This document shows positions 1 through 64,000 of a DNA stretch of 64,000 bases, piece after piece (position 1 is the first letter of the stretch; each line of letters opens with the position of its first letter). Below the pieces are notes generated by a model that was given only the letters and a program-made list of their open reading frames with translations, did no database searches and was not told the DNA's origin. Location: contig JADQWC010000029.1 of the NCBI GenBank assembly GCA_017979445.1, forward strand, positions 1-64,000, given 5' to 3'. This stretch comes from Akebia trifoliata. Lineage: Eukaryota > Streptophyta > Magnoliopsida > Ranunculales > Lardizabalaceae. The translations under genes were made by a program, and so were the position numbers.

Positions 1-127
1 CTGTTCCAAATCTATTCATTCCAGATTCTATCTACCACTCTTTTCCAGATATCATTTTCAATCGTTTTCTCTCCCAGATTTATTTCTTGGTCTCAGTTTT
101 ACGCAGCCAGATTCCGCCAGGTCGGGT

Positions 128-895
128 TTTCTCGGAACTATGCTCAGATGCCGCCAAGGGTTTTCTTGGAATATGCTCAGATGCCGCCGAGGGTTTTCTC
201 GAACTATGCGCAGATGCCGCCAAGGGTTTTCTTGGAATTATGCTCAGATACCGCCGAGGGTTTTCTCGGAACTATGCAAATGCCGCCAAGGGTTTTCTTG
301 GAATTATGCTCAGATGCCACCAAGGTTTTCTTGGAATTATGCTCAGATACCGCCGAGGGTTTTCTCGGAACTATGCTCAAATGTCGCCAAGGGTTTTCTT
401 GCAACTATGCTCAGATGCCGCCAAGGGTTTTCTTGGAATTATGCTCAGATACCGCCAAGGATTTTCTCGGAACTATGCTCAGATGCCGCCAAGGGTTTTC
501 TTGGAATTATGCTCAGATGCCACCAAGGGTTTTCTTGGAATTATGCTCAGATGCCGCCGAGGGTTTTCTAAGAATTATGCTCAGATAACCGCCAAGGGTT
601 TTCTTGGAATTATGCTCAGATGCCACCGAGGTTTTTCTCGGAACTATGCTCAGATGCCGCCACAGGGTTTTCTTGAATTATGCTCAGATGCCGCCGAGGG
701 TTTTCTTGGAATTATGCTCAGATGCCGCCGAGGGTTTTCTCGGAACTATGCTCAGATGCCGCCAAGGGTTTTCTTGGAATTATGCTCAGATGCCGCCGAG
801 GGTTTTCTCGAAACTATGCTCAGTTACCGCCGAGGGTTTTCTCGGAATTATGCTCAGATGCCACCAAGGGTTTTCTTGTAATTATGCTCAGTTTA
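128..895 (+). repeat. 34-bp tandem array (about 22 copies) in the X1 3' region
   Basis: The unit is 34 bp, with the core ATGCTCAGATGCCGCC followed by (A/G)AGGGTTTTCT(T/C)GGAA. Copies differ mainly by AAGGG/GAGGG and CTTGG/CTCGG, so two subtypes are interleaved. Because 34 is not a multiple of 3, all three forward frames stay open in places and produce long repetitive reading frames with no protein meaning. Bases 1-127 before it are unique pyrimidine-rich sequence in which I see no gene. Confidence 0.95.
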
Positions 896-1220
896 TATTT
901 ACTTCATGCTCAGATTTGACTCATTTCCAACTCAAACTCTTTGAAATCTATTTCAGATTTTGAGTCCACACACTTGCACAGTTGTTACATCAGTCAAGGA
1001 GAATTTTTTAAAAAATTCAAGGATCTGACACTGCTAGTGAGAGCTCGCGCTCAAGGACCTGATATTTTTCTAGTTCGGGGAGAGTTTACGCTCAATGATC
1101 CGAATGCCCCGACGAATTGTTAAATCAGGCTGCAAAATGAACTGTCACTAGCTTTGGCATTCGGATATCGCACTCTCTACCAAAATAGATTTGCTATCTA
1201 GTTTGCTTCAACCCTTTGCC

Positions 1221-1233
1221 AAAGAGGGGCATC
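1221..1233 (+). other. Polypurine tract of X1
   Basis: AAAGAGGGGCATC lies directly before the LTR start TGTAGACACC at 1234. This is the usual plus-strand priming position and shows that the LTR is the 3' one. Bases 896-1220 are unique 3' UTR with no recognisable gene. Confidence 0.8.
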
Positions 1234-2029
1234 TGTAGACACCCCATTTTTGCAGCCGCCTGATTAACCAAGTCGTCAACCCGATCGCAAAGGTTCCCAA
1301 TGATGGATGTCTATTCCAATGCTTTATTTTGTTACCAGATATGTTTCAGAAATCCGGATGAGGTATCTCGAACTGACAAAACTTAGAAACCACGCTACGC
1401 TAGGAAAATACTACCCCAGAAACATAGAAATCATCATCCTGCAGCCAAAAAAGAAGCTTCACGATAAAAATCACTAAAAATGACCAAATTACCAAAATAC
1501 CCCTAACATCAAAACAACCTAGAGCCTACATTACGCTTAGGAAAATCTGTTCAAATACATAAAATGACAAATCGAAACCAAATAAATCATTTCGCCAATT
1601 TTCACAAAATTTGACAAAATTACAAAAATACCCCTCATAAAATTCACGATTATTTCACGCAAAAAATTTCATAAATGACAAAAACCAACATTTCGATTGA
1701 ATTCCTTACAAAATACTGATTTCAAAACATCCTGGAACATTGAAAAACGACTTAAAACGTAAAAAATCCTCTCCGAGGGCAAAATGGTAATTTCACAATT
1801 TTAATAATTAAAATTTTCGAAATTAATAAATAAATCATTAAATAATGTAAAGTGAAATATTAATGAAATTAATTATTAAAATTTAAACCAAAAAATTTAT
1901 CAATCAGGTTTTCAAGCAAAATTGTTGAGGGTTCGCAAGATATTTCTTTAAGGACCCCTCCATTTAGGGGTCCAAAGAATTAAAGATATAATAGAGGGGG
2001 GTTCTCCAAAATTTAAAGTCAATCAAGCA

Positions 2030-2400
2030 AGACTAAGGTCAAGATATTAAAGTCAATCAAATAAAACTAAAGTCAAAATTAAAGTCAATTAAGTAGGACT
2101 AGAGTCAAGTATTAAAGTCAATCTCATAAGACTAAAGTCAAAACCCTAAATCAAAATCCTAATCTAAACTAATCGAGTCAATCTCATAAGACTAAGGTCA
2201 AAACCCTAAATCAAAACCCTAATCTAATCAAGTCAATCTCATAAGACCAAGGTCAAAACCCTAAATCAAAACCCTAATCTAAACTAATCAAATCAATCTC
2301 ATAAGACTAAAGTCAAAACCTTAAATTAAAACCCTAAAGACTAAGTCAAAACCCTAATTGAAACCCTAAAAGAAACCCTAATCAAACCCTAATGCTTCTA
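2030..2400 (+). repeat. Repeat block with telo-box-like CCCTAA motifs in the X1 LTR
   Basis: Units of about 60 bp built from GTCAATCTCATAAGACTAA and AAAACCCTAAATCAAAACCC motifs. Many AAACCCTAA strings match the plant telo-box core. The block lies immediately upstream of the TATA box, so within the promoter (U3) part of the LTR. The same block is present at 38460-38840 in X2 and, decayed, at 55440-55800 in X3. Confidence 0.8.
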
Positions 2401-2407
2401 AAAACTT

Positions 2408-2415
2408 TATAAATA
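2408..2415 (+). promoter_or_regulatory. TATA box of the X1 LTR
   Basis: TATAAATA within ACTTTATAAATAGGAGC. The equivalent is found in X2 (near 38846) and X3 (near 55805), each followed by ACCCTATTTTCGTATC-like or similar sequence, where the transcript start would be expected. Confidence 0.6.
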
Positions 2416-3017
2416 GGAGCATCCACACCCTATTTTCGTATCAAAGAAAAAACCCTAGAAAAAGTAGGTGAAGAAGCCTCCATAGCCTCCCCAAAACCCT
2501 AATTTTGGAGCCCCAACTCCTTCCCTAACACCCCTACTCCGATTTTAGCCTAAAAAACACCCAAAAACCTCTCAAAAACATTCCAGAAATCCACAACAAA
2601 TTTGAAGCACTCAGATCCAAGAAGGAGATACCTTACCTCGGAGATCAGGAATCAGATCCGGAGATAGAACGAAGTAAGGAATACGGTACAAGGAGCCATT
2701 CTAACCAGATCTGAGGGAATAACACTTTTGTAGATCAAAGGTAAATTTTTTTTCTATTTTTTTTTAATCTAGGTTTATCATTAGCAATGTAGATCTATTC
2801 GGGATAAGTAGAGACCAGCATTGGCCGGGCGGGGTTGGTGCCTAATACCTTCCAACCCCGTAACATGATCCCCGGATTCAGATTTCTATAGTAGATTAGT
2901 AGTTTTTATCCATTGTAGGGTCAGTTTGGTTCCTAGACCACAATAACTAGGTGGCGACTCCCAAACCTCAAGGGTCAAAAGCGGATCCGCGCACCCCGCG
3001 GATCGAGGGCGCTTTCA

Positions 3018-3533
3018 CACGGAGCTAGATATTGATCAGCACGGAGCTGGGGTTTGTTAGCACGGAGCTGAAGGTTTATTGACGCGGAGCCAAAGGTTTG
3101 TCAGCAAGGAGCAGGAGGTTCATCGGTACGGAACCGGAGGTTTGTCAACACAGAGCTGGAGGTTTGTCGGCATGAAGAGCCAAAGGTTTATCAGCACAGG
3201 GCTGGAGGGTAATCGGCACGGAGCCGAAGGTTCATCAGCACGAGCTGGAGGTTTGTCAGCACGGAACTGGAGGTTTATCGACACAAAGCCGAAGGTTTAT
3301 CGACACGGAACCGAAGGTTTGTCAGCACGGAGCTGGAAGTTTATCGGCACAGAGCCGAAGGTTCATCAGCATGGAGCTAGAGGTTTGTAGGCACGGAGCC
3401 GAAGGTTTATCAGTAAGGAGCTATAGGTTTATCAGCATGGAGCTAGAGGTTTATCAGCACAGAGCCGAAGGTTCATCAACACGGAGTCGGAGGTTTGTCA
3501 GCACGGAGTTGGAGGTTTATCGGCGCGGAGCCA
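3018..3533 (+). repeat. 22-bp tandem array (about 23 copies)
   Basis: The unit is close to CGGCACGGAGCCGAAGGTTTAT, with alternating GGAGCTGGAGG and GGAGCCGAAGG forms. It starts directly at the end of the X1 LTR, so X1 probably inserted into it. A reading frame through it (3079-3390) only reflects the repeat. The following 3534-3922 is unique sequence with no recognisable gene. Confidence 0.9.
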
Positions 3534-3922
3534 TGAAACACATTTTGTAAAAATGGATTACTGTAGAAATATTGAGTTTAAAAAACCATTTTGTTAGTCC
3601 CTCAATTCAATTATCTGAAATCAAGATCGGCCAGTCAAATCCCCAAGGAAAAGGTGGCGCATAATGGCACTCTTAAATCACCTTATTTCCTTAAATAGAC
3701 ATAGTCTATCCCCCTCGTATCAATAGGGTAAGATCGTTCTTAGGCACCGACTTTGATCAAGAATTGCAATTGGTGCTTAAATTTTTTTATTTTTATTTTT
3801 CAAATCTAGTTTGTTGGAAAATGATTGGATTTATTTGAATTGATCGACCAATTATTGATCTTGATGGTTCACACATAGGTTATAGACATGGTTGAGATTG
3901 AATGAGAGATCTGGTTTGAGTT

Positions 3923-4503
3923 GGGTACGGGTTGTGGACCCGACTCGAAATGGATATGGGTCGTGAACCCATTTTGAAGTGGATATGGGTCGTAGACCCC
4001 GTTTGAAATAGATACGGGTCGTGGACTCATTTTGGTTTAGATATGGGTTGTAGACCCATTTGGAAATGGATATGGGTCGTGGACCCATTTGAAAGTGGAT
4101 ATGGTTCTTAGACCCAGTTGGAAGTGGGTATGGATCGTAGACCCATTTGGAAACAGATATGGGTCGTAGACCCATTTGAGAATGGATCTTGAAGCGGATG
4201 TGGGTCGTTGACCCATTTGAAAGTGGATATGGGTCGTAAACCCAGTTGGAAGTGGGTATGGGTCGTAGACCTATTTGAAAATGGATATGGGTCGTGGACC
4301 CATTTGAAAATGAAATTTGAAGCGGATGTGGGTCGTGGACCCATTGGAAGTGGATATGGGTCGTAGACCCAGTTGGAAGTGGGTATGGGTCGTAAACCCA
4401 TTTGGAAACGGATATGGGTCGTGGACCCATTTGAGAATGGATCTTGAAGCGGATGTGGGTCGTGGACCTACTTGAAATGGATATGGGTAAACGATCCATT
4501 TTG
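3923..4503 (+). repeat. 29-bp tandem array with a 128-bp higher-order period
   Basis: The 29-bp unit is near GATATGGGTCGTGGACCCAT plus TTGAAAATG. Each unit contains the short palindrome GGGTC-GTG-GACCC. A variant junction (TTGARAATGRATCTTGAAGCGGATG type) recurs at about 4176, 4304 and 4431, which gives a higher-order period of about 128 bp (four units plus 12 bp). Long minus-strand frames through it are repeat artefacts. Confidence 0.9.
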
Positions 4504-5288
4504 AAGCGGATTAATGAGCTGACCGAAGTGCTTTTATACTGGCCCGCTCTTTAAAAATGGACCAGAACCTTAATTTTTGTCGAAATTTTTTATTTTTTAT
4601 TTTTTTTAGATTTTGAGGCACATAGCCTCTGTTTTTTGGCTTGGGGTACATAAATTTTTTTTTTTTATAATGCAAAGCATAAACAAAGATTTCCCCCTTT
4701 ATCTAAGGGGACATGTAAAGAAATAAAACAAAAACAAGCCTAAAATCTATACAACTTGCCTTCGTGGGCTAAAAAAAATTTACAAAGTCATCTCCTTGGA
4801 TTGGAAAAATTACAATAATGAGAGGGTTGATAAATTATTTTTTCAAAATTGTGTCCTAAGCCTCTAATCGTATTTAATGCATGCGGCTATAGGTGGCTTC
4901 ATGGTTACCCATTCTTCAAACCTCAATGCATACCGAAGTACACATGTCTTAGGTTGGTGATTGGGTTAGATGTGTTCGTCCCCGTTCCCAAAATAAGCAA
5001 TCTCGAATCGTGAAACTACTAAGCATCTGGGTTTTAACTTTTATAGGTAGAGGAGGTTTCTGTAACGGGCTATGCAAGCGTAAGTGCACAAGTGCATTTT
5101 AAAAAGAAGTATCAACCCCCTTAACAAGCATTTAACCCACAAAAGAGTCAAAGAAAATATTACAACCATTCCCCAAGAAAAAAAAAAGTAAAGTACCAAA
5201 CAAAACACAAACAACAACAATGTTAGTAAACACATAAAAAAAAATTTGTTGTAAAAATGGCCAAATGGTCATGGTTTGAACCCGCAAA
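4504..5288 (-). other. Probable leader of minus-strand element Y1; no gene seen
   Basis: AT-rich with several T or A runs. Read on the minus strand it follows the primer-binding site at 5308-5289, where the untranslated leader of a Tat-like element belongs. No gag domain is recognisable before the 29-bp array. Confidence 0.4.
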
Positions 5289-5308
5289 CTCCTTAGTGGA
5301 GTCACCAA
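5289..5308 (-). other. Primer-binding site of Y1
   Basis: On the minus strand this reads TTGGTGACTCCACTAAGGAG, three bases after the LTR. It matches the family X primer sites (TGGCGACTCCACTGGGGAC) at 15 of 19 positions. Sites of this type in Tat/Ogre elements are usually assigned to an arginine tRNA; I could not check the tRNA here. Confidence 0.6.
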
Positions 5309-6325
5309 GTTGTAGACATGAAAATGTTCAACTTTGAACCTCTGCTACATTGTTTGGAGTCGCCACCATTCTTTTTTGGAAATGGGTGTGAATAGACACC
5401 CGAATCAATTCTTTTGAAAACCATTTTTTCATGGCATTTGTAGTGACTCTCAATCATGGAAAATGTATGGTCTACCTAAGATATAGGTAAGGGGATTCAG
5501 TTAGAAAATGGGGAAGGTGTTAAGCATCCCATTATTTCCACCTATAATGGTTACCTTTAGATTTGGTCATTTTTGAAAAAATTAACATAACAAGTAAAAT
5601 GCATGAGATGCATGAAATGAGTGGGTGCACATAGTGTGTATGTACCCCTTTGAAAGAGGATTTAATGTTTGTGTAGACATGAGGAATATCTTATAGGAAA
5701 GGATATCCCATAAAGTCATCACATTTTTACATGAATTGGGATGTTGGTTTAGGATGTTAGAGAAGTTCCATGAATGGAGTTCCCTTTAGGTCTACAACCT
5801 TAATGCATGCATGCTTAGCTAGAAAATTAGTGTTTTAGCCCCATCAAGAGAGCTACACAATTCTTCATCATTGCCAAGCATGTGTGGTGTGTGTGAATGG
5901 TGTATATTATGATGCATGAGATAAAAGTGGGTAAAGAAGGGCTTCAACCTCCATCCTTTCGACCAAACCGCCTCAAGCATTCTATGCCCAAGGTTGAGGT
6001 TTAATCTCCTTGAAATGAAGGAGGGTTTTCCATCATATCCTAAAGGTTTCTAAAAAGAAAAAGAGAGGGATAGAAAAAGAAGATGCAAGTTAAAAAAAAT
6101 AAATAACAACTACTATACCCACCTTGTCCCCTTGGAGGTCTTAAACGAACTTGAGCTTGAGAAATAAACTTGAGAGTTGAAGGATGTAGTTGAGGGTTGA
6201 GAGAGTTGAATGATGTAGTTGAGGGTTGAGAGAGTTGAAGGTTGAGAGATGAGTAGAAATTTTGGTGGAGTTTTAAGTTGAAAGATGGGGGCTTGAGAGC
6301 ATGAGTTGTTCATAGAAAATGAGGG

Positions 6326-6333
6326 TATTTATA
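6326..6333 (-). promoter_or_regulatory. TATA box of the Y1 LTR
   Basis: TATAAATA on the minus strand in CTCTATAAATACCCTC. The corresponding site in the Y2 LTRs (near 32436 and 42884) has changed to CTATAGAAA or CTATAAAAA. Confidence 0.5.
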
Positions 6334-7054
6334 GAGTTTTTGGAGAATTTTTTGAGATAAAGTAGTCCAACCCTAAAAATAAAGAAAATGTACATAGGGT
6401 TTAGGTTATTTCTTTTTGGATTTTTCATTTGTATGAGAATAAATATGACATTTGTGAAGAAATCCTAAAAGTATTCTTTGATCTTCAGTTTTTTGATAAA
6501 TAGAGATGAGAAAATAAAAGTACTTTTGAGAGGATGAATAGGGGAGTGACATGTGTAAAGGTGGAGTGGTAGGTAAAAAGTAGATCTTGGTTCATTTGTA
6601 AATAACTCATAAAGCAAGGGTGGAAGTGTATTTTTGAAATAGACCAATGGGAAAACAAAGGTACTTTTGGGAGGGTGAATAGGAGAATGACATGTGTAAA
6701 AAGGAAGTGGTAGGTGAAAAATAGACCTTGGTTCATTTGTAAATAACTCATAAAGCAAGGGTGGAAGTATATTTTTGAAATGGACCAATGGGAGAACTCC
6801 ATGTATGTACTTGAAGATTCCCACCTTTTGAGAGCATAATGGGAAGTTCTCTCACCTTTATGGATTATTACCAAAGACCAAAGTATCTTTTGGTTTGACC
6901 ACACCTTTTGAGAAGGGCATTATTGAATTTTCACAAAGGGGAGTTGACTTTCCGATTAGATGATGCATTGGATATTGAGGGCTTATAAGGTATCAACATG
7001 TTTCATCTTGTGAAGGGGTATGAGAGAATTGGTTTGTAGTAGGCTTGGTGTTGC

Positions 7055-7215
7055 GCTTGGGTTTGGGTTAGAATATGGACTTGGGCTTGGTTTTAGGATA
7101 TGGACTTGGGTTTGGGTTTAGAATGGACTTGGTTTTGGTTTTATGATGTGGACTTGGGTTTGGGTTTAGGATGGACTTGATTTTGGTTTTAGGATATGGA
7201 CTTGGGTTTGAAGTG
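7055..7215 (+). repeat. Degenerate GGACTTGGGTTTGGG repeats in the Y1 LTR
   Basis: Irregular units of about 25-35 bp of the form ATGGACTTGGGTTTGGGTTTAGG. A shorter trace of the same motif is present at 33225-33260 in Y2. Confidence 0.6.
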
Positions 7216-7391
7216 GATTAGGGACAAGGTATATGCATGCAATGATATGAAATGCAATAAGTATGCATGTATGCATGAATAATGATGCTAAGTGGCGATG
7301 CGGGTCCATTGAGAGGCTTAAGTCTAACTCGCAATCAATTCAAGGAAATTTGGATTTTCCTAACGGGTTCGTGCAAATTGGGATGTCTACA

Positions 7392-8020
7392 GTCATTATG
7401 CAACGCAAACTCTATCTCCTCAGATCACCAAAGTTTTACTTAAACTACCACAACTCATGTCCATACATTCGGACGTTAAAAAGGCCCATCCCACGTTGGG
7501 GGCAAGGCCAAATCGAAGAAGAATCATCACATTTCCCATTCCACCTCAACAAGGACAACAATCTCCTTCAATTTCAAAGTCAATGAGAAAGAGAAGAAAG
7601 TCAAAACCAAGTACAGGGTCAAATAAATGAAAGAGAGTAACAAAAAAGAAGGCTTTCCGAGTTTTACCCGCAGACCTCGAAGACATCCTTCAACAATCTC
7701 CTCGTTTGTCGGTTACTCTTTTAGAATTCTTACCAAAGAAGCTCTTGAAGAAAGTCTACACGGTTTTATGTCATCAAGTGAAAGCGGAAGTGTTAGAAGA
7801 TGTAATTGATGATAGGTCCAGAGAACATCCTATTACTTCTAGTGATGGAAATCAACGGCTTGAGAAAGACAATAACACCTCGAAAATACAAAATTCGTGG
7901 GTCGACTTGGATTTCTCCAGTGAATTCCAAAAAGTTCAGCTTACTTCAAAGCAAAGTTCAACTGAATCAAAATAAAAAGTTCAACCTGACATAGATCCAC
8001 AACAAGATAGTATGTGCATG
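7392..8020 (+). pseudogene. Element A gag/protease spacer remnant
   Basis: Open stretches in changing frames include phrases such as LPADLEDILQQSPRLSVTLL and EFLPKKLLKKVYTVL. They resemble the poorly conserved region before the Tat protease. Stops and frameshifts occur throughout, so no continuous product is possible. I infer the identity mainly from its position just before the protease; a diverged C-terminal gag piece is also possible. Confidence 0.45.
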
Positions 8021-8527
8021 GCCACAATTACCCTCACTGATGAGGATCTCCAATTGGGGTCTTGACTTCACAATAGGCCTATTTACGTCACAGGTTATGT
8101 GAGGGAGAATAAAGTTCAAAGAATTCTCTTGGATTATGGTTCTGTAGTCAACATCATACCAATTTGTACTATGAAACAAGTTGGGATCTCGTCGGATCAA
8201 CTTGCTCGCAGTAAGTTGATGACCCAAGGCTTCAACTTGGGTGGTCAGAGAGCTATTGGCATGAAAAGAGTCAAGCTTTCTATCATAGATTTGGAGTCAA
8301 TAGCGCTCTTCCACGTGAGTAATTGTAAAACTTTATATCACTTGCTTCTCAGTCGATCGTAACTACATGAAACTAGAGTAGTACCATCCACGTTACATCA
8401 ATGCTTCAAGTATTACCAAGATGGTGTGCAGAAACGTGTAGTAGCCGAAGATCAACTGTTTGACAAGGCAGAAACGTATTTTACAAATGTAAAATTTTAT
8501 TTTGGAGGTGACATCATTCAAGAAGCA
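8021..8527 (+). pseudogene. Element A retropepsin (aspartic protease) remnant
   Basis: The frame reads MATITLTDEDLQ, a stop, then RPIYVTGYV...RILLDYGSVVNIIP...MKQVGIS...TQGFNLGGQRAIG...LFHVSNCKTLYHLLLSR, then after another stop VVPSTLHQCFKYY...ETYFTNVKFYFGGDII. LLDYGS holds the active-site aspartate, and the GFNLGGQRAIG and TLHQCFKYY blocks are typical of Tat-type proteases. The domain would cut the polyprotein in the virus-like particle. At least two in-frame stops (in the LGS-stop-LHNRP and SRS-stop segments) inactivate it. It ends abruptly where a family B LTR fragment starts. Confidence 0.75.
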
Positions 8528-9076
8528 TGATGAGTGTCTCCAAACACTCAATTATACGCACATTTTCTGGATATTTATATTAATTTTTGTACTTATTTCT
8601 CTATATTAAGGTATTAATCATGATAAGCCTCAAAACACCATGTTGCATGTTAATTAGGCTTAATTATATATAAATAAATTCATTTACTAGATAAATATAA
8701 TTACGTGTGTTTCTTGTGCAGGAAATCAATATTTTAGAATCAAAATCTTACGACAAAAGCATTTGGGCCCACTTTGTAATGCCCTAATCCTTAACTCATA
8801 TTCTCCTCTTTTATCTTTTTGTGCAAAGAAAAGTGGAGGCTACTTTTAAACTCTTTTACATATATTTTTCTCTATAAATAGAGCCTCCATCTCTAGGGAA
8901 AGGGTCCCATCTTGATTATCTTATCCAAGACTCCTTTAATCTAAGGCTCTTAGCTTCTTCTCTTATTTTTTGTATTTTTATCTTCTACTTATTTTCTTTT
9001 GGCTAAAAGTTTTGTAAGAAGTAGAAAAAGAAGAAGAAATTGTAAGTTTCTCTATGAAATGAAGAAAAGTTCTTTG
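8528..9076 (+). mobile_element. Truncated family B LTR inside element A
   Basis: Aligns base for base with the first about 550 bp of the complete solo LTR at 19687-20861 (start TGATGAGTGTCTC, then CATGATAAGCCT, TTTGGGCCCAC, CTATAAATAGAGCCTC) and stops at GAAAAGTTCTTT. No second half and no clear target duplication are present. The reverse-transcriptase region of A is missing at this point, so a deletion accompanied or followed the insertion. Confidence 0.8.
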
Positions 9077-9750
9077 AGTCGATTCACTCAAGTACATCAT
9101 GACAAGACTAGTCTTGTCAGGAAGACTAGCCTTGTCAGGAAGACTAGCCAAATGGGTCCTTCTCTTATCAGAATTCGAGATTATTTACATCCCTCAAAAG
9201 ACTGTAAAAGGAGAAGTATTAGCTGACTTTCTTACTGATCATCCTATTCTAACTAAATGGGAATTATCTCATAACTTGCCTGACGAAGAAGTATTCCCTA
9301 TTGATGTGCTTCCAGCTTGGAGAATGTTCTTTGATGGTGTAGCTAGAAAAGATAGAGCGGGGGAAGGTGTAATTTTTATCAACAAAATGAAGTATGGCCA
9401 TTCTCGTTTTTCTTGACGAAACTATGTTCAAACAATGTCGCAAAATACCAATCTCTGATCACTGGTTTAGAACTCGGGCTAGAGATGAAGTTACACCAAC
9501 TTTATGTGTATGGGGACTCACAACTTGTCATTAACCAACTCTCAATAAAGTATGACGTTTGAAAGCATAAGTTATTGCCTTATCACCAATATGCTACACA
9601 ACTTCTAAGTCAATTTGAAGACCTCATCATCAAGCATATACTAAGAGTCGAAAACAAGTAGGCTGGCGCTTTAGCTAGTCTTGCTGCAAGTTTGGCTATG
9701 CCAGAAGAAGAGACAATGAGTATCCCTGTCTACCATAGGTGGGTACTACC
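9077..9750 (+). pseudogene. Element A RNase H region remnant
   Basis: The frame reads SGRLAKWVLLLSEFEIIYIP, then QKTVKGEVLADFLTDHPI...LPDEEVFPIDVLPAWRMFFDGVARK...GEGVIFI. This is the end of the first RNase H/tether segment followed by the second, archaeal-type RNase H (FDG...GEGV) characteristic of Tat elements. A short repeated SGRLALSGRLA comes from a small tandem duplication of AGACTAGCCTTGTCAGGA near 9110. A stop near 9415 and frame changes afterwards break it. Confidence 0.7.
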
Positions 9751-10691
9751 TGCTTTGATAGATGAAAATTGTAAGTCTCACGAAGGAAACGCAATCGAAA
9801 TCTTGCCAATTTCATGGGGATTACATTCGTCAACCACCGGAGCTATTACATCCTACAATCGCATCTTGGCCCTTTGATGGGTGGGGACTTGATGTCGTTA
9901 GACCACTCTCGAAATCTTCAAGATAACATCTTTATATCCTTGCCGTAACAGATTATTTTTCTAAGTGGGCTGAAACAGTTCCCCTTCGAGAAGTCAAGAA
10001 AGAAACGGTAGTCGACTTCATCAAAAATAATATCATCTTCCGTTATGGCATTCCATGATATATCATGACAGATAATGGGAAATCTTATAGCAAAGATGTT
10101 CTACATGTACAACGCTGCAACAAATGGACTCGTCGAAGCCTTCAACAAAACTCTTTGTAAGCTTTTTGAGAAGGTTGTTTCAAAATTGAAAAAAGATTGG
10201 CATTACGAATTGGGGAAGCACTATGGGCATACAGAACCTCATACAGCACCCCCACACAAGCCACACCTTACTCATTGGTTTATGGAGTTGAAGTTGTTCT
10301 CCCTTTGGAATGTCAGATACCTTCCCTAAGAATTACGATCCAAGAAGGTCTAACCTACGATGAGAATGCCAAGTTATGTCTGACTGAACTTGAAGCATTG
10401 GATGAAAATATATTAGACACACAACAACGACTAGAGAGTTACCAAGCCCGTCTGTCACGTGCATTCAATAAGAAAGTTTGATCACATTCTTTTCAAGTTG
10501 ACGATTTAGTTCTCATCGTACAACGACCAATCATCCTCTCACACCGTTCTGGAAAGAAGTTTGATCCAAAATGAGATGGGCCTCATGTAGTGAAAGAAAT
10601 ATACACCAATGGTGCGTACCTTCTTGTTACACTGGAAGGAGTACGTCTTAATCCAATCAACGACAACTTCCTCAAACGATACTATGCTTAA
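9751..10691 (+). pseudogene. Element A integrase remnant
   Basis: Reading across frames shows WPF-stop-WVG, then ILAVTDYFSKWAETVPLREV, VVDFIKNNIIFRYGIP, ITDNGKS-like MTDNGKS, NGLVEAFNKTLCKLFEKVVS, ALWAYRTSYSTPTQ, ATPYSLVYGVEVVLPLE and finally GAYLLVTLEGVRLNPINDNFLKRYYA before the stop. The second catalytic Asp (TDNG) and the Glu (NGLVEAFN) can be seen. The first is lost in the frameshifted DVV region, and the N-terminal zinc finger is missing. Several stops and frameshifts make it non-functional. Confidence 0.8.
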
Positions 10692-10700
10692 AAGAATGAT

Positions 10701-10859
10701 GCTCCTCGGCACAAGCCTAAATTGTTTGATAATGCTCTTCAGCACGAGCCTAAACTGTTTGATAATACTCATCGGTATGAGCCTAAATTGTTTGACAATG
10801 CTCCTTAGCACGAGCCTAAACTGTTTAGCAATGCTCATTATCGTACGAGCTTAAACTAC
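10701..10859 (+). repeat. 33-bp tandem array after the element A integrase
   Basis: About 4.8 copies starting at 10701, 10734, 10767, 10800 and 10833, of the form GCTC(C/T)TCAGCACGAGCC followed by TAAACTGTTTGATAAT. It begins right after the integrase stop codon. Confidence 0.9.
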
Positions 10860-11173
10860 ATGATACTCCTGACCTGCATAAGTTAAAACTGTGAATGATC
10901 ACCAGAAAAAATAAAAGATAAAAAAAATTGAGCTCGCTAGATTGAAAATCCAAGAGGGCAGTCTAGGCAAAACTTAGAGTATTTTCCATTTGAACTACGT
11001 TATGGTTTGATCCCATTTTGGGTACGTAGGCAGCTTGTAAAGTTACTTCAGGTTCAACCACATCAAAAAAAAAATATATACTTGTATAAGGAAATAATGA
11101 AATTATTATTAATTTCAAATGAAATAAACAATGTTATAATTTCCTAAGTCCTATACAGTGAAAAAAAAAAAGC
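10860..11173 (+). other. Element A sequence between pol and the antisense gene
   Basis: Contains AAAATCCAAGAGGGCAGTCT, AACTACGTTATGGTTTGATC and GGGTACGTAGGCAGC, a block commonly seen just after pol in Tat-lineage elements. It also has an AT-rich stretch (11060-11175). No gene. Confidence 0.55.
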
Positions 11174-11671
11174 TTAATATAAAGAAGTAAGGTTCCAAAA
11201 CTTCTTCTTCAAAGATTCTCTCTCTGCTTCGCAAGCAGCTACTTCATCATCATCAATGATTGGAGCATTAGATAGGCGAGTACACTCTGCTTCGATAGTA
11301 AGTAGAGCCTCCCCCTCTTCCTGAACTTGGGTACTAAGAAGCTCTTCAGAAGCAGCGACTTGTCGTAGCATTTCTCTGATCTGAGTCAACTCGATTTCTA
11401 ACTCAGCCTTTCGTTTTGTCAGTTCAACCCTTTTCTCCTTAGCTTCAGTCAGTTGTGTACATAAACTATCCACTGATTGAAATTTTAGTTGAGCTTCCTG
11501 GTCTAGGACGGATAGCTGAAGATCTCTATCATCTACTAACAAATATGATAAAACCCTCTCTCGTCTTGAACGATATGCCTCGACTCCAACTATAAATGAC
11601 TCAAAAAAATTTACAAAACTCATAGGATCAGTTCTGAAAGCATCCTTAAGAGAAGAGACGATGACAGGCAT
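11174..11671 (-). CDS. Intact 165-codon coiled-coil end of the antisense PMD gene
   Basis: This is the longest unbroken piece of the antisense gene (165 codons, MPVIVSSLKDAF... to ...KKFWNLTSLY). Residues about 55-150 are strongly heptad-patterned, with many Glu, Lys, Leu and Gln and no Pro or Gly, as expected for a coiled coil used for oligomerisation. The Met is probably internal to the larger gene rather than a true start. It does not resemble gag or pol. Whether it is ever expressed cannot be judged from sequence alone. Confidence 0.45.
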   Translation of the reverse strand: MPVIVSSLKDAFRTDPMSFVNFFESFIVGVEAYRSRRERVLSYLLVDDRDLQLSVLDQEAQLKFQSVDSLCTQLTEAKEKRVELTKRKAELEIELTQIREMLRQVAASEELLSTQVQEEGEALLTIEAECTRLSNAPIIDDDEVAACEAERESLKKKFWNLTSLY

Positions 11672-14504
11672 ATGAAGAGATTACCATTCTCTTAAGTTGG
11701 AAAAACCAATATTAAGCATCAACTCAACTCTAGATCAAAGGATTTCATCTCGAACTCTATGTAATGCTTGTTGAACGCATAAATCGATGTCACTATCATG
11801 CAAGGAAACTTTTCAAGTTTGGGTAGAAACTGTAAGCATTCCATGTAATTTTAGGGCAGTCAAAGATGAATCAACCAATTTATTAGAAGTAGGTAATGCC
11901 ATTGCGATAGGATCCGTATGTGTAGTTGAAAGTCATAGAGTACTACCAGAACCTTGACGAGAACAGGAAGAAACCTCGTCCCCATCACTTTTTGAAGGGT
12001 CTTCAGTACCAACCAATTTTGAAATCCCTCTGCTAAGATGACTGACATTCCAAACATCTCCCATACTCGAGAAGGCAGGGAGGACTACAAAATCCTCTAG
12101 GCCAAAAAAATCAGCAACAGATTGTATATCAATATATTTTGCGAGAACAATTAAATCACAAAAAATTATGTATATATATATATATATACAAATACATAAG
12201 AAACGTGAAATTTCTAACAAAGAATAGTGTGTAAAATTACCGCGTCTAAGAGACACCATTCTCCGCTTCAACTTCTTGCCTATCTAGAGTTACACCCGTA
12301 TCATTAGGCTCAGTCAAAACAATAGGCTTCAAAGAATCTAAAGGACTTGATTTTTGAACAGTCTACTCTACATTTACCCCAAGAATGGTGACCTGCTTCG
12401 TTTGAGTGGTCATTGGAGTCGAATGTATTTTTTTGAAATGCAATTTCAATCTAGGCTCCGTAATGACTTGTTGCGTTTCATCAACACACGTATGTTCTAT
12501 TCTTCTTTTTCGAGAAGATTTTTGCATGGCAAGCAAAATATGATGCGCCTCACGATCTTCAATTCCTTTCCTTTGATCAAAATTAAAATTTGGAACGAAG
12601 ACACTATCTTCAAGAAGACGAAAATCAAGGGCATCCAAATGAGACACTACATCTTGAACCCACCAATATCTATAACTCTTATCAAATTACCGACTCATGT
12701 CTTGCACTTTAGGAGGAATAAAAAAATTGACTCGACTCTTGGTCTGGGTTAAAGATTGCCACAAACTGTATAGCTCTATCATATCCACAGATCTTGTAAA
12801 AGGAATTGGAGTTTTAGGTATACGTTGACGAAAGCCTTGTTGACGAGCAAAACTGTGAGGACTATACATTTCCACCTTGCAAATATTACTATATATCGAA
12901 ACACCACAAATCCAGGACAATAGCTTATCATGAAAGCTTGAATCTCAGAAGGATCATCATCATTATCAGTCCATAGCCTTCTATGACTTTTTGACGGCCA
13001 GACTTCCTCAGGATGCCATTTAAAATCATTAGAATTCATAGTGATGATTAGATCCCTTGTATCATTAGCACTATCTTCCCAATAAAAGTATGAGTTGGAA
13101 ACACCAGCTTTGCGAATCAAATACGGAGGCCCAAAGTCAGTATCAAGGTCACCAAATACTCTCCGAGGAAAATGAAGTCCAACCCACCCAAACAAATAAT
13201 GAAGGTGGTAAGAACTAGTGGAAGCACCTACAACTTTTTGTGTTTTCATACCCCAGTAAGTCTGAGTTAGACCTTTGTACAAATAACACAGAAGTGGAGG
13301 TATCAAACTGAATGTAGTACATCGGGCCATCAACACTGCTACTTTGAAAGTGCCTGGACGAAGAACATCACTATCCTCACAAGGGAAAACAAAACGACAC
13401 AATCACAATGAGAGATATGCAGCTATCATAGCTTCATCTTCAACATTCTGATTTGTAGGAAAATTGAGTCTGATAAATGGATTCTCTCCCTCTTTACGAC
13501 CCCCCTTAGCCAAAGTAACTCGAGAAGAAAAGGGTCTTCATAATTTTGTTCGAGGATACTGATGACCATTAAAATTAATGTAGAATGATTTGCCATTTCT
13601 TTATACTTTACCGTCAAACGAGGATTAGAAATTCGTTCTGCTTTAGTGTACCAGAATCAAGCCACTCACTGTGGCTAACACAATCACTCTTCTTTTCAAG
13701 AATCAGTAAAGCATAAGCCTTCAACAGATACTGACAAGAAAGAGGAAGTCCTGAAACACCATTGCAATCCATGAGTTTATTGAAACTAGACACCACTTCT
13801 TCATAATACTCACTTGTGATAGAAAGCCCAAAAATCTTCTGCATTTCCTATAAAGAAATACTAATTTTCCCACAACCTGCCACAAAAGTATTGGTCTCGG
13901 AACACCAAAACTCACACAAAACTCGATACATACCATTAGGACGACTGTACTTCTTACTAGCTGCAAATATAACTTTACTAAGGGAAGTTGTTGACTTTCT
14001 GCTCTGTAGTTTATGGCTCACATCCAAGCTCCAATCTCAAAAACCACTAAGATATCGAATGTCACCTCGAGGTTCAATATCTGAATCCCATTGAGTAAAA
14101 TGTTGCATGATTTTCTATGTCAAAACAGCCTGTGGATAGTTGTGAGTTTGATCATGATGTGAAGGATGACATAAAGATGGCAGACGCTCCGTATCAATCT
14201 CATCTCCAGGGAGTAGGTTAGCTATCTAGGGATATTCACTCAAAGCTACCATATCAAGTGAAGTGTCCATTTCTGTATCTTGTGCCTTCAAAGGACCGGT
14301 CATCGGTGTGTGCACGACAAGTTTCAACTCCACATATGAAATGTTTCCTCCTCTTGAATGACCAGTTATCATAACATGGGAAAAACAAAGCCATTTTCCC
14401 TTCTGAGAAGGATCTGTATGGTCATCTACCCAACCTTCACGCGGTAAGCTTCACTTGAAATGATTTTTATTCCTTGAACTTTTGGAAAGAATGTCCCTAG
14501 CCAT
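11174..14504 (-). pseudogene. Antisense plant mobile domain (PMD) gene with C-terminal coiled coil, carried by element A
   Basis: Starting at ATG 14504 (MARDILSKSS...), the minus strand encodes in order: an N-terminal region, a plant mobile domain (aminotransferase-like family; MQKIFGLSITSEYYEEVVSS, LPLSCQYLLKAYALL, CEDSDVLRPGTFKVAVLMAR, LHYLFGWVGLHFPRRVFGDL), a Lys/Glu-rich linker, and a heptad-rich coiled coil (KRKAELEIELTQIREMLRQV) that ends at a stop at 11174. A probable intron lies near 12241-12100 (GGTAAT donor, T-rich acceptor). In-frame stops at several places (for example after HFK near the start and after NEFLILV) mark it as a pseudogene. It is opposite to pol and between pol and the 3' LTR. 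PMDs occur in silencing-related host proteins and in transposons; the role here is unknown. Confidence 0.7.
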
Positions 14505-14649
14505 CTCTGCGAAATTTCAACAAAAAAAAAAAAATAAACACATTTATTCAAAAAAAATATAATGTCTCACTAAGTACTAGTGTCACATTGACTAAAAGTA
14601 TATAAGAATATGAATAAAAAATCCATCATATTCAATAATGCTATGGCAC

Positions 14650-15645
14650 TAGAGACTAGCCAACCAACTGAACAAATAGCTCGTCGCATGGTTCTTTTGT
14701 GTGAATAAATCTTGCGTCAAGTCATTCTTCTAGCCAATTGACATTTGTCAGGCAGTTGACATTGTCCATTCCTAAGTATTACTGATGAAAAGTTGTTTTA
14801 GGGATTGACCAACCGACTATACAAATGGCTCGTCAGATGGTTATTTTGTGTTAAAAAATATTACGTCAAGTCATTCTTTTAGCCAATTGACATTTGTCAG
14901 CCAGTTGACGTTGTCCACTCTTAAGCACTACTGATGAACAGTTACTTTAGAGGTTGGCCAACTAGCTAGACAAATAGATCGTCGCATGGTTCTTTTGCGT
15001 ATACAAATCTTGAGTATCGGGATTTTGCAAGCCAATTGACGTTTGTCAGCCAGCTGACGTTGTCCACTCCTAAGCATTACTGATGAATAGTTGCTTTAGA
15101 GATTGGCCAACCGACTAGACAAATGACTCATCGCATGGTTATTTTGTTTGAACAAATCTTACGTCAAGTCATTCTTTTAGCCAATTGACGTTTGTCAACT
15201 AGTTAACATGGTCCACTCCTAAGCACTGCTGATAAACAATTGCTTTAGAGATTGGCCAACCGACTGTACAAATAATTAGTCCCATGGTTCTTCTACGTAT
15301 ACAAATCTTGAATCTCATGATTCTGAAAGTCAATTGAAGTTTGCTAACAAGTTGACGTTGTCCACTCCTAAGCATTACTGATAAACAATTGTTTTAAAGA
15401 TTGGCCAACTAGCTAGACAAATAGGTCGTCGCATGGTTCTTCTACGTATGCAAATCTTGAGTCTCGTGATTCTACAAGCCAATTGACTTTTGTCAACCAG
15501 TTGACGTTGCCCACTTCTAAGTGTTACTGATGAACAACTACTTTAGAGATTTGGTCAACTAGCTGGACAAATAGATCGTCGCATGGTTTTTCTACGGATA
15601 CATCTTTCATCATGCAATTCTTTTGATAAGTCAGTATTGTTCGTC
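14650..15645 (+). repeat. 149-bp tandem array (about 6.7 copies), satellite-like
   Basis: The landmark CTGATGA(A/T) or CTGATAAAC recurs at 14782, 14931, 15080, 15229, 15378 and 15527, exactly 149 bp apart. Each unit also has CCAATTGAC(G/A)TTTGTCA, GTTGACGTTGTCCACTCCTA and GGCCAAC(C/T)(G/A)(A/G)CT. No insertions or deletions separate these landmarks although many base changes exist. It lies between the start of the antisense gene and the 3' end of element A. Confidence 0.95.
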
Positions 15646-18600
15646 CCAAGCATGATTAACACATATAGTTATTATAAAATTTAACGGGCAAGAATCGTTC
15701 TTAATTTCTTTATCAATGCACCCTATTGCAAATAATTGTATACAAGAACGACAGGTATTAAAAATTTCAAGTTTGGGAAATTACTTTATTTTGGTAATGA
15801 CAGAGACTGAAACTTTAAGTTGTCGAGAAATTCTAAGTGACTGATAAGTAATAACAAGGATTAAAGCTCTCAGTTGCCTCCTACGTTCCGAAAATCAAGA
15901 GAGAACCTGAATCAAGCCAAAAAAAATATCAACCTAAGTATAAAAAAAAAAGATCTCTGATTTGTTACAAGTAAAAGTTGGTGTACAAAAATCCACCCTT
16001 TTTGAGGTGTTACAAATAAAGGTCGATGCGTTAATAGAAATTCTAAATAATAAAAAAAAAAACCTCTATTGAGGGGTTTGTAGAGTTCACTTTTCATCTT
16101 CTTCAATCGATCACTCCGATAAAAATGGAAGAAAATCATGGATCATCGTAATCGACAGAAGATGACGTTGTTTGAGCTATTGAAGCTCTTTAAAAAAAAC
16201 TTATTTCTTTCTTAAATTCTTATTCAGGACGAGTTCTTCTTTCTCTGTACTTGAAGAACAGAAAGGATGAGTTTTATGAGGTGTGGAAGCAAAATCTGAA
16301 GAGCTTGAAAAGTGAAACCAAGAGTTTGGTTCTAATTAAATGTCTGATAAGACAGACCCTTGATTTACATAAATCTGAACTCCAACCAATGCATGGATAC
16401 GCTGATAGCTCTACAACCCAGAAAAAAAGAAAAGCAGAGAAAGGACACTGGCTACTTCCAATTCTTTTCAGTAAAAAAAAAGCAGAAAAAAGAAGACCCC
16501 TTTGTATATCTTGTAAATATCAAGATTCTTTGCGTGAAAAAATTCGCCAAAATTAAAATTCCTTGAATCCTTACACACAGTGATTATATCTATAATCCAA
16601 AACGTGCAGACGACTCACTTTTAATGATAAAAATATTTTTTTTCTCTTCTTTTTTTTTCTTAAAAAAGAAAAAGAGAGAGGACCTGTGAGAATGTACATC
16701 ATGTACATATACATCTACGTATCAGTGGGTGTGATGTGGGTTATGCGTACATGTATATGTTGCATTGTGAATACAAGGTGCAGACTCTGTTTTGGTAAAT
16801 AAAAAATTTAGAAAAGAAGAAGGAGAAAGAGATTGAACGAAGGTCCCAACGTCGGCTGTTGGGAATGACTCTGTTCGAGAATAGAACGGCAAAAAGAAGA
16901 GATTGAACGAAGGAGAGAAGCCTTCAACACATAAACAAACCCATCCAGTTTCTACGATTTATTTATATAAGGTTAGAGGCCAACTCCTCTTTAAACTCGT
17001 TGTCGAGTTCGGGTGCAACAAAAACTCTAGTTTGAAAGAAGATGAGGAGGACAGAGGACATACCTGCTGATGTTCTTTCCTCAAAATCTGAAACTTGCCG
17101 AAGGTGAATCTGCTGCAGCCATTTTGGATCGTTTATAAAGAAAAGATACGTGGAGTTCTGCAACTCTATGTTAGTGTTTAGGTTGAAGTAGAAGAACTAA
17201 TCAAAGTCGGACTCTTTGATACGTTGGAAAGCAAGGGAAATTTGGATTCTTCAAGTAGATAATTTTCTAAATTTAAAATCCAATCTTTCGACGACGTAAA
17301 CAATGGCGATCTCAACTGCAATTCCATTAAAACAGGGCCTTAAACAAGTTGAACTCTCTTTAAAATAGAGTTTTAAATGAGTTGAATTTACTGTCGAAGG
17401 TAGATTTGTTTCAATCGGACTGACCATCAACAGCAGCCGTGCATTCTGTTTGTTAGAAGAAGAATCCTTCTTAAAACCGTTGTTGGTGTTTAAGACGGAA
17501 TGAAAAAGCTTCCATGTATGTTAAAAAAGGGAAAATGCTAAAATGAGTTTCATTAAAATGTGGGATGTGCACATAACCATAGATGTGCTTCCTCGTGATA
17601 CGAGTAAAAACATTCAACGGTATATGTATGTCCACGTCATAATTGTGAGAATTACAGTTAATTCTGTGTCACCCCAGTACTACTCAAAAAGGAAGATGCT
17701 GAAATCAATCTCATTCGGACTCTTCATGGGTAAAGACTAGCCTTACCAACTTGTAAGATTCCTTATCTTACTAAGATTGTTGAGCTCGCCTAACGACATC
17801 CAAGTACATGATCCGATCCAATAAGGCTGCAGAAAGCAAAATTCTTCGAATATTTTTTTAAAAATCAGGCTGATATTCAACCAATTTGAAGCCCATTGTG
17901 AGTCGATTTAACTTGGCTCAGTTAAAATCGAAGCAACTCGGTCATAACCCATGGATAACATTTTATGACTCAACTCAGATTTTTGGACAACTCAACGCGA
18001 CATCTTTGCCATAGGTAAACATGAGTTGAATATGACTGAACAGACGTTTTTGGTAAGTCTTCGGTTTGCTAAAGTTAAAAAAAAAGAGGGAGAAGAATGG
18101 GGTTTTAATTCCATACATCTTGGGTACACCATACTCCAATAGAACATGAGTTGGATTAAATAAAATATATAGAAAAAGACTTGCTGTTGGAAAACTTATG
18201 TGCATAGCTAATGATTCAATGGCAAAATTCCATGTATATGGAATGAGCAACACTGATTGGATGGTAGAGAGAAAATGTCAAGAGAAAATTTTGTAGTGCC
18301 ACGTGTCTTGTAAAAATCACACCTTGCAGTAGATGTATTATAACTACCTAAAGTCAATACCAACTCTATGCCACATAGCAAAAGAAAATTGGTAATATAG
18401 GCCCGTCACAATCTCCTTTAAATCTTAAAAAGATTTAAAAAGTGAGCTTATTGTTATGTGAAGAAAAATGGATTTGATTCCTTCTATTTCACCAACACCT
18501 AAGCTTAAGCACTTAGAGACCAATCAAATATTATGTTTGGGTTCATTTATTCTTAAACCTAATCCAACCATTAATGTATCCTGCACATACTTCTAATGAC

Positions 18601-18685
18601 TCTTATCATAACTCAAAGCATATCACAAATTGATCGAGGTGATCAATGATGCACCATCATCAGTTTCGCCTCTAATAATGCATCC
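15646..18685 (+). other. Element A 3' UTR or inserted sequence; nothing recognised
   Basis: About 3 kb of AT-rich sequence with short open frames only (for example 101 codons at 16251 and 65 codons at 17543, neither resembling a known family). It has A-runs near 16470 and 16640 and a TGTACATATACATCTACGTA stretch near 16700. I see no domain, tandem repeat or terminal repeats. It may be element A untranslated sequence or an unrecognised older insertion. Confidence 0.4.
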
Positions 18686-19522
18686 TTGAGGGGGCATTTG
18701 TGAGCATCAAAATTTAAACGGGCCCTTGCAGCTTTCTAAGTTAACAAAAAGCCCACCGAATCAAAATTGGGCCCACAAATCTAAAATGGGGGTCTGTTAA
18801 TCGAAACGGGCCTCATATGGTTTGGGTTTGGGTTTTCGCAGATAAAGCCAATGATCTAGTAAATTCAAGTGATCCACACATTAAATATTGGGTCTTATAC
18901 CCAAATAAATAAGTTTGGCCCAATAATAATCCATAAAATCCTTAAAATTAGATTTTGACAAATTTAGCCTTTTAAAACAAATCAATTAAACCTTTTTCAG
19001 TTGGGGTATAGTTGGAATGCTAAATTATCTTTAAGTCTATAAATACAAGAGCCCCTCTCATGGAGAGGGAATCTGGATCACTTTCTCTCAGAAGACAGAA
19101 ACTCTACCTCTAGAGAAAAAGAAGCTCTCAAGCCCTCCTCTAGAGACAAAGCAAGGTTCTTCAAAGATCCGGTCTCCGACTAAAGAGAAGATCAAGCATA
19201 AAGCCCTTCCCCAGAAGTCAAGAAAACATTCTCAACCGATAAAACGTGAAGCCCGGAGAAAAGAAAATCTACAGAAGCCTCTACAGAAGATCAAGCATAA
19301 AGCAAAACTCTCACCCAAACAACTTTCTCAGTTGATAAAGCGCGAAACTCGGAGAGAAGAAAAGCTACATACGTTACCATCATCTTTTTGTATTTGACTG
19401 TTAAGCAGAGGAAATATTGAGATCTGTATCTCATTTTCATCAAAAATCAATAAAATCATTTGCAATCATATTTCACGAATCTCGAGGTAGATCTATTGAA
19501 ATTTATTATCAACAATCGTACA
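18686..19522 (+). mobile_element. Probable polypurine tract and 3' LTR of element A
   Basis: TTGAGGGGGCATT (about 18686-18698) is a polypurine tract. It is directly followed by TGTGAGCATC, which opens an LTR-like segment with a TATA box (CTATAAATACAAGAGCCC near 19040), purine-rich repeats CTACAGAAGATCAAGCATAAAG and a polyadenylation-like AATCAATAAAATC (near 19446). The 3' boundary is unclear: TCGTACA at 19522 is a candidate, but there is no second copy to compare. The last stretch (19523-19681) is AT-rich with no feature. Confidence 0.5.
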
Positions 19523-19686
19523 GGTATATTTACTTTTTATCTTTTTTATTTGTTTTATTTACTTATTTTAGGATTTTTTTAGCAATGTAATCTACTTTAA
19601 GAGGAGAGTCTCCTCATTTCTTTTATGTTCGCATTTGTTTCATTTGTACAATTTTTAATGAGAAGTTTCTTTTAATAAGACCCTAA

Positions 19687-20861
19687 TGATGAGTGTCTCG
19701 AAACACTCAATTATATCACATTTTCAGACATTTATCTTGATTTTTGGCCCTATTTATCCGTATTAAGGTAATAATCATGATAAGCCTTGAAACACCATGT
19801 TGCATGTTAATTAGGCTTAATTATACATAAATAAATTCATTTACTAGATAAATCTAATTATGTGTGTTTCTTGTGCAGAAAATCAACATTTGGAATCAAA
19901 ATCTCAAGGCAAAAGCATTTGGGCCCACTTTGGAATGCTTTAATTCTTAACTCATGTTCTCCTCTTTTGTCTTTTTGTGCAAAGAAAAGTGGAGGCTACT
20001 TTTAGACTCTTCTATACACATTTTTGTCTATAAATAGAGCCTCAATCTCTATAGAAAGGGTCTCATCTTTGTTCTCTTATCCAAGACTCCTTTAATCTAA
20101 AGCTTTTGGCCTATTCTCTTCTTTTTTATATTTTCATCTTCTTGTTATTTTCTTTTAGCTAAATAGTCTTGTAAGAAGTAGAAGAAAAAGAATTTGTAAG
20201 TTTCTCCATGAAATAAAGAAAAGTTCTTTCATCACTTATCTTCCATTTCTTGCAATGACATTAGGCTAAGCTACCCTGCATTGGAGAATGGAAAAGCTTA
20301 GAGTAAGTTCTTGTATTGTTTCTAATTTCATGTCTTTCTTTTATTTAAAATGCTTATGAGTTCTCTTTAAGATTTCTTTCACCTTTTATTCTTAATATAG
20401 ATACTTTATGCTTAAGATTAGATTAAGATAAAGTATGCTTAACTAGTTAATTGGTAGTAGGATGTTTTCAAAGAGTTCTACTTTGTTTATGTTCCCTCAT
20501 TTGATTTCATTTGCAAAACTTTCTGATCTAAAGAGCTAACACCAAGCCCTTATGATTGAATTATAAAAAAGTTAGAGACTAGGAATTGCTCATCAACATG
20601 TTCTAGGTAAATCCACCTCAAATGATGCTTTAATTTCATAAGTTTACTTGCTTTTAACATCATTTACTTTTGTTCATTTTCTAGTAATTTTAAATCCTCT
20701 TATAAGTTCAAAAATACGAAGAAAAACATATTTGAATTTTATCCTCTTAGCTTAACTCTACTCCTCCTTTCTCTTGGGTTCGATCCCCTACTTGTCCCAC
20801 AAGTAAGGTAAAAGTAAGATTAATATTAATTCCGATGAGAAGAACAACGATAGTCCCATCA
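19687..20861 (+). mobile_element. Solo LTR of family B (1175 bp) with perfect target duplication
   Basis: Begins TGATGAGTGTC and ends GTCCCATCA. The 5-bp sequence CCTAA occurs on both sides (19682-19686 and 20862-20866), so both ends are exact and no internal region is present. The first 30 bases contain a hairpin, GAGTGT-CTCGAA-ACACTC. A TATA box is near 20030 (CTATAAATAGAGCCTC). Near the 3' end, CTTGGGTTCGATCCCC resembles LTRs of the Athila group, but with no internal domain the lineage is uncertain. Confidence 0.9.
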
Positions 20862-20866
20862 CCTAA

Positions 20867-21309
20867 TTAACAATAAATCACCTCATCAAACATAAGCTTG
20901 ACCAGCGCAAGTCATCAATTATAATAAAATAATAAAAGCAAATGCTATCAAGAATGATCATTTACCTTCTACCAATTCTTAATTCACCTTTGATGGGGTT
21001 TCAGGATATTATTGTTCCCAAACTTAAGCATCTGCCACCTAGTTGGAGTCGAGAGTCAGGTCATTTGGGGAGAACATCAACACCAAGAGAACTGTCAGAA
21101 ATGGCTTTTGAATCTGAACTCGTAGAAATTCATAAGATTTTGGCGGTCTTTACAATGGATATGAACAAGAAAATGAGCAAGGTAAAAGTACAAGAATATA
21201 TCTCTAAGTCAACAAAAGACCACCTTAACGATCAAAGGGCAAAGGAGCAAAAGGTTGCATGGCTAAGAATCTGTATGAGGTTTATGAGCTTAATGGAAAT
21301 AAGGAGCAC
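20867..21309 (+). other. Unidentified open frame next to the solo LTR
   Basis: A frame from ATG 20942 reads MLSRMIIYLLPILNSPLMGF...LPPSWSRESGHLGR...SEMAFESELVEIHKILA and runs on into the inverted X4 LTR, so its last part is not protein sequence. The first about 120 residues are hydrophilic and look coding-like, perhaps a retroelement gag or spacer fragment. I do not recognise the family. Confidence 0.3.
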
Positions 21310-22534
21310 TTTAATGAGAATCCACCTGCCTTTGTCTCCGTCACTGGATCAGCTTCAGATATTTGAGATGAGGTATTTTCCTCCTAAATCTGAGTATTTG
21401 TTGGGTGTTCTAGGTGTTTTGAGGGTTTCTGGGTATTTTTTTAAAGGTTTTTGGGTGTTTTTTTAATAGAAAAGGGGATTTGGGTGTTAGGTTGGGACTT
21501 AGGGCTTCAGATTTAGGATTTTCGAAAGGTTGGGGAGAGTTTTTGGCCTCTCTTTCATAGGTTTTCTCTTGACCTACGAGATTAGGTTGTGAAGGCTCCT
21601 GTCTATAGATTTTTTTGGAAGTCTTTCAGTTTGATTAAGTCTTTTTAATATAAGGTTCATTAATGTTTTGAATTAGGATTTTCATTCTTACGTACATTAA
21701 AAGAATATTTTTTAGTTTTTGGAGAACCCCCCTGATTATATCTTTAATTCTTTGGGCCCCCAACTAGAGAGGCCTTCTAATAAATATCAGGTGGGCCCCA
21801 CTTGAATAGGTGGGTCCCACTTGAATAAGTGGGCCACAACTTAAAATTTGTCTCATGGGCTTAATTAATTAATTTTATTTGTTTAAAATTTTAAATTTAA
21901 TTTATTAAGATTTCACTTTACATTCATTAATATTTTAATTATTAATTTCAAAATTTTAAATTTTTGAGTTGGAAAATTATCGTTTTGCCCTTAAAAAGAA
22001 GGCATTTGAGTTCCGATGTCGTTTTTCGATGTTTTGGGATGTTTTAAAATCATTTTTTCATAAGAAATTCAATGGAAGTATTAGTTTGTGTCACTTATGG
22101 GTTTTTGGCGTGAAATGATAGTAGACCTTACGAGGGGTATTTTCGTAATTTGATCAAATTTGGTGAAAATTGGTAAAACAGTTTATTCTATTTTAGTTTG
22201 TTATTTTATGTATTTGAAAAAAATTTCCTAAGCGTAATATAGGTTTTAGAGATGCTTTGATGTTAGGGGTATTTTGAAAATTTGGTCATTTTTTAGTGAT
22301 TTTTCTCGTAAAACTTCTTTTTATCCCAAAATGATAATTTGTATGTTTTTGGGTTATATTTTCCTAGTGTAGCGTGACTTCTAAATTTTTGTTTGCTTGA
22401 GATATCTCATCTAAATTTTCTGAAACGTATCTAGTAACAAATAAAAACATTGAATATTCATCCATTATTAGGAACCGTCGCAATCGGGTTGACGAGTTGA
22501 TTAATCAGGCGAGTGCAAAAATGGGGTGTCTACA
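21310..22534 (-). mobile_element. Truncated inverted family X LTR (X4)
   Basis: On the minus strand it starts at 22534 with TGTAGACACCCCATTTTTGC and follows the family X LTR for about 1.2 kb. That includes GGGGGCCCAAAGAATTAAAG, the CTCCGTCACTGGATC region and a T-rich stretch. It lacks the last several hundred bases of the LTR (and hence any primer site). It is clearly more diverged than X1 and X2. Confidence 0.75.
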
Positions 22535-22617
22535 TTAAGATATTAAATTAATTTCTTGTTCAGTTTAGAGTAATCTTTATACAATGAAAAAACATATTAA
22601 ATTAATTTTCTTAGTAC

Positions 22618-22790
22618 CTTGATGTCTATGGGGAATTGATAGATAATATCAGTTAGTGTAGTATTGAGTATATCGTAAGGGCGTCCATTAAAGATATCTA
22701 GAAATCTCTCCTCCCATCTATCAAGAATTACAGTGCTCATATGGATGGCCTTGGGGGTGTCAACCAACTCATCCATCCTTCTATTCCACA
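22618..22790 (-). CDS. PSY: Single exon of a phytoene synthase gene
   Basis: On the minus strand an acceptor ...TTTAAACAG is followed by 173 nt encoding WNRRMDELVDTPKAIHMS, ILDRWEERFLDIFNGRPYDI, LNTTLTDIIYQFPIDIK, then a donor GTACTA. Phytoene synthase joins two geranylgeranyl diphosphates in the plastid, the first step of carotenoid synthesis. The family has RRTDELVDGPN, LDRWE.RL.D.F.GRP(Y/F)DMLDAALSDT and FPVDIQPF at this place, so the match is specific, and 173 nt fits the size I recall for this exon. The second Asp of the DELVD motif is kept; N replaces the usual C after VW. Neighbouring exons were not found: an inverted LTR starts 84 bp downstream and a MITE lies 73 bp upstream. It is either a gene with large introns or, more likely, an orphan fragment. 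Confidence 0.75.
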
Positions 22791-22812
22791 CTGTTTAAAC
22801 CCATTTATTTGC

Positions 22813-22856
<44 letters not shown>
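22813..22856 (+). repeat. (AC)n microsatellite
   Basis: About 22 uninterrupted AC units, running into a short TATATAT. Confidence 0.95.
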
Positions 22857-22862
<6 letters not shown>

Positions 22863-22863
<1 letters not shown>

Positions 22864-23243
22864 GGATTATGATCCGTATACACATAAAACTGCTCATAAA
22901 GCTACATCGTGTTTTGTCTTACATGGGCAAAAATGCTTGGAATGGGCTGATTTTTTGTGAGGATGATCTCTATGGTGAGGAGATCATCCTTGCCAAAAAT
23001 CAGTCAATTATGAAAATTTTAACCCCATGTTTACAAGTCGAAAATTTTTAGACCATCCAATTTTTGTAAATCACTTTTGATGGGGTTAGAAGTTTTGGAA
23101 TGGAATGATTTTTTGCAAGGATGATCCCCTTACCATAGAGATCATCCTCACAAAAAATCAGCTCATTCTGAACCTTTTTAACCATATAAGAAAAAAACAT
23201 TGTAGCTTTATGAGTAGCTTTATGTGTCTACGGAACCCGACCC
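22863..23243 (+). mobile_element. Fold-back MITE (about 380 bp, near-complete hairpin)
   Basis: The left arm TCCGTATACACATAAA...GCTCATAAAGCTAC is mirrored at the right end by GTAGCTTTATGAG...TTTATGTGTCTACGGA. The inner parts also pair: GCTGATTTTTTGTGAGGATG and ATCATCC...AAAAATCAG occur as inverted copies at 22945-23013 and 23105-23170, and TTTTAACCCCATG pairs with GATGGGGTTAGAAG around a centre near 23055. Almost the whole element is one long imperfect inverted repeat with no coding capacity. Both ends abut AT dinucleotide runs, so the target duplication cannot be read. Confidence 0.8.
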
Positions 23244-26200
23244 TATATATATATATATATACCAATTCAATCCTATTTGCTAATCATCAAATACATCTAT
23301 AACAATTTACCATAAATAGCCCATATCACTTTCTAACGTTCCTTGGTCATTAATAAAGTTGATCTTGTAATGATAACACATACCAAATTTGGATAGTTGA
23401 CACAATGAACCTTGTTTGTGTGTATGTGTGTTTGTGAAGCATAATGAAGATGGCATGGCCACCAGAGTGGGCTACCAAATCTCCAATTTTTAAGATGAAC
23501 ACCAGACAGAAAAACATAAACAAAAGAAGAATTATAAACAAGGAATCTCGCCATGACGAGGTTTTGTTATTCAAACTAAAACCTATCAATTCCACAAAGT
23601 CAACTATCAACAGAACTAGAGCCTTATTACAAAACTCTCTAGTCCACATAATGAATCTTGTTCCTCCATTGAATTCCATCTAAGCTACGTCTTTTGTTAA
23701 TTCAAAAGACATCAAACCAACTAGTACAAGTGTTTAGCCACGCTTCCTATACTTAGCGATCGTTTTATGAGATTAGTACTACCCAAGAACTATGTCAAAG
23801 TGCAAGGAAATAGCAAGGAAATCCAAAGAAACCCATTGAGGATAATCTTGTAACTCTATTATGATAAACAAACAGTATTATATTTACTTATAACAGAAGA
23901 AATACATAACTAAGAGCAAATGCAAAAGATAGATGTACATTTTTTGACAATGTAAAAGAAAAGTTTGATTACCTTTGGGGATTTGACTTGATTCAAAGAC
24001 ATCTCAAGTTGATGCTCAAGTTGCAAAATTCCTAGTACATGCCAAAAATCACACTCACAAAAATGCAAAAAAAATCTATATATCTATATATATATATCAT
24101 CACCATGGATCAAGAACAAAGAAAAAAAAAACTGAACCAAAACTCAAACCAAGAAAAGTAATGCATGGGAAAACCAACAAAAAAAAATATGCATAGATTG
24201 TACTAGTTGCACAAGGATAAGAAATTAAGGAATGTTTGTAGGGTTTCCAGTTGACCTTCCAAAGGTAGGCAGGCAGGAAGGCAATCACAGTAAAGAGTTA
24301 GTCACTTAATCCTTGCACCAAGTCCCATATGTCATTTTGATTGGAAAAAATATTAGTTTGAAGAATTTTGAAGAAGAAAAGAACTAATCAAATGAAGAGA
24401 AGAATAAGAACATACAGATAAAATTGAAGGTATTAAGAAAAACAAATTGGTTTCAAGTCCTTATCGATGTTACAAAATTCTCTAGGGTCATTTTTTTGAA
24501 AAGAAGATTTTGTTGTCCCATCCATGATTGTAAAATTTACTCGAAATCTTGTCAGATTTTATTGTGAAAGAACCTAACCACCCACACAATATTTTTAGAC
24601 AAATTGGTTATGATATACATTGCCCACGTCTAAGTCCCACAAATCTGATTTATATCTTTGCCACCACCAACACTATGCAATACCCATATCCAAAACATTC
24701 ATCAATTTTATCTCCTCAGTTGCCACCACCAACACTATGCAATACCCATATCCAAAACATTCATCAATTTTATCTCCTCAGTTTCCACCACCAACTAGGA
24801 CCAATGTGTCTGGGTCAATACTTTCCAATTAAAAATTTTCTTGAACTTAGTTGGTCAGGATCAAAGGGAAGTGGACCATTTGATCTGATATTTATGATTG
24901 ATGTACCACCTAACTTAAACCCATAAGATTTCCATTAGATTTGACTATAAAATTGGACCTATTAATGTATAAGATTAAACAAGGATCCTTGCTTATGATA
25001 ACATCAGACTTATCCCCACTTTCCATTAAGGGATTCTTTAGGCAAAAGGATATACTCAATCCCCTGCAAAGAAGGAAGTTCAAAGTAGTTGTCTAAAGGT
25101 CAACATGATAGGATGAAAATACCCATTGATCTATCTTAACTGGGAAGAAAAAGATTATTAATATTATGAGCAAATTGTATAAAAGTACTAGACTGATTCA
25201 ATAGAAAAATATATGAAAATCCATCATATATCTCAATAATAGACCATTTCCACCAATAGACCTTCCAAGAAAACATAAAAGATAGTCCCAAACATGTCTT
25301 GAAATCAGAATGCATTGAAATGCGGTAGGTAACTCAAGAAGCATTTACCGTAAGTTGGGTCACTCCAACTTTCACCAACAATTTACTGAGGGACTTGGGA
25401 GAGCAAACCTGGTACATGACCTCACCTGAAGGTGATAGGAATACTTTGGCCAATTCAAGATTTTCCAAAGTCACCCATGATTTGGAACCATGTATTAGAA
25501 CAAAACATGTTTCTAAGACAAGTTAGCTTACAATACAAACCCGACTAATTAAAAACATAGTTTTAGTCCATTCTCAATAATTAAAGAGCCAAATTACACA
25601 AACTAATGATATATAACAACTTACCAATTCATGGTATGGTAGCTTGGGACTACTTTCAGTGTATACAAACCACCATATGAACCCAGCAACAGTTGTTACA
25701 ACATAAGTTGTAAGAGCCAAATAACATAGTCATGCACCTTTATTAGTAATCAAAGTTCAATGAACATATAGAGTGAAAAATGTGACAGATTAGCCTTCGT
25801 AAAAATTTGAATGATGATGATGATGACGTGGTAAAAATTGCAACCATGGTATATTAAGAGCATTTTCTTTTCTTCTAATGGTAAGCAAGAGTAGAAAATT
25901 CATAACCCCATGGTTCTGATGTAGTACATGAGCACTTCAACCAATTGAGAAAAAGGCTGAATCCCAATGGGCATATCTTAGAAAACACTTACTAAAAAAC
26001 AATGAGATGAGAAAGACTTGTATGCCCCATCTCATCTCCTTTACACTATTTTTGGTGCAATTGCCACTTTACTACTACCAAAGAAAAACTACCATATTCG
26101 ATAAACATGAAAAAAAAAATATTGATGAGTTTAAAACTTCCATCAAATTTCTAAAGGTGTATATAAGAAACTTGAGATTGTAATTCAACATCAAGGTTAG

Positions 26201-26783
26201 TTGGTCACAAGGTAAAGATGTATCATCATAGTCATGATTATGGTTTAAAATATCCTATTAATTGAAAGTTTCGGTAAATGAAAAAATTGACCAAATGCAT
26301 TTTTATTTCTTTCAAACAATAAGATAAGTTCATCTAATTTAAAAAATTGGATCGACAGAAGGTATATGTGAATGGAAAAATAGGATTCATGTTAGAGACA
26401 CTAATATTTAGATCAAGGCACAAATGATGAAAAATGAACGGGTGTGAATATCTCTATTAAATAGTGAGCATCCCAAAACAGAGGTAGTGACAACTGATAT
26501 ATTTTTATTTAAAATGATTGTATAAAAATTGGTTGTTTTGTGAACATGGAGGTAAAAGACAATAACGAGCACTACCATTGCTTTTGGATAAGCTTTAATC
26601 TAAAAATTATTAAGGTAACTAAAACCATCACTATGTCCTTGAGAGTAGTATTTCACAAGAGGAACTAATTAGAAACTTATGAAAGTCTCAATGTAAGAAT
26701 GAGAAAATTCTCAAACCAACAAAAGAATTCATATAGCTTTCAAGGACCAGTTTCAAAGAAAATAATTAATACAATCATCATCA
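23244..26783. other. Low-copy-looking region without a confirmed gene
   Basis: No transposon ends or domains recognised. It holds a 62-bp tandem duplication (24660-24783), TA-rich runs near 23245 and 24080, and GATGATGATG near 25812. A minus-strand open stretch at 25516-25334 (about 60 codons, ...HGSKSWVTLENLELAKVFL...) looks coding-like but I do not recognise it. A minus-strand T-rich acceptor TTCTTTGCAG followed by 18 codons to a stop (25063-25010) could be a last exon of a neighbouring gene. Both are leads only. Confidence 0.4.
24660..24783 (+). repeat. Perfect 62-bp tandem duplication
   Basis: The segment beginning GCCACCACCAACACTATGCA and ending ATCTCCTCAGTT is present twice head to tail (24660-24721 and 24722-24783) with no differences, followed by a partial third start (TCCACCACCAACTA). 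Confidence 0.95.
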
Positions 26784-26788
26784 TCTAT
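26784..26788. other. Target-site duplication, left (TCTAT)
   Basis: TCTAT directly before the Tekay LTR start TGTAACACC. The same five bases follow the right LTR at 50515-50519. Confidence 0.9.
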
Positions 26789-29700
26789 TGTAACACCCCG
26801 AGTTTTAAATTTATATCTCGAGGAAATCAAATTGTGAATTTCGATAAAATCCTAAAAGAAAGACTTAAGGTAGAATACTCAAATTTTAGTTCATTCATTT
26901 TTAATGAATTTTGACTTAGCTATCAGGTTTAAAATGATCGAAATATATACTTTAGCCTGTAAGAGTGTTCAAATTCGAGTTTGGATGAGAAAGTTATAAA
27001 ATTCTTGAATTTTGTGTTAAGTGGGACCCAAAATAGTGAATTTTTGATAGAGGAAGAATAAAAAATATTTAACCACACCATGAGGTCTGTAACAAAAAAT
27101 TATTCGAAATGGAATACTCATATGTCATTTTTTGAGTTCGAATGGTCAAGATTTGGTCAAAAATAGAAACGAAGGAAAAATATAAAAATGCCATCAACTT
27201 TTATTATAAAAAGTACCAATTCATTCTTTTATTCACTTTCTCCTCTCCAACTCACTAAGAATCCGCCCATTCTACAAACGTAGGGTTTCAACGCTTCCCA
27301 TCAAGATCTATCACAAGCGAGTCCAAGTTGATCATCGGCGAAGGAGAGAAAATTGTCGTCATTGACAAATTTCACACCTACAACCCGTTTAACCTTCATT
27401 TTTCTTTCTTTCTCGTGTTCACTCACAAAAATCAGCAAGTAGGTTCATCTATACCCACTATAGAGTCTCATCCAAATCAAAGAAGAGTCGTCCATCGTCA
27501 TTAGAAAGGGGAAGAACACCTTCAAAGAGGGTTTCACGACTAACCACACCGTTGGCACCCGAGTTCAACCACTTTCGAAACTTCGAGCCACCAAACATTG
27601 ATCCTTGGTGTTGGTTCATTACCATGGACAACCACGAACCAAGTAGGGGACTCTCAATTCTTATTAGTAGTCGTAGATTTCAAAAAATTACATTTAGAGA
27701 TGTTTCGAAACTTGTGTATGTTTTAAATTTATAGAATGTCGTTTAAATTACTTTAAATTCATGATACAAATTATTATGTTTGATTTGTTTTATCATACTT
27801 TGAATATTTAATTCATAGGTGGGTAATTAGAATCGAAAACGAGTGAAAAACTCAAAGAAACGATGAAATAAAATGGAAAAATTGGTGAATTTTCAATGTT
27901 CTGACGGTGCCACAGTGAAAACCAAAAAGTGTCCGAAAAGTTTTTTTAAATTTTTTTTGGATTCCTCATGCTTTTAACATGCCAAAACGACTATTTATGA
28001 TCCACGTAACTCCTTCAAACGAAGTAGGAAAAAAATAAATAAAATTTCGTCACGACGGAATGTTTCAAGTATGCACCTGATATCCTTTGCATTACTTTAA
28101 ATTATGTTACAAAATTACATGACCCTTTTCATGTTGTCAAGGGCCTTCATTTATAAAAATTCATTTTCAATTTCGACAACTTTAAAAAATTGAGTTTCCA
28201 ACACTTAGCCAAACTTTCATCAACTTTTTCAGTTTTAGCAGTTTGCTTTCGAATACCTATTGGGACCCCATTTTAATGAAAATTGGATAGTTTTTCGATC
28301 GAATGATCAAAGTAAATTTGAAAGCTTGAAAAATAAATATTTGATTTGAAAAGTCGAGAAGTAAAAACACGGTAGAATATGAAAGGGATGAATCGGTAAA
28401 ATGTCAGAATCACACCGAATGGTGATGTCTGCATTTTACGTTGTATGTTGTGTGTAGGTTGGTGAAAGGATATCCAGGGATAAATGAAAGGGTTGCATGT
28501 TTATTTAAATTTATGTTGACGTAGAGGCTCCAAGTACTGTTGTTTATTTTAGGCTGGGTAGCCACAGTTGCATGGTAGGAAACTGGATATCTACTCCCAA
28601 CCCTGTTCTGTTAATTTCTCTTTTATTTTTAAATAAAAATAATATATATATATATACGTAGTTATTTTGTGAGCCGTTAAAGAGTCTATGAATGCTTGAA
28701 GAAATAGTACATCATGTCATCCCGAATGGTGTACTATCTTGGGATGTACGGTAGGGACCACCAAGCTCATACGTGGTATGGGACGCGTATGAGAGTGGAG
28801 TCACAACTGAAATCCGGGTCAATTCCCTTCTATCTTTTACCAGTGAACGTGTATTGTAAAGGTAGTCGTATATGAATAGAGTGTTTACTTTGGGAATCAC
28901 ATGCACGCCTGATAGGCATAGATGAAGATGCTTAGTCAGTGATCACTAACAATCTAGTAGTAGTCGAACGTTCTGATACATCGAAAAGAGACCCATTGCT
29001 TACGGTCATGTCAAATGGCCCGCCTGAGCCGGATAAATGGTCACCAGTGTGGTAAGAGTAGCATCGACCACAAAATCAGAAACTAAAAGTCGGATTTATG
29101 TTGTAACATCACGTTCCGACTGGGAGCGATCCAGTCGTGAATCCCAACTCCAAAATTTTACTACTCCACCACTTTGTATTATTTATCTGTTACTATATTG
29201 TGAATTATAAACTACAAAGCATGCTTGTTATGTCAATGTGATAAATCATAGTTGTACAACAAAATGAAAATGTATAATGAGTACTGATGATTGATGCCAT
29301 GTGAATCTTTAAAACTATTTAGTTGCTCATCCCTGGCTATACGTACCAGTTAACCGTAATTTTAATAGTAAAACTTACATGTATTAAAATGTTTCAGTAT
29401 GCTTATTCGTACATGTTAGGTGAGGTTATTAGTAGGGGTTGTTTGTGGACCTACTGGATAACTATTGTTACTCACCATTTTCTTCCTATTTTTTTAGCTT
29501 CAGAGCCTGCAGTCGAAGAGGAAGTAGTAGAGCCGTTTGTGAGGATTATCTTGTGGGTCATACCGACGATCAAAGTCCGTTACCTTGTGAGCATCATGAC
29601 TAATTCTACTAAGAGTCTGTTTGTCCTAGGAGAGGTGGAGGTTCTTTTTGGGGGCCAAGTGCTATGTCTATGTTAGAGTGAAGAAATTTTTGTAATCCTA

Positions 29701-29931
29701 TATATTTCCATCTTTTTGTGCAAATCTGATCAAATTCTACGATATTCGTAATTTATTGTCTTCCACATCTTGTGTATTTTGAAACATTGCTATATACAGG
29801 ATTTATTGATTATTGGCTTATCAGTTTTCTTTGCTTTTGATTTCCGTGAAACGCTAACATAAGAAGAGAAAATTATTTAAACTTCGAGGTTTGACCTTGG
29901 GATTTGTGTTAGCATTTGACGGGATGCCTCA
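26789..29931 (+). mobile_element. 5' LTR of the Tekay-like element (3143 bp)
   Basis: Starts TGTAACACCCCGAGTT and ends GGGATGCCTCA. TTATAAAAAG near 27205 is a TATA candidate. A frame at 27552 (MAPEFNHFRNFEPPN...) has a counterpart at 48072 in the other LTR; this follows from the two LTRs having been identical at insertion and is not evidence of a gene. An exon-like block near 29490-29670 (see findings) is conserved in all Tekay LTRs here. Confidence 0.9.
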
Positions 29932-29933
29932 AA

Positions 29934-29945
29934 TGGTATCAGAGC
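29934..29945 (+). other. Primer-binding site (initiator Met tRNA type)
   Basis: TGGTATCAGAGC two bases after the LTR end, the standard plant retrotransposon site complementary to the 3' end of initiator methionine tRNA. The stretch 29946-30157 is leader with no gene. Confidence 0.9.
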
Positions 29946-30157
29946 TCATTAGTAGTTCCGTATTGGGATTACAAGCTCTTCCGTGTCTAGAGTCCATAGA
30001 GCCTAGTAAGACCAAGATAGGATTCTAGGTTCGTTCTATTAGTAATGAAAATGGTGTTCATTACTAAATTCCTATTCAAGATATTCATTAATTCTTTCAT
30101 AAGAACGACTTTAGCCTGATGATAATAAATGCCTTGTTATTGATGAATAGAAACGAG

Positions 30158-31338
30158 ATGAGTGGGCGAGACAGAGGTAGAGGTAGAGGCCGAGGGAGAG
30201 GCCAAGACACAGTAGAGATGGAATAGGCATCGGATCAGACCCCGATCCGATAGCACAACTAATATCTTTTATGAGACAGATGGTTGAGTCACAGAACAAG
30301 TTTAGGGAGGAGATGCTTGAGTCTTAAGCTAAACTAGTCGATGAGGTGGCTGAGTTGAGGGAACGCTAGGTTTCTTCACAAGAAGCCGACCCTATTCCAC
30401 CTCAAGAGTCACCATAAGAGCCACGGCCACAGGTTGTGCCGCTGAGAGCCACGAGGACTATCCCACCCCAAACTCAGACAGATCTGACGATGTGGCTACA
30501 GAACTTCCAGCGACTATGCCCACCCAGGTTTGGAGGTTCTTCCGACTAAGCTGAGGTCGATGAGTGGGTTTTGAGGACCCGAGAGATTTTGAGCACCATG
30601 CAGTGCCCGAGAGACCAGTGGGTACCGGTGGCTGCCTTTCAGCTTGACGGGGATGCCAGCTATCGGTGGTGTTCCGAGATGAATGTTTTACGAGAGGGAC
30701 CCTTCGAGTGGGCCAATTTTGAAAGGATGTTCCTGGATAGATTCATATCTGAGATGGCCCGAGAGATCAAACATCAGGAATTTTTAGGTTTGGTGCAAGG
30801 AAATCTATCCGTTACGGATTACGAGTTGAGATTTACTAGATTATCACAATATGCACCCGAGCTCATTTCTACCGATCTACAGAAGGCTCGTAGATTTTTC
30901 AGAGGACTACGACCCTACTTAAGGGCCAGGATGTCAGTGATTAAGACCACTAGCTATCGAGACACAGTGAGCCGAGCTTAGAGGGTTGAGCAAGAGGAGA
31001 TGGAGCTATAGATTTCAAGGGGGCAGGCCAGTTGACCCCATACTTATTTTCTTCCTAGAGCCGTTCTGACTAAGAGGCCAATGCTTTCGAGACCGAGTGC
31101 TTCTAGACCTACATATTCGCAGTATCGGGCTCCTACGCCGTCAAGTTATGGATCAGTTGGAGTTCCAATAAGGCCAGTAGGGCCAAGGGGACCAACCAAA
31201 CAGATTCTGAAACCACCTGCTCCACATAGACCTATACAGAAGGGACCTTTAACATGCTTTGGGTGCGGGCAGGCGGAACATATCAGGAGGAACTGTCCTT
31301 CATCACAACCACAGTTAGGGGTGATTCCTAGACCCTAG
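30158..31338 (+). pseudogene. gag: Tekay gag (capsid and zinc knuckle), broken
   Basis: Starts at ATG 30158 with an Arg/Gly-rich N-terminus (MSGRDRGRGRGRGRGQ). A stop follows after about 22 codons, with others at 30326 and 30417. The longest clean part, 30571-30981, is the retrotransposon gag domain (PRDQWVPVAAFQLDGDASYR, WANFERMFLDRF, LSVTDYELRFTRLSQYAPEL). Next comes a Pro/Ser/Arg-rich linker, then a CCHC zinc knuckle CFGCGQAEHIRRNC near 31257. Gag packages the RNA genome. At least five in-frame stops make a full product impossible. The paralogous gag at 54099 has the same order. Confidence 0.85.
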
Positions 31339-31571
31339 GACAGGGTGTATCATCTGACTCAGGAGGAGATACCAATTTCAGATGAGGTGCTAGAAGGTAC
31401 AATTTTGATTTCCAATGTTAAGATTCGGTATTGTTTGATACCGGTTCTTCTTGATCATATATTTCTACCGAGATTGCACGGTTGTTAGACTTTAAGATTT
31501 TTGACACGGGTCGAGTAATGAAACTATAGATAGGTGGTTTCACGATTACGATGGCCACATCTACCAAGGTT
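31339..31571 (+). pseudogene. Tekay protease, N-terminal half
   Basis: The frame reads RVYHLTQEEIPISDEVLEGT, then VLFDTGSS, a stop, then SYISTEIARLLDF...TITMATSTK. DTGSS is the aspartic protease active site, and the stop directly after it inactivates the enzyme. The frame is cut by the Y2 element at 31572 and resumes at 44095. Confidence 0.8.
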
Positions 31572-33659
31572 TGGAGTCGCCACCATTCACTTTGTAAGTG
31601 GGTGTGAATGGTCACCCGATGCACATTTTTCGAAAAAATGACATTTTTGGCACGTAGTGACTCACGATGGATAAGGTACTAATCAATCCTTGAGATTCAA
31701 AATAAGCGGCTCGGTTGGAGAAAAGAGAAGGTTTTAGACACCCTTTTCTCCCTGCCAAGTTGCGATAACCTCAACTCAACTCGATCATTTTGATTAAAAA
31801 TACAAAAATAAAAAAAAAGTGCCACGTGTTGATAATGTGTATCCTAAGTCAGGATTTATTTTTGGCTTGATTATAGGATCATCTCATTGAAGGAAATGAT
31901 CCTTATAGATCCTTAGCCTTGGGAATAATACATTTTTAAAAGTGTTGAGAAGGACCTAAAAATCGGTTGCCTCAAAACGATTTGATGGGTTAAATCGGTT
32001 TTATTTTTTTATGACGGTGGTTACAACCCTTATACTTTCGACCAAATCAAAGTTTGATCTACCAGAGATAAGGGAGGGGAAACATTACATCTTAGGGGCT
32101 ATCTAAAATAAAAATTAAAGAGAAGTGAAAGGGAGCAGTAGAAGAGGGATATGGAGAAGGTAGAGAGAGAGAGAGGGGGTGTTCTTTTGACCCACCTTGA
32201 AGCTTCAAGGTTTTCTTTTCTTTTCTTTCCTTCCTTCTTCTTCTTCTATGTCTTCTTGAGTTGAGTCCTTAATGAGTTATGAGAATATAACTCTTTTGAG
32301 ATTAGTGTGAGAGAGTAGTGAAGTGATGAGTAGAGAGTTGAGAGTAGAGAGTAGAGTGATTTTTTATGTGAGACTTTGTAAGATTTTTTTAGTGAGAATT
32401 GGTAACCATTTTTGGGAAGAGGAGGGGGGTTTCTATAGATGTTGGGAAGGTATTTTAGGGGTATAATGGGGTGAAGTGTGGGAGAGTAGAAAATGACATA
32501 TGTTTTAAAAGTGGGGGTATGAAATTAGGAGTTGGGAGAGGGGTAGTTATGTAATGGAGGTAAATGGGTTATGTTTTAATCCAAATGGTTTGGATCTTAC
32601 CCAAACCATTTGAGTGAAATGTTTGGTGAGGTGAGATGATGGTGTTTAAGAGAGTGGTTGATTAATTGAGTGGTGTTTGGATTAAGAGAATGGAGGGTGT
32701 AAGAGGGTGATTGGTGGGTGAGGGAGATGGTGACATGTGGCAAGATGTGTGGATGTTAGGGGTTTAGATTTAATTAATGGGAGAGATTGAGTGTTTAATT
32801 TGAAAGGATGGGTGTTGGTTTAAGTTGTAGAGATGAGTTTATAGAAAATGATGATGGTAGATTAGGGAGAGGTATGATGATGGTAGGTTAGGGGGAGGTG
32901 TAGGTTGGAGGTATTTGATTGAGAGAATAGGGATTAGGAAATTATGAGGATAGGGTAGGGGGGTATGGGTTGATGGTGTTTGATTTGAGAGAATGAAGGT
33001 TTATAGGGAGTAATGAGGGTAAGTTAGGGGAAGGTGTGGGTTGATGTGATTTTTTAGAGAAAAGGTGATGTGGGTAGTTAATCTTTTAGAGAAAAGTGAT
33101 AGGGTGGGTGGTTTGATGAGGGAGGTGAGAGGGGGTGATGACATCTGTCACATTTTGAAGATAAAAGAGTAATTGGTTGATGTGGATTGTGGTTTATGAG
33201 TTAGGGTTGTGGGTTCGATATGAATTGGATATGGGTTTGGGCTTAGGGGCATTGGGCTTGGGTTTTTCAGATTTGGAAGTGGAGAGGTGGAGGAGGGTAT
33301 AGGAGGTGGTAGGCATCCCAAGTCTTGTTTTTTAATTTTTTTTATTTTTTGAGATCATTGGTTTGATCAAAATGCCACATGTTGGCAAATCGGGCTTTTA
33401 AGTCCGTCGGAGAATTTTATTGAAAATCGAGTATTTTAGGATATAAGAGAGGAGCGGTGAAGATTGGGAAGGTGTAAAGTAGGTTAAATCCCTTTGATGG
33501 GCCCACTAAAGCATTAGAAGGTCTCAAGGGCCTCGATTCGATCAAAATGCCATATTTCGATTGATTTGGGCTTTTGAGGCCCGTTGGCAATTTTTATTGA
33601 AAAATCTGTATTTTTGGGCCCTTTAGAGTAGGGGCCCGTTCAAATTAGGGTGTTTATAG
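31572..33659 (-). mobile_element. 3' LTR of Y2 (about 2088 bp)
   Basis: Plus strand TGGAGTCGCCACCATTCAC to TTAGGGTGTTTATA; the final GTCTACA of the family has mutated to GTTTATA. A purine-rich ACAAAGAAAGACAGC on the minus strand just outside (33674-33660) is a plausible polypurine tract. It is GA-rich on the plus strand, with CTTTTCTTTTCTTTCC near 32215. Compared with the other Y2 LTR it lacks a segment of about 35 bp near 31942 between short GTTG repeats. Confidence 0.85.
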
Positions 33660-34056
33660 CTGTCTTTCTTTGTAGGAATTGCGTGCAAAGAACTGCAAAG
33701 AATAGACTAAACCCCTATTTGTACAGGCCAGAAAAATTATGTAAAAGTGCGATTTTGAATTATCGATTGTATTGAAGATTTTTGTAGAAAATGGTTACTC
33801 AAGCACGAGGTCTGATAGAGTTTTACCTTATTAATTCCTTGATCTCGATGGCGCGGAGCTCGTGTGAGATCTTGGATTTGATGAAATTTTGATGAGCTTA
33901 GAAATTCAAATATTTCTTCAGTCACGTTTTAACAAATCGGAATTGAGTACAACTCGAAAGGATTTTTTAAATTCTTTTGAATTTTTTTATTATTATTATT
34001 ATTTTAATCCACTCTTCATTGCCCTTTTTTTTATCTTAGTCTATTTCTACCATAAG
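33660..34056 (-). other. Y2 3' UTR between LTR and captured sequence
   Basis: AT-rich with a TTATTATTATTATT run near 33985. No gene recognised. Confidence 0.5.
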
Positions 34057-34304
34057 TTAACCCTCTCAATTCATGCATTGTCCCTTGTAATGATGTCTTT
34101 GATCTTTGCAACGGTGCAAGTAATATGGTTGTTAATAGTTGCCACAGATCCAAGAGAGAGTTTTGTTGTTGGGCCACAAGTTACTCTTCTCAATTCATGT
34201 ATTGTCCCTTGTAGTGGTGTCTTTGATCTTTTCAATGGTGCAAGCAATATGGTTGTTAACAGTTGCCACAGATCCAAGAGAGAATTTTGCTGTTGGAGTC
34301 GAAT
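34057..34304 (-). pseudogene. Captured HD-Zip IV C-terminal tail, tandemly duplicated (2 x 124 bp)
   Basis: On the minus strand the end of a class IV homeodomain-leucine zipper protein is present: [20 protein letters not shown] continuing into [12 protein letters not shown]. It occurs a second time 124 bp further on as LSLGSVATINNHITCTVAKI. Class IV HD-Zip proteins (GLABRA2/PDF2/ANL2 group) end with (F)[19 protein letters not shown] then NNLIACTVERIK, so the match is specific. The duplication falls in the same orientation and keeps the same borders (34181-34304 and 34057-34180). Confidence 0.8.
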
Positions 34305-34871
34305 CAACCAAGATCTGAAGGCAGGAGGGTTACATAGTCTGAGTTACCCCCATTTAGAGTCACATTCATTGCAACAATATCAACAGGAGCATAGACTACG
34401 AACAAGCCTGTTGCATCGGTACTACTCTTTTGCAATATCAACATACTTTTTCGCACTTCTTGATTCATCATCACACCAATATTTCCAGTTGGCATGTCAC
34501 TAGCCATAACACTTGCAAGGCGTTCGCATTATCGATCTAAGGTAGCAACCCATCACTTTGTTCCAAATCCAAGGTTAAAGTTAACCAGTGTTCTATATAT
34601 ACTGTGAACTGCTTTGTCATCCACTTCTACATGTTCGATCCATATAAACTTGGAGTAACCATTTGGCTTTTCTTGGATTAAACAGCTTAATGGCCTCCTT
34701 CGATATCTCAATATCGGGCTAGGACACAAATGATGTAAGAAAATATCGACCACCACCCAAATCCCCTCGGCATGTTGTTTACAATACCTAACAAAGAAAC
34801 TCTTTCAAGTCAGAACCAGAGGTAAAAGGACTTGAAATTCTGTTGTCATCACTTGAAGGGCTCCATCTGTG
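34305..34871 (-). pseudogene. Captured HD-Zip IV START-domain region
   Basis: Minus-strand reading: DGALQVMTTEFQVLLPLVL, stop, [66 protein letters not shown], then [20 protein letters not shown] and [20 protein letters not shown]. These are, in order, the second half of the START lipid-binding-like domain and the following conserved region of GLABRA2/PDF2-type epidermal transcription factors. Two segments are missing: between RKSML and LILQ (about 100 codons in family members) and between LLPS and QILVDS, both at short shared bases. Stops at three places show it is not functional. It lies in the same orientation as Y2, between the Y2 integrase and 3' LTR, without visible introns. Confidence 0.85.
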
Positions 34872-36433
34872 ATGCCTACTGAGTCGTGATGCTTTGGACA
34901 CTGAGGTGGTGATGAGCCAGGTTACCCAGATCCGTGCTTTGAAGGAACGTCTTGACTCATTTTTCATTTTTTACACTGATGCTTGATCGATTGCGTTGTT
35001 TACCACTTTTTGTATTTTCTTGTCATTATCTGAATGTATGCAAAATATTGAAAGATTAATGCAAAGAAAATAGGTTTTGTACTTACTTGGCCTCAGGTAT
35101 ATCTATTATTCTTGGAAACATGAAGTTTTGTTGAATGAGACCTAGATTTGTCGTCATTGACCAAAATAGTAGTTTTTTAAAATTTAAGGAAATGTCTTTA
35201 TCAAATGCGTACGATAAATTCAGAGTTTCTAAAATCTTTGGTTGTGTTTAATATTTTTGCCAAATATAGAGGATATAAACATCAATTGCTCTTTTGGTTC
35301 CTTTAGAGTCATCCCCAGTGCCCTGGTATTGGAAAACTATTATCTGTTTGGGTCTTGGAATTTTGGAAAGATTTCACCGTTCACAGTTTATACTCTTGCA
35401 GGCCAAGAGTTGTTTTTTTTTTACCCTTATTGCCCCTGGTGCCAATTACGATTTTCACCAGACCCGGTTTCCACGTTTTTACGCATCGATGTCCTTTTTG
35501 AGATTTTCATCGTGTCGGTGGCTTTGATCTTGCCATAGTTTGATTTTTTTACTCATAGCGCCCTTTCGGATTTTCACTGTGCCCTTTCAGATTATGGTTG
35601 TATTTTTGGATTTTTACATTGTGGTTCTTGCTCGGAGTCTTTGTGTCTTTGTGGCTTGGTGACCCAAGTTGAGCTGCGAAATCGGCGACTCTACTCTTGT
35701 AGTGGCACTCTTTCTTGAGTAATAGATCTAGATTCCCCTCTCAAGTTTGCGAATGACTATTCGTGGTTCGGCAACTCAAGTTGAGCCACGGCATTGGCTA
35801 CTCTACACTTCGAGTACTCTTTTTTTTTTAATATCCGACCTGGATTCCCCTCTCGAGTCTTCCAACGACTAACAAGACTTTGAGGTCCGGACCAAGTTGC
35901 GAGATCATTGGTGCTGTCATTGTCATTGTGTTGCCCTCGAACATTCTCTGATCAGAAATGACTTTTAGTGGGACGAAACGTTGGCTTAGGCTTATGGTAG
36001 TGGAAGGATACAAAAAAAGTTAAGGTTTGGATGTATTTAGAGTGGTTTAGACATGGGGCTCGTCTATTTTTATTTCGAAAAAAGTGATCTATGTCTCATC
36101 CCAACGTCTCTCGAACTTGTTTAGGCTAGAGATTTGGGTCGAGCTTAGATCAAGTGTTCGAGTTTTGACTGTTTTGATTTTTTTATATTTTTAGCCGTTC
36201 ACAGTTTAACCTCATGGGGGCCAGGAGTACTTTTGATGCTTTTGATTTGATTTTCTGATTGTCTCTTCTTTTTTTCTTTTTTTTTCTTTTTATTTTTTTT
36301 GTATCGTTTTGTAGTTGTTGACTTGCCCCAATCTTAGGTTAAGAAATGAACGTGATGGCTCAAAAGGATTGACTAAGGTAGATAGTTTGTTCAGGATATC
36401 AAGGATGGCCTTTCGTCATTTCAGGATTAGTTC
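34872..36433 (-). other. Y2 3' untranslated region between integrase and captured sequence
   Basis: No protein domain seen on either strand. It contains the 112-bp repeat block (35645-35930), and a repeated GTTCACAGTTTA...GCAGGCCA/GGGGCCAGGAGT phrase near 35385 and 36193. Confidence 0.5.
35645..35930 (-). repeat. About 112-116 bp tandem repeat (2.5 copies) in the Y2 3' region
   Basis: CAAGTTGAGC(T/C)... and GATTCCCCTCTC(A/G)AGT recur; the AAGTT landmarks are at 35666, 35778 and 35894. Copies differ by many substitutions. Confidence 0.75.
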
Positions 36434-37671
36434 TTAGGCGTAGTATTTCTTAATAGTGTCAGCATTGATCGGTTGCGAGAAGACTTGTCCGTCCATCTCC
36501 GTAAGTATCAAAGCTCCTCCTATCATTACCTTTTGTACGATGAATGGTCCCTCATAGTTTGTTCGAAACTTTCCCTTGGTGTCTTCTTGAATTGGCAAAA
36601 TCTTCTTCAAAACAAGGTCTCCTGGTGAGAAAACCCTAAGTTTGACTTTCTTATTGTAGGCACGAGTTATCTGTCGCTGATAGATCTGTCTATGGCAAAT
36701 GGCTGCGAGGCGCTTCTCTTCGATTAGATTTAACTGGTCAAACTAAGCTTGAATCCATTCAGCTTCATCCAACTTTGCTTCTTTTAAGATCTGGAGGGAG
36801 GAAATCGCAACCTCTATGGATAAGACTGCTTCCATTCCATATACCAGTGAGTATGGAGTTGCCCCAGTCGAGGTTCGATAGGCATGGAGTGCAAAAGGCA
36901 ACATGTCGTGCCAATCTTTGTATGTAACTGCCATCTTCTCGATTATTTTCTTGATATTCTTGTTGGCTTCCTCGACTGCTCCATTCATCTTGGGTCTGTA
37001 CGGTACAGAGTTGTGATGAGTGATCTAGAATTCTTCGCACATCTTAATCATATCCTTGTTCTTGAAGTTCTTGGCATTGTCAGTCACTAGTCCGTTGAGA
37101 AATCCGTATCTGTAGATAATGTTGTTTTTGACAAACTTCAGGACGTTGCTTTTGGTGACATTGGCATAAGATGCTTCTTCTACCCATTTAGTGAAGTAGT
37201 CGATGGCAACTAGGATGAAACAATGCCTATTTGCTGCTTTTGGTGAGATTTGCCCGATGACGTCCATGCCCCAGAGCGAGAAAGGCCAAGAAGTAGTCAT
37301 ATTATGCAATTCTGATGGTGGAGCATTGATCTTGTTGGCATAAATCTGACATAGATGGCATTTGCGAACATGCTGATAGTAGTCACTCTCCATTGTCGAC
37401 CAATAGTATCCCATCCTCATGATCTTCTTGGTCAGCATGTGACAATTCATGTGGGGTCCACAGACTCCACTATGTACAGTCTCAATTAGTCGTTTTGCTT
37501 CTACTTTTACTACACATCGAAGTATGACCTCGTGGTGTGATTTCTTGTACAGAATGCCATTACTGATAAAAATTATCCTGCCAATTTCTGAATAGTCCTT
37601 CGATCGTTTGACGTTGCATCTAATGGGAGGATTCGAACTTAAAGATATGCTTTGATGTCCGAGTACCATGG
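36434..37671 (-). pseudogene. Y2 integrase, nearly intact
   Basis: Minus strand: an HHCC zinc-binding part (SGVCGPHMNCHMLTKKI, HVRKCHLCQIYANKI), then the catalytic core with all three acidic residues (LWGMDVIGQ; LVTDNAKNF; KMNGAVEEANKNIKKI), then AYRTSTGATPYSLVYGMEAV, and a C-terminal part ending GQVFSQPINADTIKKYYA and TAA at 36434. Integrase would insert the cDNA into the genome. Only two in-frame stops were noted: after MCEEF and after EWIQA. The upstream end is cut by the X2 LTR at 37672, so RT and RNase H are not joined to it. Confidence 0.85.
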
Positions 37672-39448
37672 TGTAGACACCCCATTTTTGCATCCGCCTG
37701 ATTAATCAAGTCGTCAACCCGATCGCAAAGGTTCCCAATGATGGATGTCTATTCCAATGCTTTATTTTGTTACCAGATATGTTTTAGAAATACGGATGAG
37801 GTATCTCGAGCTAACAAAACTTAGAAACCACGCTACGCTAGGAAAATACTACCCCAGAAACATAGAAATCATCATCCTGCAAGCCAAAAAAGAAGCTTCA
37901 CGATAAAAATCACTAAAAATGACCAAATTACCAAAATACCCCTAACATCAAAATAACCTTAGAGCCTACATTACGCTTAGGAAAATCTGTTCAAATACAT
38001 AAAACGACAAATCGAAACCAAATAAATCATTTCGCCAATTTTCACAAAATTTGACAAAATTACGAAAATACCCCTCATAAAATTCATGATCATTTCACGC
38101 AAAAAATTTCATAAATGACAAAAACCAACATTCCCATTGAATTCCTTACGAAAAATTGATTTCAAAACATCCTGGAACATTGAAAAACGACTTAAAACGT
38201 AAAAAATCCTCTCCGAGGGCAAAATGGTAATTTCACAATTTTAATAATTAAAAATTTTGAAATTGATAAATAAATCATTAAATAATGTAAAGTGAAACAT
38301 TAATGAAATTAATTATTAAAATTTAAACCAAAAAATTTATTAATCAGGTTTTCAAGCAAAATTGTTAAGGGTTCGCAAGATATTTCTTTAGGACCCCTCC
38401 ATTTGGGGGTTCAAAGAATTAAAGATATAATAGAGGGGGTTTCTCCAAAATTTAAAGTCAATCAAGCAAAACTAAGGTCAAGATATTAAGTCAATCAAAT
38501 AAGACTAAAGTCAAAATTAAAGTCAATTAAGTAAGACTAGAGTCAAGTATTAAAGTCAATCTCATAAGACTAAAGTCAAAATCCTAAATCAAAACCCTAA
38601 TCTAAACTAATCGAGTCAATCTCATAAGACTAAAGTCAAAACCCTAAATCAAAACCCTAATCTAAACTAATCAAGTCAATCTCATAAGACTAAGGTCAAA
38701 ACCCTAAATCAAAACCCTAATCTAAACTAATCAAGTCAATCTCATAAGACTAAAGTCAAAACCTTAAAACCCTAAAGACTAAGTCAAAACCCTAATTGAA
38801 ACCCTAAAAGAAACCCTAATCAAACCCTAATGCTTCTAAAAACTTTATAAATAGGAACCTCCACACCCTATTTTCGTATCAAAGAAAAAACCCTAGGAAA
38901 AGTAGGTAAAGAAGCCTCCATAGCCTCCCCAAAACCCTAATTTTGGAGCCCCAACTCCTTCCCTAACACCCCTACTCCGATTTTAGCCTCAAAAACACCC
39001 AAAAACCTCTCAAAAACATCACAAAAATCCACAACAAATTTGAAACACTCAGATCCAAGAAGGAGATACCTTACCTCGGAGATCAGGAATCAGATCCGAA
39101 GATAGAACGAAGTAAGGAATACGGTACAAGGAGCCATTCTAACCAGATCTGAGGGAATAACACTTTTGCAGATCAAAGGTAAATTTTTTTTTTTTTAATC
39201 TAGGTTTATCATTAGCAATGAAGATCTATTTGGGATAAGTAGAGACCGGCATTGGCCGGGCGGGATTGGTGCCTAACACCTTCCAACCTCGTAACATGAT
39301 CCCCGGATTAAGATTTCTATAGTAGATTAGTTCTTTTTATCCATTGTAGGGTCAATTTGGTTCCTAGATCGTAATAACTAGGTGGCGACTCCCAAACCTC
39401 AAGGGTCAAAAGCGGATCCGCGCACCCTGCGGATCAAGAGCTCTTTCA
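37672..39448 (+). mobile_element. 5' LTR of nested element X2 (1777 bp)
   Basis: TGTAGACACCCC to GAGCTCTTTCA, followed after one base by a primer site, so a 5' LTR on the plus strand. Very similar to X1 (1234-3017), with the same CCCTAA-rich repeats and TATA box (TATAAATA near 38846). It is inserted in Y2 just upstream of its integrase, and the five bases before it are CATGG. The matching 3' LTR is missing. Confidence 0.9.
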
Positions 39449-39449
39449 G

Positions 39450-39468
39450 TGGCGACTCCACTGGGGAC
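39450..39468 (+). other. Primer-binding site of X2
   Basis: TGGCGACTCCACTGGGGAC one base after the LTR. This is the Tat/Ogre-type site, usually attributed to an arginine tRNA. Confidence 0.8.
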
Positions 39469-42049
39469 ATTGAGGATCAAACTTGAAAAATCCCAAGTAT
39501 GGGAGTATTGCTAAAACGATCTAGATTGTTTTTATTATTATTATTATTTTTTGTTTCTTTTAATTTTGTTTTTGTTTGTGTCAATCTCTTTGTTCAATTA
39601 CTGATCGCGTGTTTGGATCGTAGATATTCTACTTTTGCATATTACTATTATTATTATTTTTTTAATTTTTTGGTTCAATCGTGAGTCACTTTGGGTGATT
39701 CTAAATAAACGTTAAATTTCAAAGGAATAATTTTATTGGGGATGGAATAATAATTATTGAACCTGGGGAATTAAAAAAAAAAAAAGAACAAAGGATTTTT
39801 TTTTCACTAAGCTATTATAATCATTGTTTTTTATGTTTTTAAGTGTATCCGTTTTGGCTAATAAAAGATTTAAAGAAAAAAAAAAGAAAAACATGTATGG
39901 ATCTGTCCTTTAATAGTAGTGTATTTTTACTTATTAAAAAAAAAAAAAAATTCAAACGTTCTGTGGTCATATGACAGCAAGCAAAAAGAGTGAAAAAAAA
40001 ACAAAACTTTGGGGTGCTGTTAGCAGTGTACGTGGGTGTTAAAATCAAATTTTATAAAGAGTGTGTTTTCAAGGAATTTTTTTTTCACACTTCCATCTTC
40101 TCTCTTCACCCACGCCCTCATCTTCTCTTTTCGTCTTTCTCCCTGATTTCCAATTGATCTGATATTGATCTAGTTTCCTTTTGATCATTAAATCAGCCCT
40201 CTTTGAGATCAATCCTCCTTCTTCTCTAACGACTGATGACAATGTTGTAACCCTTTGGTTCGTCAATCTGATTTTTGATGTTATGGTTTCCAAAATTTCT
40301 GTCTTTGATCTCAGATTTGGTGCATAAATGTAGTTTCTGCTTCTATTATACACTAAGTTTCCCATTAGACTACCCTTTTGGAGGGCAAACACGATATACA
40401 AGCAGTCTTTTGGTGATGAAGAGTTGTATAAGCTTTCTTTTAAGCATCCATGGTGTCTGAAATACATTAATCAACTGGTTATTTTCTGAGTCTGTGCTTT
40501 ACAACGACATTCATCTAAAATTCCATACTACAGTTGCCGAGTGTTGGTAAGTCTTGAGGTGAAGAGAAGGATGATTACCGAACTTTCAATTGGGCTGACA
40601 AGGACTTTGAGTTCAGCATTCCTGGCTGTTTTTTTTGTTTAGTTTGTCATGGTCCATTAGCAACGCCAGTGAAGAGATCTCCAGGTCAAAGATTGCTGTT
40701 TGAGCATTTGTCTCCCATGACGTTTGCAATCTGGACTGCCCCACAAATAGTAGTTCGATTATCGTCCTTGAAAATTAGGTCCTGTCAGACCAGATCTTCG
40801 AGATGGGTCTTCGCTGGTTTTTACAGTGAATGAGAGGGATTAATTTATTACCATGTCATGAAAGTCTCACGTGTGATGGGTAACGAGTAAGTCGATGATA
40901 CGTATCTGAGGCATGCATGCATGCGCTACAGCATTATCGCGTCTGTGATTTAAAATCTAGAAACTATGGGGGGCCAAGCCTAATGTTTCTGATTTTGTTG
41001 TTTAATCTAAAAGCTTGGGCTACAAGCTTTGACCAGGTCTGACTCACGCAACAGTTAACTCGTCCCCCACCTTCACTTTTATTTCCACATAAGCCTGTGT
41101 TTTTATCCAGAGTCAGAATGCACCAAGTTATGAGAAATTAATTGCCTAATTTCTATAGACTTGGTTGGGTGTGCCAATAGGATTTATTTAAAGGTTGTAA
41201 TCTTGGTTTTTTTTAATGGTTTTTTTTTTCTTCTCTCTCTCTCTCTTTTCTTCTTTCCCTCTTTTTATTTATTTTAATAAAAAAAAAAAGAGGTTTTTAA
41301 AAAAAAAAATTTCTTTATCTCATCAATGATTGTTATATCCTCAATTTGATATCTCTTGAAATCTTGAATTATTTTAGGATCACCCAAAATAATTCCGATT
41401 GGACCGTATATAAAAAAAAAAGGGAGCAAATCCATTTGATAAAGAAATAAAGTGTTTTGCTGTGTGCATGTCTCAATATTGGATTTGGTTAGGGTCACCC
41501 CAAGATAGCCTTGATTGGACTGTATTATTAGTCTTTATGATAATTGCCTATCTAACATGCCACAATCTTGCTTGAGATTCGTGTTTGATGATTGATCATA
41601 ATGTTGATATGATGCAATGTGATTGGATTGGTATTTAATATTCAATGTGATATCAATGTTATAGTGATTTGATTGGACCCGTGGGCCCATTTGTTTGAAA
41701 AAAGCCCCGGGCACACCCCACCCTGCTTCGCACACACCACATGCACGTTTACTGTTTTGAGCACTTACACGTCCTATTTAAGCCAACGTGGCACTAGTGC
41801 GTGGCCCGGTCTCTTCGGAGATGCGACGTCATTCATGAAACCCACAACTCCAGTCACGTACCTTAGGGTATATCAAACTGGGGGCATCAACACCATCTGA
41901 TCAGGTGATTCTGAGAGGTATATTGATGCACCCAGGCTGGAGCGACCTGAGCCTTTGACCTATTGTGAGCCACACAGTCACATGTCCCGATTGCCAACGT
42001 AGTACTAGTACGTGGTCAGTCCCCTCATGGGATGCCAACGTAGTACTAG
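39469..42049 (+). other. X2 leader and rearranged junction; no gene
   Basis: Starts ATTGAGGATCAAACTTGAAA like the X3 leader (56424). AT-rich with long T and A runs (39540, 39775, 39936, 41280) and CT repeats near 41235. A GC-richer part from 41690 contains TATTTAAG (41771) and a block starting GCCAACGTGGCACTAGTG at 41774, related to copies at about 41994 and 42034. Gag is not recognisable. It ends against a truncated Y2 LTR. Confidence 0.6.
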
Positions 42050-44094
42050 TAAGTGGGTGTGAATGGTCATCCGATGCACATTTTTCGCATGTAGTGACAC
42101 GCGATGGATAAGGTACAAATCAATCCTTAAGATTTGGAGTAAGCGGCTCGGTTGGAGAAAAGAAAAGGTGTGAAGCACCATTTTCTCCCCGCTAAGTGGC
42201 GGTAACCTCAACTTAACTCAATCATTTTGATTAAAAATACAAAAATAAAAATAAAGGGCCACGTGTTGATAATGTGTACCCTAAGTCGGGATTTATTTTT
42301 GGCTTGATTATAGGATCATCCCATTGAAGCAGATGATCCTTATAGATCCTTAGACTTGGAAATAACACATTTTTAAAAGTGTTGGCAATGGTTATGGACC
42401 CATTCTCATGAGTTGAGAAGGACCCAAAAATCGGTTGCCTCAAATCGATTTGATGGGTTAAATCGGTTATGTTTTTTTATGAAGATAGTTACAACCCTTA
42501 TACTTTCGACCAAATCGAAGTTTGATCTACCGAAGATAAGGGAGGGGAAACATTACATCTTAAGGGATATCTAAAATAAAAATTAAAGAGAGGTGAAAGG
42601 AGAGTAGTAGAAAAGGGATATGGAGAAGGTCGAGAGAGAGAGGGGGGTGTTCTTTTGACCTACCTTGAAGCTTCAAGGTTTTCTTTTCTTTTCTTTCCTT
42701 CCTTCTTATTCTTCTATGTCTTCTTGAGTTGAGTCCTTAATGAGTTATGAAAATATAACTTTTTTGAGATTAGTGTTAGAGAGAAGTGAAGTGATGAGTA
42801 GAGAGTAGAGTGATTTTTTATGTGAGACTTGGTAAGATTTTTTTAGTAAGAGTTGGTAACCATTCTTGGGAAGAGGAGGGGGGTTTTTATAGATGTTGGG
42901 AGGGTATTTTAAGGGTATAATGGGGTGAAGAATGGGAGAGTAGAGAATGGCATATGTTTTAAAGGTGGGGGTATGAAATTAGGAGTTGGGAGAGGGGTTT
43001 TTATGTAATGGAGATAAATGGGTTATGCTTTGATCCAAATGGTTTGGATCTTACCCAAACCATTTAGGTGAAGTGTTTGGTGAGATGAGATGATGGGTGT
43101 TTAAGAGGGTGATTTATTGATTGAGTGGTATTTGGTTTAAGAGAATGGAGGATATAAGAGGGTGGTTGATGGGTGAAGGAGATGGTGACATGTGGCAAGA
43201 TGTGTGGAGGTTAGGGGTTTAGATTTAATTGATGGAAGAGATTGAGTGTTTGATTTGAGATGATGGGTATAGGTTTAGGTTATAAAGATGGATTTATAGG
43301 AAATGATGATAGTAGATTAGGGAGAGGTATGACGATGGTAGGTTAGGGGGAGGTGTGGGTTGGAGGTGTTTGATTGAGAGAATAGGGATTAGGGAATTAT
43401 GAGGGTAGGTTAGGGGGGTATGGGTTGATGGTGTTTGATTTGAGAGAATAGATGTTTATAGGGAATAATGTGGGTAGGTTAGGGGAGGGTGTGGGTTGAT
43501 GTGATTTTTTAGAGAAAAGGTGATGTGGGTAGTTAATTTTTTAGAGAAAAGTGATAGGATGGGTGGTTTGATGAGGGAGGTAAGAGGGGGTGATGATATA
43601 TGTCACCTTTTGAAAATAAAAGAGTGATTGGTTGATGTGGATTGTGGTTTATGAGTTAGGGTTGTGGGTTAGATATGAATTGGTATGGGTTTTTTCGGAT
43701 TTGGAATTGGAGAGGTGGAGGGTATAGGAGGTGGTAGGCGTCCAAAGTCTTGTTTTTTAATTTTATTTATTTTTTAAGATTTTTGAGATCATTAGTTTGA
43801 TCAAAATGCCACGTGTTGGTAAATCGGGCTTTTTAGGCCCGTCGGAGAATTTTATTGAAAATCGGGTATTTCGGGATATAAGAGCAGAGCGGTGAAGGTT
43901 GGGAAGGTGTAGGGTAGGTTAAATCCCTTTGATGGGCCCGCTAAACCATTAGAAGGTCTCAGGGGGCTCGATTCGATCAAAATGCTATATTTCGATTGAT
44001 TTGAACTTTTGAGGCCCCGTTGGCAATTTTTATTGAAAAATCTATATTTTTGGGTCCTTTCGAGTAGGGGCCCATTCAAATTGGGGTGTCTACA
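42050..44094 (-). mobile_element. 5' LTR of Y2, truncated at its inner end
   Basis: Plus strand AAGTGGGTGTGAATGG to GGGGTGTCTACA. Compared with the left Y2 LTR it lacks about the first 27 plus-strand bases, including the GGAGTCGCCACC block, and the primer site that should adjoin it. The break is next to the duplicated GCCAACGTAGTACTAGTA, which points to an illegitimate recombination that also removed Y2 gag-RT and most of X2. Confidence 0.8.
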
Positions 44095-44371
44095 AAAACT
44101 ATCCATACCGTTGGGAGATCGACAGATAGCCCATAAATTGTGTTGAAGTTGTATAACTAGGATAGAGGACCAGGAGATGAGTACCGACCTTATGACATTA
44201 GATAATTGTGACTTTGATGTGATATTGGGGATGGATTGGCAAGTGCAGAACCATGCCCACGTAGATTGTTTCGTTAGGTCAGTAGTCTTTAGAAGGCCAG
44301 GATATCTGAAAGTCAAGGTTCGAGGATCCAGGTATAGAAGAGACGGCCCTACAACCAGTTGGGAACTTTGA
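44095..44371 (+). pseudogene. Tekay protease, C-terminal half
   Basis: Frame: LSIPLGDRQIAHKLC, stop, then MSTDLMTLDNCDFDVILGMD, WQVQNHAHVDC, VVFRRPGYLKVKVRG. DFDVILGMDW is the conserved end of Ty3/gypsy proteases. It continues the half at 31339-31571 with almost no sequence lost at the Y2 insertion point. Confidence 0.8.
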
Positions 44372-45431
44372 GTGCAGTGGAGCTAGAGACATCACCGGAT
44401 ATGGTAGAGGTAGTCAGGGAATTTGGGGATGTTTTTCCAGACGAATTACCAGGTTTGCCTCCAAGTCATGAGATAGAGTTTTCTATCAATTTTGTACGAA
44501 GCACAGGGCCTATTTCCATCGCACCATACCGAATGGCCCCTGTAGAAACCCGAGAGTTGAAAGCGCATATTGATGAGCTTACTAACTTGGGGTTTATTCG
44601 ACCGATTTCCACACCCTGGGGAGCACTAGTTTTGTTTATCAAGAAGAAGGATTATATATCAACTATCAGAGGTTAAATCAAGTGACTATCAAGAGTAAAT
44701 ACCCCCTTCCACGCATCGATGATTTATTTGACCAACTGCAAGGTGCCCAATACTTCTCTAAAATCGACTTGCAATCTGGATACCACCAGTTGAGGATCCG
44801 GGAGGCGAACATTTCGAAGACTACATTTCAGACTAGGCTAGGACACTTTGAGTATCTAGTGATGCCTTTCGGTCTGACGAATGCACCGATAGCATTCATG
44901 GATCTGATGCATCGGTTATTTTGGGAGTACCTCGACAAGTTTGTCATTGTGTTCATAGATGACATCCTAATTTACTCTAAGTCGAGGGAGGATCACGAGA
45001 GAAACCTTAGAGTCACATTACAAATTTTACGTGAGTATAAGTTATATGCCAAGTTCAGCAAATGTGAATTCTGGCTCCAGAGGGTGAAATTCCTAGGACA
45101 CGTGGTGTCCAATGAAGGGATAGCAGTAGACCCCTCCAAGGTTGAAGCCGTATTAATGTGGAAACAGCCTAAGATAGTGACAGATATTAGAAGTTTTCTT
45201 GGGATGGCCGGCTACTTTAGAAGGTTTATTAAGGGATTCTCCACTCTTGCAGCACCGTTGACAAGATTGACGCAGAAAAATGTCCGGTTTGAGTGGGATG
45301 ACAAGTACGAGATTGCATTTCAAGAATTGAAGAAAAGATTGACGACCGCTCCAATTTTAGTATCTCCGATTCCTGGTGAAGGCTTGACGATCTTCATTGA
45401 TGCTTTGGGATTGGTTTGGGAGCCGTATTGA
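44359..45431 (+). pseudogene. pol: Tekay reverse transcriptase
   Basis: Begins after the protease with [20 protein letters not shown] and [20 protein letters not shown]. It continues over a small deletion/frameshift near 44668 into [66 protein letters not shown] (catalytic Asp pair), [15 protein letters not shown] and [18 protein letters not shown]. All core RT motifs are present in 44682-45431 without a stop. A one-base shift near 45410 ([11 protein letters not shown]) separates it from RNase H. RT copies the element RNA to DNA. Confidence 0.9.
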
Positions 45432-45619
45432 TGCAATTTGGGAAAGTAGTGGCATACGCATTTAGGAAGTTGAAGAATCACGAGAAGAATTATCGAGTAC
45501 ATGATCTTGAGTTAGCTGCTATAGTGTTCGCACTACGCATTTGGAGACACTATCTATACGGGGAGAAGTTTGAAGTGTTCTCTGATCATAAGAGCCTCAA
45601 GTATATATTTTCGCAGTGA
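45416..45619 (+). pseudogene. Tekay RNase H
   Basis: [39 protein letters not shown] and [17 protein letters not shown] carry the conserved Glu (ELAA) and Asp (SDHKSLKY); the first Asp lies in the shifted end of the RT frame (FIDA). A TGA follows SQ, where the family continues into the tether. It removes the RNA strand during cDNA synthesis. Confidence 0.85.
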
Positions 45620-46225
45620 GAATTAAATATGTGACAACAATGTTGGATGGAGTACCTCAAGGACTATGACTATACCCTCAAGTACCGCCCGGGGAAAGCC
45701 AATGTGGTTGTCGACGCGTTAAGTAGAAACACCATGGCTCATATGATGTTGAAAGAATGGCAATTACTTGAACAAGTCGCAGAAACAGTATTTGAGACTC
45801 TAAGGGAAAATTTTAGACCGCACATGTACCTTGGTACATTAAGAATTGAAAATGAGTTGATAGCACGAATTAAAAAAGCCCAGAAAGTAGATGAAGATGT
45901 GGGGAAATATGAGCTGAGAGTTAGGGACCTGATTGACTTAGATTGGTCGAAAGGATCAGATGAGGTTATCAGGTTTCGAGGTAGGATGTGGGTACCGTAG
46001 GACTTGCAATTGAGGTCCGACATATTAGGCGAGGCACATCGTTCCCTATATTCGATTCACCCAAGAGGTACGAAGATGTATAGAGACCTGAAAAGGAATT
46101 TTTGGTTTCCGGGTATGAAAAAGGTAATTGCAGAATATGTAGGTAGATGCCTAACTTGCCAACAAGTCAAGGCAGAACATCGTAACCCAGCAGGCTTGCT
46201 CCAACCATTACCCATAGCGGAATGA
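45620..46225 (+). pseudogene. Tekay RNase H tether and integrase zinc-binding part
   Basis: WMEYLKDYDYTLKYRPGKAN and VVVDALSRN link to integrase; RMWVP is followed by a stop, then LRSDILGEAHRSLYSIHPRG and CLTCQQVKAEHRNPAGLLQP. The HHCC zinc finger is complete (HRSLYSIH ... CLTC). A further stop follows PLPIAE. Confidence 0.85.
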
Positions 46226-46797
46226 AAATGGGAACACGTGACCATGGACTTTGTAGTAGGGTTACCGAGAACTAGTGACGGGTCGGATGCCATATGGGTG
46301 ATTATGGATCAACTGACGAAATCAACGCATTTCATCCCAAACTGAGTCAGATATACATAGTTGCGATAGTACAACTACATGGATTGCTAGTTTTTATCGT
46401 GTCAAACAGGGATCCCAGATTTACTTCCCGATTCTGGGAGAGTCTGCACAAAGCAATGGGTACTCAACTGAACTTCAGCACAGCATTTCACCCACAGTCT
46501 GATGGACAGTCCGAACGAGTAATTCAAATTTTAGCAGACATGTTGCGGGCATGTGTTTTGGATTTCAGAGGGAGTTGGAAGTGTCACTTACCGTTGGTAG
46601 AATTCTCCTATAATAACAACTTCCAAGCTAGTATCAGCGTAGCACCATTCGAGGCTTTATACGGTAGGCTGTGTCAATCACCAATAGGTTGTGCAGAAAC
46701 TAGAGATGCTACGTTATTGGGGCCCGAGATTGTTGAGAAAACTACTGAGACAGTATGCATTATTCGAGACATACTAAAAACTGCTCAGAGTAGATAG
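46226..46797 (+). pseudogene. Tekay integrase catalytic core
   Basis: WEHVTMDFVVGLPRTSDG (first Asp) in one frame; after a frameshift near 46340, FIVSNRDPRFTSRFWESLHK (second Asp), FHPQSDGQSERVIQILADML (Glu) and EFSYNNNFQASISVAPFEAL. The DDE triad is visible but split over two frames, and a stop follows KTAQSR. Confidence 0.85.
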
Positions 46798-47256
46798 AAA
46801 AGCTATGCGGACAAGTGGCGCATACCTTTAGAATTTCAAGTTGGGGATCAAGTGTTCTTGAACGTATTGCCTCGAAGAGGGATCTCCAGATTTGGCGTGA
46901 AGGGCAAATTAAAACCACAATTTGTAGGACCATTCGAGATAGTTGAACGGATAGGTCCAGTGGTATACCGATTGATTCTACCCCCACAGCTTGAACAAGT
47001 TCACAATGTGTTCCACGTGTCCATGCTGAAGAAGTACTTACTAGACCCTTCACGCATAGTCGACTTGCAGAATTTAGAGGTAGATGAAGACGTATCCTAC
47101 GAAGAAAGTGCAGAATAGATACTAGACAAGAAAGTAAAATAACTCAAATCAAAATCTATCCCTCTATTCAAGGTATTGTGAAGGCACCATAATGTAGAAG
47201 AAGCCACGTGGGAAAAAGAGGTTGAGATGCAGGCTAAGTATCCAGAACTATTTTGA
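46798..47256 (+). pseudogene. Tekay integrase C-terminus and chromodomain-like tail
   Basis: FQVGDQVFLNVLPRRGISRF, LKPQFVGPFEIVERIGPVVY (GPF module), VHNVFHVSMLKKYLLDPS, then YEESAE-stop-ILDKKVK and HHNVEEATWEKEVEMQAKYP. The last block is the short chromodomain-type tail of Tekay/Del chromoviruses, thought to guide integration. Three stops occur in about 150 codons. Confidence 0.85.
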
Positions 47257-47295
47257 GAATAAGTTATGATTTCAATTTCGAGGAAGAAATTTTTT

Positions 47296-47308
47296 TTATG
47301 GGGGTGAA
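47296..47308 (+). other. Tekay polypurine tract
   Basis: TTATGGGGGTGAA directly before the 3' LTR. Confidence 0.7.
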
Positions 47309-50300
47309 TGTAACACCCCGAGTTTTTAATTTATATCTCGAGGAAATCAAATTGTGAATTTCGATACAATCTTAAAAGAAAGACTTAGGGTAGAATACTC
47401 GAATTTTAGTCCTTTCATTTTTAACGAATTTTGACTTCGCCATTAGGTTTAAAATGATTGAAATATATACTTTAGCCTGTAAGAGTGTTCAAATTCGAGT
47501 TCGGATGAGAAAGTTATAAAATCCTCGAATTTTGTCTTAAGTGGTACCCAAAACATTGAATTTTTGATAGAAGAAGAATCAGAAAAATTTAACCACACCA
47601 TGAGGTCAGCAACGAAAAATTATTCGAAATTGAATACTCATATGTCATTTTTTGAGTTCAAATGGTCAAGATTTGATCGAAAATAGAAACGAAGGAAAAA
47701 TACAAAAATGCCCCCAGCTTTTATTATAAAAAGAACCAACTCATTGTTTTATTCACTTTCTCCTCTCCAACTCACTAAGAATCAGCCCATTCTACAAACG
47801 TAGGGTTTCAACGCTTCCCATCAAGATCTATCACAAGCGAGTCCGAGTTGATCATCGGCGAAGGAGAGAAAATTGTCGGTATCGACAAACTTCACACCTT
47901 CAACCCATTTAACCTTCATTTTCCTTTCTTTCTCGTGTTCTCTCACAAAAATCAGCAAGTAGGTTCATCTATACCCACTATAGAATCTCATCCAAATCAA
48001 ATAAGAGTCATCCATCGTCATTAGAAAGGGGAAGAACACCTTCAAAGAGGGTTTCACGACCAACTACACCGTTGGCACCCGAGTTCAATCACTTTTGGAA
48101 CTTTGAGCCCCCAAACATTGATCCTTGGTGTTGGTTCATCACCATTGACAACCACGAACCAAGTAGGGGACTCTCAACTCTTATTAGTAGTCGTAGATTT
48201 AGAAAAATTACATTTAGGGATGTTTCGAAACTTGTGTATGTTTTAAATTTATAGAATGTCGTTTAAATTACTTTAAAATCATGATAGAAATTGTTATGTT
48301 TGATGTGTTTTATCGTAGTCTGAATATTTAATTCATGGGTAAGTTATTAGAATCGAAAACGAGTGAAAAACTCGAAGAAACGATGAAAAAAATGGAAAAA
48401 TTCGTGAATTTCCTGTGTTTTGATGGTGCCACCGTACTCCAGTCACTGTGCCACCGTTCTCCAGTCACGGTGCCACCATGAGCCACCGTGCACCAATCAT
48501 TGTGCCACTGTGAAAACCAAAAAGCACCCAAAAAATTTCTGACATTGTTTTTGGATTCCTCATGCCTTTAACATGCCAAAATGACTATTTATGGCCCACG
48601 TAACTCCTACAAAAGAAGCGGGAAAAAAATAAATAAAATTTCGTCACGACGGGAATGTTTCAAGTATTCGCGTGATATCCTTTGCATTACTTTGAATTAT
48701 GTTACAAAATTACATGACCCTTCTCATGTTTTCAAGGGCCTTCATTTACAAAAATTCGTTTTCAATTTCGACAATTTTGAAAAATCGAGTTTCCGACACT
48801 TAACCAAACTTTCATCAACTTTTCCAGTTTTGGCAATTTGCCTTCGCATGCCTATTGGGACCCCGTTTTAATGAAAATTGGATAGTTTTTCGACCGAATG
48901 ATCAAAGTGAATTTGAAAGCTTGAAAAGTAAATATTTGGTTTGAAAAGTAGAGAAGTAAAAATACGGTAGAATGGAAAAGGGATGAATCGGTAAAATGTC
49001 ATAATCACACCGAGGGGCGATGTCTGCATTTTACGTTGTATGTTGTGTGTAGGTTGGTGAAGGGATATCCAGGGATAAATGAAAGTGTTGCATGTTTATT
49101 TAAATTTATGTTGACGTAGAGGCTCTAAGTACTGTTGTTTATTTTAAGCTAGGCGACCACAGTTGCATGGTAGGAAACTGGATATCCACTCCCAATCCTG
49201 TTCTGTTAATTTCTCTTTTATTTTTAAATAAAAATGATATATATACGTAGCTATTTTGTGAGTTATTAAAGAGTCTGTGAATGCCTGAAGAGATAGTGCA
49301 TCATGTCATCCGGAGTAGTGTATTATCTTGGGATGTACGATAGGGACCACCAAGCTCATACGTGATATAGGACGCGTATGAGAGTGGAGTCACAACTGGA
49401 ATCCGAGTCCATTCCCTTCTATCTTTACCAGTGAACGTGTATTGTAAAGGTGGTCGTATATGAATGGAGTGTTTACTTTGGGAATCACATGCACGCCTGA
49501 TAGGCATAGACGAAGATGATTAGTTAGTGATCACTAACAATCTAGTAGTAGTCGAACGTTCTGACACATCGAAAAGAGACCCTTTGCTTATGGTTACGTC
49601 AAACGGCCCGCCTGAGCCGGATAAATGGTCATCAGTGTGGTAAGAGTAGCGACCGACCACAAAATCAGGAACTAAAAGTCAGATTTATGTTGTAACATCA
49701 TGTCCCGAATGGGAGCGATCCAGTCATGAATCCCAACTCTCTAATTCCACTACTCCACTACTTTGTATTATGTATCTGTTGCTATATTTTGAATTATAAA
49801 CTACAAAGCATGCTTGTTATTTCAATGTGATAAATCATAGTGGTACAACAAAATGAAAATGTATAGTGAGTACTGATGACTGAGGCCATGTGAATTTTTA
49901 AAACTGTTTAGTTGCTCATCCCTGGCTATACGTACCAGTTAACAGTAATTTTAATAGTAAAACTTGCATGTATTAAAATGTTTCAATATGCTTATTTGTA
50001 CATGTTAGGTGAGGTTATTAGTAGGGGCTGTTTGTGGACCTACTAGTTACTCACCCTTTGCTTCCTGTTTTCTTTTTAGCTTCAGAGCCTACAGTGGAAG
50101 AGACAGTCGTAGAGCCGTTTAGTGAGGATTATCTGGTGGGTCATACCGACAACTAGAGTCCGTTATCCAGTGAGCATCATGACTACTTCTATTAGGAGTC
50201 TGTTCGTCCTAAGAGAGGTGGATGTTCTTTTTGGGGGCCGAGTGCTAGGTTTATGTTAGAGTGAGGAAATTTTTGTAATCTTGTGTATTTCCACTTTTTT

Positions 50301-50514
50301 GTGCAACTCTGATCAAATTCTACGATATTCGTAATTTATTGTCTTCCACATCTTGTGTATTTTGAAACATTGTTATATACACGATTTATTGGTTATTGGC
50401 TTATCAGTTTTCTTTGCTTTTGAGTTCCGTAAAACGCTAACATAAGAAGAGGAAACTATTTAAACTTTGAGGTTTCACCTCGAGATTTGTGTTAGAGTTT
50501 GGCGGGCCACCTCA
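47309..50514 (+). mobile_element. 3' LTR of the Tekay-like element (3206 bp)
   Basis: TGTAACACCCCGAG to GGGCCACCTCA. Longer than the 5' LTR mainly because of a short repeat expansion of GTGCCACCGT(A/T)CTCCAGTCA at 48426-48510, where the 5' LTR has only one truncated copy near 27904. The target duplication TCTAT follows at 50515-50519. Confidence 0.9.
48426..48510 (+). repeat. 22-bp repeat expansion in the 3' LTR
   Basis: GTGCCACCGTACTCCAGTCA is followed by a near-identical copy and then degenerate GTGCCACCATGAGCCACCGT and GTGCCACTGTG copies. Confidence 0.85.
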
Positions 50515-50643
50515 TCTATGAACAACAAGTAGTCTTTACATGGGAATGTTAAACTCTATCAATTAACTATATGAGAAAAAATATGTCGCATCCGTTGGGA
50601 CGGTTGTTTAAGATTGAGTACAAAACAAATGAAAAGGCATTAC

Positions 50644-50735
50644 CTAATACAAAGAGTTGGGGAAACTCTCCATGAGTGAGATGGGCAAGTGCAAATACTG
50701 CAACACTTAAAAGAACAACAATCGGAGTAGGGAAC
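50644..50735 (-). CDS. Exon of a CPBP/CAAX-type intramembrane protease gene (downstream exon)
   Basis: Minus strand: acceptor ...ATTTCAGTAG, 92 nt encoding (W)FPTPIVVLLSVAVFALAHL and THGEFPQLFVLG, donor GTAATG. ALAHL..GEFPQLFVLG is the second conserved motif (metal-binding His) of plant CPBP family proteins, membrane metalloproteases related to Rce1/CAAX proteases, often in plastids. It joins in frame to the exon at 50872-50950 across a 136-bp intron. The next exon would lie to the left, where the Tekay element starts 125 bp away (50519). No stop or frameshift in the exon. Confidence 0.8.
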
Positions 50736-50871
50736 CTACTGAAATAATGGAATAAACATGATAAAACAAAGCCGAGAGGTAAATGCCATTTTTGTCAAGG
50801 TGGTATCATTTCTAATGGACACAAATGTTTTTTTTTTTTTGGGAGGGTGAGGGGCATGTAAGGAATTTTAC

Positions 50872-50950
50872 CATTTAGTAAAGGACGCCATCAGAAAGCC
50901 TCGAAACATAGTTTCTTCTACTAGTGGTGCCAACACACTAGTGATAGCTA
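50872..50950 (-). CDS. Exon of the same CPBP-type protease gene (upstream exon)
   Basis: Minus strand: acceptor CTGCCTTTCTAG, 79 nt encoding (V)AITSVLAPLVEETMFRGF, LMASFTKW, donor GTAAAA. LVEETMFRGF is the family's first motif (EExxxR, catalytic glutamates). The hydrophobic AITSVLAPL before it is part of a membrane segment. Exons further upstream would lie to the right but I could not identify them in 50951-52443. No stop or frameshift in the exon. Confidence 0.8.
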
Positions 50951-52448
50951 CTAGAAAGGCAGTGATATATCAAACAACAGCAATAATATATCATTGGTAT
51001 CATACTCGACAAGGAAAGTATCTTTAAGCAGATCAAATTTGCAATTTGACAGTCACATATGAGATCGCTTAATTAGGAAAAAGGAAAAAACAAATAAATA
51101 AAGAAAGAAAGAAATATTTATGCTGGATTCAATCAAGAACATAAATAAGAAAATTTTAAATTCAAATTTTAAGATTTATGTGGGTTTTTCATTGTAGAAA
51201 AAGTTCATGTTATGTTATATGTTGTATTGAATTTTTGTTGTGTTAATGTTATTGCTTTCATATATTGTTCTTTTAATATACCTTACCTTATGTACATGTT
51301 TTACTTGAAAATCTCTAGAATTAATCTTTAATATACACACCTAAGAGATGAGAAATGAGCACATAAGAGATCATACACACATGACAACGATCATGGACAT
51401 TTGAAGCAAAAGAGATTTGATTAGTAATGTTAATTAGTTTTCAAAGCAACAGGGCAGATCCACAACAGTATAAATTGGCATTCTATTAAACTGCTAAATG
51501 ATGAAAAAATTAAATATGTTGATCTTTCCAAAATTAGCATGACTACACAAACACTGTATAAGAGATGGTTGAGTACATAGGGAACAAAAAGGCATTCAAT
51601 GGGACGAAAAAACTGGAAATCCTTTCTCTTATCTAAGTCAAAAAAGCTACAAAAAAATCTGTTGTTCCAACTTCATATTTCTAATAGTGGCAATGAAAAA
51701 TATTATACCCAAGAACAAAAAATGAAAAAAAAAAACAGATTTCCAAAATAATGTATTCTTTTTAGATCTGATCCAATAAAAAAATAGTATTTTTTTATCA
51801 GTCCCAATTTGATATTTATTTGATTTGATAAAAATATATTCAATATTTAATGTACATTACATATATAAATATCATCTATAATATTTTATATTCAAACACC
51901 TCCGATTTTTTAAAAAAAAACAACACAAATTACCATACAAATTATGCCAAAAACAACACGAAAAGGGAAACTCAAAACTCAAAAATTCGTACATTTTCAC
52001 AGTAGGCGATCAAACAGAAGAAAATAAAAATAATTATATAAAAATTAAAAATGAAAAATAGAACAAGAAAGAGTTTGAGAATAGGGGTGACTACATACAT
52101 TATATAGAGAGTGAGTAATACAACGAAATTTTAAGAGATTTGGTTATCTGGGATCAACAAAATACTGTAAATCCAATTTTTTGAAAAAAAAAATAAATTC
52201 GAATTAGCATTGTACCTTAATGATAAATAAAAATAAAAAATCATTCAAAACCAATTGATACAGAGAAAAGGGAAAAAAATAAAAATTACATGTTCCAACT
52301 CTCGACAGATTTGGGGTTTGAACTAAAACCCTCATTTTTTCTTCTTCAACCTTGAGAAATCTTTAGAGAATGAGATTTGATTATTTGGGATCAACAAAAT
52401 ACTATAAATCAAAATTTTTCAAAAAAATTTTTGAATCAGCGTTGTACC
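50951..52448. other. AT-rich region right of the CPBP exons; no further exon recognised
   Basis: Probably intron or flank of the CPBP gene. It has a pyrimidine or purine run near 50828 and 51640-51740. A block of about 90 bp (GGGATCAACAAAATACT... GCATTGTACC) is present at 52130-52220 and again, changed, at 52360-52448, ending exactly where the next Tekay LTR starts. Confidence 0.5.
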
Positions 52449-53903
52449 TGTAACACCTTGAATTTTTAATTTGTATCTTGAGAAAATCTAATTGTGAATT
52501 TCGATAAAATTCTAAAAGAAAGACTTAGGGTAGTATATTCGAATTTTAGATTATTTACTTTTAATGAATTTCAACTTCATCATTAGGTTCAAAATGATCG
52601 AAATATATACTTTAGCCTGTAAGCACATTCAAATTCGAGTTCGGATGAGAAAACTATAAAATCCTCGAATTTCGGGGTGAGTGGGACCCAAAATAATAAA
52701 TTTTTGATAAAAAAAGAATTAAAAAAATTTGATAGTACCATGAGGTTCACAACGAAAAATTATTCAAAATGGAATACTCATGTGTCATTTTCCGAGTTCG
52801 AATGGTCAGGATTTCGTCGAAAATAAAAACGTGGTCGTATATGAAAGGAGTTGTTTACTTTGGGAATCACATGCATGCCTAATAGATTTAGACGAAGATG
52901 ATTGGTCAGTGACCGCTAACAATCTAGTAGTAGTCGAACGTTCTGACACATGAAAAAGAGACTCATTGCTTATGGTCACGTCAAATTGCCAGCCTTAGCC
53001 GGTTAAATGGTCCCCAGTGTGGTAAGAACAGCGACTGGCGACAAAATCAGGAACTAAAAGTCAGATTTATATTTGTAACATCATGTCCTGATTGGGAACG
53101 ATTTAGTTGTGAATCCCAACTCTCTAATTCCACTACTCCATTATCGTGTAATATGTATCTATTTTCATATTTTGAATTATAAACTGAAAAACATGCTTGT
53201 CATTTCAGTGTTGTCAAATTATTTGTATAAAAATGAAAATGTATATTGCGTATTGATGATTGATGTCATGTGAATCTTTAAAACTGTTTAGTTGCTCATC
53301 CCTAGCTATATGTACCAGTTAATCATATTTTACTTGATAATGCCTCGTATATATTAAAATGTTTCAGTATGTTTATTTGTACATGTTAGGTGAGGTTATT
53401 AGTAGGGCCTATTTGTGGACCTACTGGGTAACTATTGTTAGTTACCCTTTACTTCATATTTTTTTAGTTTCAGAGCCTACAATTGGAGAGGCATTCGTAC
53501 AGCCATCTAGTGGAGACTATTATGTGGGTCATACCGACGACCAGAGTTCGTTACCCGGTGAGCATCATGACTACTTCTACTAAGATTCTGTTCGTCCTAG
53601 GAAAGGTATATGTTTTCTTGGGGGGCTGAGTGCTAGGTCTATGTTAAAGTGAGGAAATTTTTGTAATCCTATACATTTTCATCTTTTTTCACAACTCTAA
53701 TCAAAGTCTACGATATTCGCAGTTTACCATCTTCCGCATCTTATATATTTTGGTACCTTGTTATGTACAGTATTTATTAGTTATTGGCTTATTAGTTTTT
53801 CTTTGCTTTTGAGTTCCGTGAAATGCTAACATAAGAAGAGGAAGCTATTCAAACTTTGAGGTTCGACCTCGGGATTTGTGTTAGCGTTTGGCGGGGTACC
53901 ACA
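52449..53903 (+). mobile_element. 5' LTR of a second Tekay-like copy, internally deleted
   Basis: Starts TGTAACACCTTGAATT and follows the 26789 LTR for about 380 bp. At about 52828 it jumps to sequence equivalent to about 28868 (GTCGTATATGAA...GGAATCACATGCATGCC), so about 1.7 kb is missing. Ends GGGGTACCACA. Clearly more diverged than the two LTRs of the complete copy. Confidence 0.8.
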
Positions 53904-53905
53904 GA

Positions 53906-53918
53906 TGGTATTACGAGC
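53906..53918 (+). other. Decayed primer-binding site of the second Tekay copy
   Basis: TGGTATTACGAGC, compared with TGGTATCAGAGC in the complete copy, two bases after the LTR. Confidence 0.6.
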
Positions 53919-54098
53919 TCTTCCATGTCTAGAGTCCATAGAGCCTAGTAAGTCTAAGATATGATTATAGGTTCGTTTTGTTAGTAATGAAATTGGTGTT
54001 TGTTATTAAACTCTTACCAAGGATAGTAACTGATGCTTTCGTGAGAATGAACTAGCCTTATGATAATAAATGCCTTGTTGTTAATGAACAGAAACGAG

Positions 54099-54846
54099 AT
54101 GAGCAGAGGAGGCAGAGGTAGAGGCAGACGCTGAGGGAGAGGCCGGGATACAGTAGAGATGGGACAAGCATCGGATCAGACTCATGATCCGATAGCACAG
54201 CTAATGTCGTTTATGGGACAAATAGCTGAGTACTAGAAAAAGTTTAGAGAGGAGATAGCTGAGTTGAGGGAGCACCAGGCTTCTTCACAAGAGGTCGACC
54301 CTATTCCACCCTAAGAGCCACCACGGGAACCACAGCCACTGGTTGTACCATTGAGGGCGCGGGGAACTCCCCCACCCTACACATAGATAGATCTGGGGAT
54401 GTGGCTACAGAACTTCCAATGACGACTTCCATTGAGATTTGCAAGTTCTTCTGACCTGACGGAGGTCGAGGAGTGGGTTTTGAGGACCCGAGAGATTCTG
54501 AGTACCATGCAGTGCCTGAGAGACCAATGGGTACATGTAGCTGCATTTCAGTTTGACAAGGATGCTAGCCATTGGTGACGTTTCGAGAGGAATGTTTTAG
54601 GGGATGGACCTTTCGAGTGGATCAATTTTGAGAGGATGTTCCTATACCGATTCATATCTGAGACGGTCCGAGAAATTAAGCATCAGGAGTTTTCAGGTTT
54701 GGTGCAAGGAAATCTATCCGTTACGAATTACGAGCTGAGATTTACCAGATTGTCACGATATGCACCCGAGCTCATTCCGACTGATTTGTAGAAGGCCCGT
54801 AGAGTTTTTAGAAGACTACGACCTTACCTGAAGGCCAGGATGTCAG
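54099..54846 (+). pseudogene. gag: Gag remnant of the second Tekay copy
   Basis: Same start and order as gag at 30158: ATG with an Arg/Gly-rich start (MSRGGRGRGR, stop), then after stops EVEEWVLRTREILSTMQCLR, WINFERMFLYRF, VTNYELRFTRLSRYAPELIP and LKARMSV. Many stops. The frame is interrupted at 54847 by the X3 LTR, in the codons equivalent to 30942 of the complete copy. The rest of this element is not in the window. Confidence 0.8.
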
Positions 54847-56403
54847 TGTAGACACCCCATTTTTTAATTCGCCTGATTAATCAACTCGTCAACCTGATCG
54901 CGATTGTTCCTAATGATGGATGTTCATTCCAATGCTCTATTTGGTTACCAGATGTGTTTCAGAAATTCGGATGAGGTATCTCAAACTAACAAAACTACGA
55001 AAACCGTGCTACGTTAGGAAAATATAATCCCAAAAGCCTAAAAATCATCATTTTTCAGATAAAAAAAAGCTTCACGATAAAAATCACTAAAAAATGACCT
55101 AATTACCAAAATACCCATAACCTCAAAACATCCCTAGAGCCTACATTACGCTTAAGAAAATCATTTCAAACACATAAAACAACAAATCGAAACCAAATAA
55201 ACCATTTTACCAATTTTCACAAAATTTGACAAAATTACGAAAATACCCCTCATAAAGTTCACGACCATTTCACACAAAAAATTTCATAAATGGCACAAAC
55301 CAATATTCTCATTGAATTCCTTACGAAAAATCGATTCCAAAACATCTTGGAACATTGAAAAATGACTTAAAACGTAAAAATTCCTCTCCGAGGACAAAGC
55401 GATAATTTTATAATTTTAATAATTAAAATATTAATTAATGTAAAATGAAATCCTAATTAAAATTAAAGTCAATCAAGTAAGACTTAAGTCAAAATCCTAA
55501 AGTCAAGTCAATCAAGTAAGACTTAAGTCAAAATCCTAAAATCAAGTCAATCAAGTAAAACTTAAGTCAAAATCCTAAAATCTAGTAAATTAAGTAAGAC
55601 TTAAGTCAAAATCCTAAAATCAAGTCAATCAAGCAAGACTTAAGTCAAAACCCTAATCAATCTAATAAGATCAAAGTCAAACCCTAACCCTAATAAAATT
55701 CTAATTAAACTCTAAAACTATCTAATAGAATTCTAATTAAATTCTAAAACTATCTAAAAGAACATAATCTAACTCTAACACTTTCTAAAAAGTTCTTAAA
55801 AAAATCTATAAATAGGGGTCTCTACAACCTATTTTCGTATCCAAGAGAAAATCCTAGAAAAAGTAGATCAAGGAGGCTCCCCAACCTTCCCAAAATCCTA
55901 ATTTTGAAGTCCTAACCCCTTATCTATCATCCAATCCCCAATTTTTGCTTAAAAAACACCTAAAAACCTTTCAAAAAATTTAAAAAACCATCAAAAATTA
56001 GGACGCACTTAGATCTAAGGAGAAGATACTTTATTTTGGAGATCCGAAGCGGATCCAGTAACGGAGACGAAGCAAGGAATCTCTCCGCCAACTCTGAGGG
56101 AACTATCGTTGTGATCATCTAGGTATTTTTTCATTCTTTTTTTTTATTATTTATTTAGGTCTTTTAGCAATGTAGTTTTATTTGGAGAATTAGTAGAGAC
56201 CGGCGTTTGCCGGGTGGGGTTGGTGCCTAATACCTTCCAACCCCGTAACGTGATCCCTAGACCCGTATTTTCTTTCGTAGATTAGTGTTATTTGCTTTTT
56301 AGAGTCAATATTCGGCTCCTAGACCATAATAACTAGGTGGCGACTCCCAAACCTCAAAGGTGAAAAGTGGATCCGCACACCCTACGAATCGAGGGCGCTT
56401 TCA
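54847..56403 (+). mobile_element. 5' LTR of X3 (1557 bp)
   Basis: TGTAGACACCCCATTTTTTA to GAGGGCGCTTTCA, then a primer site. It shares the X1/X2 layout (CCCTAA-like repeat block, TATAAATAGG near 55805, GGTGGCGACTCCCAAACC near the end) but is shorter and more diverged. The five bases before it are GTCAG. Confidence 0.9.
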
Positions 56404-56404
56404 A

Positions 56405-56423
56405 TGGCGACTCTGCTGGGGAC
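56405..56423 (+). other. Primer-binding site of X3
   Basis: TGGCGACTCTGCTGGGGAC, one base after the LTR and one substitution from the X2 site. Confidence 0.8.
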
Positions 56424-58286
56424 AATTGATGATTAAACTTGAAAAGTCCCAAGTATGGGAACATTGCCATTTATACCTAGTTTTTATTTTTATTTATTTT
56501 TTAGTTTATTTGATTCATTTATTTTTGGGATTATATTATATTCTCTCGGCATTATTTGGATCAATTTTGAGTGTATTATTGTGGAATATTATTTGCTATG
56601 ATTCAATCAAGGGTCATTCGGAATGGCCCTAAATAATGCAGGACATCAAAAAGGTAATGAAGTGAAAAAATGGATGTTGACCCGTTTTTTGGGTTATTTT
56701 TTGATTTGTATTATCCTCTATTGATATCCTTTGATTCGATTTTGATACTTTGATCTGGTATTTTTTTTTTATTTTTTATGATTCAATCTAGGGTCATTTG
56801 GGATGACCCTAAATAATAAAATATCTAAATTGACATTTGAATTGAGGATGGGATAATGATGGTTGGACCACGGATTTTTTTTTTTTTTTGTATTTTATTT
56901 TTTACGTGTGATGATATTTTTTTTATTATTTATATTAAAAAAAAAAACTTTTAAAACGTGTTGTCCATTGGCAGCAAGAAGAAAACCCAACAAATTGGTT
57001 TTTAAGGTTCTGTTAAGCATTGGTGTGCCCCTAGTAAAAAGTCAATTTTAATCATCAAACCCTTAAGGTGTTTAATGTAATGGGTGGTGTGGCTGTAATA
57101 GAAATGGTATTTCTTCTTTAAAACCCCCATTTGTTTCAATGTTCACATTGTCTTCTTCCCAACATCATTGTCCTCAACGGAGAACGATCGGCTTTGGTCT
57201 CTCCATCCGATCAGTGTTGATATTTCCATTGGATCGATTTATGCCTTAAGGAAATTACCAGTTTCTTTCGATAAGGAGGTACGGAGCTTCTAATCGATAG
57301 CCCATTCGGATATCTATTCAAGTTTAATCGGTTCTTGTCTGTCGAAGAAAACGGCGAGTTGTTTCAAATCGAAAAAGAAATAGATCTTTGTTTTTTCTAA
57401 AACCAGTTGATGCTTCAACTAAAGATTTCTATTTTGGTTTATAACATTTTTAAAATAAAATAAAAATAGTGAAATGCCGATTTTTATGTGTTTGGGAGTT
57501 GAAGAGGAAGAGAGAACGAAAAATCGAACATAAAGATTTTTCGGATTGGTCCCTTTTCATGCCTTAGAGGAGTTCGAGCGTTGATCCAGTCACTGTGTTC
57601 GTTTGTATCTGGTTTGTTCGACCGAATCACAACAGCGTTTGATTTAAATCAGTGATCGATGTTTCAGTTTGAGTTTTCTACGAATTTTTCTTCCCTAAAC
57701 TGAACTTGTTGGAATTTTTATACATCTTTGAATGATCATTGATACTTTTTAAGTTTATAGGATCTAGACTTCATTGATTGTGTGGTTTGAATTCCAAAGG
57801 TGCTGTTTGCGAAACTTGAACCATCCAATCAAGATGCAACTCTAAATGACAGGATTTAAATTTTGGGATGCCTCTGTAGTCCCCCATTAGTGTATTCTTC
57901 TTTTTTGTTTTTTTTTTTTAACTCAAGATCGAGTCCAATAAAATTATCAAGAGCGTGTTTCGCTGAGTTCTTGATATGCAGACTTCGAATCCCATTGAAC
58001 ACGTGAAATCTCTGTTCCATCATTGGTGTTGGTTAGAATGCGTATTCGACCAAAAATTAGAACAAAAAAGAAAAAAAAAAGATTTTTGCAGCCAAAGTTT
58101 AGAATTGAATCTTCGACACCTTTTGTTGATTTTAATTAAGGAAGTTCCACGCAAAAGTCGATTTGGGTGTTTTAACATTTTTTTTTCTTTCTTGGATTAT
58201 TGGTATAATAAAATAATGGTTTTTAGGCTGGATTTTTGGCTATTTTAAATTGTTATTTTTTTAAAAATATATATATATACATATAC
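56424..58286 (+). other. X3 untranslated leader; no gene
   Basis: Begins AATTGATGATTAAACTTGAA as in X2. ATTCAATCAAGGGTCATTCG near 56601 is echoed by GATTCAATCTAGGGTCATTT near 56780. T-runs near 56872 and 56935. No gag is recognised before the inverted Tekay LTR starts in an AT dinucleotide run at 58265-58286. Confidence 0.6.
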
Positions 58287-59107
58287 TGTGGCGCCCCGTC
58301 AAACACTAACACAAAACCCCATGTCAAAACTCGAGATACTAGGAGGCATCTCGAAATTTCGGCAAGGTCTCCTCTGTTTATGTTAGCATTCCAAGGTGTT
58401 CAACAAGCACCTGATAAACGACATACATTCCTGCATATATACATTCAAAATATAATACTAGCGGAAGCCTATATACATCTAATAACATACAAAAATCAGA
58501 GTGCGAAAGAAGAAGTTTATATACATGATTATACAGGAATTCCTCATTCTAACAAAATTCCTAACGCTCAAAATCAAAATCTATATTATTTTCAGACAAA
58601 TCGACACCACTAGGGGTAATAACCCCAATACTCACCAGGTAATGGACTCTGGTCATCTATCTGACCCACCAGATGGTCCTTACTCGTTGGTTCTATGCCC
58701 GCCTCACCAACTGCAAGCTCTGAAGCTAAAAAAAATAGGAAGAAACGGGTGAGTAACAATGGTTACCCAGTAAAGAAATAAACAATTTCTGCCAATAACC
58801 TCTTCTAGCATTAACGAATAAACATACTGAATCATTTTAACATATGCAAAGTTTTACAGAGTAAACTACGATTAACTGGTACATATAGCCAGGGATGTGC
58901 AACTAAACATTTTAAAACTGATATTTCATCAATCAACATTACTCACTATAACATTCTCTTTTTATACAAATCTAATTGATCAAATAGAAACATTAAACAT
59001 GCATTTCATTTTATATATCAAAATAAGCAATAGATACATAATACACGATGGTGGAGTATTAGAATTAAAGAGTTGGGATTCACGACTGGATCGCTCCCAG
59101 TCGAGAC

Positions 59108-60625
59108 TGTTAGTACCATGTTTTGTCAATTCCAAGATTAGTCGTATGTTGTCATGTTGTAACTACTAGAAGACATTGTTCGTATGCATTACATCAACGA
59201 CAAATCCATAGTGTATCAAAACCAATCAAGGACAAGGGACATCTTCACCCATGGAGCATCAGAACATGTTATTATCGAAACATCTTACGAGTGTTCTAAG
59301 GTCATCCGAAAATCAGCTCTTTCTCAAGGGAAACAGAAGCTGTCGGCAGGAGTGAAGGATCCATCGTCACCAACAGAACAAAATGAGAAAAATTCTATCG
59401 GTGGCAGAAGCTCTAACCTGTCGGTTCCACCGATGAATACCCTACCGGATCTACCGTCATCCACCGACAGATCAAAATGAAAAATTTTCAATCGGTGGAA
59501 GAAGCTCTAACTTGTCGGTCCCACCGACGGAATATCCATCGGTTCCACCTGATGAACAACTTGTCGATCCCACCGCCATCCACTGCCAGAACTAATTGAG
59601 AAATCATCCTTTGGTGGCAGAAGCATAGTTCTATCGGTTCCACCGTTATAATGCTCATCGGTCCCATCGATGACTCTTGGAGGTTCCACCGACAGTGCTT
59701 CCAATAGTGTTCAACAATAAGATTTTCAACCGTTATGTGTGGTCGATGCCACCGATAGGATTCAGGTGCCACCGACATGAAACCGTTAAGAACAGGTTCT
59801 ATAAAAGAAAAGCTCTAGGCTTCATTTTCCTTTTATCAACAACTTCTGAGTTAGGCCCAAACAAATAAGTACATTTCAAAAAGCTTAACAAAGTAAGAAA
59901 AATCGTTAGGTAAAGTCGAAACCATGCACATCAAGCTACTTCATCTGAGTTGATCAAGCTTCACTTACTTCATCCTTCAAGCATTTACATTCTAACATTG
60001 AGCTAGTCAAGGAGCCAAAGATGAAGGAAGTAGTAAAGAACCAAAGAATTACAAACTCACCTCATTCATCATAATTATGAGTTTGATTGTTTTGTTTTAA
60101 TTTCAAAAATACTCTTGTAATAGTTTACTTGAATTCTCCTTCAAAATCAAGCACTTAATTGAGTTGCAGACTCACGTTGAGTGATAAAGATTACTGAGTT
60201 CCCGAAGTACAAAACTCAGACATTTTGAGTGGATGTGATTCACTTAATCTTAGGTTGCAGAATCAACCCCGGAAAATTCTATGTGCCGTTTAAGGTGAAT
60301 CAAAAATCTCAGTTTTAGTAAACACCAAAGAACCATCAATTGGGGTTCTCTTGGGAGTGGACGAAGGCACAGTTGCTGAACCACTATAAATTGCGTGTCT
60401 CGTATTTTTCTCTAATTTCTTTATCTTCATGCAAATCTGAATGTTTATCATGATTGATCATAGCTTGCATAAATCTCTTGTTCCATGAATGATTTGGTGA
60501 ATGTATCAATAGAACAAACTCATTAAAAATTCAATCACACTTAAGTGTTCACATTTAGAAGAATTTTTAAATAGTCCTATTCACCCCCCCTCTAGGTCTA
60601 TATATTGTCAAAGCCGGTAATTTCA
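59108..60625 (+). mobile_element. Solo LTR (1518 bp), probably Copia-type, inside the inverted Tekay LTR
   Basis: Starts TGTTAGTACCATG and ends GCCGGTAATTTCA. Flanks are GAGAC (59103-59107) and GGGAC (60626-60630), a 5-bp target duplication with one change. The surrounding Tekay sequence continues across it. TTCACCCCCCCTCTAGGTC-like sequence near its 3' end is typical of some plant Copia LTRs (SIRE/Maximus type); orientation and lineage are inferred from this only. It contains many short CGGTTCCACCGA-type inverted motifs at 59400-59780. Confidence 0.75.
59410..59790. repeat. Cluster of short inverted motifs (TCGGT-TCC-ACCGA)
   Basis: At least ten copies of (G)TCGGTTCCACCGA(T/C) or close variants, spaced irregularly, inside the solo LTR. 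Each is a small palindrome; open frames over it on both strands are by-products. Confidence 0.7.
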
Positions 60626-62813
60626 GGGACATGATGTTACAATTCTTCTTTGACTTTTAGTTCCTGATTTTGTAGCCGATCGCTGCATTTATCACGTATG
60701 GTTGACCATTTAACCAGTTTAGGCTGACCGTTTGACATGACTGTAAGTAATGGATCTTTTTTCGATGTGTCAGAACGTTCAATTACTATAGATTGTTAGT
60801 AATCACTAACTAATCATCTTCGTCTATGCCTATCAGGCGTACATGTGATTCTCAAATATACAAATCATTCGTATACGACCACCTTTACATTATAAGTTCA
60901 CTAGTAAAGATAGAAAGAAATATCTCGGATTCCAGTTGTGACTCCACTCTCATATGCGTCCCATACCACGTATGAGCTTGGTAGTCCCTACCGTATATCC
61001 CAGGATAGTACACCACTCCAGATGATATGACGCATTATCCCTTCAAGTATTCACAGACTCTTTAACAGCTCACAAAATAGCTACATATATATATTACTTT
61101 CATTTGAAAACAAAAGAGAAATTAACAATACAGGTTGAGAATGGATATCCAGTTTCCTACCATGCAAGTGTGGCCACCCAACCTAAAATAAATAACAAAA
61201 CGGAAACGTAAACATCACCTCGCGCTAACAGAAAGTAAATAAACATGCAACCAGTAATATTATCCCCGGATACCCGTTCACCAAGCTACACATAACACAA
61301 CAATGTAAAATGCAAACATCACCCCTCGGGTGTGATTCTGATATTTTACCATTTTCATACCCTTTTTTCCCTTTTTCGATTTTTTATAGTTTTCAATCTC
61401 TTCAATAAAATATCCATTTTTGATATTCATCAACTCAATATGAGTTCATTGAATATTAAATCACATTTTCCAACTATATAATTTATTTTTATCAATAATA
61501 TTGAAAAAATACAATTTTTATATCAAAACGGGGTCCTAGTAGTGCACAAGACCCAATTGATGGAAATAACCCGTAAAAATATTCTACCCATGTACAATTT
61601 GTTAAAAAATACAATTAAACATATCAAACATGCAACTTTTGACGTGAATTTTTAAATAACAAAAGAATTCTATATTTTTGAAATACATCAAATTTTTTCT
61701 GATAAAATCCTAAATATAATTTTCACAATCTACGATTACTAATAGAAATTGAAAGTTCCTTACAATCTCTAGGCGAAAGGATTGAAGCGCGTGCACAGAA
61801 ATCGAGGCAATCGGTACAAAAATCAAGATGGATCGAACTTCAAAACGACTGATTTTTTAATTTGACCCGGTGATTTTGAAGATTTCGATGCCGTCATCTT
61901 TTCTCCCTTCTGCGACGGAGGACGGTTTGACCTCGAAACAGACGAAATCTGAGGTCGAAGTTTCAAAACCCCTGTATATGTATACGATTGATTTTTGACG
62001 AGATGGGGTAAAAGAGAAGATGAAACGAAGGGATCTCGGGTGGGTTTTATAGATGCCGAAGCTGCGGATCTTTTTCCCTTCTGGGCGGTCGTCGACGGTG
62101 AGCCGTTTGTCATAGATCTGCGGTTGAAATTCGAAGAAAAAATGAATTTTTCGTTTAATTTTCGTTGACTGTATATTGATGGGTTGAGGAAGAAAAAGTG
62201 TATATAAAAAACAATTTAAAATTTTATTTATATAAAATTTGGGACGAAATCGATATTTCGCTTATTGTTTCGATCGACAATAACTTAACCGTCCAGACTC
62301 CAAAAAGACGAATGAATACTCTATTTCGCCTAATTTTTCATACCAGATCTAATGGTGTAGTCAATTTATACAAATTCTATTTCTAATAAAAATTTACATT
62401 TTTGACCTGAGGTGACCCCTAAAATTGATGTCGTTTTTTTTTTTAACGATAATTCGACTTCCTGATCTTCAAAAATGACAAATAAATAGTCCATGATCAA
62501 TAATTTTTCATTACGAACCCAATGGTATAATCAAATTTTAATAATTCTTTCTCTAGCAAAACGTCACTATTTTAGTCTGGTCCGACTCGATAATCAAGGA
62601 TTTTGCAACTTTTATATTCGGACTCGTATTTGAGCGTGCTTACAGACTAAAGTATGTTTTTCAATCATTTTGAATCCAATGGTGAGGTTAGATTCTATTA
62701 AAATGATCAGAAATATTTTAAAATTTTACCTCTAAGTCCCACTTTCAAGATTTTCTTAAAATTCAACTATTTATTTTTCCTCGAGATACGAATCGAGAAC
62801 TCGGGATTTTACA

Positions 62814-64000
62814 TTCTCCCCCCACCCTTAATAAAAATTTCATCCTCAAAATTAAAATCATTTCTTATCGAGCTTTGTCACGATTCCACTAACACGACAT
62901 GTATAACAAACAACACCTATTTACGATTACCATCTATTCTTAGTCCCAAACAAATCTCATTTATACCTCATAGACTTATGTCTCCCATATTCCGTCAACC
63001 CAATACATTCATCAACTAATCACTCTAATTCAAACTCATACTCCAACTAATCCATTATTTGTATAACCCTAAGATAACAATCAATTCACATTGTATCACT
63101 TCCCCACCAATGTCTATCAACAACAATCTTTCATATCTTCTCTATTCTTTATCTTTATTTCTCTCATCAATTACACCGTCTATTATGTTTTACCCATACT
63201 TGCATGAATTTTACTCCTTAATGCATAGTCTTACCGCAAACACATCACTATCTTTATATTCAATTCAATATTTCATTTTCTACTTAATGTGATATTTCCT
63301 CAAAACCTCTATCATAACCTTTATAATTTAAAATCTTACTCGAGGGGATAAATCCTACATCTATTTTCTTACAATTCCATTAAGTCATCATTAATGCAAC
63401 ATTGTCACAAGATTATTCTTTCTCACGTTTAAATCGACCCACCTCCTAACTTATACTCTACTAAATCTCTTTTATTTTACATGCCACATACTCTTTCAAA
63501 ATTGTACGATACCTTTTTCAAATTTCACTAGTTCCTCAACTCAACCATATATAGTATTAGTTATTACCCATACCTTCAATTGCTATATAGTCACATTACT
63601 AATCTTATAAATCGCATTCGCCTTCTCACACTTTACAACCATCCTTACACCTAAAACATACGTATCAATTATCAAAACGTAGTCTAATTGGTTCACAGTT
63701 AGCTTTTTATTTTTATTTATTTTTATAAGCTTGCACCTTTTCATTCTAGTTTCGAATTAGTTTCATTCCTTCACCCCCTTACTATTAGTTGAGTAGTTTC
63801 TACTTCGCCCACTTCCAGAAGCTTCGCAATTTCAAATTATAATAAATATCAAATCGCTAGAAAAATGGTGAGATTAAATATGAGGATGGGATGATAGCAT
63901 AGAAAGTGGAAAGCGGTAGGAGAAAGGTTGGTTGTTTAGTCCGCTCCAAATATTTTACTAGAATAATGAATAGTGGGAAGAACAACTCTAGTAAGTGTGC
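62814..64000 (-). other. 3' untranslated part of the minus-strand Tekay-like element; no gene
   Basis: On the minus strand AATGATTTTAATTTTGAGGA precedes the LTR, matching ATGATTTCAATTTCGAGGA before the LTR at 47309. Beyond that the plus strand is pyrimidine-rich (TTCATATCTTCTCTATTC...) and no integrase or chromodomain end can be read in any frame. The copy is therefore rearranged, non-autonomous or has an unusually long 3' region. Confidence 0.5.

Follow-up and report, generated by a model that had tools for sequence, protein, structure and literature searches.

The minus strand between positions 34050 and 34876 of the window (that is, the whole stretch of 64,000 nucleotides analysed here, from Akebia trifoliata) codes for portions of two domains, START and C-terminal, of a class IV HD-Zip protein. 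The segment is probably a retrocopy, now dead, that derives from part of a spliced mRNA of HDG2/ROC2 type and was captured by template switching in a Ty3/gypsy element, where it lies between pol and the 3' LTR. The captured part of the mRNA comprises the last part of the START domain, the C-terminal domain, the stop and a short 3' UTR. The original prediction had placed the segment at 34057-34871; the segment itself is confirmed, but its true span is slightly wider, from about 34876 to 34050. Its parts, together with the tract that follows it, are listed below, with the homologue P0004 as the reference.

34433-34876, minus strand: piece A, START domain, GALQVM to RKSML, in a single frame with three in-frame stops; ungapped alignment of 148 residues with P0004, 69% identical.
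34314-34444, minus strand: piece B, MLILQ...LLPS of the C-terminal domain; PDF2_C 3.4e-15; follows an in-frame loss of 119 residues relative to P0004.
34201-34317, minus strand: piece C, from QILVDS... to a stop near where the homologues end; 74% identity over 39 residues to P0004, in another frame; PDF2_C 8.5e-7.
34174-34296, minus strand: first copy of a tandem duplication (C-terminal codons, stop and short 3' UTR); 89% identical to 34050-34172.
34050-34172, minus strand: second copy of the tandem duplication; 66% protein identity over 32 residues to P0004.
33960-34045, minus strand: A-rich tract after the fragment, judged by base composition, perhaps the remnant of a poly(A) tail.

The membership of the HD-Zip IV family, as originally predicted, is borne out by both profile and sequence searches. 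Pfam START matches 34556-34804 (6.8e-15) and PDF2_C matches twice, in 34307-34528 and in 34198-34329, with the values given above, while the frame with the duplicate copy of the C-terminal end reaches only 0.0055 for PDF2_C, below the curated cut-off. All four START and C-terminal motifs that had been named on the minus strand are present, in the order given. When 120 listed full-length homologues were compared with the whole window by tblastn, the best match was the fragment (3.05e-64) and the best place outside it had an E value of only 0.14; therefore, chance is excluded as the source of the HD-Zip IV match. The best 120 of 1478 relatives are 65-72% identical to the fragment over 227 aligned columns, the highest value (72%) being that of a ROC2-like protein of Magnolia sinica, which may be a weak hint to the affinity of the host. 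Among these 120, HDG2 or ROC2 is the name of 54, PDF2 that of 4 and GL2 that of none, the remainder having general names or no name. As to the earlier label of a GLABRA2/PDF2-type protein, the names listed thus include PDF2 but not GL2, and most of the informative ones are HDG2 or ROC2. It should be noted that in a tree with the same best 120 of 1478 relatives the fragment sits on a long branch (0.38), with no usable placement.

The fragment has START and PDF2_C in common with HDG2, ROC2 and PDF2 class IV HD-Zip proteins at the identity stated above; unlike them, it cannot be translated through, and the tblastn search with the 120 listed homologues found neither homeodomain nor leucine zipper in the window. 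Other searches were negative: the START piece had no relative among solved structures (best E 0.53, to unrelated enzymes), Rfam gave no match in the window at the gathering threshold, and a search with the HD-Zip IV alignment, in which hidden plant DNA was sought in bacterial contigs, gave 43 pattern matches among public contigs, none confirmed. Against viral contigs, the same alignment gave 68 pattern matches and the integrase ORF of the surrounding element gave one, again with none confirmed.

A working class IV HD-Zip gene has a homeodomain, a zipper, a START domain and a C-terminal domain in one open frame; here we found START and C-terminal pieces only, three stops and one frame change. 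The in-frame stops stand at positions that are Arg, Arg and Gln in homologues. The first internal loss relative to P0004, of 119 residues, is in frame and lies between two ML dipeptides, and the second, of about 30 residues, goes with the frame change at TTCAG. The tandem duplication of the coding end and stop, absent from the earlier description, has a period of 124 bp and an identity of 89.4% over 123 bases (13 differences). Consequently, with its stops, its two losses and its duplication, the fragment is a dead copy, unable to code for a working HD-Zip protein. The two internal losses had been ascribed to joining at short shared bases; both are real by comparison with homologues, and joining at shared bases would be compatible with the sequence. 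Exon skipping was rejected as the cause of the first loss, whose ends do not coincide with the located exon borders 513/514 and 604/605. The second could possibly have come about by cryptic splicing (CAG/GT...TTTCAG/AT, in codons deduced from the protein rather than taken from host DNA). In addition, C>T and G>A account for 17 of the 27 minimal base changes counted where invariance is at least 98% (one residue at the deletion junction included), a majority that would fit the pattern expected of silenced, methylated DNA.

Whether the source was an mRNA or a genomic gene can be judged from the introns. Exon borders were located by means of short ORFs of other plants that run from exon into intron sequence, with the Vitis protein P0009 providing the numbering. 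The 121 ORFs examined (119 new ones and P0001 from the 120 listed of 285, together with P0002) all align to P0009. At border 388/389, four ORFs (P0124, P0141, P0195 and P0232) have a glutamine directly before Met389, as the CAG end of a splice site predicts. At border 455/456, the match begins at residue 455 after at least 6 unrelated residues in 15 ORFs, and that of P0002 ends at 456. At border 513/514, the match of 70 ORFs stops at 512-515 and is followed by at least 6 unrelated residues, and in five ORFs (P0125, P0127, P0129, P0132 and P0134) the frame continues through a short intron that immediately precedes VIT. The fragment is unbroken at all three borders (QV-MTTEF, YSK-FIW and NIG-VMM); a further border, 604/605, falls within its lost part. 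That HD-Zip IV genes carry introns agrees with the 10 exons reported for a cucumber HD-Zip IV gene, in the portion of PMC4696102 consulted. The original claims that the segment has no introns and derives from a spliced host mRNA are thus supported by 3/3 located borders, and this absence of introns points strongly to a spliced mRNA as the likely source.

The same borders bear on the possibility that a DNA transposon or a Helitron, in the manner of a Pack-MULE, brought a genomic gene piece into the element. Such carriers are described as holding plant gene fragments (excerpts of PMC13317346 and PMC7264820), but a genomic piece does not agree with the absence of introns at 3/3 borders, and just one inverted pair, of 15 nt with 87% complementarity (33795-33809 and 35708-35722), brackets the fragment as a whole. 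We regard this origin as extremely unlikely. Equally improbable, in our opinion, is a parent that was itself an intron-poor or already retrocopied HD-Zip IV relative, for which the missing introns would tell little about the route of capture. Some of the 121 ORFs do cross 388/389 or 513/514 without an intron, such as P0123, P0137, P0142 and P0171, all listed under protein names in databases, and the short ORF P0149, found on a public contig of 31.9 kb; the crossing of 513/514 counts to some extent against a captured spliced mRNA, and retrocopied HD-Zip IV pieces may exist elsewhere. However, the exon borders are common to many separate protein clusters, and RNA remains the more likely template for a sense-oriented capture within an LTR element. 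As for P0149, its N-terminal part, PPR-like by eye, is joined to an HD-Zip IV segment without the 513/514 intron, and it may be an independent retro-fragment.

The fragment lies within an element of 12.5 kb, which is nested backwards in another Ty3/gypsy-type element and is itself interrupted by an LTR, as follows.

31594-33656, minus strand: LTR copy on the downstream (3') side; matches 42049-44092, 88% with gaps.
42049-44092, minus strand: LTR copy on the upstream (5') side, starting TGTAGACACC; pairs with 31594-33656; the interrupted outer element (plus strand) is just beyond.
36434-37671, minus strand: integrase region, with Pfam Integrase_H2C2 and rve.
26789-50514, plus strand: outer Ty3/gypsy-type element interrupted by the HD-Zip-bearing element; LTR copies 26789-29931 and 47309-50514.
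37672-39448, plus strand: LTR of another element inside the integrase region, then TGGCGACTCCACTGGGGAC; 95% match to 1234-3017, related to 54847-56403; shared left end TGTAGACACCCC.

The two LTR copies of the HD-Zip-bearing element, which from its integrase and LTR type we take to be Tat-like, differ at 154 of 2000 aligned sites (7.7%) and bracket the fragment, which ends 0.4 kb from the downstream LTR and has the integrase on its other side. Integrase and fragment are both on the minus strand, that is, the fragment is in sense orientation. A place between the integrase and the 3' LTR and a common orientation of the two, both part of the original prediction, are thereby confirmed. In the integrase region, Integrase_H2C2 (6.7e-7) and rve (1.5e-8) are matched in 37025-37693, and rve_3 (0.023, below its cut-off) in 36746-37024, while 36437-36742, without a Pfam match, was read by eye as the C-terminal part of integrase. 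Neither gag nor RT of this element was recognised among the ORFs scanned with Pfam, which were part of the ORF list, nor was a target-site duplication of its own; therefore, the element itself looks like a broken copy. A primer binding site was considered for the sequence that follows the 31594 end, which would make that LTR the 5' one, and was rejected since the other strand reads, by eye, as the protease region of the outer element; the TTGGC...GGGGAC stretch after 42049 resembles a primer site too little to be trusted as one. Pfam found nothing in the antisense ORFs 33868-34500 and 35233-35535. Between integrase and fragment, two adjacent repeats of 112 bp, 72% alike, occupy 35648-35871 on the minus strand.

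How the mRNA entered the element is suggested by what is known of LTR elements, which are held to capture mRNA by in-particle template switching at short similarity, in theory repeatedly (an excerpt of PMC5408686); captured genes in plant LTR elements usually have the sense orientation of gag-pol, according to the excerpted text of PMC7264820. We infer the steps of capture from what can be read directly, namely the protein family, the absence of introns at three borders, the sense orientation, the location within an LTR pair and the decay. During reverse transcription in the particle, first-strand synthesis would leave the element RNA near its 3' end, and a co-packaged host mRNA would then be copied in the upstream direction, starting in its 3' part, with internal stretches of the mRNA being skipped. 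Synthesis would return to the element RNA, the product would integrate, and some further rounds of copying may have followed. Template switching agrees with the position, the orientation, the missing introns and the internal skips. With regard to this part of the original prediction, mRNA origin, sense orientation and position all fit, and template switching in the particle is plausible, as is, to a lesser degree, a LINE-type retrocopy.

In that alternative, a processed pseudogene truncated at its 5' end would be the work of L1-like machinery and, having inserted into an element of the present family, would have travelled with it from then on. Dicots do have L1-like retrocopies (PMC4838847, in the part consulted), and the fragment has lost its 5' end and kept its 3' end, as such retrocopies do, with the A-rich tract 33960-34045 directly after it; both features count against template switching, as does the broken state of the HD-Zip-bearing element. 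The tract is 60% A with a GC content of 19%, compared with 33-39% A and 34-39% GC in three neighbouring non-coding stretches, and is not a clean tail; it could be a poly(A) remnant under template switching and the LINE-type route alike. As regards a target-site duplication, between 34855-35010 and 33900-34060 there is none above chance, the 7- and 8-base matches being runs of A, which counts against the LINE-type route, though decay could hide an old one. Furthermore, an insertion after the element copy had integrated is disfavoured by a decay that equals or exceeds the LTR clock. We therefore consider the LINE-type route unlikely, though deserving of serious attention, and capture by template switching is retained as the preferred reading.

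The age of the capture was compared with the LTR clock by a decay test, in which rates were taken from the LTR pair and two codon choices were simulated 2000 times each; the counts leave out one residue at the deletion junction. At residues that are at least 98% invariant, 25 of 141 are changed, while about 13 are expected (P about 0.002), and at 95% invariance 34 of 164 are changed, with about 15 expected. At 100% invariance the excess is weaker and not significant (15/101 against 9.5-9.8 expected, P 0.05-0.07), which tells somewhat against the preferred reading. The best-fitting decay of the fragment is 1.5 to 2.5 times the LTR clock, and the tandem duplicate (13/123) is not clearly older than the LTRs. 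As the fragment has decayed no less than the LTR clock predicts, an insertion made late, into an element copy already complete, is disfavoured. These values hint that the capture may predate this element copy, with later re-copying; errors of reverse transcription or an already diverged source would give the same excess.

Captures of this kind are already known in plants, and the fragment belongs to the known class of LTR-retrogenes. For example, 27 LTR-retrogenes within rice LTR elements, as cited, and 8 in Thlaspi arvense are given in the consulted part of PMC8764390, and the genes catalogued inside LTR elements amount to 672 for rice and 1343 for sorghum, small RNAs being associated with some of them (excerpt of PMC3726574). 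Like the LTR-retrogenes excerpted from PMC8764390, the fragment is an intron-poor copy of a host gene between the LTRs of an element; unlike them, it is heavily decayed, with internal losses and a tandem duplication. Maize Bs1, as excerpted from PMC13317346, is likewise an LTR element with transduced fragments of host genes, but it holds pieces of three genes in a transcribed chimeric gene, whereas one gene type, with in-frame stops, is found here. Retand/Tat elements with long regions between POL and the 3' LTR share the extra sequence at this place, but their extra ORFs are antisense and mostly TRP28, in contrast to the sense host-gene fragment described here (excerpt of PMC11963269). Among the literature matches listed, none reports the capture of an HD-Zip IV gene by an LTR element, which is a weak negative.

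That a spliced transcription-factor mRNA came to lie inside a plant LTR element is well supported in this case, and the sequence that remains suffices for comparing the age of the capture with the LTRs of the element itself. It is very unlikely, in our estimate, that the HD-Zip IV mRNA piece is passed on by repeated copying in a whole subfamily of the element, whose transcripts feed small RNAs that dampen epidermal HDG2/PDF2-type genes. If sister copies carry the fragment, one could examine through them whether developmental genes, once captured, give rise to small RNAs directed at their parents.

The neighbouring elements fit the nested arrangement. The LTR copies of the outer element, presumably a chromovirus, differ at 252 of 3134 sites (8.0%), and the order of nesting fits this value, compared with 7.7% for the inner pair. 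Pfam finds Retrotrans_gag (8.6e-17), zf-CCHC (2.2e-4) and RVT_1 (1.5e-29) in the outer element, and no match in its part 46294-46794. The gag and zinc knuckle lie below 31.4 kb and the RT begins near 44.7 kb, while reading frames judged by eye to be protease-like border the insertion on both sides. The LTR at 37672-39448 interrupts the integrase of the HD-Zip-bearing element at 37672 and had no part in the capture. It is one of a family of four LTRs starting with TGTAGACACCCC, which we assume to be Tat-like, the others being 1234-3017, 54847-56403 and 22534-21864 (minus strand, that at 37672-39448 being on the plus strand). Two of the four are followed by a stretch resembling a primer site, TGGCGACTC...CTGGGGAC, and the one at 54847 splits a third copy of the outer element. 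In addition, tandem arrays with periods of about 34, 22 and 149 bp occur at 124-1005, 3021-3554 and 14650-15624, respectively, and the 397 bp at 22856-23252 form an imperfect inverted repeat of themselves, with 75% in self-comparison.
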